Below, piece after piece: positions 1 to 64,000 of a stretch of DNA of 64,000 bases (position 1 is its first letter; each line of letters opens with the position of its first letter). The notes beneath the pieces are model-generated. The model was not told where the DNA came from. It did no database searches and was given only the letters and a program-made list of their open reading frames with translations. Made by a program: the position numbers and the translations under genes. This DNA is from Dillenia suffruticosa. Taxonomy: Eukaryota > Streptophyta > Magnoliopsida > Dilleniales > Dilleniaceae. The stretch lies in NCBI GenBank assembly GCA_033439265.1, contig JAVTVX010000035.1:12364001-12428000 (forward strand), written 5' to 3'.

Positions 1-150
1 GTTGAATCTGAATCCAAAATGAGAAAATGAGGTGTCGTATCAGTATCTTGGACATCAGAGAAATGGAAAAAAAAAAAAATGGGTCTCTTGAATGCAACCA
101 AAACCATCTATGGATCTCCATCTCATACCACTAGCATATACTATTTTAAT

Positions 151-172
151 TCTCTCTCTCTCTCTCTCTCTC
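151..172. repeat. (TC)n microsatellite
   Basis: Eleven TC units lie about 27 bases before the ATG of the broken SDR copy at 199. Pyrimidine runs of this kind are common in plant 5' leaders, so this is probably the old leader of that gene copy. Confidence 0.85.
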
Positions 173-198
173 ATACACATATACACAAAATTTGGGAA

Positions 199-275
199 AT
201 GGAGGATGGGTCGAGTCTTTTGGACAACAAATTCGTAATGGTGACGGGTGCCTCTTCGGGTATTGGCCATGATGA
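199..275 (+). pseudogene. Broken first exon of an SDR gene
   Basis: The reading frame from the ATG at 199 gives MEDGSSLLDNKFVMVTGASS followed by GIG. This is the start of a short-chain dehydrogenase/reductase: a first beta strand (KFVMVTG) and the glycine-rich NAD(P)-binding motif TGxxxGIG. Similarity to the intact exon at 5401-5722 stops right after GIG; the frame then runs into unrelated sequence and ends at 312. Known plant relatives are annotated as 3-oxoacyl-ACP-reductase FabG-like proteins and continue for about 250 residues that are absent here. Both SDR pieces lie in the same direction about 5.2 kb apart with a LINE between them, so this looks like a tandem duplicate cut by a rearrangement. 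Substrate cannot be inferred. Confidence 0.7.
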
Positions 276-312
276 TAATTTTATGTCGCGTAACTCTTGC
301 TCACAGTGGTAA

Positions 313-600
313 AGCTGACCGGTACCATTATTCAAATTTATGAGAGAAAACAATATGGATATGGTTTTCAGCATGGCGAAATACTCTTAATTTTACTTCG
401 AAATTTACAGGATTAATCATAATTAATTTGTAAATGATTTTTAACAACAAACTATGCCTTTATCCCAACGATTGAGGTCGATTATTTGAAAAAAAAAATT
501 TACGTTGATTAAAAAAATAATAATAAAAATAAAAATACAAAAATAAATAAATAAATTAAAATAGTACCAAAAAAAGTAAAAAAAAAGAACAAAAATAAAT
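313..600. other. AT-rich spacer
   Basis: Sequence between the SDR fragment and the LINE tail. It contains A-rich and AAATA-type simple repeats from about 488 that may belong to the LINE 3' tail. No gene seen. Confidence 0.5.
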
Positions 601-3545
601 AAATAGATAAATATATAAATGAATATCTAAAATATTTATGTTTAATTTGTGTGAATTTTTCTACGCCACTCATTTCTATCCAAAAAGATTTTCTCGTCCA
701 AACATTTCACTATCTTGTTTTTACGTATAATTTACATCCAAATTTTCAATAGTTTATCTCTACGTTTTACTGAATTTTTTATATTTAAATTCTCAATTAT
801 CATAACCAGTAATTCTTTAGGTCTTCCTTTGTACATACCCAAATAATCTCAAACGACACTCTCACATTTTATTTATAATTGAACTAATTCCGATTTTGTT
901 ACGAATCTCTTCATTTTTAATTATATTTATTTTAATTTTGCAATATATCTATCTAAGCGTGGTTTTTGTTCTTGTTACTATTTAATAGCCCAACGCTCAA
1001 TACTATATAGTAGTGCAGGTCTCACCACGATTCTATAGAATTTTCCCTTCAAATGCAATAATATCGTGCAATAGCAGAGGACTCCAAATGCCCTTATCCA
1101 CTTCATCTAACCCACTTGAATCCTATGATTCACATCCCATCTATATTGCCAACATTTTAAACAATAAAATTTAAATATTTAAATCGTTCACTTTTAGATA
1201 TTGTTTGTTCATCTAATTTAATTGTTTTTTCATCATTCCAATAATTGTCGCTAAATATATAACTCATATATTTAGTTTTCGATTTATTCAATTTAAACCC
1301 TCTGGATTTCAGTATAACCCTCAATAACTCTAATTTTGCATTGATACTCTCGTTAATTTCATCAACTAATACTATATCATTTATAAAAAACAGACACTAT
1401 GATATTTTATCTTGGATACTTTTTGTAATTTCGTCTATTACTATCGTGAAAAAATGAGACTTAATGCTGAATTTTGATGGAGTCCAATGTTAATGGGAAA
1501 ACTATCACTCGAATCCCCACAAATTTTTACATTAGTTACAATTCTCTCATACATATTCTTAATGAGATTAACGTATTTCAAGAAAATCTCTTTTTTATCA
1601 GAGCTCATTACAATATATCTCTAGAAACCCTATCATATGCTTTTTCTAAATCAATGAATACCATATGTGGATCTCTTTTATGTACTCTATATGTCTCTAT
1701 CAAATATCTTAATAAATGGATTGTTTCCGTGGTGGATTTGTCTGTCATAAATTCAAACTGATTTTAAAACATATTTATCTTCAATTTTAACCAATACTCT
1801 ATCATTTTTTCCTATAATTTTATAGTATGGCTCATAAATTTAATTTCTCTATAATTAGAATAATATTGTGTGTCTCATTTATTCTTATATAGCAGTATAA
1901 TTGTACTCTTCCTCCATATTTAGGGTATTCTCTTGGTCTCTTAAATTTTATTGAAAATATCCGTTAAAATTATTATACCAAATTCATTTAAATATTTCCA
2001 TACTTATATGAAAATTCCATCAGACCATATAACTTTATTATTTTTCATTTTCTTTAAAACTTTCTTTACTTCATAAGGACGAATTTTACTATTAAAATCT
2101 CTATTAATATCTTCTACAAATATATCGATACTTTTTATATATGTTGTACTTTCAACATTATAGAGGTTATCAAAATAATTCTTCCAACCTTTTAATATGT
2201 TATCATTCTTTACAAATATATTATTGGTTGCACTCTTGATACAGCTAATACCATTTAAATCTTTTTCCTTCCGTTCTCTTAACTTGACAATTCTATAGAT
2301 CCCTTTTTTTCCGTCTTTAGTTTTCGATCTTTTGTATAATTTATTATACACCATGCTCTTTGATTTCTGGATAACTTTTTTCACCTCTTTCTTTGCACTT
2401 TTATATTTTTCATATGCATCGTTACTACTATTGTCTTTAAGATTCCTATAACACTCTGGTTTGATCTGGATAGCAGTTTGTATTTTTTTATTCCACCACC
2501 TGCTTTCTTACCCATTGGGGCCTGACACTTAGAGACATCCAGAATCTCTCTACCTACGTTCTTAATATTAGTAGATATTTCTTTCTATATTGTTTCCGAA
2601 TCATCATTAATAGACCAATTTGCTATTTGAATTAATTTATCTATAAAAGTTATAACTTTTTCTTCTTTTAGATTCTACCACTTAATTTTAGACTCCACAA
2701 ATGAATGATACTTTTTTTTCTTTTTAGACAAACGTATATCTAAAACTAAGAGTGTATACTAAGTCGTCTCACTTTCTCTCGGTATAACTTTACAATCCTT
2801 ACAGGTCATTCTATAATCTCTCTTAATGAGAAAGAAATCTATTTGAATAGTATTAAACTCACTTCTATATATAACTAAGTACGATTCTTTTTTCTTAAAA
2901 ATAGTGTTTACAATTAGTAGATCGAATGTTGTGGCAAACTCAAAAATGGTACCTCTTGCCTTATTTCTATTACCAAATCCAAAGTTTTTATGTACGACTT
3001 CAAATCCGTCGTTCCTCTCTCCTACATGTCCATTTAAGTCTCCTCCGATAAATATTTTCTCTCTGCTAGGTATGGTTTGTATAAATTCATCCAAATCCTC
3101 TCAAAATTGTCTTTTACTAATCGTTTCTATACCTATTTGGGATGCATATACACTAACTATATTAACTACATTTTCACCATCTACTAACTTGATAAGTATA
3201 ATTTTATCTCATTTTTTTCTTATTTATATTATATCATCTAATAGATCTTTATCTATAATTATTTTTACCTCATTCTTAGTTCTATCTCTACCTGTGTACC
3301 AAATCTTCTTGCCATAAGATTCTACTATTCTCGCTTTCTTCCCAATTCATTTAGTTTCTTGAAAACACATGATATAGATTTTTTATCTATTTATTATTTC
3401 TTCTACTCTCCTAATTTATCGGTCAAAGATTCTATATTCTAAGTGGTTAAACTTATTCTATTTTCGTGGACTAACTTATTTACATGCACTCTAGGATCCC
3501 TTATTAACTTGTCGTTACATCTGGGGATCCCAATTGTACTATTTA
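600..3545 (-). mobile_element. RTE-clade LINE, degenerate
   Basis: Read on the minus strand, this is a single-ORF non-LTR retrotransposon of the RTE type seen in plants, whose protein is often annotated 'craniofacial development protein 2-like'. Near 3470-3430 an endonuclease start (NIESLTDK) is visible. At 3094-2759 comes the endonuclease core with GGDLNGHVG, NTIFKKK and QIDFFL. At 2384-2004 comes the reverse-transcriptase entry region (EVKKVLKKMKNNK). Around 1500 comes a GLHQxSALS block, and near 1390 FFINDIVLVDE, which stands where active copies have FADD, so the catalytic aspartate pair is lost. Near 1030 is a PALLYSIERWA block and near 660 a C-terminal DRNEW motif. Frame changes and stops are frequent. 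The 3' end near 600-490 runs into short A-rich repeats, as RTE tails do. Nearly full-length but dead; exact ends and target-site duplications were not found. Confidence 0.8.
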
Positions 3546-5297
3546 GATGATTTTAGAAAATTTTATATTAAGATAAAAAATCTTATGATGAAGAAATTTT
3601 TTTCTAAAAAATTATATACAAAAAGAAAAAAGCCAAGATCAAGACATTCTAAGAGGCTTGATCACAAACGAGAAAGGAGAAAGGCAAAATGAAAGATTTG
3701 CATTAAAAGAAAATGCTATTTGTTGCTTGGGATATTTGAGAATATTTACCCTTCACGATTGGAATAAAAATTTTAAAATTTTTATACTTAAGAATTAAAA
3801 ATTTTGACAAAATAATCTAAATATCCTTGAAAATTCTTAAATCTCTGTTTTTTCTTTTTTTTTTTTTATAAAAAAATACAATCAAACAAAATTGAATCGG
3901 AAAAAATACTGTGCAAGGGATAAAAATCTTAAATCTCTTCTCTCTCTTCTCTCCACCCCGTGTTTCTCTCTCTCTCCTTTGTTTTCTTTTTCTCTCGTCT
4001 CTCCTCCTCCATCGGTTTTCTCTCTCCTCTGTGCTCCATCAGGAGTTTGCAAAACCAAATAAACAATTTCGGTAAAAAATTCACTAGCAACCTAGTTCAA
4101 TCAAACAAAAATCAAACAAAAACAACAATAGTCTAATAAGAAACACAAATTAAAGATGAGTCAGATAACAAAACGTAGAAGTATGCAAAAACTGGAACGT
4201 AGCCGTGAGTTACCATTAGCATCTTTTGGGATTGATTAAAATTTGTGATGGAAGAAAAATTTTGTTAGCTCTCGTTTCTCTTGTTCTCTCGTTCTCTCTC
4301 CTTTCTTCTCCGCTCGAAATTTGCAAAACTCTTCAGTTTTTAAGTTGCATGTTCAATAACTTAAAAAAATGGCTGAGATCATTTTTGTCTTCCTAAAAAA
4401 GAAAAGAAAATTAAAATTCCAAGTAATAAGAGCTCATTTTGCCACTAATATGTTGTCTTTGTCTTAATTTTCATCCTTAATATTAATCCAAATCTTTAAT
4501 TCAAAAAACACATAATCAACATGTTAGATATCGAGACGCCAATTTTGAAATAGTCCAACCAGGGTAGTGTTTCTTCAAGGTAAGAAAGGAAAAAATGAAA
4601 ATTACAAGAAAGGAAAGAGAGGAAAGTTTGGGGGAGAAAAAAATTAAGTATTCTACTTTATTTATGAGCAAACTTTAAATTATCTAATAAAATAGAAGAA
4701 CGTGAGCATACAAAAATAACCTAAAATTTTGTCTCAATTTCATTACTTTCGGGAACTAAATTTTTATTATTTAATTATTAAATAAATTATTAAAATGTGA
4801 CCCATGTATTATTTAATTATTAAATAATTTATTAAATATTTTGCATTGCATTTAACATGTATTGATTTTTTTATTTAATTATTAAATAAATTATGGTCAT
4901 CAGACCTGCTTTACTAAATAAATTAGACAAATACACAATCAACATGCTATGTCTGATTATGACCCCTGCGTACTTGCGGCACGACCATGCTAGCAAGAGA
5001 TGACGTGGTTAAAAATATTAATATTTATTATTAAATGTTTAATTTAAATTATAATTAATTTCAAGTGAAATAAATTTGTCTTTAACCTATCACCAAGATA
5101 TCAACTCAACACAAATTTCTCCTTTTGTCCAAAAATGATTTTTTTTTTTGTTACATGAGAGGATAATGGGAATTGCTAAAATATATATGTTTATAAAATT
5201 TTGAAAATGAGTCTGAGCATAATTGAGTAAAAACTCTTTATCACTTGTATGCATATAAAAAAAATAATGAGGTCCAACTCTGGGGATGTAGCACTAT
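3546..5297. other. Intergenic AT-rich DNA
   Basis: No coding frame I can support. It holds two CT-rich stretches (about 3940-4030 and 4265-4320). It also holds three copies of a TTTAATTATTAAATAA-type palindrome at about 4770-4890. Confidence 0.6.
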
Positions 5298-5305
5298 TAT
5301 ATATA
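5298..5305 (+). promoter_or_regulatory. Candidate TATA box of the SDR exon
   Basis: TATATATA about 96 bases before the ATG at 5401. A second TATAAAA at 5366-5372 is only 29 bases from the ATG and would leave almost no leader, so the upstream one is preferred. Assigned by position only. Confidence 0.35.
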
Positions 5306-5335
5306 GTAGTTTATTTACCCCTTTCATCGAATAGA

Positions 5336-5406
5336 AAATTTGGAAATGGAGGAGAGGTGTCAAGCTATAAAAGAGAAAAACACATTCTTCAAATTTGGAA
5401 ATGGAG
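5336..5406 (+). repeat. 16-bp direct repeat across the SDR start codon
   Basis: The exact 16-mer AAATTTGGAAATGGAG occurs at 5336-5351 and 5391-5406, 55 bases apart, each carrying an ATG. The second ATG (5401) opens the SDR frame; the first (5346) opens a different frame that runs over it. Confidence 0.85.
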
Positions 5407-5722
5407 AAGGTGTCGAGTCATCTAGAGGTGTGGCATCGTTTGGAAAACAAAGTGGTCATGGAGACAGGCGCCCCTTCTGGCATTGGGCGCGAGTTCTGCC
5501 TTGACCTCGCGGCAGCTGGCTGCAAAGTCATTGCTGCTGCCCGCCGTCTCCCCCGTCTTGTCTCTCTCTGTGACCAAATCTACGCTTCCACTTCCCAACT
5601 AGCTGCCGTTGCCATTGAACTTGACATCAGTTCCGACGGTGGAGCCATCGAGGCCACTGTTCAGAAGGCCTGGGACGCCTTTGGCCGAATTGATGCCCTC
5701 GTAAACAATGCTGGTGTTAGAG
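5401..5722 (+). CDS. SDR (FabG-like) first exon, rest of gene not in window
   Basis: The 107-codon open exon starts [20 protein letters not shown]. It has the cofactor motif TGAPSGIG (about residues 24-31), then a Rossmann-type run with AAARR after the second beta strand, ELDIS (third strand) and the family signature NNAG in VNNAGVRG near the end. A plant splice donor (AG|GTAGTT) follows at 5723, the point where I recall related plant genes having intron 1 (after NNAGxRG). SDRs of this class are NAD(P)H oxidoreductases of about 270-280 residues; the catalytic Tyr-Lys region should lie in later exons, which I do not find. The supposed intron instead enters retrotransposon sequence from about 5.9 kb. 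The ATG at 5401 was chosen because the family proteins begin there; two codons in the cofactor region (METGAP) differ from the common MVTGAS. Probably a severed or pseudogenised copy. Confidence 0.7.
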
Positions 5723-5888
5723 GTAGTTATTAACCACACTTCTATAAATCAATTCACCAAAGTAAAGGTTCATATGATATCGAAGGAATTAATGTCCACG
5801 TGGGGCATCTTTCCATAGTTGGAAAATGGAAATTTTCCACTTTTCATATGTATAAATGGTAACTGATAGAATTTGAATTCTCTACAAT
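5723..5888 (+). other. Start of SDR intron 1
   Basis: Non-coding DNA after a good GT donor at 5723, running up to the copia fossil. No acceptor plus second exon is seen before the retrotransposon begins. Confidence 0.45.
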
Positions 5889-6204
5889 ATGTGGTGACGG
5901 AGATATATGGAAACTAAAAAAAAAAAAACTATTGTACAAAAAATTATGTAGAGGCACGATTGAGAGAGAAGGAGAAAATTCTGTGAAGAAAATTTTGTGT
6001 CACCGGATTTCGATTGTGGTGTTGTGGTGCTGCGGTGATAGCTCGAGTTTCGTGGTTATCATCCCGACGACGAGGTCGTTTGATCGAGATTCGTGGTTCC
6101 TCGGATTTTTTGCGATCTACTCTTTGAGATATGCCCGAAAACCCTAATCTTTTATGATTCCAAAAATTTCGCACGCTTCCGCATGTGTATGTGCATATAA
6201 ATCC
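5889..6204 (+). mobile_element. Possible 5' LTR of the copia fossil
   Basis: The stretch begins TGTGGTGACGG and ends ...ATCCA five bases before a primer-binding site. No second LTR copy exists in the window, so the left edge is a guess. Confidence 0.35.
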
Positions 6205-6209
6205 AAAAT

Positions 6210-6221
6210 TGGTATCAGAGC
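6210..6221 (+). promoter_or_regulatory. Primer-binding site of the copia fossil (tRNA-iMet)
   Basis: TGGTATCAGAGC is the standard plant retrotransposon primer site complementary to the 3' end of initiator methionine tRNA. It fixes the element on the plus strand. Confidence 0.85.
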
Positions 6222-9200
6222 GTAGGGTTGGATTTTTCGGAATATTTTCGGGTATAAAAAAATATGGGGTTGTAAAAATGAGTTTCGGATCACGGATGAG
6301 TTTCGTGAATCCGAATATACCGTGACGTTACCCATGTCACGTAGATCTTAAATATATTTTTTTCTGAATTTTTGGAGTATGTTTTAGTCATGAAAATTAA
6401 AGTTAAAATTTTCACCTCTAAGGGTGCCCAAAACTTAAAAACCTATACCTATCCGTGTAGAGAGATTTTTGATCTAAATAAATGGCATATTTGTGTTCCA
6501 TGTGCATTGATCTACGATTTGATATGCATTTTGCATTGAATGGTTGTCGGAAACTGGGTTTTCCGGTGAGGTCGCGGAGGGCCAAAATTTGGATATATGA
6601 TTCGCCATGTCTAGGCCTTGAATCTTTCAAAAAAAGGAGTTTGAAATATTTTTGAGAAGTCCAAAAATATTTTTTGGTAGAAATCGCCGTAAAAAAATAA
6701 GCCGGAAATGGGTTTTTGGAGAACTGGATCAAAAAACCCAGTTGCAGATCCGTCGGGTAAGGAAGAAGAGGTCCAGACCCGCAGGAGCGTGCAGGACACG
6801 CGCATAGAAGCGCATCCAGCAGGCGTGTGGAGCTCACACGTGAGCAAGGCGCATGAGCCGGTTTGGAACCGGAGTGGGTCAGAGCGGGTCAAGATCCGAC
6901 CCGTGAACCGACACTTGTCGGGTTGAACCCGATCCCATTTACCACAGTCGGGTCAACCTGACCCGTTGACCGACCCGGCTGACTCAGCGTGACATTCGCG
7001 CTGCGACTAGGAGCGCGTGAGCCGAGCCGCAACAGGCATGTGGCGGCGCGTGAGAAACGCGCCGCGACTGAGCGTGCGTTAGCCGAGCCGCGTCTAGCGC
7101 GTGGACACGCGTAAGAAATGCGCCGCGACTTAGCGCACGTGAGCCGAGCCGAGCCAGGCGCGTGGCAGCGCGTGAATGGCGCACCGCGTGTCTGGCGTGT
7201 GACCCAGGCTCCTGCCGGCGCGTGGAGGCGCGTGGCAGGGCCTGCAGACATGCCGCCAGTGAGTGGTGGCGCGTGGGGACCCCAGCGGCGCATCAGGTCG
7301 TCTAAAATTGATTTTTTCAAATTTTTTTGGGTCCTATGTGCATATTTGTGACTATTTGTGAGATTTTGTGCGCCGAATTAAAGTCCGGATGGTGAGATGA
7401 GATCTCGGGTTGTGGTGTATGGTGTCCGTTGACATGCTCACTTTGGGGTCAATACTCGATTCATTTTGGATTATTAATTCGTAGGGTGCACGAAATTGTA
7501 AAAATAAGTATTATTAGTAACTGACGTCTCTTTCTTTCTATGTGACAGAGACAATAACCGCGACAAAAGGTATCGTACTTGATCTCGTTAAGGGAGACAA
7601 GTTGAACAGTGATAATTATGAGATTTGGTACCATAAAATTAAATTTGTCTTCGAGGAGCAGGACCTAGCGGAGGTTCTACTACACGAGATGACAGACCCT
7701 AAGATGGGTGATACGCCTCAGATGAAACTAGATGAGGAGGCGTATCGTGCATGGAAGAGGAAGGATGGCCAAGTTAGGGTCATCCTCCTTAGCAGCATGC
7801 ACGATGATCTGATTCCGGTGTACGAGCAGTATCCTACTGCGATGTCGGTTTGGAGTGCTCTAAGAGAGCACCTTGGCTCCCGGTCAGCTCCTAAGTTGAG
7901 GATGCTGACTTATAGGTTTATCACCTATAAGAAGAGACCCGATCATACCATGAAGCAGCATTTGATGCATATATCAAGTATGATCGCTTCTCTAAAGAAC
8001 ATGAGTGAGCCAATGTCTGATGAGTTTCAAGTATTGGGAGTAATCCAATCCTTGCCTGACTCGTGGGATGTGGTGAAGACCTATCTCACGCACACTGAGA
8101 GTATTCATACTTTCATGGACGTGCGTAGGCATTGTGAGCTCGAGGAGGAGCGCCAGGAGGTGGCTAGGTCGGTTTCCGGTCATGCCTATATGGCGGAGTC
8201 GGGTAAGGGCTCCAAGGGCGTCAAGCGTAAATGGCGCAAGCAGGACAAGAAACCTAGCCAGACAAAGAGGAAGCCATCAGCGAAGACTGGTGACAGAGGG
8301 CAGAAACGTAAGAAGAAGGAGCTTGACAAGAGCAGAGTCCGATACTACGTTTGTGGCAAATCTGGGCATTTCGCTAGCGAGTGTGGCGAGCTAAAGATAT
8401 GTCCTTCTTCTTTACATGGTATGAGTTATGTTTCATCCACTATGATGCTTACTAACTCTTCTCCTTTGTGGATTGTATACTCAGGAGCCACCAACCATGT
8501 AGCTCGAGATAGGAATGCATATGTGGAGTTCCGCCGATTGAGTCCCCAAGCGAGGAGGCTGTACATGGGGAACGGAGCATTTGTGGTTGTGAAGGGGATT
8601 GGTACATGCAAACTGATGCTGCCAAGTAACCAAGTCCTATATCTGCATGATGTGTTGTATGCTCCCGAGATTTGGCGGAATCTCATATCTGTCATTTGTT
8701 TAGATTGTTTAGGATACTCTGTCATTTTCAGAAATTTGAGTGTTTCTGTCATCTATGATAACTCTATTTTATGTACTGGTTTAGTCCATGATGGACTTTA
8801 TGCATTGGATTTGGTTTCCTTTAATAAAATTTCTGATTTGTCTCCTATTGCGTATACATCTGATAGCGTAGTTGATGATATTTCCATTTGACATATTAGA
8901 CTTGGCCACATAGGGTAAGAGAGAATGAATCGGTTAGCTACGAATGGCTTGTTGGGCCCGCTAACCCGGTTCGAGTTGCCCTTATATGAGTTTTGCCTAG
9001 CCGAAAAAGCGACGAGGAAACCATTTAGAAAGGCAATGAGGGCTGGGACCCCATTGTAATTGATCCACTCCGATATTTGTGGACCTATGAATGTGAGAGC
9101 CCGAAACGGAACCACGTATTTTATTACGTTCATAGATGATTACACGCGTTTCGGTTACGGCTACCTAATCTCGCACAAGTCTGAGGCATTAAATTGCTTT

Positions 9201-10275
9201 AGGAGGTTTATCAGCGAGATAGAAAACCAGTTAGACTTAAGAATTAAAACTCTCAAAACCGATCCAGTACGGGAGTATTTGTCTGAGGAGTTTAAAGAGC
9301 TCTGTTTCGAGAAGGACATTACGAGAGAGTTGACTGTTCCTGCTACTCCCCAGTAGAACGGGGTAGCCGAGAGAAGGAATAGGAGTCTGTTGGAAATGGT
9401 GAGATCGATGATGGCGCAGGCCAATTTAGCTATCTCCCACTGGAGAGATGCATTGTTGACTGCTACCTACGTTGTTAACCGCGTTCTAACCAAGGTCGTA
9501 GTTAGTACCCCATACGAGCTTTGGACAGGGAGGCAGCCTGACCTTAGCCATTTGAGACCATAGGGTTGTGCCGCATACGTTCACGATTCCTCACACCCAC
9601 ACGGCAAGTTAGGCCCGCGAGGAAAGAAATGTATCTTTGTAAGGTACTCTGAACATTCTAAGGGACATATATTCCTAGGTGAACGTACGGTTGGCATGGT
9701 CTCCGAGATCGAATCTCGTAATGTTACGTTCCTGGAAAACGATTTCCCTAAGAGAGGCAAAATCGATCAGGATTTCACATTTTATGAGATGGGTGAGCCT
9801 GACGACCCAACTGAGCCCAGGGGTGGGACCCAAGAGCCTGAAAAGGATCTTGGTCCTAGTGGGAGTAACCCATCTCGAGGTGAGAAGGCTCCTCCTCATA
9901 GGAGTAGTCGGGGACATGTACCCAGACGTCATTTTCTGATAGAGGATGAGATTCTCATCGTGACTTCCGAGGATGATGAGAAACCTCAAACTTTTTAGAA
10001 GGCTCTCCAGAGTCCTATGAAGGACTAATGGCTGGAGGCCATGAAAGAAGAGATGGAATCAATGAGGATCAACAGGGTCTGGGACCTAGTTGACTTACCT
10101 GAGAATAGAAGGGCCATAGGGAACAAGTGGGTTCTCAAAATCAAAAGAAAAGCCGACAGATCGGTGGAAAGATACAAAACCCGTCTAGTAGCCAAGGGTT
10201 ACACACAGACAAAAGGTATTAATTACGAGAAGACTTTCTCTCCCTAGTCAAATTTACATCGATTCGTCTACTCCC
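6222..10275 (+). mobile_element. Ty1/copia fossil, internal region
   Basis: Plus-strand internal part of a copia element. A long leader (6222-about 7540) is followed by a gag-like frame (7542-8300) and a zinc-knuckle-like stretch near 8340-8390. Next come an aspartic-protease region (about 8460-8890), integrase (about 9060-9660; HSDICGPM, FIDDYTR) and the start of reverse transcriptase (10041-10247; WVLKIKRK, RLVAKGYTQ). Order gag-PR-INT-RT is diagnostic of copia. The body then passes directly into a gypsy fossil; the rest of RT, RNase H and the 3' LTR are not seen. Broken, with several breaks; moderately old. The clade was not assigned with confidence. Confidence 0.8.
7003..7185 (+). repeat. 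61-bp tandem repeat, three copies, GC-rich
   Basis: Units begin GCGACTAGGAG (7003), GCGACTGAGCG (7064) and GCGACTTAGCG (7125). The spacing is exactly 61 bases and each contains GCCGAGCC and a GCGTG-rich half. They lie in the untranslated leader of the copia fossil, within a GC-rich block (about 6740-7290) that contrasts with the AT-rich surroundings. Confidence 0.8.
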
Positions 10276-11177
10276 TCCTACGGGAGTTCGATCACAGGTA
10301 CTTCTCTGAGTTCTAGCAGGACCATAAGAGGACAAAGTTTCTGCACTTGCGGCAAGGAACTAGGATAGTGACAGAGTATGAGACGGAGATGAGGCGACCA
10401 GCTGCTTTCGTTCCAGACTTGGAGACGCTGAAACAGTTACGGTTCAAGTTTAAGGATGGCCTCAACTTGAACATCAAGAGGTATATGACAGTGACTCTTA
10501 GTCTCTCCTTTGCAGAGATCGTGGACTCAGCACTTAGGGCGGAGGAGATCGTCCGTGCTGAGGGCAGACAGCGGGAGTATAAAGAGCAAAGGAAGAAGAG
10601 ATTTGGGGCTTCTTTGAGCCAGGGCTCGAAGAAGGGCAGGACTTCAGGATATCAGAGAGGCTCTTCTCAGCCGAGATAGACACATACTAGGTAGGAATCA
10701 CGACTTTAGGGGTTTAGAGCACCGGCCCCTAGTGCCACTACTCAGACTTCAGATTAGCGGCACCCCTTTTGCTGTCGATGTGGTGGACACCATCTTTTTG
10801 GAGAGTGTAGGGTGCCTGTTACATGCTTCCAACCAGGAGCGCCTACCCTGAGTTGGGATTGGAGGTCAGATAGATTCAAGACATTTGAGTGTTTCCCGAG
10901 GAGGACAACAGGGAACACCTGCGCACTCGAGTCATACCGCTCCACAGACAGTAGTTGGGAGCGACACGGTTCCAGGACCATTCTAACAGCAGCAGAGGAC
11001 ACATGCCCATGTATACTCAATGACGTAGGAGGACGCTCAGGCGAGTTCTGACGTGATTATTGATGCTCCTCTCACTGATCCCCATGTTTAAACATATTTT
11101 TTTTATGTACCTTTTTTTGAACACCATCACTAGTTAAAATCTTAGAGACTTAACTATGTTGGTATGTATATACATTT

Positions 11178-11222
<45 letters not shown>

Positions 11223-13078
11223 AGCATATATCTTTCCATATTTATCAACAGATCTCTTTATTTTCTCACAATAGGAGTTATGAACACATGGGGAGTCGAC
11301 GCTTGGTCCTCACTGACACCGGATCGAACTATTCGTATGTGAGAGCGTCTTTTGCCCACGGGTTGGGTAAGCCTTTATCGCTACTTGATGAGGAGATATT
11401 GATCATTACTTCTCTCGATGAACAGATACTTAGAGATTCTGTCTACAGAGGGAACAAGGTCACGATCAGAGATGCGGTACTTGAGACAAACCTGATTCCA
11501 CTTGAGATAACGGATTTTGATGCCATCCGAGGGATGGATTGGCTAAGTATGCATAGAGTCTCAGTAAATTGCTTCACCAAGGAAATGGAGTTTCGGAGAC
11601 CCGAGGTGCTGTTGTTGAGGTTCCCAGGCGAGAGGCGAGTGTTACCTCGCTGTGTTGTATCGGTGATGAAGGCCAGGATATTGATATGCCGAGGGTGCAC
11701 GGTATACCTGGCTCATGTTATTGACACCACAGTGGAAGGGTCGAGACTTGAGGAGGTTCCAGTGGTGTAGGAGTTCCCAGAATATTTCCAGAGAAGCTAC
11801 CCGAACTACCCTCAGTTTAGGAGTGTGATTTCGAGATTGACCTAACTTCAGGGACCACTCCCATAACTATTCTGCCATACAGAATAACGCCAGCTGAGCT
11901 TAGAGAGCTCAAGGTCCAGTTACGGGAATTGCTAGACAAGGGTTTTATTCGTCCGAGTACTTCATTGTGGGGTGTTCTGGTGTTATTTGGGAAGACGAAG
12001 GACAGGACTTTACAATTGTGTACGAGCTATAGGCAGCTAAACAAGGTTTCCATCAAGAATCGGTACCCTCTGCCGCGTATTGATGATTTATTTGATCAGT
12101 TCCAGGGTGCGCGGGTTTTCTCAAAGATCGACCTTCGATTTGAATATCATCAGTTGCGGATCAGGGTTGAGGATGTGCCCAAGATTGCATTCCGCACCCG
12201 ATATAGACATTTCGAGTTCGTGGTCATGCCGTTTGGGCTGACCAACGCACCCGCAACCTTTATAGACTTGATGAACCGGGTTTTCCCTGATTAGTCGGTT
12301 CGGTTCGGTTCGTCATTGTGTTCATCGATGACATCCTTGTATATTCGCAGAGCAATGAGGAGCATGTGCAGCACCTTAGGGTGGTCTTACAGATTCTCTG
12401 CGAATGGCAGTTGTATGTTAAATTCACCAAGTGTGAATTTTGGCTTAGACAGATTGGATTTCTTGGCCATATTGTTTTTGCGAAGGGTATTTATGTTGAC
12501 TCGCAGAAGGTTGAGGCCATATTAGGGTGAGAGCAGACACAGACAGTGACCGAGGTACGGAGTTTCCTTGGTTTTGCGGGGTATTATCGGCGATTCGTAA
12601 AACGATTCTCCCGGATCTCTGCTCCACTTACTAGACTGACGTGGAAGGACGTCAAGTTCTTTTGGGACGATCGTTGTGAGAAGAGCTCTCAAGAGCTCAA
12701 ACAATGACTGACAACGACACTAGTGCTAGCTTTCCCCACAAGCAGCAGGGAGTACGTGGTATACAGCGATGCTAGATGAACTATCCCGTACCCATGACGT
12801 CATCCATATCTCAGTACTTTGAAAATATCTAGCCGATCCTTCTCATGTACTTGAGCCTCCACCTATTGAGTTGCGAGAGAACCTTAGTCTTTCAGTTCAG
12901 CCCATGGCTACTCTAGATCAGCAGGTTAGGAAGCTGGGAGCAAGGAAGTCTTGTTGATCAGAGTCTTGTGGAGGAGTGACCAGGTCGAGGAGGAGATCTC
13001 AGAGCCCGAGGAGACTTGTTTAGTATATCGCTTTCTTTTTGTTTCGAGAACGAAACTTATTTTTAGGGGGTTAGAAAA
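10276..13078 (+). mobile_element. Ty3/gypsy fossil, internal region (chromovirus-like)
   Basis: Plus-strand gypsy body that starts inside gag without its own 5' LTR. Parts in order are gag (about 10280-10680), a zinc-knuckle region (about 10760-10830), aspartic protease (about 11290-11770; TDTGSNYSYV) and reverse transcriptase (about 11880-12690; FIDDILVYS at the active site). A start of RNase H reaches about 12775, and the extreme C-terminus of Pol (about 12790-13020) ends in a VLWRSDQVEEE block like the chromodomain tail of Tekay/Del-type chromoviruses. A purine-rich tract (13065-13078) precedes the LTR. Broken, with multiple breaks. Confidence 0.75.
11181..11219. repeat. (TA)n microsatellite
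   Basis: About 19 uninterrupted TA units in a non-coding stretch between the gag and protease parts of the gypsy fossil. Confidence 0.9.
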
Positions 13079-13301
13079 TATAATACCGACATTTCAGTGT
13101 CCGTACAAGTGTACTAGTTTTGAAATATATATATACACATATATATATAGAGAAAAAATTTTTATTTATATTGATTTTTTGATTTTGGGGTATTTAATTT
13201 AAATTTTTGGGTATATTTTAAGTTTTCGTGTTCGCAATCATAATAAATCATATTTTTATGAAATTCACATTCTAGCGAAATATGGGTGTAAAATTATATA
13301 C

Positions 13302-13339
<38 letters not shown>

Positions 13340-16300
13340 GTAAAAAAAAAAAGAGAGAGAGAGAAGTGCTGCGTTTTGAGCCAAAACGCAGCACATCAAA
13401 TTAGGGCTTAAAGCCCTAATTCTTCCTCTCTCTCCTTCTCTCTCTCTCTTCCTCTCTCTTTCTCTCTCCGTCTCTTCCCTTTCCCGCTATTCGCCGCCTC
13501 CTTTCCGCCATCGAAGCTGCCCACCGCCCACTGCCATCGCCATCGCCATCGCCACTGACTCTCTCTCTGCTTTCTCCCTCTCTCACTCTCCCTCTCTCGG
13601 TTTCTCTCTCACTCTCCCTTTCTCTCTCTCTCTCTCTTCGGCTTTGCCCGAACCCACCACCTATCGCCGCCGCTCGCTTCGCCGCAGCTGCTCCATCCTC
13701 CCGCGAGCACGACTGCAACTCCTTCCGCTACCACGGGATCTCCCCAGCACGAGCCGAATGCGTCCCTGCGCGATCCATTCAGCGCGAGCATGATCGCGCC
13801 CCTGCACGATCCTCCCCATGCGTACACAGCATGCCTCAGTCTGTGAGCGAGCTGCCTCAGTTCGCGAGCGCGAGCCTGGCCACGAGCGTGCATGGGCACT
13901 AGTGCGCAGCCCACGAGCTGGCTACAGCCTGCGAAGCCCACTGTGGCCCGCAAGCTCGCCAGCCTGTTGACCCACGAGCCTACTGCAGCCCGCGAAGCCC
14001 ACTGCGGCCCGCGAAGCCCATTACGGCCGGCGAAACCCACTACTGCCCGCAAGCTAGCCAGCCTACTGATCCGCGAGCCTGCTGTAACCCACGAGCCAGC
14101 TATGGCTCGCGACGGCCCGTGAGCCAGTGACAGCCCACGAACCTCCACGCAGGTAAATGATTTAGGGTTTCGATTATGATTTAAGTGTTTATGATCTAAC
14201 TAATAAATATTATCTTGATAGGGAACATTTCAGATTTTGGAGTGATCTAGGAGACATTCGAACGAAAATCTATGCTCCGAGAAAACCCTAGGTGAGAGAT
14301 TTCGGACCCATTCAATTTGGTTATTGAATTTAGGATAAATTTAAGATAAAAAGTCTTGTATATGTTAAAATGTAAACTAAATTTGAAATGAATGCATTTT
14401 CGGACATTTTATGTGGTTCATTAGATTAAGTGTAAGAATTTATATGAAATGAGATTGTTCAAGATGATAGAATCAAATTAAGTTGATTAGAATAGTTTCC
14501 CTTGGAATTTAAATTGACCTATACATGAAAATAGTCAGAAATTGAGATTTGAGTTCAAGGGTTGATATAACCTTTCTCAGTATAAATGGTTCTACTTATT
14601 GACAATTTAAATACGATTTTCATATTATGAAAATAGACTTCTATACCTTGAAAATGACATATGATTTAAAACATTTGGATGGAAATCGAAAAGTGTATGA
14701 TTTTTTTTAAAATTTTCCATCTTATAGGAAAATTATTTATTTTAAGGCTTATTTCTGACTTTGAGTGGATTTAGGGCTGAATTTGACTTGGTTTAACAGT
14801 ACGTTAATTGTTTATTAATGAAATGCAACTGGACATTAGAGTGTATTCATAAATTGAAGAGTTAAGACTTGTACAAAATTAGGAAAAATGGATAAATCTT
14901 ATAAAACTTGAAAATTTGATATTAAATTGTAATGATCTGATTAAATTGATATTTTTGAAGACTCGAGAAGTCAGATTGGATTTATATTAAAATAGTGTGA
15001 CCACCCTCCTTAGAAAAGTGGGTGGAATTTTGATATCTACTATTGATTGACAAATCATGTTTTACCGATTTTCAAACAATATGATTTCTATACGTGTGAA
15101 AACTAAATTTTTGGATTTTGATAGACATATTTTTGTGATCATTGGAGTGTCCCAACTAATGATTTTATTGATCTGCATCCATGAATTTGATAACCGGATA
15201 CTGTGTCATTCTTTTTAACATATTGACATGTTTTAATATTTCTACTGTGTTGGCGCGTAGTTTTAAATGGATTTACATGTACTAGATTATATGCCCGACT
15301 GACATTATATTACGATGCATGGGCCTATATGCCCGGCCGACATGATGATGTGATACATGAGGCTACGTGTCCTGCCGACTTGGTGATATGGTGATATGGT
15401 GATATGGTGATATGCTTCTTATAGCATTCCGTAGCCACGAATGACATTTGGTAGAGGCACCCCTTGTACCCAGATACGTTACGGTCGGAGGTATCCGCCA
15501 GATCGTCATGTGTATGGGTGTCCCAGGTTGACCCTTATCGGGGAGGACGTGAGTTTACCTCTATCTAGCACTATACGGGACACCATACATGACCGACTAT
15601 ATATATGTATTATTATTATTATTATTATTATTATTTACAGATTAGTTGGAGTAGTCTGTGGCCAACATTGAGGTAGAAAACTATTATTTAATACTTGCAT
15701 AGTGAAAACCCCCAATGCGCCCGTCCTTAGTCGAGGTAGACCATTGCCGGGGTTGTTTGTTTGGCCGGCTCTACATATGTGACTTGATATATGGATAGAT
15801 GCATATGTTATTTTTTGATGTGTGTCTTGAGATATGTTTTACTCTTAAAACAACATATTATTTTCGCATACTCGATATTATGTTATATGCTTTGACATTT
15901 CAAATTCATCCTCGATATTGATAGCACGATATCAATCCTCTCACTTGCTGAGTATTTTCCCATAGATACTCACCCTTCACTTTCTTTCCCAAAGGAGTAA
16001 TCTCGGACTGAAGAAAAATTTTGTGATTTCATACTTGTGACGTGACTTGATAGCACCGGACTTAGGTATAAATGTTACCATATCTTCTGCTACGATTATT
16101 GGAGATTTTAGTTTGATTAATGTATTCATCTATTTATTTTCTGGGATGACTGTATAATTATGGACATTTATTCGAAAAACTCTCATATTGACTCGGTTCA
16201 TTTGCATTGAGATACCTATATGTATTTAAAATGTTAACTTGAGAATTTATTGTACAAGTATATAAACATTTATATTTGCTCAGTGTGGCGGCTGCTCATG

Positions 16301-16576
16301 CTCTAGTTTAGTATGACAGTAGAGGTCTGTGGGTAGAACTGTTAGAAATTTCTATAGCCTTATGTTGTCTTGGTTGTCGGCTGTGGTTTGGTTAATAGTT
16401 GTGAGGCCGGGATGACCCTTTTATTAAATTGACAGGATGGTTGTGAATATTACATGTTAAATTGTACATGGGAGACCTCTGAAATATAGGGAGATTCTGT
16501 CCGATTTTCTATAAAAAATGTATCCGGTATCTAGAACATCGAGCGGCTATTCATGACCCCAGTTCGGGGCGTAACA
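13079..16576 (+). mobile_element. 3' LTR of the gypsy fossil (about 3.5 kb)
   Basis: It begins TATAATACC (family form TGTAATACC) directly after the purine tract and ends GGGGCGTAACA. Inside are a (TA)n run near 13305-13336, a CT-rich block (13420-13650) and a GC-rich stretch (13660-14120). Short tandem repeats lie at 15285-15412, including four copies of the 8-mer TGGTGATA at 15381-15412, and an (ATT)n run at about 15607-15635. No matching 5' LTR is present, so age cannot be read from LTR divergence. Confidence 0.6.
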
Positions 16577-16599
16577 GTTTAAAGTTAATTAAATATTTT

Positions 16600-17315
16600 C
16601 ATTATGTAATGCATTTTAAAGATATTCACTTAAATAAGTATTATATTGAGACAATGGATGACACAAATATTGAATATTTGTGTATTATAATTATCATTTT
16701 TGAAAAAAAAAATATATATTAGAGAAATTGTCTTCTTTTTCTTTTGGCCTATATTACACTAAAATTAGTATAATTGAAATGTATCATTTAGTAAACCAGA
16801 GTTTACTGATCCCAGAGATTTTCTCACTTGGTATAATTGACTTGAACATCCTTGGTCGATAATGATAAAAAGAATAATTGAAAATTTGTATGGCCATATA
16901 TTGAAAAATCAAAATGTACTAAGTCAAATAAATTTTATAGTGTTGTTTATTTTTAAGGAAAATTTATTACGAAATCTTTATAAATTAAAGTAGGAATTGA
17001 ATTTTTTGGATTTTTGAAAAGAATTTATGGTGATATATGTAAACCATTTTATCCGCTATGTGAAACTTTTAGATATTTTATGATACTAATTGATATATTT
17101 ACAAAATAGTCACAAATTGTTTATTTTCAAGTCACAATGTGACGCTTGCGAGAATGTTTGCTTACATTACTAAGTTAAGAGTATAGTTTCTGAATTATCC
17201 AATTAAAACAGTTTGATTAGACAATGGAGGTAAACATTATCTCATACTTTTGATAACTATCGTATATCTAGTGATATCAGTATTGAACATCTTGTAACAT
17301 ATGTTCATAGGGGTG
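16600..17315 (+). mobile_element. Second Ty1/copia remnant (pre-integrase and integrase)
   Basis: Weak but continuous similarity on the plus strand to a copia polyprotein. A LEKL...FGLYYT stretch near 16710-16760 is followed by a pre-integrase region ending near 16880. Integrase-core traces follow (YGDICKPF near 17030, RYFMILIDIFTK near 17080, an FD-TMEVN stretch near 17220). Heavily decayed, and older than the gypsy piece beside it. Confidence 0.6.
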
Positions 17316-17946
17316 CACATGGGGTTTGAACTTCAAATTTGAAATAATGAAGAAAAAGAGACAAAAAAAGGTACAAAATTAAAATTGAATTTTGGAATCT
17401 ATAGAATATATATGCATTCCAAATATATACACGCATGATTAAATTTTTTTAATAAATATGCATGGTAAATATAGAAAATCAAGAAACATATAAGTAATCA
17501 TTTTAAATTATAGCAATTTTCAAACCAAAATGTCAAGAGCAAAAAAAATTGAGTCAATCAAAATTTACCCTCATTTTAAATCTGACTAACAGGAAATAAC
17601 TCAAATTTTACCCTTGATTCTAATTCAATATAAGTTAATGTTACTCTAATTCTAATTCCAATTCTAATCTTACCCTAAGAAAAGTTAATTTTGTCCTAAT
17701 TTTCCTAATTTCAAATCTAATATTACCCTCAAAAAAGTTAATTTTATCGTAATTTTATCAGCAGCAGCAGCAGTTGTAGCAAAGTGAAGAAGAGCGGCAA
17801 CGAAGAGAGAAAACAATGGCTGTAGCAAAGGAGAAGAGTGGAGAGAAGAGAGAAGAGAGAAGAGAGAACAAGGGAAGGGATTTTAGAGTTTATAATTGAA
17901 CTTGCCGAGATTTACCCGACAAATGTTGGCAATTTAGTACCTTTTA
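17316..17946. other. AT-rich non-coding DNA
   Basis: No gene seen. A short (CAG)n run lies at about 17759-17773 and a GA-rich stretch at 17780-17880. Confidence 0.5.
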
Positions 17947-18621
17947 TTGATATTTTCACTTAAAAATGTCCGCAATTCAAAGAGAAAGAGTGACTTTTTC
18001 ACCAGAATGTCACCTTTTCCTGCTTGCTCTCTCTCTTATATCTCTTTACTTTCACACACTCAATTTTTTGCTGGCATTTTCACTTAAAAACATCGGAACT
18101 TTAAAGAGAAAGCAGGATATTTTTGCATCAAAACATCGCGCTCTCTCTCTATTGTCTCTGTCTATACCTTTTGTTGACATTTTCACTTCAAAATGTTAGC
18201 ACTTCAAATAGAAAGCATGATGCTTTTGCACATAAATGTTGCTTTTCTCTCTCCCTCTCTCTATTATCTCATTTTACTTTATTTCTCTCTATCTTTTGCC
18301 GATGTTTGGTGAGTTTGGTGAGTAAATGTCGAAAAAGTTTTGAGCTTTGCCATTGTTTGATGAATAAACATTGGCAAAGCTTTGAGCTTGATCGATGTTT
18401 CCTTTGATAATGTCAATCCTAAAAAAAAAAAAAATCCAATCACTCTTTTTTCTGCCATTTTTTTTGGGGGGGGGGAACGTTTATGGTCTAAAATGTCACC
18501 CTTACGTATTTTTGTCAACGTTCCAACTCTGAAACGTTGGCAAAAGGAAAATGTTGATGACCGTTTGCATAAATATTGAGAAAAAAATGTAAGAAAAAAA
18601 TTAAGATTTTTGTGGTGTGAG
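17900..18621. mobile_element. Possible CACTA-type element, right end only
   Basis: Scattered inverse words (AACATTGGCAAAG, GAAACGTTGGCAAAAGG, GCCGATGTTTGG) end at TTTTTGTGGTG (18611-18621). This resembles the reversed CACTAC terminus. No left terminus was found, so this is tentative. Confidence 0.3.
17947..18290 (+). repeat. Three diverged tandem units of about 105-122 bp
   Basis: Unit starts at 17947, 18069 and 18174 all read T-T/C-G-A/G-C/T-ATTTTCACTT, followed by AAAATGT/CATCGG/TTAGC-like text, an AAAGAGAAAG-type stretch and a CTCTCT run. The copies are clearly related but far from identical. They lie in a region rich in ATGTTGGC / GCCGATGT words, as in CACTA subterminal DNA. Confidence 0.65.
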
Positions 18622-18887
18622 TCTACATAGCTACAGCTACTATGTACAATTATTTCTCATTCGCTCTATTTTCTTCAAATATTGTCAATCTAAATGTTAT
18701 TACTCTTTTTATTATTCATGAGCTATATAAATGACCTAGAGCACTAGGTAATTTTGAGAAAAAAACATTTGTGGTCTACAACATAATCAAAAGTATAGAG
18801 GGATTCTTCATATTTAAGAAGTCATGGAAAAAAATGCCATTTAGTTGCTTAAAAGCATTTTAAACTAGTTCAATTCAACATGGCTTC
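18622..18887. other. Non-coding spacer
   Basis: No gene or repeat recognised. Confidence 0.5.
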
Positions 18888-20690
18888 CATTAAATTAGTA
18901 AATGAATTGCAGACCAGGGATGTTAAATCTACAATGTTGATTTTGCTTTGTAAAAAAAAATTTTGGTCCCTTCATTTCTACTTCTCATCATTGCTACTTA
19001 GTCTCTTCATCCGGATAGATGTTTCCATGCATATAGGCAATTGTATGCATTTATAGTTTCTAATACTAGCCACTATGATCATGTTAAGTGTTGTCTTTGT
19101 TAAATGTTATTATCGTACCTTAACTGTTCTACTTTTCTGCTGTTTATTTCGGTTTCCTTGCGTAGTACAAAATGAAAGTCATATTTACATTGTAAAACAA
19201 AAATAAGGCATTCTTGACCTTTAGATTGGAAAGCTGAAGCCACTGTAGGGTGCTCAAACTGCTTATTATCTATAGATGCTTAACTTGCACAAGATAATCA
19301 TCATTATGAGGTTATCAATGGATAATGTTGGTAAACATTCTATTTTACGTTACAAGAAAATAAAATATCAACGATAAAAAATAATTTATCATAAATAGTA
19401 TCAGAATTATCATAGATTAACATCAAACATTACAAAATAAAAAAGATAAAAATTATCGAGAGATTATCGATAGATTAGTGATGAAAATTAGTGACCGAAA
19501 ATATCCGTCACTAATCTGTCATTGATTTTAGAAACTAAAACTATTTGCTACAAATTAGCGACAGAAAGATTTCGTTGCTAATCTGCCGCTAAATTAAGAA
19601 ATTATGTAAAACTATTAGCGATGGATTAGTGACGGAATTTTTAGTGACAAAAATTTTATATCGTTAATTTGTGTAAAACTATCAGTGACGAAATTTTTAG
19701 CTCCAAAAATTTTTTGTCGTTAATCCGTCACTGATTTTAGAAACTAAAACTATCAGCGATGGAATTTTTAGCGACGAAAATTTTTCGTCGATGATCCGTC
19801 ACTGATTTCAGAAACAATGTAAAACTATTAATGATAAATTAGTGACAAAATTTTTAGCGAAGGAAATTTTTTGTCACTAATCCGTTGTTGATTTTTAATC
19901 ATAATTTTTTAATTAGCACTTTATATTTTATTTTATTATTTTATATTAACAAATCATATTTATTATTTTTCAATATTTCAAATTAGCATTTTATTTTATT
20001 TTTTTAAGAATAATATTATTTTAATTTTTAAATCTTTTATTATTTTATTTTAAGTTAACAATTTATTATTTAATTATTTTATAAAAAATTAGCAATTTAT
20101 GTTATTTTATTATTCATAAAAAATGTGAGAATAAGATAACAAATAAAAAATCACAAATGACGTTGTGGCGTTGTCACAACTCAAATTCTCCTTTTATGCC
20201 TGGGTTTGAGTCCATGTGATGACACTTTTTGGAAGAAAAAAAAAGAAGGCAGGGCAGGCATGCTCGTTGGCGGGTGAACGGGCGTTGGCAGATTATGTAA
20301 AGTTATCAGTGACTAATTAGTGAAGGAAATATTACGTCACTAATCCGTTGTTGATAGTTTTATATATTGCTTGAAATTAGTAATAGATTAGCAATAGAAA
20401 ATTTATTGACAAAAAATTTTGTTGCTAATCAGTCAAAAAATTTAATGATTGATGGTTTTTCGTCATTAATATTTAGTGATGAGCTTTTCAGTAATAGAAT
20501 TAGTGACGGAAATTTCCGTCGCTGATATCTTATTTTCTAGTAATGTTAGATTCAAGTTCAAATTAGATGGAATTGATCTTGTTTTTGTGTTTGCTTTTAT
20601 CGTTGTTATCATTTTAAACCATGCTTCTCTATTGGTTGATTTGACTCCACTTATTTTTTGTCCTAGCAATGATCCAAAGCTTTGATGCAT
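18888..20690 (+). repeat. Dispersed duplicate, copy A (interrupted)
   Basis: Host-like sequence at 18888-19347 and 20546-20690 matches 62069-62125 plus 62834-63396 in the same order and direction. Shared stretches include GTTGATTTTGCTTTGTAAAA, CTGCTTATTATCTATAGATG and TAGATGGAATTGATCTTG. The two parts of copy A are separated by the DNA transposon at 19348-20545. The nature of the duplicated sequence is unknown; no coding frame is seen. Confidence 0.85.
19348..20545. mobile_element. Non-autonomous CACTA-lineage element, complete
   Basis: Ends are inverted repeats CGTTACAAGAAAATAA (left) and CATTACTAGAAAATAA (right, reversed), continuing with ATATCA. The 3-bp target duplication TTA lies at 19345-19347 and 20546-20548. 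The paralogous sequence at 63260-63290 lacks the insert and has a single TTA, which supports these edges. Subterminal arrays carry many variants of TTAGTGACGGAAATTT and its reverse. Near 20160-20290 lies a box-B-like GGGTTTGAGTCC followed by a GC-richer segment. No transposase. Ends differ from the standard CACTA at two positions. Confidence 0.8.
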
Positions 20691-22914
20691 ATTAAATTCA
20701 AATTTCATATCTATTGATATCGTAGACTAAGTGCATAGCAGGAAACCTAGCAATTCTCGATAACTAATTTGAAGAAAGATAAGTGAAGTGATCCATAGGA
20801 AAAGGCAGTGCTCATAGGTTTTTTGTCCCCAAGTCCCCAAGGGGTGAGGGGGTTTTGGGGGGATAGATATAGGGACCAAAATTAATTTTTGTCTTTAAAA
20901 TTTTGCGGGGTTGGTGTTTGAAGAGGAATTTTTTTTTTTTTTAAATCACAAAATTCATTCTTAAACTTTTTAGCGACAAATTTTTTTACTTTCATCCCTA
21001 ATTCCACCCTCAAGAGTGTTTTTTTTTTGTATGGTTAAAAACTATTATAAGCAAAATAAAATTTTTAAAAAAATATATAAGTTAAAATAGTACAGATTTT
21101 TCAATACTTTTAGTACGGTGGTAAGATTTGAATTTTCCTGTATGAATTGAATGTTGGAATTTTTGATGGAAAAGTGGAAAATAAAAAGGAGTGACGGTTG
21201 ACTTGTTAAACAAAGTAGTACGCACCAAACCTCATCAAGGGTAAGTCATTTGGTTATCTTTTGTCTCTTCCAAGGTAAAGATGGATTTATTCCATTTAAA
21301 AATGGTTTCGAGGGTAATTTAATTAAATTAAAATAACACAGAAAATTTCGGAAATAGGTCTATTAATCAACATCATCCAACACAAATGAAACAGAACTAA
21401 AATTAATTAGGTTACTAAAAATATTTTCTTAAAAATAATCATTCTTTTAATAAAGATGATGCCTTGGTACAAAAAGTAAATCTTTTAAATACATAATATA
21501 TTTGATAGAGTATAAATTAGAGTAATAATTGTAATTAATTTTATTTTTTTAGTAAATATTATACTAATAGTTATGTTTTGTGATATTTGTTGCTCTAAAA
21601 TTGATGGAAGAGGTTCATAAAAGAAAGTAGAAAAAAAATGAGCTAAATTAGAATATTTATACAAAATATGAAAAAAAATGGATAACAATGATCTTACATT
21701 AGTATATGGGCATATGAATCATGGGAGTTATTACAGAATTTTCTGGAGGTCAGGTCAATAATATTTAACGAAAATTTCAAGAAAGATAATTGGAGCCTAA
21801 TTTAGAAGCATAAAAAAATTTTAAGATAATTGATTTATTCACAATATTTTGGGATAAATTTTAGAAATTTAACTTTCAAAAACTTTTATCTTTAGGAAGT
21901 TTACTTTTTTTTCTTAAAAAAAAAAAAAAAAAACCAATTTGGATACCTTCTTTGAGTTATCCATTTCTTTTTTCTTTTTAATAGTTGTCAATTTTTAGAA
22001 AACTCCACTATGTATAAGGAGGTAGTCGGAGTGCAAGACAATTGTTTTTTATTGGCTCTTAACACATTATTCCTAGATTAATAAGGGCAGCGGTCATGAG
22101 TCCTTGTAGTTCAATCTATCATTGCTTTTCCAACAGTAACATTCAATTTATTTCGGTAATATTTTATTATTTTGTGAGTTCTTGACTTCTTTCTAAATTA
22201 ATTTTTTAGTTAAATGGTTATTAGAGTCTTGATTTCTAATGATTGTGAGATCTAATGAAATATATTAATTCAACATATCATATGTATTTATTTAATTCGT
22301 ATACTTGATCATAATTTCTAGAGTCTATTGAATAGTGACCAATATATAATAATTGTAGAATAATTTACGATCAATTAAAATAATAAATCCGTAATTGTTT
22401 ATTTGTTTTAATTTAGTAGTAAATAACATAGATATAATACTTTGTTAATAATCTAATATATGTCATAGAAATGATTAATATAATTTAAATAAACCCGTTG
22501 TATATTTATTAATTAAAATTGAGTTTCTCTCGATTTTAATGTTATCGAAACTTTAAATGTTAAGAGTTTCTTTGGGATTGTCTTTCCTTAGGAAAATAAT
22601 TAAAAAAATTTCTCTTAATTATTGACGAATTAAGGAGAAATTAGTTGTTCGATATTTGTTGAACGATTATAACCAATTTATTTATAATTATTGAAATGTT
22701 TAAATATGTCGATAATCAATCACATGAAATCAATGTGGGTATAATTCCTTTGGATTGAAATTGATTTTTCATTGAATTATCTTTTTTTAATTTTGAGTTG
22801 TTTAGTTATTTACTTTTAATCTATTATTTTTTTATTAGATTAATTTATTAGTTTAGTTAAACTCAAACTTCCATACTTTTATTTTTATTTTTACTTTTCA
22901 AAAGAAATAAATCC
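20691..22914. other. Intergenic AT-rich DNA
   Basis: No gene seen. A (G)n-rich patch lies near 20835-20865. Confidence 0.6.
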
Positions 22915-23010
22915 ATTATTCTATGTTGAGACGATCCTGCTCATCCTAGATATAATTTTTGTGAAATAGATATTTTTATTTTTGTTGGTTTGACACCCAC
23001 CGATATTTGC
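22915..23010 (+). mobile_element. Possible eroded LTR end (Athila/Tat-like)
   Basis: GAGACGATCCTGCTCATCC followed by TTGGTTTGACACCC resembles the conserved tail of some plant gypsy LTRs. No boundaries, primer site or body found; very tentative. Confidence 0.2.
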
Positions 23011-23075
23011 TGAGAAAACAATTCTTTGATAAAGGCAAAAGAGCACCTGAATAAAAATAAACTAGTAGGATGGCT

Positions 23076-26000
23076 CTACTTGTCTAATGTTGTTTTGAGA
23101 TCAATTGGCTTATAAAGAACTTCACTTATAGCATTGGCCATTTCACTTGCTGAAGTAAATCCATCGACCTTGTTGTAGACCAAGTGAAGTACTTGACTCA
23201 TGTCCCAGAACAAATCTTTGCAAGCTCTAGGAACAACACTCCCCTCAGTCTGCAAAACCATTCTTAGCAACTTCTTCCGACTTTCGTTGATGCAATCCTT
23301 CAGTGCTTTAATGGAGTCTTCTTTTGTTATTGTGCCGCCACCTTGTATCATGTACATGTCCACGGCACTCAATTTTCCTTCTTCAGTCTCCCTCTGTAAC
23401 ATAGTGCCACAATTTATGAGTGTAATATACAAGTAAAAGATAGAATGGATTTAGCCCAGTGTTTTTTTAGACATTTTTAAAAATCAGGTCATTTTAATTT
23501 TTTTTATCATTGAATTTTTGAACACTTTAGTTGGTATTTATGAATGGGTCTATAGCCAGTGGGGCAGGACTTGGTCTGGTCCCAACTTGTATTCTTTAAT
23601 ATCCCATATGTACACCGTCCAACTCAACCTATCACATAATCAAATATAATTTTATTAAGAAGATTGGACTCAAGACATGTACCTCGTCTGATTGCACATC
23701 ATTAAGCAGACGACCACAAATAGATAGAAGTTTGAAGAGTTCCTGATATTCAGAACTTCTAATAACCTCTTCGGAAAGCTTGGGCCCCAGAAGATACATG
23801 GCTGGGAGGATAATAGGTCCCAAAGCAATTGAAACAATCGCAGCGCTCATGTACTCATCTATTGTTGAAACAATCTTGTCTCTCGTCCACTTTGCTTCCA
23901 TCCACATACTTGTAAGCAAATCCTTCCACTACCATCACAAAGATATGCAACATCCGAAAAACAATATTAGCATTACTCATTTATTTATTTTTGGCATTCA
24001 AACTATGCAGGAGATACACCACACTGTAAACAAAAGACAAGGTATAAATCTTAATTAGACTAGCAACAAATGCCTTTTCTTTTCCTAGTGTGTGCTCCAA
24101 TTGTATGTGTCACTTGTGGCTATTTTACACGCAAAGTGTTATAGGCATTTTTTTCCTTTTCTTTTCTCCACGTAAAAAAGGTTAATCATCTATATAGTTT
24201 GATAGTATGATTAAAGTAGTTTTGATTCTCCGAGAGCTGACGTAATATTTTCCCATTAGTTATTGCAGACAGGAAAATTTGAATCATGTTATAGGAAAAA
24301 ATTCACCAATAACAATTTTTTTAACATATATAAAAGTCAAATAATTAAACAAATAACGGCATTCTTGCAAGCAAATGTTACACCCAGATGCACGCATTCA
24401 TAGACCAAAAAAGTTGCTTACAATTTCAATGATGTGATCTTTAACACAACGTCGTTGCACTTTCATTGCCTTGTCTGCAGTCTCACAAATGATACCGCGA
24501 AGTGCCCAGAATATAATTTCAACTGTCTCGGAGCAAAAAATGGTATTCTCTTCTATATCCCACCTGCATTTCAATTTTCATCACCATCATTGTATAAGAT
24601 TTATAAATTGTGTAATCACTTCAATAGTAACAAAAGGGAAGTCAAAATTGCTAGAAGCATACTTGTCAAACAAATGAATAAGGTTTTCCTGTTCTTCCTT
24701 AGAACTTCCAACATCAAAAAAGTCATCGATCATATAAGCAAGTACTGCATGCTTGACCCATGATATGCGTACATCTGATCGCTCGGGAGAGAAATTAGTT
24801 GCCGAGGCAGCAAACTGAGTAACCGTCACCTTCCGCCTACTGAACTTTAGTTTGTCTAATCTGCATTCTGTCTCCCAACTGTTGCATTCAATTCAAAGAT
24901 GTCATATATATACATCATTTCCTCGTTTGATTTATCCAAATCTCATAATTTCAGGGTCACCAAAAGCATGCACCTCTCAAGTTGCTTGAGCTCATGTTGT
25001 TGTAACAACTGGCAGCTGTTGAAATCTTGCACTCCTAGATTATGAAAATCTTCATTTGAGATGTTTGAACAACTGGCACCAAAAAACGTTAAACGGATGA
25101 GCTAATGATAATATTGAATGCAGATTTATTTTTTTATTTTTTTATTTTTTTGAGTTATAAGAGATTTGAACCCTAGATCATGTGATTAATAGATTAGGGC
25201 GATGGAGATTGTGATCACTAGGATATTGAATGCAGATACTTCACCATTTGTGAGCAAACTAAAATGATAATGGAAAAGTGACGCTACTTTGTACCGATGA
25301 GCACAAAGCCATCACCTTTCAGTTTCCCTGGTGGTAGTCAGACTAAAGTGCCATAACCATAATTATTTTATTTCGACTTTTTAGATGCCTTGCATGAGTC
25401 CAGAAGACACCCACTTAGCAGCTTGATCCAAGTATCACAAAGGGGAGCGTTCAAAATTTCATTTCGTACCGATATGAAGATTTTGCAATTTGCACCCAGT
25501 TGCTGTCGTAATCCTTTAGATATGCCTTATTAACAATGCGATCCAAACTTGCATGGTAGGGAAAGTTTAGAGCATGAATCACCTGGAACAAATAAACTTC
25601 ATTTGTTAAAGAGCTCTGTAGGAAAGGCAACCAATGTCATCATAGAAGCTCTCTAGTTACCTACTTCTTTAGTAAGATTGCCATCTTGAATTTCACCTGT
25701 GTGTAATTTATTTTGTAGGAACTCTCTTGACCAAGAGTTTTGTTCCTCCAAAGCCGATTCATGTGGACATATCACAAGCTGTGAAGCCTTAAATAACTCC
25801 AGTACACCACTTGTTGTGTCTCTACATTGTCCTTCAATCGAGTCAAGGTATTCAACTTTTTCGACAAATTGAATCAATAAATCTGTATGACATCAAATAA
25901 AGAAAAAAAAAATTCTTGTGAAAAATAGGGAAAAATTATTTATCAACTCTTAAATCTCAGTTAATATATTACCTGAGGAGACATCATATCCGTGAGTGCG

Positions 26001-28321
26001 CAATAGTCGAAATGCCAAGGCGCAAGTGGTGAGATCTAAAACAATCTCTTCATCCTCTTGCAACCACCGCCTGTGTAGAAATAGTATTATGTTTTTGCAT
26101 ACTATAGAATGAAATTTTATGATGCTTCATTAGGCATATAGAATATTAATTACCTGTGTGTTTCATCCAGTACTCTTTTGATCTCATTTTTGAAATGCCG
26201 ATCAGTCCCCAATTTTTCAAGATTATCAATCATAGAAAGACAGACGAAAACATCGAAAGGGTAAATGATTGGAACTGTGGAGAATCAATGGAATGAGACA
26301 AGACCATAACAATATGTCTTAGACATACTATGATATTTACAAGCATATCACTTATTAAGTAGTCATGGGGAGGTACCTCCATCTCCAAAATTCTCCATGA
26401 GCCTGTTGAGGTAATTAAGGCAATTAGCATCTTCAAGGTGAGTGAGAGCAGCTGCTGTGGTGGATGGCGAATTGAAAAGAGATCCATTTTTCCTTTGATA
26501 TGCCATGATGCTTTTCCAGTCGTTCAGCTTACCCATTCCTTCCGCTAAGTATGCTAGGTAGGCTTTGCTTCCTTTTGAGTTACTTCGGTAACATCTAAAT
26601 TATACACAAAATAGAAAGAATGAACATGCTATGGAAAAGGAGAAATGTGTGATCTTGTCTATTAACTCCTATGCCAAAATATCACACCTCTCAAGTTCCA
26701 AATCTCTATTGGAGAAGACAGCTTCTAAATCTTTTGGTGTTAAAGGGAGCACCAAATCCATATCTCGAGCATATTCAACCATACCGGAAAATAGGATGTC
26801 AAAGCCAATCGGAGAATATTGCCTTTCATCATAGACCGATGCAAAATTAGACTTAATGAAATGGAGACCTGCAAGTTGGGAAGCATAAAATAGGATAATT
26901 TATATACCTTTTTCAAGAGTAAAAAGAAAATAAACAAAGGTAAAGAACATATACCTTTCTTGACATGTCCTTCACCTATGTCCCATCTCCTGAGTGCCAA
27001 AATGCATGCCATGGTTGATGAAAGAGCGTCTTTAGTTAGCAAAGGACCACGACATGGCAGACCCCATGAGCCATCAGGATGTTGATTGTCTAGCAACCAC
27101 TTGACGCAGCCAGGAAATAATGGTGCGTGTGATGAATTTGGAGAAGGAACCATAGCCATCCAAGCAGTGTCATATGAAGACACTGAAAGTTCAACCTTAT
27201 CAAACATCCTCTTGATTCTCTCTTTAGACACGTCAACCCTCTGCATAAATGAATTGATTAGTAAATCGTATGGTCCAACCTGTTGACCAAAAATTGTAGA
27301 AGAGAGATTCATTGACAGAGGCTAGAACGCCATACCAGAATAGAGGTCTTGGTTTCTGGTGCAATTTGAATGGCTGGGACTGGACTAGCTGCAAGAGAAA
27401 TAATGTCATTAAACGATTTTTAAAGACGAGAAATGGTGTTAATTTTTTTTACCATGAGTTGGCAATTTATTGATCATTACTTTTTACAACTTGATAGAAA
27501 ATTCTTAGCAAAATATAACTGATCCCTTTTGTCAATTGTTTCCTCATAATATGTTCAAGTATTGTCCATTTTAAACAAGTCATGGAATAGTTATAATAAT
27601 ATGTTCAAAAACCTGAACTTAAAATAAATAAACCCTTTGTAACACCAAAAGTCTCCTATTTATCAATGGGAACTGAACCGAATATTTTACCACCAAACTC
27701 TAATACTCAATATATATATATATATATATATATGCATATATATAAAAAAAAACCTCAATGCAAAAGTATAACAGGTGAACTTCGGTTCGAACAAAAAAGA
27801 ATTTGGATCATCGTAATATAATATAATGGGTATAATAAGTATTATATAATTTTAAAATATAAAATCACTTGTTCCGTTAAAAAGTAATACAAAAAACGAC
27901 AACAACAAATAAAAAAGTACTTTTTTAAATTTATAATATCCAAATGTCGTAAATGATTCAAAGCCATCCTAGTCCTTCAATTTTATGTACGAGAAAATTG
28001 AAATATGTTGGATTGTTTATTGACAAATATAATAATGATGATTTAAATAACTTTATTTATAGATTTTTACATCTCACATCTTTTGTTGCAAAAACAATTA
28101 ACGTGAAACAATACAAAACAAAAAAGTTAAGATTACCTAAACACCTAATCACAATATTTACAATCAAATGTAGAGTTTGGTTTATGTTAAAATATCAAAC
28201 TATTTGACTAATGAAATTATGCTTAAGAACGAGAGTGACCTGAAACCTTTTGGGGGGATCCTCGTTTCTTCATTTGGAGAAGAGTCTGCGTACAAGGGAG
28301 AGATAAAGCTCTCGACTCCAT
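23076..28321 (-). CDS. Kaurene synthase-like class I diterpene synthase, 14 exons
   Basis: Exons (high to low): 28321-28240, 27388-27336, 27240-26955, 26868-26688, 26594-26377, 26274-26154, 26070-25973, 25882-25665, 25582-25470, 25072-24974, 24878-24663, 24563-24422, 23928-23683, 23393-23076. All introns are GT-AG; phases match throughout; 2391 nt give 796 residues, normal for the family. Residues 1-about 40 are basic and Ser/Thr-bearing, fitting a plastid transit peptide. SSYDTAW is at 66-72 and DGSWG at 101-105. The class II DxDD position reads DLTT (326-329), so no protonation-type activity is expected. The class I motifs are intact: DDFFD (541-545) and NDVQSDERE (685-693). Such enzymes ionise a copalyl-type diphosphate in plastids to make a diterpene. 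GPII (646-649) keeps the kaurene-synthase isoleucine. Yet [17 protein letters not shown] departs from the usual NGVLTTVVDDFFDVGGS, and SILRVDVSKE replaces SxLCFEGTKE, which suggests a specialised paralogue. Exon 1 was chosen from its splice phase and leader. Confidence 0.9.
25111..25237 (-). mobile_element. Short tRNA-type SINE with 15-bp target duplication
   Basis: A 97-bp insert (25126-25222) in the intron between exons 10 and 9 of the diterpene synthase is flanked by exact copies of ATATTGAATGCAGAT (25111-25125 and 25223-25237). Read on the minus strand it starts CCTAGTGATCAC, has a box-B-like GGGTTCAAATCTC (25173-25161) and ends in an A-rich tail, AAAAAATAAA-type. Box A (TAGTGATCACA) is weak. 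The perfect duplication suggests a recent insertion. Confidence 0.8.
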
Positions 28322-28353
28322 GCTCTCAATCACACACACAGAGACAAAAAAGT

Positions 28354-28375
28354 GAGAGAGAGAGAGAGAGAGAGA
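28354..28375 (-). promoter_or_regulatory. CT-rich leader of the diterpene synthase gene
   Basis: On the minus strand this is a (CT)n run about 33-54 bases upstream of the ATG at 28321. Pyrimidine patches are common in plant 5' leaders. Confidence 0.5.
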
Positions 28376-28514
28376 TGCTGGGAGAGACAAAAGCGAATGT
28401 TTTTAGCTGGTTCTTGGTCTTAATTGATGACGTAACTTCTGAAATATTGAGCCCAGAGATAGAAGCAAACGAAAATATTAATTCCTTCTCTTTACTGGTA
28501 GTGCAATTTCTAAG

Positions 28515-28524
28515 ATATATATAT
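28515..28524 (-). promoter_or_regulatory. Candidate TATA box of the diterpene synthase gene
   Basis: ATATATATAT (TATATATA core) about 195 bases upstream of the ATG, leaving a leader of roughly 160 bases that holds the CT run. Assigned by position. Confidence 0.45.
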
Positions 28525-28539
28525 TAAACTGCGAGTGTT

Positions 28540-28937
28540 CAAAAAGTGAAATAATTTATAAACTATTGAGCAAAATCAAATAAAATTTTAGGATGCGAGA
28601 ACTTGCATCTGTATATCCAATAAATTCCATTCTTTTTTCTTTTGATTAACTTATTTTATATTAAGATTACAAAAATTCCTTTTATTATTTTTTTCCTACT
28701 TTCAAATATCCCTTCAATTTTAATTCATTAACCCTTATTGCATCTGTACATCCAATAAGTTCCACGAATACACATGGATACCCCATCCTTAGCTTTTTCC
28801 CTTATTTTAATCAGCCAAAGAATTTCATGATCTCGTGAAGTTGCAAGTGAGAGTCTGTCGTTGTTCTCCCTTTACTAGTTCACCCAATGGATAGCTATCA
28901 AAAATTAGCATCTTAAGCAATATTTTATATTCTTAAT
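28540..28937. other. Intergenic DNA
   Basis: AT-rich; no gene seen. A GCATCTGTATATCCAATAA-like phrase occurs near 28605 and again near 28740. Confidence 0.5.
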
Positions 28938-29520
28938 ATGTTATAAAACCATATTAAGAATATAAATTAATATAATTATGGAAAGCATATGGACATGATT
29001 GTGATATCATGTTCAAGAGATGAAGATGATATAAAATATGAATTTTAATACTCCATTACATTCCTTAATTATTACAAAATATTAGTTTTATACAGAAAAT
29101 TTATTATTATAAATATAGAAATAATTATTACAAATATGGAATAAATAAAATCAAATATTTTCAAATTCAAATTAGAATATCCTTCAAACTCAATGATTCT
29201 GACTCTGATTATGGTTCTAACTCCTAGTTTTTTGGCTCTTGCTATGACTATGGTGTTGTGGGTGCATAAATAATTCTTTTTATAAAGAGAGCTTTGATAT
29301 CATAAATAACAAAATTAAATATGATTTTAAAACCATATTAAGCATATAAAATAATATGAATATGGTTGTGGAATCATATTAGAGAGATGGAAATAATATA
29401 AAATATAAACACTAATACTTTATCATTTCAATTAATTATTATAATATATTGATTTTATGTGTAAATAATTTATTGCTACAAATATAGAAATAATTATTAT
29501 AAATATAGAAATAATGAAGT
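28938..29520 (+). repeat. Old direct duplication, two units of about 210 bp
   Basis: 28938-29153 and 29318-29520 share order and wording: AAAACCATATTAAG, a GAGATG-A-GA-GATATAAAATAT stretch, and AAATATAGAAATAATTATTA near the end of each. Repeat offset is about 370-380 bases. No element ends recognised. Confidence 0.65.
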
Positions 29521-30446
29521 TAAACAAATCAATAATTTATTTGGTTTTGATACATAATATATTTCTTCACACATTCAAATCATGCACCAAATAAACAAAG
29601 AATGTCCATTGCCTCAAATTATCAAAAAAAAAAAAAATAAGATGGCCGTGATGAGATCCATCCCTTCTGCAAGACTTGGCTCCACTTACCTTGTTGAAAA
29701 AGTTAAAATAAAATTTCAGCAAAAATTAAATAAATTTATAAATAGAAAAAAATTTATTTTCATATAAAATTTTAACTTTTACGTTCAAAATTCTTTATAT
29801 TTAGTCAAAAAAGAGAGAGTTGTGGCATTGACAATTTTATCACTTTTCCAGTTAACTTGAATTAGAATTCCATTGGATACCATATTTAATTCCATAAATT
29901 CTAAAAATTAGAAAATTTATTGTAACGGTCTTTTCATGTGATCTGAAATTTGAATTAGATATGGCCATAGTTCTAAACAAATTGTGAAATCATAATGAAT
30001 CGAACTATGGTCAACGGCTCAAAAAATCATGGTTCAATTTATGGTTCAAAAATTAAAATTAAAACTGTGTCTAAAAATATTGTTCCAATTTCTTATTTTG
30101 AAAAATTAAAGATTGACCTCTCAAAACAATGTTTTTCGGTTCAAAAAGAAGTTTTTTTTTTGGATATTTTTTAATTTTCTCATTGCAACACAAATGACAT
30201 TAAAAATTGAAAATATTAAAAGAAAAAACTATTATCATCAGGGGGAACCCGAAGAGTTATTTGAAAAGGGGAAGAACGAGTTCAATTTGATCGTGGAAAA
30301 CCGTTGACCATACGAATGGAAAACTTGAAGCAGGACTACCAACTTTACCCTTCATCCACTAAAATGACCAACGTACCCCTTAATCTCAGTGGGACCGAGC
30401 AGAGCCGCAGAAATGTGACGTTGCACTTTGGTGGCTAAACGTCGAT

Positions 30447-30449
<3 letters not shown>
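29521..30449. other. Intergenic DNA
   Basis: AT-rich; no gene seen. The region from about 30300 becomes less AT-rich and probably holds the promoter of the exon at 30593. Confidence 0.45.

Positions 30450-30450
<1 letters not shown>

Positions 30451-30477
<27 letters not shown>
30451..30477 (+). repeat. (CT)n run in a probable 5' leader
   Basis: CT repeat about 115 bases before the ATG at 30593, followed by TAGGGTTTCAG, a phrase common in plant leaders. Confidence 0.6.
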
Positions 30478-30480
<3 letters not shown>

Positions 30481-30592
30481 AGGGTCGGAAGATTCCCTTT
30501 CCTGCACCACTCGAAATTTAGGGTTTCAGAATCTTCAAATTCTCGCCTTGAGAAAGTCTTTGAAAAATTTTTCGCGCTCCGATCCTCCAATC

Positions 30593-30680
30593 ATGTCTGG
30601 CTTCAAGGATCAAATTGTCTATCGACTCAAACAGAAATCTGTTGCTGTTATGAGAACTTCACATGTTTCGATTCTACCAA
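30593..30680 (+). CDS. First exon of an unidentified plant gene
   Basis: ATG at 30593 after a CT-rich leader opens 29 codons, MSGFKDQIVYRLKQKSVAVM followed by RTSHVSILP. A good donor (CAA|GTATGC) follows at 30681. The peptide is basic and looks like a real protein start, but I do not recognise the family. One possible terminal exon is 33872-33942 after TTCTTCTACAG: it keeps phase, adds 22 residues ending RICCWDAS and then a stop, giving 52 residues. That pairing is a guess; other exons may lie beyond the large gypsy fossil that begins at 34165. A foldback element sits in the supposed intron. Confidence 0.4.
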
Positions 30681-30780
30681 GTATGCATTTCTAATCTGAT
30701 TCTCCAACTTTCCTTGAATTTGTTCCACAATTCAATCACAATGAAAGAGTTTTGTACGCATATATTCATAATTTTTTTTA

Positions 30781-31271
30781 AACATCTCCCGTAAAAATAA
30801 TTTTCAAAATTAATATAATATGCCGAGTTTTAATAATATTGAATTTTGAAAACTCGATATATTTAAAAAAAAAAAACAGTGCATATCGAGAATTGAACTC
30901 TCGATATGCACTATGCTCTCCTTCCTCTCTGCCTCACTCTTTCCCCCTCCCCACTCTCTCTCTCTCCCTTCCTTCCTCTCTTCCTCCTCTCTCTCTTTGT
31001 GCCCGCCGCACTCTCTCTCCCGAAATCCAAGAGGGAGAGAGAGAGGGAGGGAGAGAGAGGGGCAGAGAGGGTGGGAGGGAGAGAGAGAGTGGGGGACGGG
31101 GAGAGAGAGACAGAGAGGGAGGAGAACGCAGTGCAACTCTCGACATGAACTGTTCACTTTTTTTAAGTACGTTGAGTTTTCAAAACTCGACACGTACAAA
31201 TAGTGAACGACGAGTTTTGAAAACTCAATATATTGTGTCAATTTTGAAAATTTTTTGTTAAAAGAGATGTT
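30781..31271. mobile_element. Foldback MITE, about 491 bp
   Basis: The whole interval is one imperfect inverted repeat. Ends AACATCTC / GAGATGTT are followed inward by ATTTTCAAAATT, TTTTGAAAACTCGA, a TGCATATCGAGA / TCTCGACATG pair, then a CT-rich arm (30920-31020) facing a GA-rich arm (31030-31125). Arms are roughly 200-240 bases. Flanks on both sides are T-runs (AATTTTTTTT / AAATTTTTTTT), a possible 8-10-bp target duplication. No protein. Confidence 0.75.
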
Positions 31272-34164
31272 CTAAAATTTTTTTTGACGGATACATGTGT
31301 ACAAAGCTCGCTCCACAATGAGAACCCTAAATTTAATTTTTCCAAACCCCACTTATTCAGTTCTGATTTAGTAGGAGTACTTGATCGCTCGTATCATTTA
31401 TATTGGAATAGAAAATATTTTTGAAGCAGTCATACTTGGGATTGAGCACTTCTCATTGTCAATTTTTTCCGAAGGGCCTGAATTTGGGTATGTTTAAATT
31501 TCATTCTTGGAGCTTGAAAGGGCCAACAGGACTTTTTTTCTGTGTTTTGAACTTAGGGATGCCGCAATTCATACCCAGCAACCAAATAATATATATGTTA
31601 TCGTATGGATATAAGGATGAAGCTTTTAATTGAGTTCCATTCCGTGTATGGTGCTTTTAGATTAACACACAGTAGATACGGTGCTTACATCTTTGGAATT
31701 GAGTCAATGAAAATGTAATTTCTTGCAAAGCATGGACTATAGAGCATGGGTATGTGCACAACTTGATGTAAATGTGGGAATGCAGAAAGTTTTGAAAAAT
31801 AGAATGCAACATGCAGGGGCGGAACTAGAAATGATTAATTTTTTTAAAAGAATTAATTTTAAGTTTTTTAAAAAAATTAATTTGCAATTTTTTTTTTTTA
31901 AATTAGAAGTATATAGTTATTATTTTAAAAAAATTGATAATTGGTTTGAAAAAAATTAGAAGTATAAGATAATTGGTTTACATTTGTATAGTTATTTTTG
32001 ACTTAATATTTTGTACTTTTATTTTCATTCAATTGATTGATGCAGGTGAAAGAAATAATTCAAAAGGAAAAGGTTTTGTGGTGGAATACTTTATTATTGT
32101 ACATATAACACATGCAATCAATTGGCTTAGTTATATGGGTATTATGACCACATCAGTTAGTAAAAGATTGGGGTTATGCATCTCTTTTGTTTGATGTAAA
32201 ACTTCATGCACTGTAGAAATAATAAAAACATATAAGAAAAAATTTAAGGCAAAACTTTATGAAAATAGTGGTGCTAATGCTTGTGATTAAAGAAAGGTTG
32301 TATACTTAATGTTTAAAGATATTATTTGGGAATAAAATATTTGTTAGATTTTGCATAGGAAAAGTTCATTGTAGGTGAAATAATCATAGTAGATGTCACT
32401 TTCCCAAGAATAAATTGCTACAAAAATGCTAACAGATTTTTTGTTCCTTTTTTTATATAATTAATCATCATAGATATAATATATAACACCAATTGGTTTC
32501 TAAAATTTTAAGCGAAAACGAAAAATCTTGACCTCAAAAAGAAGATACACTAATAAACATGAGCCCTTAGGGTTTTTTTTTTTTTTTTTTTTTTTGAAAA
32601 GTGAAAATTTGTGATTTAACATATCATGTTTATTATGTTAAAATATAATAATGATCTTAATAATTTAAAACATAATATACATATAAAGACTTTTTTTTTC
32701 TTCTTTTTCTTTTGCTGAGCAAATGGGTGAAAGCAACGGCTAACATTCCTATCCCTTCTAATAAAAAATAGATGCAAATTTTGCACTTGATATAACTTCA
32801 ATGAGGCAATATTTATCTACTCAGAACATTTATCATGCATTCACATTAACTTTGATGGGGCAGGGTGGCAGCCCCTGCCAACACGTCTGGGATATGAAAT
32901 AATGATATTTTTCTACATTATTGTAAAACCAACTTATTATAATTTTTTCTTATGCGAAAGACTCTTTCCACCGGTATAAATGACAAGTACGTTAAGAATT
33001 TCTAAAGTATCTAAGAATTTTCCACACAATGTGCGAGGCAAATGAAATTCATAAAAGATTGGATCTGCCACAGAATATTTGACATATATTTAGCATATGT
33101 CAAACAAATGCCGCGTTTGAGATGGTTCCTTCTGAAGTCCCCATGCTTCATGGTCCTAGGTCTTGGCATAGTTTGAAGATGACTAATCCTCAATGGTTTT
33201 TCTTCTGATGGGGAAATACTATATTTTGGTCATGGTTTGAATTATCTTCCCAAGTAGGATGATTTTATTGAATATGTTTGTACTAAAGATTTGGTTGTGT
33301 GTGCTCCAACCAAATAGGTTTCACATCAAACGCTTGTTTGTAAGTATAAGCTATTGTGTGGAAACACATATGGTGGTCCTTGTGCTTCATCCAACTACTT
33401 TATTTGTTATTGTTTGCACTTTCTAATACATTTTGCTTTTATAAAAAGAAAAAGGGTCCTAATATCCCCTTGAGAGGTTTGTTATATGGAAGTTCTACCT
33501 GTCTCATCTAATAAAGCATGGGAAGGAATTGATCATAGTATTGGTGTGGTCCTATTGTATGCCAGTTGGATGTCATATTTATTAGGCGTATCAGGCAACA
33601 GTTTGCATTTTGTAACCTTTTGCTTTGGTCCTGTGATTGGGTTTATGGTGGTACATGAAAATGGTTAATCAAAACAGAATTCAGCAAGGATTATAGAAAT
33701 AACCCCAAAAAGGAAAGGAGAAATGATTCCTTGATGTGTTTTTGTACATCTGGGAGTTCTAAATTGTCTTCTTAAGTACTATTCTTCTTTTTATTGGTGA
33801 TGCATGTGATTGATGAATACTATATTTCTTATACATATTTCTGCACAAACTTTGAGAGATTTCTTCTACAGGTACAAGTACGCAAGACAGTATTTCCCTT
33901 CTGGAGAACAAACTAAGGATATGTTGCTGGGATGCTAGTTGAAAAACACAAGTTCAAGCTTGGGCTCAAAGCAAATGCAGTTTCAAAGTGCTTGTGATCT
34001 ACTTATGTTGAACAACTGTGGTTGTAGCACACAGTGCAAGGTAACTTGAAAACCAAGGTGCAACGAATCTTGAACCTTCTTCTCCTTCATCTTCTTAATT
34101 TTTCAATCCTGGCTATGTAATCTAGTTGCCTGATCGATAATGCAGCTTTTTGGAAGTATAATAG
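31272..34164. other. Non-coding DNA before the gypsy fossil
   Basis: Probably intron and flank of the gene starting at 30593. AT-rich, with a long T-run near 32572-32595. A possible terminal exon lies at 33872-33942. Nothing else supported. Confidence 0.4.
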
Positions 34165-36197
34165 TGTCACGCCTCGATCCTCGGATCGACCACGCAACAG
34201 TCGCCGTATTGTCTCGATACACGGGCATAACCTCCCCATATACCGGGATTCCGTAAGACTACAAATCAGTTCAACAATTCATCAAATACACAACTCTATC
34301 ATAAATAGGAAAAATCATATAACAATACTCAGGCAAAGGAACAATACGGTTCATCCCTGTACACACGAGCATGCGTCGACACACAAAGAGGCGGGGGTTC
34401 CTGTACATGCATGCATGTAAAATTGGCCATTCTAGCCGTTCCAAAATTTTTAGTACAATTAAAACATTTAAAACAAAAGAAGTCTCAAATCATAATTGCA
34501 AGATTTTACTAACACTCACAAGATTTTACCAACACTCATATGAAGAAACGAGATAGCGTCAGTAAAGTCCATACGGTATGTGATGAACAGAACTCTGTAA
34601 AATCGAAAGAAAATAACAAATCCCATCATTTTAAATCAAACGTCTCATTTAAACAATAAGTCTAACCAAAATAAGAGTTAAGAGAAAATAAACAAGTTCC
34701 GTACGAACTCTAATACAAGTTATATAAGAAATCCATCAATATTTGCTCTATATATGAAACAAGTATTGATTTAATTCATACTAAAAGAATTATACAAGTC
34801 TTCCCTTCTATGGATTTCAAAATCAACCAAAATGAACTTGTATCACTATATACCTACACAAGTCAGCGGAATAAACCTTCTCAAACTCCAATTTCTGTCG
34901 CAGACCTAAACTTCCTCTGAAAGATGTTAAAGAGAGGGGTGGGTATTGAGAAATATTTAGTGACTGGAGTGCAATGGTATAATTGTGTGATAAATGAGGG
35001 ATGAATGTTGGGTATCAAAGTATATCTCAAACAATACTTCATATATATCGAAACATTTTCAATAAATCAGATAATTCACAAAATATGCATCCATATCAAA
35101 TATTTTTTCAGAAAATTACAAGGGTCCTATCGAAATTACTTCTGTCCTGCGTTTGGCCGAACCAAGATAGAAACCCACCAAGTGGTTTTCCATTTAAGTA
35201 TTTCAAATACTACCCCCATCCTTAGCGTTGGCTCGGACCTCCAGGGGTGCAATCTGGATAATCCGACGTGGCAGAGAAGAGGTCGTGTATACCTCTCTCG
35301 CAATGAAACCCCAACCACGCCATCCCGTCGGGTCGCTTCGTGGAGAGAATGACTATAGCCATTATATTCATACACCATCATTTCACAATCATTCAAATTA
35401 TAATCAATATGCCATGTTTCATCAAACAAATTCTGAAATTCATGCTACAAGCATTTATAAATCTAATATCAAATGTAAATGGCACAGATTCATTGATAAT
35501 TATATAAAATGCATTCGTAATTCAAACTTCCATTCCTGACATCCCACAATCACAAATAATTTTATATAAAACTTGTAAAAATCATTCAAAACATTTTACA
35601 AAAAAATTTAAACTCATTTTACTCATTTATAACACAATGGACCATCCACCTACCTTTAGAGAGAGTATCCACTCTCTACACCCTATCGATACTTAAGGAA
35701 TTTCCTTTCAAACTCCAATGGATCTTCCTAAATCAATAATAACAATTCTGAGATAGTACAAATCATAAACCCTAACACATTCTCTCATCTTAAATAGCCT
35801 ACATTCGATCTATTATTGAAAGCACTTAGAAATTCTCTTACCTAGGGTTTCTCGATTCGCAGACCTAGTTTCCATCCTCCATTCATTCAGCCCAGAACCT
35901 ATAGCATGTCTAAATTAAGGCAAAGGTCATCAATTAAACCTAACTACTAAGAACATTCAAATTCCTAAAGTATTTACTCTCAACTGTCACCCTTACTTAC
36001 ACAGGGGATGATTGTAGAAAAATAGAACCTAGGGTTTTTACGAAATTGAGGCTGTCGCAAGAAGGTTGCAGGAAGATCTCTCAGGAGAGAGAGAGCAAAG
36101 CACGCGCAAGCAAGGGAAAGCGAGGTTGTCGCGCACGAGCAAGAGAACCCGAGGTGGTCGCACGCTTGCAGGAGGGAGAAAGCAGAGAGTGAAGTAT

Positions 36198-36262
<65 letters not shown>

Positions 36263-36459
36263 TGGTGAGAGAGAGACAGGACGATGGTGAAAGAAGGGGC
36301 AGAGGATGGCGGAGATGGTGGCGGGGAGGCGACGGAAGAGAGACGAAATCAGGAGAGAGAGGCGGAAAGTGAGAGAAATTAGGACTGAAAGTCCTAAACT
36401 AATTGGGGGGAGACGCGGCATTTTGGGGTAAAACGTGACGTCTCTCCCTTGGTATTACA
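34165..36459 (-). mobile_element. 3' LTR of the minus-strand gypsy fossil
   Basis: On the minus strand it begins TGTAATACC (36459) right after a purine-rich tract and ends GTGACA (34165). It matches 43895-46040 along nearly its whole length. By eye the first 115 bases differ at about 18-20 positions, with later parts closer, so the insertion is not recent. A (GA)n-rich block lies at 36199-36262, CT-rich in the element's own direction. Confidence 0.8.
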
Positions 36460-36478
36460 ACACTTAACCCCCTAAAAA
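36460..36478 (-). promoter_or_regulatory. Polypurine tract of the gypsy fossil
   Basis: The minus-strand reading TTTTTTTAGGGGGTTAAGTG abuts the LTR start. The plus-strand relatives at 13061-13078 and about 56180-56197 have the same AGGGGGTTA / AGGAGGTTA core. Confidence 0.65.
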
Positions 36479-39400
36479 AAATTTCATTCTCGAAATTTAA
36501 GAGAAAATTGTACCTCAAAAGGTTGGGGGTGTTACATCCGCATTAATTCTTCAGTTTCCCAAATCTATTCTTTTACTTGATTGTTTCTCAACAACACCTT
36601 AACCATAGGAATCTGCTTACTCCTTAACTGCTTGATCTGCCTATCAATGATTTTACTGGTTGTACCTTGAAACTCAAATTCTCATTCAATTCCACCGGAG
36701 GTGCTTCCAATTTGTGTGAGAAATCCGGTAAATACTTCTTCAACATGGAAACATGAAAAATGTCATGGATCCTTTGCAACTCCGGCCGTAGTTCTAGCCG
36801 GTATGTCACTTGTCCAATCCTTTCAAGAATTCTGAAGAGACCGATATAACGAGAATTTAGGTTTCCCCGTTTCTGAAAATGGATTACGTCATTCCAAGGA
36901 GATATCTTCAAAAACACAATATCTCCTTCTTCAAATTCCAAAGGTCCTCTTCTCCTGTTGGCATAGTTCTTTTGTCGATCTTGAGCCGCCTTCATTCTTT
37001 CCTGAATCAGCTTCACTTTTTCTTTAGTGACCTCGATCATTTCTATACTTTCAATCTTTCTCTCTCCAACTTCATCCCAACACAAGGGAGTACGACACTT
37101 CCTTCCATAAAGGGCTTCATATGGAGGCATCCCTATGCTTGCTTGATAACTATTGTTGTAGGTAAATTCAACCAACGGAAAGTTTCTATCCCAACTACCT
37201 TGAAATTCCATAACACATGCCCTAAACATGTCCTCCAATGTTTGGATGGTGCACTCCGATTGTCCATCGGTTTGATGATGAAAAGCAGTGTTAAATTTCA
37301 ACTTAGTTCCTAAAGACTCTTGCAACTTTGACCAAAATTTAGAAGTGAATCGAGAATCACGGTCCGATACAATAGACACCGATACTCCGTGAAGTCTTAC
37401 GATCTCATCAATGTACAAATTTACCAATCTTTCTAAGGAATAGTTGTTCTGAATCGGCAAGAAGTGAGCCGATTTGGTGAGAGGGTCTACAATCACCCAT
37501 AGGGTATCGTAACGGTCCGGAGTACGTGGCAATCCCACTACGAAATCCATAGTGATATGTTCCCAGTTCCATTCGGGAATTGGTAACGGTTGAAGTGTTC
37601 TTGCCGGTTTCTGATGTTCGGCCTTGATCTATTGGCATACAAGACACTTCGCCACAAATTCGGCTATCTCTCTCTTCATCCCAGACCACCAATATGATTT
37701 TTTGATGGTTTGATACATTTTGGTACTCTCCGGATGCATAGCATAAGCCAAGGAATATGCCTCTTCAAGTATGGCCTTCCAGAGATCTTTATTTTTCGGA
37801 ATACATGTGCATTTCCCATACACTATAATTCCATCATCCCGAATCCGGAATTCACCACCTTCCCTTTTTGAATTTTCTCAATAATGCCCTTCAATTCATT
37901 ATCGGTACCTAAACCTCCCGAATGCGATCCACCAATGTAGGCCTCACCACAAACTTGGCTATTTAAGCACCTTGATCATCCTTAACAAACTCGACTCCAA
38001 GGGCTCGGAGTCCAACTAAACAATAGAGGTAAGAACTCTCTCAGAATGCCATAGATGAGGATTTGCAGCTTAAAGTATCAGCAACAACATTCGCCTTCCT
38101 AGGGTCGTAATCAATCACCAAGTCATAGTCTTTGATCAGCTCTAACCACCTTCTTTGTCTCAGATTGAGCTCCTTCTGAGTGAGTAAATATTTGAAACTC
38201 TTATGGTCGGTAAAGATCTTGCAAGTAACCCCATACAAATAATGTCGTCAAATCTTAAGGCAAATACAATGGCAGCTAGCTCTAAATCAAGAGTAAGGTA
38301 ATTTATTTCGTGTTTCTTCAGTTGACGAGAAGCGTAAGCAATCACCTTATCACCTTGCATCAGCACGCATCCTAATCCTTGCTTGCTAGCATCACTGTAT
38401 ATCACATAATCACCACCGCCACTAGTAGGGAGAGCAAGGATAAAAGTGGAGGTCAATATTTGTTTAAGCTCTCGAAAACTATGCTCACACTTCTTGCCCC
38501 ATTCGAACTTGACTCCTTTCCGAGTCAAATTGGTCATCGGAGCTGCTATTTTCGAGAATTTTTTTACGAATCTCCGATAATACCTTGCTAATCCAAGAAA
38601 ACTTCGTATCTCGGTGACATTTTTAGGCTGCTTCCACTTCAGAATGACTTCCACCTTCTTTGGATCCACAAAAATCCCGTCACTAGAAACCACATATCCC
38701 AAAAATCCAATCTCTTTTAGCCAAAACTCCCATTTTGAGAACTTGGCATACAACTCTTTCTCCCTAAGAGTTTGCAAAATGATTCGGAGATGTTCGGAAT
38801 GCTGTTCATCACTTTTGGAATACACCAAAATGTCGTCGATGAATACTATGACAAATTTATCAAGATAGGGATGGAACACTCGATTCATGAGATCCATGAA
38901 GGCCACGGGAGCATTTGTCAACCCAAATAGCATCACTAGGAATTCGTAGTGTCCATACCGCGTTCTAAACGCGGTTTTGTGAATATCACTACCCTTGATC
39001 TTCAATTGATGATAACCAGATCTCAAGTCGATCTTTGAAAAGATACTTGTACCTTGAAGTTGATTGAACAGATCATCAATTCTCAGAAGAGGATACTTAT
39101 TCTTGATCGTTGCCTTGTTGAGTTGTCGGTAGTCGATACATAATCAGAGAGTTTCGTCCTTTTTCTTCACAAATAAGACCGGAGCACCACAAGGCGAAGT
39201 GCTCGGTCAGATAAACCCTTTCTCCAACAACTCTTGGAGCTGAACCTTCAACTTTTTCAACTCTACAGGTGCCATTCGATACGGGAGAATAGAAATTGGT
39301 ACGGTACTGGGAATTAGATTTATAGTGAAATCGAACTCCCGGTTTGGTGGCAACCTAGACAACTCTTCCGAAAAAACGTCCGGAAACTCATTTACCACAA

Positions 39401-42182
39401 GAATATCGTCCAACTAGGACTTCTCACCGTGGTATCAACAATGAGTGCCAAATAAGCTTCACATCCCTTATGCACTAGTCTCCGTGCTTCAAGAGCTGAA
39501 ATTATACAACTTGGCACCACTCGCCGTTCTCCGGCGAATACAAGCAAGGGATGTCTTGGCTTTCGGAATTCCACTTCTTTAGTGAAACAATTCACGGAAG
39601 CTTGGTGAAGATACAACCAATCTATATCTAGAATGACATCAAAATCTTTCATTTCCAACGGAATCAAATTCGACTCGAGAGTTACTTCCCCGATTTTTAC
39701 CTCACAAGACTTATACAATGCATCCCTAATTAGATGTTCTCCCAAAGGTGTGATAACCAATAATTCCTCAACAAGTGGAACTAAAGGTTTATTAGAATGC
39801 CTGGCAAACCCCGAACTCATAAAGGAATGATTAGACCTGGTATCTATGAGCATATGTGTATCAATATCAAAAATTTTCATCGTACCTATTACTACATCAG
39901 GATTAACTTTGGCCTCTTCATTTGTCATGGCATAGATTCGAGTTCGTTGTGTAGGGGCAGCTACAGTATTACTTCCCGTGCCCGTCCTCGGAGAACTAAT
40001 AGTGAAAGGTGCAGAAGCAATTGTCGGATCTCTTCTAGAACCACTGAGGGACCTCTAACTTGTCGGCTTCCTTGCCCTTCTACATTTAACTCCGGACAAG
40101 AGTGCCGAATGTGACCCTCTTTCCCATAATGGTAGTATCTTTTGGGACCCGGATGACGCCCCTTGCAATTCAAGCAAGTTTCTCCTCTACCATCCCTGGA
40201 CCTTACTACCATACCAACAGTTTTGCTGGAAGTACTAGGCCTAAAAGTAGATTGGTTTGGAGGAAAGCCAACCGACCCCGAAAAGAATCCACCATTATAA
40301 GAGCCTATGCCTCGATTTTTTTAAAACTTTGACTCAAATCGGAGCCACTAGGCCTCTTTCCTTTCTGATACTCTCTGACTTTGTTTCTCTCCATCACCAT
40401 TTTCTCGGCCCTCAAGGCCAAGTCTAGAATGTTTTGGAAAGTATGCCTCTTGGTGATGGGCATTTTCTCTCTGATATTCAAATTCAGTCCTGACTCGAAC
40501 TTTGAACTTATAGACTCCTCGGAGTTCACAAACTCCGAAACATAATTGGCAAGCTCTCTTAATTCTGTCTCGTACTCAAATATTGTCTTGTTTCTTTGAG
40601 CTAATTTGAAAAATTCCTCTCTTTTTTGATTCTGATAGAATCGGGTGTAGTATTTCTCTTCGAAGGCTCTAAGAAATTCTGTCCAAGTAGGAGGAACATG
40701 AGTCATTCCCTTCACATTCTCCCACCATATTCTCACACCTTTATCCAACAGTTTCACCGCCACCCATAATTTCATCTCATCGCTCAGTCTCATATCGGAG
40801 ACGGTCTCTTGGATTTAGCCAATCCATTCCTTGGCCACTGAAGTATCAGAAGTGCCCGCGATTGTCTCACATCCTAATTGCCTTGCCTCCTTTATCAACT
40901 TAGATAACTCCACAGTAGGGCGATCGATTGTTCTGACAACTGGAGGAGGAGGTGCTAGTGGGGTACTAGGAGTAGCAACCAGCACTGAAGGAGGAGCCGG
41001 TGAAGGAGCTGAAGTCACATGTGGAGCTTGGTACTGCGCTCTGAAAGTGTTCCACCACTCCATTACTTGCTGAAGAGCAGCAATAGGAGGAGCCGAAATC
41101 CCGGTAGGAGGAGCCGGGTGCGTAGGCACGAAAGGAGGAAGAGCATGCGAGGACGACTCATCTTCGTGCTCTGGTGGAGGAATCTCGTTCAGATTCCTCA
41201 TTCTCCTTCGTGGAGGCATAGTGATTTACACAACAAAAAGTTATAATTAAGTCAAAGGGTTAAGCGAAGGTTAATACTTAACCCTCTAAAAAGAATGTTT
41301 CTAATTTCCTAATAAATCCATGGAATACTTTGTATATTCTTTGAACACTACAAAAAAACATGGTTTTAGCCACGGATTTTCGCGACGAAAAAAATTCGTC
41401 GCTATTTTGCGACAAATTTAGCAACAAAAACTTTTTCGTCGCTAATTTGCCACAAAATTTGTAACGAAAAGGAAGTCGTGGCTAAATTAGCGATGGACAC
41501 ATCATTCGTAGCAAAATTCATCGCTAATTAGTGACGAAAAAATTTTCGTGGCTAAATTTGTCGCTAATTAGTGACGAAAAAATTTTCGTGACAAAATTCG
41601 TCGCTAATTGGCGACAAAAAACTTTTCATTGCAAATTTCGTAACTAAATAGATTTTTTATATATAATTAAATAAAATATAATATTAATATAATATTTAAA
41701 TTAAAAATTAATTTAACAACCACGGTTGGTAATTTAATTTAGTGACGGATTTCCAAATCTGTGGCTGATTCAGCGACGGATTCCAAATCCGTGGCTGAAT
41801 AATTATAATTTTATTTTATTTTTATTTTATTTTAATAATTTTAGCGACGGATTGTAAATCCGTCGCTGAATTTTATCTTCTTTTAATTATAATTTTATTT
41901 TATTTTTATTTTATTTTTATTTTATTTTATTAATTTATATTAACAAATCATATTATTATTTTATAATATTTTAATTTACATTTTATTTTATTATATTATA
42001 TTTCTAAATTCTTAAAAAAAACCATATATTTTATTTTATTTAAATTATATATATATTTTAATTAATTTATTATTTTTTTCCCTTTTTTATTTAATATTTT
42101 TTATTATTGTATAGGTAATTTTATTTTATTTGTATTATTTTATTCAATAATATAAAATTTTTAATTAAATATTAATCTGAAC

Positions 42183-42420
42183 CAGCGCGGGCGCCTGCCT
42201 GCCTAGGCGCTCGCGCCCTGAGTGCCTGCCTAGGCGCTCGCCCCCAGGCAGGCAAGCGCGGGCGCCCGTGCGCCTGCTGGGGCGTGCCTGCGTGGGCGCC
42301 CAGGCAGGCAGGCGCGGGCACCCGCCCTGCTGGGGCACGCCTACTGGGGCGTGCCTGCTTGGGCGCCCAGGCAGGCAGGCGCGGGCGCCCGCCCTACTGG
42401 GGTGCGCCTGGGCGTCCTTC
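42183..42420. repeat. GC-rich block in the CACTA element
   Basis: About 240 bases made of variants of GGCGCCCAGGCAGGCAGGCG and its reverse (GCCTGCCTAGGCGC), between sequences that are mostly A and T. Reading frames across it give only low-complexity peptides. Confidence 0.8.
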
Positions 42421-43104
42421 ATTGGTTTTAATACAAAAAATACAAATAATTTGTAGTTGAAGAGATTCAAATCTTGAACTTGGACCTCGAACTCGAATTT
42501 AACAGACATATCACCACCACTTAGTGTTGTTGTGTGATAATACTTTTTTTTTCTTTTTTCCTTCTCTTTGTTTTCTATTCTCACTTTTTTTCCTTATCTT
42601 TATTTTTGGGTTTTTTTTTTTCTTTCTACTCTCATTTATTATATATAATAATTTTATTATAACGAATAAAAATATTTTGTAATTAAATATATAGATTTTT
42701 TAAATTATTAATATATTATAATTTATTGACGATTATGATTTTATAGTTTTGAGATATTGTAATCCATTTTTAAATTATGGATTAAAAAAATAAAATAAAA
42801 TTGAAAAAAAATAATAAAATAATAAGGTAAAAGAAAAAAGAAGAAATCAAAATATAATATTAACATATTTTTTAATTAATTAATTATTTTATTTTAAATT
42901 AGTATTTTATTATTTTTTATTTTATTAAAAATTATCATATTTATTATTTTTAATTAATATTATTTTAGGTGGGTAGTATAAATAAAAAAAGTTATTATAT
43001 TTATTATTTTAAATTATGATTATATTTTATTTTATTATTATTAGAAAAATGTGAAATAAAGATAATAAATAATAAAAAAGAAATTTTTATCATAATAATA
43101 TCTT

Positions 43105-43165
43105 TGATTCAGTGGTTTACAGGTTGCATGTAGGAGTTCGGAGGAGTTCGGAGTTCGAACCACGG
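43105..43165 (+). other. tRNA-like box A/box B stretch in the CACTA element
   Basis: TGGTTTACAGG (43111-43121; box A consensus TRGYNNARNNG, one mismatch) and GAGTTCGAACC (about 43149-43159; close to box B GGTTCGANTCC). A GC-rich tail follows. The same TGGTTTACAGG occurs in the inverted CACTA copy. Not a foldable tRNA gene as far as I can see. Confidence 0.45.
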
Positions 43166-43874
43166 TGGAGGCAGAAGGCGCGGCATTTTCCAGTAATTAA
43201 GAGTGCCTGCGCGGGGTGCTGGCTTGGGGGGGCAAGGGTGGCACAAGCGCTGGCTCGAGCGGGCGGGCAAGTTGTGGTGCTGGCTCGGGTGGGCGAGGGT
43301 GACACGGGTGACACGTGTGCTCCCTCGACATTTTGATGGAATTTGAAATCAGCGACGGATTTTTTTATTATTACAGATTTTTTTCCCCTAAATTAGTGAC
43401 GGATTTTAGTGACAAAAATTATCTGTCGCTAAATTTAGCGACGAATTTTAGATTTTAGTCGTTAAATTTAGCAACGGATTTTTTTATGTCGTTAATTTAG
43501 CGATAGATAATTTTTTGGCGCTAAAGTTTGTGACGAATTTTAGTGACGAAAAATTATTTTTTGCCAAATTTAGCGACAGATTTCAATTTTCATCGCTAAA
43601 TTTAACGATGGATTTCTAATTTTCGTCACTAAATTTTTGCGACGTGTTATTAGGGACGAAAAATTTTTTGTCACTAAATCCGTCGCTAATGTTTTTAGCG
43701 ACGAATTTTTTAAAAATTTTCGTCGCTAAATTTGTGGCTAAAAGGCTTTTTTTTGTAGTGGAAAACCTTTTTTGAAAACCAAACATTTCAAAATTTTTAG
43801 AAAACTTTCGGAACATTTAGAAATATTTGAAATTATATCCAAAACCATTAAACTTTTAAAATCGTGAGCCTACG

Positions 43875-43886
43875 GCTCTGATACCA
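43875..43886 (-). promoter_or_regulatory. Primer-binding site of the gypsy fossil (tRNA-iMet)
   Basis: The minus strand reads TGGTATCAGAGC eight bases inside the 5' LTR, which fixes the element's direction. Confidence 0.9.
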
Positions 43887-43894
43887 ATAAAGTC

Positions 43895-46040
43895 GTCACG
43901 TCCCGATCCTTGGATCGACCATGCAACAGCCGCCGCGTTGTCTCAATACACAGACAGAATCTCCCCATATATTGGGACTCTGTAAGGTTACAAATCAGTT
44001 CAGCAACTCATCCAATACACAACTTAATCAGAAATAGGAAAAATCATATAACAATACTCACACAAAGGACCCATCCGGTCCATCTCTGTACACACGAGCA
44101 TGCGTCGACACACAAAGGGGCGAGCGTTCCTGTACATGCACGCATGCAAAATTGGTTATTCTAGCCATTCCAAAATTCTCAACACAATTAAAGCATTTAA
44201 AACAAAAGAAGTCCCAAATCATAATCACAAGATTTTATTAACAGTTGCATGAAAAAACGAGCTAGCGTCAGTAAAGTCCATACGGTATGAGATGAACAGA
44301 AATCTGTCAAATCGAAAGAAAATAACAAATCCCATTATTTTAAATCAAACGTCCCATTTAAACAATAAGTCTAACCAAAATAAGAGTTAAGAGAAAATAA
44401 ACAAGTTTCGTATGAACTCTAATACAAACTATGTAAGAATTCCATCAATACTTACTCTATATATGAAACAAGTATTGATTTAATTTATACCAAAAGAATT
44501 ATACAAGTTTTCCCTTCCATGGATTTCAAAATCAACCAAAATGAACTTGCATTACTATGTACCTACACAAGTCAGCGGAATAAACCTTCCCAAGCTCCAA
44601 TTTCTACCGCAGACCTAAATTTCCTCTGAAAGATGTTAAAGAGAGGGGTGAGTATTGGGAAATACTCAGTGAGTGGAATGCAGTGGTATGACTATATGAT
44701 AAATGAGGGGTGAATATGGGAGTATCAAAATATATCTCAAACAATACTTCATATATATCGAAACATTTTCAATAAATCAGATAATTCACAAAGTATGCAT
44801 CCATATCAAATATTCTTTCAGAAAATCACAAGGGTCCCATCAAAATTACTTCCCTCCTGCATTTGGCTGAACCAAGACAGAAGCCCGCCAAGTGGTTTTC
44901 CATTTCAGTATTTCAAACACTACCCCCTTCCTTGGCGTTGGCTCAGACCTCCCCGGAGTGCAATTCGGATAGTCCAACATGGCAGAGAAGAGGCCGCGTA
45001 TACCTCTCTCGCAATGAAACCCCAACCATGTCATCCTATTGGGTCGCTCCGTGAAGAGAATGACTATAGTCATTACACTCGTGCACCATCATTTCACAGT
45101 CCTTCAAATTATAGTCAATGTGCCATGTTTCATCAAACAAATTCCGAAATTCATGTTACAAGTATTTACAAATCCAATATCAAATGTAAATGGCACAGAT
45201 TCATTGATAATTACATATGATGCATTCGTAATTCAAACTTCCATTCCAGACATCCCACAATCACAAATAATTTCATATAAAACTTGTAAAAATCATTTAA
45301 AACATTTTACAAAAGAATTTAAACTCATTTTGCTCATTTATAACATAATGGACCATCCACTCACCTCTTGAGAGAGTATCCACTCTGTACACCCTATCGA
45401 TATTTAAGGGATTTCCTTTTAAACTCCAATGGATCTTCTTAAATCAATAATAACAATTCTGAGATAGTACAAATCATAAACCCTAACACATTCTCTCATC
45501 TTAAACAACCTACATTCGATCTATTATTAAAAGCACTTAGAAATTCCCTTACCTAGGGTTTCTTGATTCGCAGACCTAGTTCCCATCCTCCATTCATTCA
45601 GCCCAGAACCTGTAACGTGTCCAAATTAAGGCAAAGGTTAGCAATTAAACCTAGCTACTAAGAATATTCAAAATCCTAAAGTATTTACTCTGAACTGTCA
45701 CACTTACCTACGCAGGGGATGATTGTAGAAAAATAGAACCTAGGGTTTTTACGAATAGAGGCTGTCGCAAGAAGGTTACAGGAAGATCTCTCTGGAGAGA
45801 GAGAGCAAAGCGCATGCGAGCAAGGGAGAGGGAGGCTGTCACGTACAAGTAGGAGAACCCGAGGTGGTCACACGCTCGCGGGAGGGAGAAAGCAGAGAGC
45901 GAAGTAGAGAGAGAGAGAGAGATGGTGAGAGAGAGACAGAGCGATGGTGAAAGAAGGGGCAGAGGACGGCAGAGATGGTGGCGGGGAGGCGACGGAAGAG
46001 AGAGGGAATCGGGAGAGAGAGGCGGAAAGTGAGAGAGATG
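43895..46040 (-). mobile_element. 5' LTR of the minus-strand gypsy fossil (partial)
   Basis: Matches 34165-36370 in the same direction. At about 46040 it passes straight into the inverted CACTA copy, so the outer end of the LTR and the host flank are not seen and no target duplication can be checked. Confidence 0.8.
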
Positions 46041-48110
46041 GCCCTGCCCACGAGCCAACACTAGCCTGGAAGCCACGTGCCTGGACGGGCCCCACCCACC
46101 CCCATCCCCACCCCTACCCACCCGAGCTAGCACCAACCTGCAAGCTGCCCGCCCGCCCGAGCCAGCACCCCCATTCCAGCCGCTTTCCTCACTTAATGCT
46201 GGAAAATGCCGCTTTGCCTCTGCCTCCACTGTAGTTCAAACTCCTGCACATTTGCACGCACACGCATAAGCATAAACCTGTAAACCACCAAACCAAATGA
46301 TATTATGTGATATAATTTTTTTTTACTTATTATTTTTCCTTCACATTTTTCTAATAATAATAAAATAATATATAATAACAATTTAAAATAATAAATATAA
46401 TAACTTTTTTTATTTAAACCACTAACCTAAAATAATATTAATTATAAATAATAAATATGATAATTTTTAATAAAATAAAAAATAATAACATTCTAATTTA
46501 AAATAAAATAATAAATTAATTAAAAAATATATTAATATTATATTTTGTTTTCTTCTATTTTTCTTTTATTTTATTATTTTATTATTATTTTTCAATATTA
46601 TTTTATTTTTTTACTCCATAGTTTAAAAATGGATTAGACATCTCAATAATATAAAATTATAATTATCAATAAATTATAATATATTAATAATTTAAAAAAT
46701 CTATATATTTAATAACAAAATATTTTTATTCGTTTGAATATATACAAAATTTCAATATAATTATTATATATAAGAAATTTCAATAATAAGAATAGAAAGA
46801 AAAAAAAACCAAAAATAGAGATGAGAGTAATAGTAAGGAAAAAAAGGTGAGAATAGAAAACAAATGAGAAGGAAGAAAGTAAAAGAAAAATATTATCACA
46901 CAACACTAAGTGGTGGTGCAATGGTGACATGTTTTCTGTTCAAATGCGAGGTCCAAGGGGCATGCGCGGGCGCGCACAGAGTGCGGGCGCCCAAGCATGC
47001 GCGGGCGCCCAGGCAGGCGCGCCCCTGCCTGTGCCTGCCTGCGCCTGCGCGTGCATGCATGGGCGCCCAGGCAGGTGCGCGGCCGCGCAGGTGCACGCCC
47101 GCGCAAGTGCGTGCCCTTGCCTACGCTCGGCGCCCGTGCAGGCATGCACGGGCACCCAGGCATGCACGCACGCTTGCCTGCACATGCCTGCACCTAGCGC
47201 CCGTGCGTGCATGAGGCGGCGCCCGCGCCGCATCCAGCATGGCCGGATTAATATTTTTTTAAAAAATTTATATTATTGAATAAAATAATATAAATAAAAT
47301 AAAAGTTATCAATACAATAATAAAAAATATTAAATCAAACAAAAAAAGAAAAAATTAATAAATTAATTAAAAAAAATATATATATAATTTAAATAAAATA
47401 AAATATATGGTTTTTTTTAAGAATTAAATAAATTATTCTTTTAAAAAAATGAAATATAATATAATAAAATAAAATGTAAATTAAAATATTATAACATTTG
47501 TTAATATAAATTAACAAAATAAAATAAAATTCTAATTAAAAAAACATTAAATTTAGCGACGGATTTGGAAATCCGTTGTTAAATTACCACCGGATAAATT
47601 TTCTCATTGCTAAATTAATTTTTTAATTTAAATATTATATTAATATTATATTTTATTTAATTATATATAAAATATTTAGCGACGGATTGAGATTTTTATC
47701 GTTAAATTTAGCGACGGAAAACAAATCCGTCACTAAATTATTTAAGTTAAATATAACATATTAATAAAATAAAAAGAAAATAGAAAAAATAAAATTATAT
47801 TTAAAAAAGATTAAATTTTGCGACGGATTTTAAATCCGTTGTAAAATTTAGCCACGAAATATTATTCGTTGCTAATTAGCGACAAAATTTGTAACGAAAA
47901 ATTTTTTGTCACCAATTAGCGACGAATTTAGCCATGAAAATTTTTTCGTTACTAATTAGCGACGAATTTAGTTACGAATGATGTGTCCGTCGCTAATTTA
48001 GCTACGACTTCATTTTGGTCGTAAATTTTGTGGTAAATTAGTGACGAAAAAGTTTTTGTCGCTAAATTCGTCGCAAAAATCCGTGACTAAAACCGTATTT
48101 TTTTATAGTG
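46041..48110 (-). mobile_element. Second CACTA copy, inverted, one terminus only
   Basis: Read on the minus strand it starts CACTATAAAAAAATACGG (48110) and follows the same layout as the element at 41346: palindromic subterminal array (48100-47540), AT-rich part, GC-rich block (about 47245-46950), a CACACAACACTAAGTGGTGG stretch, AT-rich centre, TGGTTTACAGG tRNA-like stretch (near 46280) and a second GC-rich block (46190-46045). The far terminus is absent; the sequence abuts gypsy LTR at about 46040. Next to the intact end lies TTA (48111-48113). No transposase. Confidence 0.8.
46950..47245. repeat. GC-rich block in the second CACTA copy
   Basis: Variants of GGGCGCCCAGGCATGCGCG over about 300 bases, equivalent to 42183-42420 in the first copy but diverged. 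Frames on both strands give Ala/Arg/Cys-rich low-complexity peptides that I do not regard as genes. Confidence 0.75.
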
Positions 48111-48518
48111 TTACTTGCACAAACTGTTATCCTATTGTGGATGTTCTTATGTATACTGTTTATTCCTTTTTTGTAGTTTATATCTTTCTTCCACAATACA
48201 CCTTATTTATACTAGTTTAGTGTATTTCTCCTATCGAAACCCTAACATGCCTACTGTTAATCTATGTATATATAAAAATGGTTGCTGCCTAGTGATAAAA
48301 GCGCTGGAAGAGAAGCCTCTCCCACCCTCAGGAAAAAGAATCAGGCTATGATTCTGTATTTTATAAATTCTTGTTGCTGCCGTCGGTTGTCATTGCAATA
48401 TTGTCTATCGTGGGTAGTAGTTCAGTCAACATAAGATTTCTGAAAACTTATTAGCTCTTTAAGACCATGTCATGTGGTCAAGGATTTTGCTCTTGGGCAC
48501 ATTCTATAACACTAACGA
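48111..48518. other. Unassigned DNA between CACTA copy and gypsy LTR
   Basis: No element recognised. A short AG-flanked stretch near 48300-48350 could be exon-like but cannot be supported. Confidence 0.4.
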
Positions 48519-51233
48519 TGTAACACCAGACATGTCTGGATTGTGATGTTAATTTTAAATGTGTTATTTAAAAATTTTTATATTTTGTAAAAATATGAAA
48601 AAATAATTAATTTAATATAAATGTGAATTTCTGCCTCTTGGACTGTCCAGAAACTCCTTTAGCACTTGGTTGGTAAGTTTTCAATTTTTAAATTGTCGGT
48701 TACTAGAGTGCTCGGTACTTGGCAGATCTTGGATTCTTATCAGTATTGGTCTCCGCGGTAGAATTTGATTTTTCTATGAGAAATTGAATTACTTTATAGA
48801 GTTTTAACGTTAAGTGAATTGTCCCTTTTTAATTTTGAATTCCTCGTTAGTGAACACTTTTTGGAGATTGTTATCTCTTGGGTCACTACTTTATTGTTAT
48901 CTTTTGGTACATGTATTATTTATATTTTTATTTTGCTCTCGGTACATTACCTTTTTTAAACCTTTCCGTTAGTGGACATTTGAACTGACATTTGAACCTT
49001 ACCTTCCTGTTGGTAGAACTCTTGGCTGAAAAATTGTGAGACTCCTCGGCACTTTCTTCCAATCCTTGGCATTTTTCTTCCAATTAGCTTCTCGTTACTT
49101 GCTTGCTTCCTGTCGGCAATATGCATACCTCTCGGATTTGTGAGATTGTTGAATTCACTTGTTCTTGTTGGCAAATGTGAGATTTGTAACCATGATGATT
49201 TGAACCTTGGTCAAATCTCCAAAAAGCTCACCACCACCAAGCCATTTAAACTCCTTAGTTATATAATACTCAATTTATATCATATTCCAAATTTTGAACA
49301 TGAATATTTCACCTTTTTATTCATTTTAATATATTTTCTATAAATTTTATTTTTTATTCCCATTTATCTTGCTTATCATCAAACACATCTTCTCGGTAGA
49401 ACAATTCGTTACTTTAAGTACTTAAAAAGTCATAAAATCGACCTTCCCAATAACTCAAGAGGATATGTCGGACATTTATGCAATTTAGAAGTGAAGAATG
49501 ACAAATAAACAAATAAAGAAAATGAGTTTGTGGATAGATGAGACTCTAAGAGCCACGAGACCCAAATTTTATCTCTTTTCTCTCTGTTTTCTCTCTCGGC
49601 TCATACTTTCTCTCATCTTCTCTCTTTGCTTCTATCAAAGATCAATCAAAATATCACAAAACCCATACTCTAAAGATTTCAAAACTCATAAGCTAATCTC
49701 TAGAAAGTTAAATCTAGTGAGAGATTTAAAATTTTCAGGTAAGAGAAAACCTAAGGTTTGATGGTGACTCGATTTGAGGTGAAATTGGTGAAAAAATTTA
49801 GACAATCTCCTTATTCTCCACTTTGATTTACTTTCCTCTTTCATGACTTAGAAGATTATGTTGAAATTTGATGAAATAGATTTGGAGGATTTTGAGTCAC
49901 AGTAAGTGCAAGAAAAGTTAGGTTTTGAATGTTAGACTCATAGGCTGGCATGGAATGATAAAAATTGATAATTTTGGTTACTTGATGATATCTCTTAGGG
50001 GTTGGACAAAGCTGATCAAGGCAAGATTCTTGCTATGGAGAAAACTGGGAGTGACTACTCTCTCTAACACAATGAGTGGATGGTTGTATTGAGTATGAAT
50101 GAGAAAAATGATTTTAATTATGATTTGTGAAACAAACTTTGAAATAAATTTTGAAATAGATTAGTAAAATATTTGCGATCGTGGTGTATCCAAATTAAAT
50201 GATTGTGATCAATCTATGACTCTATTATTGATTTTTTCAGCTGTTTGTATCATATTACAATTTGAATTATGATTGTGAATTGTGACATTTCATTCCATGT
50301 TAATGGTTATGACATTAAAATGTGAAATGGATTTTGTAACATGGTGCATGAAAAAGAATAAACGACTATAACCTAAGTCTTTTCACGGATCAAGACAATT
50401 GGAGCCGCGTGGTTAAGGCTAAACTAAAGTTGAGCTTGCTGGTAAGTGAGATGGAGAGCCTCCCCAAGTTCTCTTGAAATACTGTAGTGAAAGATGGGGA
50501 ATATTTTATGAAAATTGTAAAAAAAACCCCTTGGTAGATTCTGTCAATGGCCATGGGTAGAAGTGTGGTTTCGACAAACCCCAAAAAAGTTTGAAAGGAA
50601 AATACAAATTGGTTGCTAATGAGAATATGAGTCATGAGAAATTTGTTAAAAATTTATTTTGTACAATGGTTTTTTAGTATTGCATTTGAATATGTTTGTC
50701 TTGTTCATTCGGCACAATCATCCTCATCCCTTATTCATGTTCAGCATGCCATTACACTCCATTTATTGAATATTTTATACTCACCTCTCTCTCTATCTCT
50801 TTTTAGGGGAGGCCTAGTTTGGAGACTCAATGTCATCTTGCGCTGGTCAAAAGATAATTACTTTTGTTGATCACCGATAGGTACTAGCCTTAAGAGCATT
50901 TTTGGGAATCATGTAGACTGCACCCATGGAGGGAGTTTTTGTGAACTTTTAAAATTTTGGTTTTGTTGAATACTTACTTAATTTGAAACTCTCTTTATTT
51001 GGTATAAACTGTTTTTTTGCAAGATTTATTGATTTTATTGAGATATTTGGATTGTTTGATAAATTTATTTTAATTATTTAAGATTTTGTTTGGATGGTTG
51101 AGTTGGCCGGTGAAAGTTTCAAATTTATTTAAAATGTTTCGAACATTGAAACGCCTTGTGGTACCTTGGGATATGGAGTGGGTTCATACATGTTTGGGGA
51201 TAACGTACTCAACTTGAGAATTGGGACGTAACA
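48519..51233 (+). mobile_element. First LTR of a third gypsy family
   Basis: Starts TGTAACACCAGACATG and ends GGGACGTAACA, seven bases before a primer site. Its start and end sections match 56198-60613. Confidence 0.8.
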
Positions 51234-51240
51234 ATTTTAT

Positions 51241-51252
51241 TGGTATCAAGTA
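51241..51252 (+). promoter_or_regulatory. Primer-binding site, third gypsy family
   Basis: TGGTATCAAGTA, a decayed form of the tRNA-iMet primer site. Confidence 0.65.
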
Positions 51253-54200
51253 TAGGTTCATGATTTTAAATGTTTTAAATGTTAGAAATACTTTCAAATA
51301 TCTCCAAGAATTTTTCAAAGATTTTAAAGTATTTTTCTTTTTGGAAATTTGGAGTTTAAAAAATTTTTCAAAACATTTTTACCTCCTATGGTCCTAAAGA
51401 CTAGAGATCATTCATTTTTTAAAGGGATTAAGTATTTAGTTCGATTCCTAACTTAGCGAGCTAAGAATAGTATTTCTTTTTATAAGATTATGCCTCCTAG
51501 ATGAAGGGTGAGGAATGCAAATGAAATTTCTCTTTCTAAACACAAGGATGGATCTTTCTCACATGCTCCATCTGCTCCTTTGATTACTACTCATCCAGCT
51601 CCTCCAATCGCGATTCTTTCCCCACCACTCAATACCCTTTGGCAATGGACTAATTGATGGAACATTTATGGTGCTTAACTCTAAGTGCCATAAACACCAA
51701 TACCGCCTTCTCCGAATCTGATCATCCTATTGACTCCTCCGATGACACCGATTGCTCCTCCCACTTTAGTGGCGACACCTCTAAATCGCCCCTATTGAAT
51801 TGTCCAAGTTGATAAAAGAAGTTCGACATCTTGGGTGTGTCACTTTTTTAGGGACTAGTGATGGATGGTGAGGAAAAATTGGATAAATTGGGATTGGGAA
51901 ATCGTGACCGACATGAGGCTAGATAATGAGTTAAAGCTATTGGTGGCCGTAAATTTGTTAGATGAAGACGTATGAGTATGGTGGGACAAACAAAAGAAGA
52001 GGTCTGCGACATTTATTTCTTGAAATGAATTCCTTAGGGAATTCGATGAAAAATATTACACTCGATTCTACCAAGATTTGAAGAGCAATAAGTTCCTTTA
52101 TCACCGCCAAGGCAACAAGTCGATGGCGGAATATGATAGTGAGTTGAGGAGGTTGTCCTCATTCGTTCTGAAGTTGGTGACTTCCGAGGAGTACTTGCGT
52201 TTCAAATTAGAGGAGGGTTTAAATTTGTCCATCTGGGAGAAGAAGTCGGTGATCTTTGCCTATACCTATAAACATATTTTAGAATTGGATTTGAGGGCCA
52301 AGAGAATGGTAGAGGAAAGGGGAAGGACTAGAGATGGACAAAGAAAGAATAGAAGGACCGAATTTGTATTAGGCTAGAGTTCTAAGCCAAGTAGAAACAT
52401 GGACTCTTATAATGGAGTCTCGATCATCGAATCTGTTGGCACTTCATAAAGCCAACGATCATCTAAGTTTGGAGCCCCCACATCTAGTGCCACTTTTGGG
52501 AATAAATTGACAAGAAACAAGAAAGTACAGTGCACGAACTGCAGGAAGTACCATCTTGGTGTTTGTTAAGCGCCCTAGAGGTATTATCGAAGCGGGAAGG
52601 AAGGTCATTTTTGCAACACCTGCCCAGAGTTGGGATGAGGAAGCCAATCCAGCCGAGATCGCCCTAGTGGATCCATGGGCGGTCAAGTCAACACTGTTAC
52701 CAATTCAATGAATACTACATCTTGAATGGGGACCAGAGTAACACAATGACCATTTCTCCCCAACACTCTCAATCGAGGACCTAGATAAGGGTTTATGCTA
52801 TGACAAATGAGGAAACTCAGGCCAACCTAGATGTGGTCATATGTACCTCCCTCTAGACTTTCCTTGGTGAATTGAATACTAATTACATAAGTCTGCCATG
52901 GCGCGTAATAGGATAGTAGGTTGTTGAACTAGATGTTATGTTATAATTGAATTTGTGATATGTCATTATGAAACTAACCCGTAGAATTCTCTCGAGTGTC
53001 ACTCAATGAGTGAGTACTCGCGATGGCCGAGAATCCTTGCCAAAAGGTATTGAACCTTATAGATCCATTATAGCCTTTAAGTTTAGAACCGTAGATTTCA
53101 AAGTCTTAGGTGTGTGTTTATATATATGTGATTAGTATGATGATAAAGTTATGTTTAGAAGAGAGGATTCCAATTGTAAGAAAATATATGATATGTTTAT
53201 GATTAAGTAGTGTGATATTGTGATATGGGGAGTCATCTATAAAGTATATATTTTGAAAATTAACTATAAATTTCTTGATAGTTTATATTAAATAGGTATG
53301 AAAAAAATATTCGATATTGATGTTTGTGTGTTTATTGATACGGGTTCTAATAATTCATTCGTGAGTATGAGATTTGTTAAGCATGCTAAAAGGCCATTCA
53401 GTTCTCTTGATGAAAAACTATTGGTGATCACTCCATTGGGTAAGCAATTGGTTAGAAACACGGTGTATAAGAGTTGTGATATGATGATTGGGGAGACAAC
53501 TTTCTAGGCGGACTTGATTCCATTGGAAAAGAGAGACTTTGACGCCATACTAAGCATGGATTGGTTGCACCTTCACCGAGTCTCAATGAATTGCTTTACT
53601 AAGGAGGTGGAGTTCCGTAGACTAGGGTACCTCTGCTAGTGTTTGGTGGTGGGTGACGAATTCTATCAGTTGTGTGATTTCGACAATGGAAGCAAAAAGG
53701 CTAATGCATAAGGGATGTGAAGCTTACCTTTCACACATCTTTGACACCACGGTTGAGAGTCTCAATTTGAGAGATATTCCAGTGGTGAATGCGTTTTCAG
53801 ATGTCTTCCTAAATGAGTTGCCTTGTTTGCCTCCAATTCGGGAGTTTGAATTTGTCATTGATTTGATACCCGACATAGCACCGATCTCCATTCCACCTTA
53901 TAGGATGACACCCGCAGAATTGAAAGAGTTATAAGTGTAACTCTGAGAATTGCTAGATAAAGGATTCATTAGGCCAAACTCCTCTCCTTGGGGTGCACCA
54001 GTCCTATTGTGAAGAAGAAAGATGACATTTTTAGATTATACATTGATTACCGACAACTAAATAAAATTACCATTAAGAGCAAATATCATTTTCTAAGAAT
54101 TGATGATTTTTTTATCAGTTTTAAGGTACTTGTGTGTTCTCAAAAATTGATTTGAGGTCGAGTTATAATCGAGGATAAAGGAGAGTGACGTGCATAAGAC

Positions 54201-56197
54201 CACCTTTAGAACTCGGTATAGACATTTTGAGTTTTTGGTGATACAATTTGAATTAATAAATGTCCCCGCTACTTTTATGGAGTTGGTGAATAAGATATTT
54301 ACTCATGTCTTGATAAATTTGTATTGTATTTATTGATGATATCTTGATGTATTCAAAGAGTGATGAATTTGGGACATCTTGGAATTGTCTTGTAGGCTCT
54401 TTGTGAGAAGAAATTACATGTTAAGTTTTCTAAATGTGAATTTCGGTTAAGAGAGATTAGATTCTTGGGACATATAGTGTCCGGTGAAGGAATATTTGTG
54501 ATCCAAAGAAAGTTGAAACTATCCTAAAGTGGGAACAAATGAGAAATGTGATAGAGGTTAGAAGTTTTCTTGGATTAATAGGATATTATAAAAAATTTAT
54601 CGAGAGATTTTCTAGAATTGCAGCTCTACTGTCTAACTTAACAAGAAAAGAAATTAAATTTGAGTAGAATAATAAGTGTGAAGCCAGTTTCCAGCTCAAG
54701 AAGAGGTTGATATCGGCTCCTATCCTTACTCTCCCATCAAGCGATGGTGGACATGCGGTTTATGGTGATGTTAGTAAATAGGGATTAGGATATGTGTTAA
54801 TACAAAATGGCAAGGTGATAGCTTATACCTCCCGCTTTCTAAGAAACCATGAAGAGAACTATTCTCATGATTTAAAGTTAGCTGCAATTGTATTTGTCTT
54901 AAAAATATGGAGACATTATTTATATGGAGAGACTTGTAAAATTTTCACCGATCACAAGAGTTTGAAGTATTTGTTCACACAAAGGGAGATTGTTGAATTT
55001 ATATCCAAGTGTTTAGTGTGTTAGCAAGTGAAAGCTAAACACCAAAGCCATACTAGTATTCTCCAATCATTGCCAATTCTTGAGTGGAAGTGGGAGTATA
55101 TTACTAAAGATTTTGTAATTGGTTTTCCCCGTACACTAAATAGGTATGCTGCTATTTGGGTGATCATAGATCGTCTTACCAAATCAGCCTACTTGTCAAT
55201 CTAAAACACCTACTTTTTGAATAAGTTAGTTAAGTTATACATTGATGAGATTGTGAGACTCCATAGGGTCCTGGTGTTGATCGTGTCTGATTGTGACCCC
55301 ACGTTTTACCTCTCAGTTTTAGCCAAAATTACAAAAATCATTAGATACTTAATTGAAGTTTAGCACTGCCTTTCACCCTCAAACTGATGGACAATCAGAA
55401 TATACAATCCAAACATTAGAAGACAAGTTTAGAAACTGTGAAATGAAATTTTAGGAAAGCTAAGATTGACACCTTTCGTTAATAGAATTTGCTTACAATA
55501 ATAGTTACCAAATTGGCATTCGAATGTCCCCCTAGAAAGCCTTATATGGGCGGAAGTATAGAATACCATTGTGTTAGGATGAGATAGGGGAAAGAAAGAT
55601 TGAAAGTGTAGAGTTGATTGAGGCTACTGTCAAGAGGGTGAAACTGATTCGAGAGAGACTTAAGGCAGTTCAAGACCAACAAATGAGTTATACCGATAGA
55701 AGAAGAAGGCCATTGGAGTTTGAGATCTGTGACATGGTATTTTGAAAGTATTTTCTTAGAAGGGTGTAATTCAATTTTGGAGACGGAGGAAGTTAAATCC
55801 CCATTACATTAGTCCCTTCAAAATCATAGAGAGGGTTAGAAAAGTGGTTTATCGGTTAGAACTGTTCTCAGAATTAGAAAAGATTTATAATATTTTCCAT
55901 GTCTCAATGTTGAAAAAATATTTACGGATTCTTTTCATGTTCTTGAGACTTCTCCCGTTGGGTTAAGGGACGATTTAAATTTTGAAGTCCTACCAGTGGC
56001 TATTATGGAGAAGCAAGTTAAGAGTTAGCGAAACAAGCAGATCCCAATTATCAAGATTCTATGGAAGAGCAATCACGTTGAAGAGATGACTTTGGAAACC
56101 TGAGGAGATGATGAGGAAGTAACACCCTTAACTGTTTTGAAGAATAATACTGTAATAAAATTTTGAAGACAAAATTTTATTTTAGGAGGTTAAGAAT
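51253..56197 (+). mobile_element. Ty3/gypsy fossil, third family, internal region
   Basis: Plus-strand body with gag (from about 51487; best part 52078-52377), a zinc-knuckle region (about 52530-52640), protease (53298-about 53560; FIDTGSNNSFV) and reverse transcriptase traces (53800-54700). RNase H (about 54790-54990) and integrase (about 55000-55900) follow, with a chromodomain-tail-like KILWKSNHVEE near 56050. It shares the MPPR...NEI gag start with the minus-strand element. Heavily broken, with many breaks, and older than that element. Confidence 0.75.
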
Positions 56198-56959
56198 TAT
56201 AATATCAGACAAGTCTGGATTGTGATGTTAATCCTAAATGGGTTATTTGAAAATCTTTATATTTTGTGAAAATATGAAAAAATAATTAATTTGATATAAA
56301 TGTGAATTTCTACCATTTGGGCTATTCAACAACTTGTTAGCCACTTGGTTGATAAGTTTTCAAAATTTAAATTCTCAAATACTAGAGTGCTCGGTGTCTA
56401 GTAGATCATGAGTTCTCAAAAGGAATGATCCCCTCAATAGAATTTGATTTCTATGTGAGAAATTGAGTTACTCGGTAGAGTTTTAACGTTGAGTAGACTA
56501 TCCCTCTTTAATTTTGAATTCCTCACCACCTCTTGGAGATTGCTATCTCTTGAGCCACTACTTTGTTATTACCTTCCAATACATGTATTATTATTATTTT
56601 TTTTTTATTTTCCTCTTGGTACATTACCTTCCCATCAGTGGATATTTAAACCTTTCCATTAGTAAACATTTGAGCCGACAATTGAACCTTACCTTCATGT
56701 CGACCTCAGCTCAGTGATTGTGAGACTTCTCAACACTTTCTTCCAATCCTTGGCATTTTTCTTCCAATTTGCTTCCCAGCACTTGCATGTTTCTTGTCGG
56801 CAATATGCATACCTCTTGACTTTGTGAGATTGCTGATTTCATGTGTTCTTGTCAACAAATGTGAATTTTGTTGAATTCACTTATTCTTGTCGGCAAATGT
56901 GAGGCTTGTAACCATGATGATTTGAACCTTGGTCTACCAAATCTCCAAAAAGTCAAAGG

Positions 56960-59030
56960 GGGTATAAGGTTAGAAACATTTTTTATTGAATCCAAAATGG
57001 GGTATTTTCATATTTATATATAATATCTTAAGTAAATGGAAATGTTAAATGATTATTACAGAGTAAATAAGGTTAGAAATCAGTCATGTCGATCTGAATA
57101 CTTTAAGTCTATAACTTGATGCTAATCATATCGACTTGTACACATTTATGTCGACCTAAAAGAGTTTCAATCACTTCCTATTGACATAAATAACAAACTA
57201 TCGACATGACCTACAATTTGGTCAACCTAATCTATCAAATTGGTTAACATGCATCTCATGTTAACCTGATTATTCTAGGTGTCAACCTGCCCAAGTTCCT
57301 TTTCGACCTAAATGCCTTAAGCCAATGATCTAATGAAAAACATGTTGACCCGCTCTAAACCCATGTTGACTCGACTACACTTAAATCTATATATGTCAAC
57401 CAATTTTAAGTTAAGTGTCGACCAATTGAGCAAAGTCTAAATCAAACCAAAGAACAGTCGACCTGCTCCAAGCTTCCTATCGGCCTGTCCACCACATGTT
57501 AATCTATTTTGGTTCACAGGTCCACCAAGTGAAGTCATGTCAACCTAATTACTTTAGATGTCGATCTCTCTATTTCTCATATGCATCATGTCAACTTATT
57601 TCAACTCACAGTTCCACCAATTGAAGTTTCATATTGACCTATTAATCTACATGTCGACAAAGAATCTTAACAAAAACATAAAGAAGGTCAACATGGTTGG
57701 CAACTTGTCGACCCATCATATTTTTCCTTAAGAGTTATACGACAACATTTAACCAAAATATGTTGACACACTAAATATGTCGACTAATTTAAAACTGTCA
57801 GGTCCACCAATTAATTTTTTAACATAACTATGTTGACCTAGAAATTAAATTGTGTCAACCCACCATCATATGTTGATCAACATGAATGTGTAATGTTCAC
57901 CGATTTGTCCTAAAATAGAATCATGTCGACTAGAAAACCTTAATGTGTCGACGAAGCCTTCTGGTTCATAACATAGAGATGTCAATGCCTCAATATAATT
58001 ATGTCGGCACATTAAAATGTGTCGACCAATATAAACACAACATGTCCACCAATTAATTTTGGAACAGAATCATGTCAACCTGAAATTTTAGTATATCGAC
58101 AGCCTTTGGAACAAATGAACTTAAATTGTCAATCTATCACTATTCAACTCGAATACTCTCACAGAATTGGTCGACACATGATCACAAATTTGTCGACACC
58201 TTAGACTAAACGCTTGAGATAATTTCACTTGTTGACCTGCTTTATAAATATGTCAATATGGCTCTTAACTTGTAAAAGGAAAATTTAAATTTAGGTCAAT
58301 GTTCTCTTTAAATATGTCGACCTATGAGAAATATCTTCAGAATTTAGAAATCAAAATGTCTCAGATATAATGGTAACCCATCTCTGATTTTATTGTCTAT
58401 ACTTATTTGTGAAAAACCAACACCTCTATGCAACAACAGATCTCCAATTAATTATTCATAGGAAATGTGCCGATGGTAGAAAATCAAGGGATAATGCAAT
58501 TTGAGTAACCGCTAGAAAACATTTAATGAAGAAGATTAATGACCAACATTCAAACTTAACCACCGTACAATAGCTCTTTTAAGTTGATCAATAAATATCA
58601 GAGAAATAGAGAGTGAAGGGCTTAATGCTTTCCTGACAATCAAAAACCAACATTTAAGTTTGGTCACAGTGCTCTGATCTATTTACACTCTATTTTTCAT
58701 TCAAATCATCTCCTTGAGTGTAATTTATTGTAAACTCATGAAAAAAAGTTTGTGAGGGTCTAATTTGAATCTATAATCAATTTTGTACTATTGAGATAAT
58801 AATGAAAAATCTAGAAAGGTACCTGGGAGTGGATATACTCCGGGTTTGATGGAACCACTAAATTTCATGCGCTCTGATTCCTTTTATTTTTTTTTATTTT
58901 CGTATTTCTTGATCACTCAGTTTTCTTAACTTTTCAATTCCAGTATATCACTCGTATCCTATTAAAATTGTGAAATATTCAAATTCTCAAAAAGTGTCAA
59001 ACAATCTATTCACTCTTTTTAGATTGTATT
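56960..59030 (+). mobile_element. Unidentified LTR-like segment inside the second LTR
   Basis: Contains the GTCGAC-rich stretch below. A promoter-to-R/U5-like tail follows at 58560-58920 (GTAAACTCATG, then CCTGGGAGTGGATATACTCC and GGAACCACTAAATTT), similar in style to the tails of plant copia LTRs. Family not assigned. Confidence 0.4.
57080..58330 (+). repeat. GTCGAC-rich degenerate repeat field
   Basis: Variants of TGTCGACCTA/TGTCAACCTG recur every 20-60 bases. I count 12 exact GTCGAC hexamers between 57149 and 58322; chance alone would give about 0.3 in that length. Spacing is irregular, so it is not a simple tandem array. Confidence 0.8.
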
Positions 59031-60613
59031 TCAAAGATCAATCAAAATACCACAAAACCCACACTTTAAACACTTCAAAATTCATAATCCAATCTCTAAA
59101 AAGTTAGATTTAGTGAGAAATTTAAGATTTTCTAGTGAGAGAAAATCTAGAGTTTGATGGTAGCCCGGCTCGAGGTAAAATTGGTGACAAAAATTTAGAT
59201 AATCTCCTTATTCTCAATTTGAGTTTACTTTCCTCTTTCATGACTTGGAAGCTTATGTTGAACTTTGGTGAAATAAATTTGGAGGATTTTGAGTCACAAT
59301 AAATGCGAGAAAAGTTAGGTTTTGAATGTTAGAATTATGAGTTGGCATGGAATGATAAAATTTGATGATTTTGGTTAATTGATGATGTCTCTTAGGGGTT
59401 GGACAAAACTGATCAAGACAAGACTCTTATTATAGAGAAACTAGGCGTGACTACCTCCTAATACAATGAGTGGATGGCTATGTTGAGTATGAATGATAAA
59501 AATGATTTTAATTACAAATTTTGAAATGAATTTTGAAATACATTTGTAAAATGTTTACAATTGTGGTGTAAACTTAAATAATCTGATCAATTTATGACTC
59601 TATCATTGATTTCTTGAATTGTTTTTATCATATTACAATTTGAATTATGATTATAAATTGTGAAATTTCATTCCATTGTAAATGGTTATGACATTGAAAT
59701 GTGAAATGAAACCTGGTGCATCGAAAAGAATAAACGACTATAGTCTAAATCTTCCATGGACCGAGACCGTTGGGTGGTATGGTTAAGGCTGAATTAAAAT
59801 TAAACTTGGTAGTAGACGAGATAGAGGGTCTCCTTAAGTTCTTCAATAATAATATGGCAGCACCCCATGGAATTTCTGGCCAATACCAATGACGAGGAAT
59901 ATTTTATGAAAATTGTGGAAAAACAATTTAGTAGATTCTACCAACGGCTATTGGTAGAAATATGGTTTCGGCAAATCCCAAAAAGGTTTGAAAGGAAAAT
60001 ACAAATTGTTTGCTAATGGAAATATATGAGTCATGGGAAATTTGTTATAAATTTATTTTGTGTAATGGCTTTTTAGTATTGCATTTGAATATCTCATTTA
60101 GCATAATCACCCTCACCACTCATTCATATTCATCATGCCATTGCAGTTTACTCATTAAATGTTTTATACTCACCCTTCTCTCCCTATCTCTTTTTAAGGG
60201 AAACCTAATTTGGAGACTTAGACATCATTTTGCACTGGTAAGAAGATAGTTACTTTTGTTGATCACCGATAGGTACCAGCCTTGAGAGTATTTTTGGGAA
60301 CTATGTTTGCATCCATGGAGGGAGTTTTTGTGAACATTTAAAAGTTTAGTTTTGTTGAATACTTACCTAATTTGAAACTCTCTTTATTTGGTATAAACTT
60401 TGTTTTGCAAAACTTATTGGTTTTATTGGGAGATTTAGATTGTTTGATAAATTTATTTTAATTACTTGAGATTTTGTTTGGATGGCTGGACTAGCCGGTG
60501 AATGATTCGAATTTATTTTAAAATATTTGGAACATTGGAATGCCTTACGATAACTCAGGACATGGAGTGGGTTCACATGTGTTTGGGGGTAACGCGGTGG
60601 TTGTCATGTGCTC

Positions 60614-62068
60614 GAATTGGCATCAGAGTATATGTTCATGATTTTAAATGTTTTAAATGTTAGAAATATTTTCAAGTGTTCTAGAGAGTTTTCCAAAGAT
60701 TTTAAAATATTTTTCTTTCTGGAAATTTGGAGTTTAAAAGATTTTTCAAAAGATTTTCACCTCCTATGATCCAGAGACCTGAGATCATTCATTTTCTTAG
60801 GGGTAAAGTACCTAGTTCTATTCCTAACTTAGAGATCTAAGAATAGTATTTCTCTTTATTAGGATCATACCTCCTAAATGAAGGGTAAAGAATGTAAATG
60901 AAATTCCCTCTTTCTGCGCACGATGATGGATCTTCTTCATATGCACCATCTCCTCCTCCAACTGTTACTCGCCCAGCTCCTCCAACTGGGATTCCTCCCC
61001 TGCCACTCTACGCTCTGCAACAATGGACCAAGTGGTAGAATGTCTATGGTACTCATCTCCAAACCCTACCTCAAACACCAAAACCTCGTTCACCGAATCC
61101 GGTCATCCCACTGACCCCTCCGACTACACTGATTGCTCCTCCCACTTAGTAGCAACACCTCTAAATCGTCCCACCATTGAATTGTCCAAGTTGATCAAAG
61201 AAGCCCAACAACTTGGGTGTGTTACCTTTTCAGGGACTAGTGATGCGATGGTGGCGAAGAATCGGATAAATCAGGTTTGGAAGACCATGACCGACATGAG
61301 GCTAGATGATGAGCTAAAACTATTGGTAACTACAAAGTTTTTGGATGAAGACGCCCGAGTATGGTGGGACAACCTAAAGGAGAGGTCTGTGACACCTATT
61401 TTTTGGAACGAATTATCAGGGAATTTGATGAAAAGTATTATACGTGATTCTACCAAAATTTGAGGAGGAAGGAGTTCCTTCACCACCACCAAGGCAACAA
61501 GTCGGCGGCGGAATATGAGATGGAGTTAAAGAGGTTGTTCTCATTTGTTCTGGAGTTGTGACTTCTGAGGGGTACTTGCATTTCAAATTAGAGGAGGGTC
61601 TAAATTTGTCTATTTGGGAGAAGATGTCTGTGACCTCTGCCCACACTTATAAAGATGTTTTGGAATTGGCTTTGAGCTCTGAGAGAATGGTAGCGGAAAG
61701 GGGAATACTAGAGAGGGACAAAAAAAGAAGAGAAAGATCGAATTTGCATCAGGCCAGAGTTCCAAGCCAAGTAGGAACACGGGCTCCTATGGCCAAGTAT
61801 CGATAACCAAGTCTGTTGGCACTTTACAAAACCAACAACTATTCAAGTTTGGGGCCCCCACATTTAGTATTGCTTTTGGGAATAAATCAGCGGGAAATAA
61901 GAAAGTGCGGTGCATGAACTTGGGGAAGTACTATTTTGGGGTTTGTTATGTATCCAAGAGGTGTTATCAATACGGGAAGGAAGGTCATTTCCGCAATGCC
62001 TACCCGAAGTTGGGGTAGGAAAGCCAATCCAGCCGAGATCAGCCTAGTGTATCCATAGGTGGTCAAGC
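60614..62068 (+). mobile_element. Second, shorter body of the third gypsy family
   Basis: After the second LTR the leader and gag of the same family appear again (primer-like site 60618, gag from about 60870, 61023-61463 and 61558-61806 best). The zinc-knuckle region ends near 62010. It parallels 51241-52690. The sequence then changes to the dispersed duplicate at about 62069. Broken. Confidence 0.75.
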
Positions 62069-63396
62069 CCATTAAATTGTGTAAATGAATTGCAAGATAT
62101 TTGGTATGATCAAGGATGTTATGTTCATAGTCATTAAATCCGACCCGCATATTGATCCGCATGTGTTGAAATTTGTAATTCAACTAGTTGAACCAAGTCA
62201 CTAGCTTAGCCATTTTTTTTATTATTTTAAAATGTGAATATATGTAATTATATTTGTTAAATATAAAATATTAATCATAATATTTATAAAAAATAATATA
62301 TATTTTAAATTTGAACCATGACAAATATTTTATAAATATTGAAAATGAAAATTCCTCTGTTACTTCAAATTTACTTTTATTGATTAGAGAAATACTCTCC
62401 AAATATTATTTATAAAATATATTTTATATATAATTTCCTTTGTACACTACTATTTTTTAAGAGAAATAGAGTGGTAGCATGATTATTGTTAAATTCCTTT
62501 TTTTTTAATGAGTTTTTGAAGTGTGTTATGAGTTTTCCGCTCATTTTAGACTTTTCATCTTTTAAATGGGGGAAGAGGGATCATTATGACTCTCATTGGG
62601 AAGGCAATAATTTTTTTTCTTTTTTCCTTGAATTTTTGAATATGACAAAAGTCTATGTAGGGGTTTTGTAAAATTTCACGGGTCACCCGGGTTGCGGGTC
62701 AATCCACTATTGACCCTTTGGTTTATATGAGTTGACTGTATAAATAATTCAATATATGAAACGATTCGTAAAATATATGGGTTGAAGATTGACCTAGTCC
62801 AACTGACAGATCAATCCGGATTTAATAACTATAGTTATATCTACGATGTTGATTTTGCTTTGTAAAAATATTTTGGTTGCTTTATATATACTACTTATCA
62901 TTGCTAGTTAGTATCTTCATCGGCAAATAGATGCTTACTTGCATATTTGCGATAGTTATGCGTTTAAAGTTCCTAATATCTTGCCACCATGACCATGTTA
63001 AGTGTTATGTTTGTTAAATGTTGTTATCATACTTCAAGTGTTCTACTTCTCTTACGTTTATTTCTGTTTACTTGCATGGTACAAAATTAAAGTCATATTT
63101 TACATTGTAAAACAAAAATAAGTTATACATGATCTTTAGATTGGATAGTTGAAGCCTCTATAGAGTGCTCATCGTGACTGAACTGCTTATTATCTATAGA
63201 TGCCTAAGTTACACAATATAATCATCATCGTTCCGAGGTTATCGATGTTAATAAATAAATCCATCTTAGATTCAATTTCAGATTAGATGGAATTGATCTT
63301 GTCTTTTTGTTTCTTTTTATTCTCGTTATCATTTTAAACCAGTCTTCTCTATTACTTGATTGACAGCACTTACTTTTTCTTTTTTGTTCCTATCGC
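62069..63396 (+). repeat. Dispersed duplicate, copy B (interrupted)
   Basis: 62069-62125 plus 62834-63396 match copy A at 18888-20690. This copy lacks the element present in copy A and instead carries the one at 62126-62833. Confidence 0.85.
62126..62833. mobile_element. hAT-like non-autonomous element
   Basis: Inverted ends CATAGTCATTAAATCCG and TATAGTTATTAAATCCG (right, reversed) match at 14 of 17 positions. Flanking 8-mers GTTATGTT (62118-62125) and GTTATATC (62834-62841) correspond to the single GTTAAATC in the unoccupied copy near 18918. Inside are CCCGGGTTG / GGGTCAA words near 62690. No protein. An 8-bp duplication fits hAT; a Mutator-like origin is possible. Confidence 0.65.
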
Positions 63397-63575
63397 TAGG
63401 CCACTACTCGATATTCGAGATTTCGTTCCGACTAATTCTGATCGACTGACTATAGGACCCAACTATTGTGGGGGCAGGTCTCCCAACAAAGGGTTCTCCA
63501 TACCCATGCTGAGATTCGAACCCTTGCATGGTTAAGGGACAAAGATGTCCTTACCCATCTTCGCCACCAAATAAC
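63397..63575 (-). mobile_element. tRNA-derived SINE
   Basis: On the minus strand: box A TGGCGAAGATGG (63566-63555, full fit to TRGYNNARNNG), then 31 bases, then box B GGGTTCGAATCTC (63523-63511). A body of about 110 bases and an A-rich stretch (63389-63373) follow. Head and spacing are those of a tRNA-type Pol III promoter. A clear target duplication was not found. Confidence 0.65.
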
Positions 63576-63604
63576 TTTTTGCATCAGTAATGTTCTAAAA
63601 CTTT

Positions 63605-64000
63605 AACTATAAAAAAATACGATTTTAGCGATTAAAATTTTAGAAAAAATAATCGCTAAAAACATTTGTGACGGATTTAGCGACGAAAAATTTTTCGTCG
63701 TTAATGATGCATCGCAAAAGTTTAGCAATGAAAATAAGAAATCCGTCACTATTTTAGAGATGGATTTAGCGACTAATAATTTTTTGTCGCTAAATTTAGT
63801 GACGGATTCTAAGAATCTGTCGCTAAATTATATTATATATTATAATATTTTTTATTTATTATATATATATATATAATTATTATATTAATATTTTATTTCA
63901 TTAAATGATATTTAATTAAAGATGAATTTGGAATTTTCATAGCTAAATTATATTATATATTATTAATTAATTATTTATTATATATATTTTATTCAATTAT
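63605..64000 (+). mobile_element. Start of a further CACTA-lineage element
   Basis: AACTATAAAAAAATACGATT at 63605 closely matches the terminus of the inverted copy (CACTATAAAAAAATACGG). It is followed by the same palindromic words around GACGAAAAATTTTTCGTC and then AT-rich DNA. It runs off the window. Confidence 0.7.

Follow-up and report, generated by a model that had tools for sequence, protein, structure and literature searches.

An intact kaurene synthase-like gene of Dillenia suffruticosa: support for selection and for early change in its catalytic domain

The presence of an apparently complete kaurene synthase-like (KSL) gene in a 64,000-nt stretch of Dillenia suffruticosa DNA (the window) raises the question of whether it is a working gene and, if so, what kind of diterpene synthase it encodes. 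Our independent rebuild agrees exactly with the preliminary description, which had proposed a complete gene of 14 exons, joined in phase by GT-AG introns and encoding 796 residues. The gene lies on the minus strand, from 28321 to 23076, with 13 introns, all GT...AG, and a coding sequence of 2391 nt (796 codons and a stop). In the gene model, exon 1 (28240..28321, start codon at 28319-28321) and exon 2 (27336..27388) precede exon 3 (26955..27240), which carries the SSYDTAW and DGSW motifs; these are followed by exons 4 (26688..26868), 5 (26377..26594), 6 (26154..26274), 7 (25973..26070), 8 (25665..25882), 9 (25470..25582) and 10 (24974..25072), exon 11 (24663..24878), which holds the DDFFD motif, exon 12 (24422..24563), exon 13 (23683..23928), which holds helix G with its PIx motif and all but the last two residues of the second metal-binding motif, and exon 14 (23076..23393, including the stop codon). 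A spliced alignment returned identical exon edges with zero frameshifts and zero stops, but adds little because its query was the protein of the window gene itself. The splice model is supported independently of RNA-seq by eight internal exons whose length is constant in all 14 tabulated copies (exons 3, 4, 5, 7, 9, 10, 12 and 13, at 286, 181, 218, 98, 113, 99, 142 and 246 nt), the paralogue models having taken the window protein as their guide but placed splice sites freely. Exon 6 is 121 nt in 13 of the 14, the exception being L049, where a frameshift is modelled; exon 11 is 216 nt in 12 copies and 219 nt in two, and exon 8 is 218 nt in eight, 215 nt in five and 227 nt in one. One edge, the intron 2 acceptor, had a tied alternative in our edge scan (27279 versus 27240), and we favour 27240 because the resulting 286-nt exon 3 is conserved among the copies.

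The encoded protein has the features of a class I diterpene synthase. It matches Pfam PF01397 (1e-40, 139.9 bits against a gathering score of 37.6) and PF03936 (2.4e-57, 194.5 bits against 26.3), and 48 PDB sequences at E<=0.001, the top one being abietadiene synthase (3s9v, 5.8e-113). Its length of 796 residues, its SSYDTAW motif and the alignment of residues 50-787 to 3s9v correspond to a gamma-beta-alpha layout. Both class I metal motifs, DDxxD and (N/D)Dxx(S/T/G)xxxE, are present, as had been claimed: DDFFD spans residues 541-545 (24713..24727), and NDVQSDERE spans residues 685-693, its first seven codons (685-691) ending exon 13 at 23683..23703 and exon 14 opening with the codons of R692-E693 (23388-23393). 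The class II DxDD motif is absent, the equivalent of DIDDTAM in an alignment with AtCPS reading LDLTTCAL. Helix G contains the PIx motif as P647-I648-I649 (23809..23817), which is kept in 14 of the 14 copies shown and which predicts KS-type chemistry in the excerpted text of two studies (PMC11795633, PMC5118566). Met617 is found in 11 of those 14; small residues at this position lead to 16alpha-hydroxy-ent-kaurane, according to an excerpt of PMC4625925. These retained residues, together with DDFFD and the second metal motif, could fit the ent-kaurene synthase that feeds gibberellin synthesis in this genome, but that identity is very improbable. TTxxDDxxD, a feature of hormone ent-kaurene synthases in the portion of PMC9945934 drawn on here, is lacking: the window protein reads A537-Y538-M-I-DDFFD, whereas L052 on contig C5 reads TTVVDDFYD and also has PIx, and we therefore read the window gene as a non-hormone member of the family. 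Its place in a young duplicated clade argues the same way, as does the position of L052, which carries both signatures, outside the C35, C34 and C1/C11 clades of our tree. The window gene is one of the duplicated KS-family copies and probably not the one that feeds growth-hormone synthesis.

How the gene relates to the other copies bears on its history. Our own grouping puts the number of KS-like loci in the 596-Mb genome at 20 or more, spread over six contigs. Contig C35 has three intact copies, the window gene among them, so it is not a lone survivor; its nearest copy, at a distance of 0.31 Mb, shares 93.7% identity with it and is likewise intact. In a tree of own-genome copies and two TPS-d outgroups, the window gene pairs with L010 (support 100/100) and the pair is joined by L009 (100/100). 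An apparent fusion of exons 1 and 2 and a 2-codon gap in L009 proved to be artefacts of the sequence end, as 3 kb more sequence gave 14 exons and no lesion. L011, also on C35, is a fragment; its fit and that of the 5' half of L014 were forced, and both were excluded from use. Exon 1 placement is unreliable in L012, L017, L049 and L054, and L051 was not judged, since the sequence examined stops inside the gene. A search of viral_contigs returned no relative. The downstream flank at 20543..21525 is shared with L009, L010 and L011 and forms part of the duplicated unit.

The preliminary description had held that so intact a gene is probably under selection, a view that a dN/dS near 1 would have contradicted. 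Measured against the nearest paralogue the ratio is 0.52 (p=0.0066), and for the next one it is 0.42 (p=3.5e-8); both values were obtained with the corrected L009. Omega on the gene's own branch is 0.49, which taken alone is marginal (p=0.048 versus 1) and was computed with L009 modelled from codon 25 on. For the alpha domain, own-branch omega is 0.33. A stronger second test of constraint comes from indels and stops: introns 2-13 differ from those of the nearest copy by 18 gaps in 1711 sites and the coding sequence by one codon deletion only, none of 5000 neutrally simulated copies stayed free of lesions, and no indel is seen on the lineage since the L010 split, where 8.4 would be expected under neutrality. 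The pairwise ratios and the simulations together support selection as what has kept the gene intact. The marginal own-branch omega, the transposon-rich flanks, the nearby L011 fragment and the upstream Gypsy copy would fit a very recent pseudogene, unexpressed or freed from selection and too young to carry lesions, but constraint over most of the time since the L010 split makes this unlikely, although a loss within the final short stretch of that period is conceivable.

Beyond the structure, motifs, paralogues and constraint that the analysis establishes, family knowledge and motifs point to a substrate, product, plastid location and role. We consider it probable, with good though incomplete confidence, that this is a working gene for a three-domain class I TPS-e/KSL diterpene synthase of specialised rather than hormone metabolism, arisen through local duplication on C35. 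The enzyme would act in the plastid, where DDFFD and NDVQSDERE would hold the Mg2+ that ionises the diphosphate group of the substrate, a bicyclic C20 compound and most likely ent-copalyl diphosphate; the alpha-domain pocket would then steer the cation to a diterpene. Because Ile648 of PIx and Met617 are retained, a kaurane-type skeleton formed without water capture is predicted.

A different product is suggested by the stem that precedes the split between the window gene and L010. On this stem the alpha domain has 22 nonsynonymous and 8 synonymous changes and the gamma and beta domains 5 and 7, compared with 12 and 10 and 15 and 9 on the L009 branch; the counts are nucleotide changes, and with residue 511 counted twice and S678 silent, the 22 alpha changes alter 20 residues. 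Maximum-likelihood omega for the stem alpha domain is 1.30 with L050 as outgroup and 1.38 with L018, differing from a background of 0.26-0.28 (p=0.0012 and 0.0016), and the gamma and beta value is 0.25. The stem changes include helix segment 510-526, V539M (two residues ahead of DDFFD), Y640I (eight ahead of the PIx Ile), Y690D and N700S, and there are changes at positions that 12 other copies keep invariant. Gene conversion was rejected as the source of the excess because the introns of the window gene have diverged evenly from those of L009 (0.105 in introns 2-8, 0.106 in introns 9-13). Fast evolution confined to the catalytic domain before the last duplication implies that the product may have changed, and an omega of about 1.3 with changes at otherwise invariant positions that kaurane chemistry may have been lost. 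It is thus possible, although somewhat doubtful, that the ancestor of the pair altered its pocket and came to form a diterpene other than ent-kaurene or to use a different substrate. The stem is the strongest of the four alpha-domain branches tested, but its omega does not exceed 1 significantly (p=0.65 and 0.59), so that relaxation of the alpha domain is possible; moreover, PIx and Met617 are retained, the contrast between domains within the stem has p=0.078 under a split chosen post hoc, dropping residues 505-530 raises the alpha p to 0.02, and the L009 branch, too, has a somewhat elevated value (0.85, p=0.04). We tentatively suggest that the young pair underwent an ancestral, catalytic-only burst followed by renewed constraint, which may have yielded a new diterpene without a PIx Ile-to-Thr or Met607-type switch, by way of different pocket-adjacent sites, namely 510-526, V539M, Y640I together with the VSIAL sequence of helix G, Y690D and N700S.

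In flowering plants, new labdane-related diterpenes are known to arise when KS is duplicated and the copies diverge. Judged by motifs rather than direct alignment, the window protein shares with Arabidopsis KS and poplar PtTPS19 (TPS-e) the three-domain class I layout, DDxxD, the second metal motif, SxYDTAW, PIx and Met at the 607 equivalent; it differs in lacking the threonine pair of TTxxDDxxD and in belonging to an expanded, duplicated clade. Rice KSLs and poplar PtTPS20 are likewise tandem or local KS duplicates with diverged catalytic domains, according to excerpts of PMC4625925 and PMC9945934, but the known single-residue switches, in which Thr replaces the PIx Ile or Met607, are absent here, and other alpha sites have changed. 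Abietadiene synthase (TPS-d3) differs in that the beta domain of the window protein lacks DxDD; the VSIAL of helix G is shared with the TPS-d3 group as described in part of PMC9945934, but VSIALG is followed by PI where abietadiene synthase has TV. The excerpted 2022 and 2024 reviews (PMC9945934, PMC11795633) record no TPS-e structure as of those dates. With at least 20 KS-like loci in one genome and a trio on one contig whose catalytic domains have diverged outside the described switches, residue-by-residue swaps among the window gene, L010 and L009 could reveal a new product determinant.

As for the genomic surroundings, a limited search for pathway partners of a diterpenoid gene cluster found no P450 or DxDD (class II) pattern in 62 sequences (349,091 bases including overlaps; unspliced pattern, without a positive control). 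An SDR exon lies at 5371-5730 of the window, its second exon missing. The flanks of the KSL gene are rich in transposons, and the LTRs of the Gypsy copy 5.8 kb upstream are 10% diverged.

The kaurene synthase-like (KSL) gene on the minus strand at 23076-28321 has the structure given in the preliminary description, with 14 exons joined across 13 GT...AG introns into 2391 nt encoding 796 residues and a stop, and with both metal motifs in place, DDFFD at residues 541-545 and NDVQSDERE at 685-693. Its protein matches PF01397 (residues 226-424) and PF03936 (residues 494-732) far above the Pfam cut-offs, and 48 PDB sequences match at E ≤ 0.001, the top one being abietadiene synthase 3s9v (residues 50-787, E 5.8e-113).

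A protein search of the source genome (596,357,000 bases, 37 contigs) gave at least 20 KS-like loci after we grouped the matches: four on C35, the contig on which the window occupies 12364001-12428000, three on C34, seven on C1, one on C11, four on C5 and one on C2. Seventeen of the 20 were modelled with the window protein as guide and splice sites left free. Among the 14 copies tabulated for exon lengths, exons 3, 4, 5, 7, 9, 10, 12 and 13 have a single length throughout, with agreement in 13 copies for exon 6, 12 for exon 11 and 8 for exon 8; L053 and L054 are fitted by 13 exons. Thirteen of the 17 are open from exon 3 onward, with no stop or frameshift; L051 was not assessable, L014 is 5′-truncated, L049 has a modelled frameshift and L011 (C35:12.83 Mb) is a fragment reduced to exon 13 plus parts of exon 14. 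On the same contig, L010 (12.70 Mb) is intact and 93.7% identical to the window protein (745/795), and L009 (12.56 Mb), about 83% identical in a first model made before exon 1 was included, has 14 lesion-free exons with it. Tree support is 100/100 for the window gene with L010 and 100/100 again on adding L009; the C34 and C1/C11 loci form separate clades, with L052 and L053/L054 outside these. The downstream flank at 20543-21525 is common to L009, L010 and L011, and thus the duplicated unit exceeded the gene. At 851 bp (27389-28239), intron 1 of the window gene is longer than that of L010 (106 bp), and a portion of the long form aligns to L009 over 318 sites, which suggests that the short form may be derived. 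Such a family is of a known kind, the accessible part of one paper describing TPS-e/f as the product of repeated KS duplication (PMC6779861).

The preliminary description held the gene to be probably under selection, a reading at odds with dN/dS (omega) near 1. Pairwise maximum likelihood (ML) gave omega of 0.521 against L010 (dN 0.0297, dS 0.0570; p=0.0066 against 1) and 0.417 against L009 (p=3.5e-8), and earlier runs from codon 25 on gave 0.540 (p=0.014) and 0.400, respectively, and 0.315 against L018. A three-branch fit (window gene 0.486, L010 0.448, L009 0.425) is equaled by a single value of 0.438, and fixing the window branch at 1 gave p=0.048, marginal by itself. Introns 2-13 of the window gene and L010 differ by K2P 0.071, with 18 gaps in 1711 sites. 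Gaps in the nine short introns number 5 over 711 sites, a rate at which 8.4 coding indels are expected on the window lineage (P(0)=2e-4); the sole codon deletion between the two genes is in L010. Neutral decay simulated from their split produced a mean of 3.4 stops (P(no stop)=0.035), and none of 5000 simulated copies escaped stops, frameshifts and splice-site loss; when the neighboring LTR pair at 34158-36379 and 43887-46039 (K2P 0.104) served as the clock, P(no stop) was 0.008 and, as before, not one of 5000 copies was clean. The finding is real, and the omega values and the indel and stop tests support its interpretation as selection. The gene was constrained through most of the period after the last duplication, and a loss confined to the last small fraction of that period is possible.

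Change was unevenly distributed on the stem, the branch before the split from L010. Outside the N-terminus, 22 of 27 stem nonsynonymous nucleotide changes lie in the catalytic (alpha) domain, amounting to 20 residues after subtraction of one double count and one silent pair, and 12 of 27 do so on the L009 branch. Because the domain split was picked after the motifs were seen, all p-values of the domain analysis are exploratory, including those of the Fisher tests on this share (p=0.010 between the stem and L009 branches, p=0.078 within the stem). By ML on four sequences, stem alpha-domain omega was 1.30 or 1.38 depending on outgroup, over a background of 0.26-0.28 (p=0.0012, 0.0016), and was indistinguishable from 1 (p=0.65, 0.59); gamma+beta omega on the stem was 0.25, with p=0.0175 and 0.024 for a value below 1. 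The stem gave the strongest of four single-branch alpha-domain tests, with L009 also raised (0.85, p=0.04), and without residues 505-530 the stem value was still 0.85 (p=0.02). Positions 523, 526, 539 and 700, all in the alpha domain, are invariant in 12 other copies and changed in both the window gene and L010; V539M lies two residues N-terminal of DDFFD, and Y640I lies in helix G. Gene conversion as the source of the excess was ruled out by the even intron divergence from L009 (0.105 for introns 2-8 vs. 0.106 for introns 9-13). Positive selection and relaxation of the alpha domain both fit the excess. After the split, alpha-domain omega on the window branch was 0.33.

In the text available from two studies, the helix G PIx motif is conserved among plant KSs and its Ile is needed for the full cascade (PMC11795633; PMC5118566); PIx is present in all 14 copies shown, as P647-I648 in the window protein. 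A Met blocks 16alpha-hydroxy-ent-kaurane formation in PtTPS19 (M607, equivalent to PpCPS/KS A710), according to the accessible portion of PMC4625925, and a 31-residue spacing from PpCPS/KS I741 would make the retained Met617 its equivalent. The hormone-KS extension TTxxDDxxD, as described in the available section of PMC9945934, is absent from the window protein, which reads A537-Y538-M-I-DDFFD. TT occurs in 3 of the 14 copies (L052, L053 and L054) and accompanies DDxxD in L052 alone (TTVVDDFYD). The window gene is therefore best read as a specialised KSL, for which we infer substrate, product and plastid location, and L052 is the likeliest hormone KS among the modelled copies. L053 (C5:0.45 Mb) and L054 (C2:6.6 Mb), an outer KS-like pair, have TTxxDExxD (DEFFD) and Tyr617. 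L015 (C1:1659001-1669000), a 14-exon KSL, has NNFFD and Arg617 and, judged from these residues, is probably catalytically dead or altered despite its open frame.

Around the gene, six of ten window ORFs scanned contain Pfam families of Copia and Gypsy pieces, and a weak pattern scan of 62 sequences found neither P450 nor CPS motifs. One SDR exon lies at 5371-5730 (plus strand; PF00106, 1.2e-18), followed by retroelement sequence, and its second exon had no match anywhere in the window; the flank of a paralogue at C35:12.758 Mb picks up again at 16031-16245. Another SDR-like remnant, shorter than this exon, occupies 199-297 (plus strand) at the left end of the window. A minus-strand Gypsy element at 34158-46039 has LTRs at 34158-36379 and 43887-46039 (K2P 0.104), with gag, RT and integrase-type pieces between them. 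Large inverted repeats around its right-hand LTR (41366-43735 and 46316-48078; up to 425 nt at 85%) consist of TTAGCGACGAAAATTT-like units, which also occur at 19618-19901. Direct repeats at 48521-52616 and 56200-61996 (spacing about 7.7 and 9.4 kb, identity 78-88%), whose gag-like ORFs had no Pfam match, are probably two related decayed elements. A GC-rich tandem repeat with a unit of about 61 bp occupies 6987-7188 in the otherwise AT-rich window.
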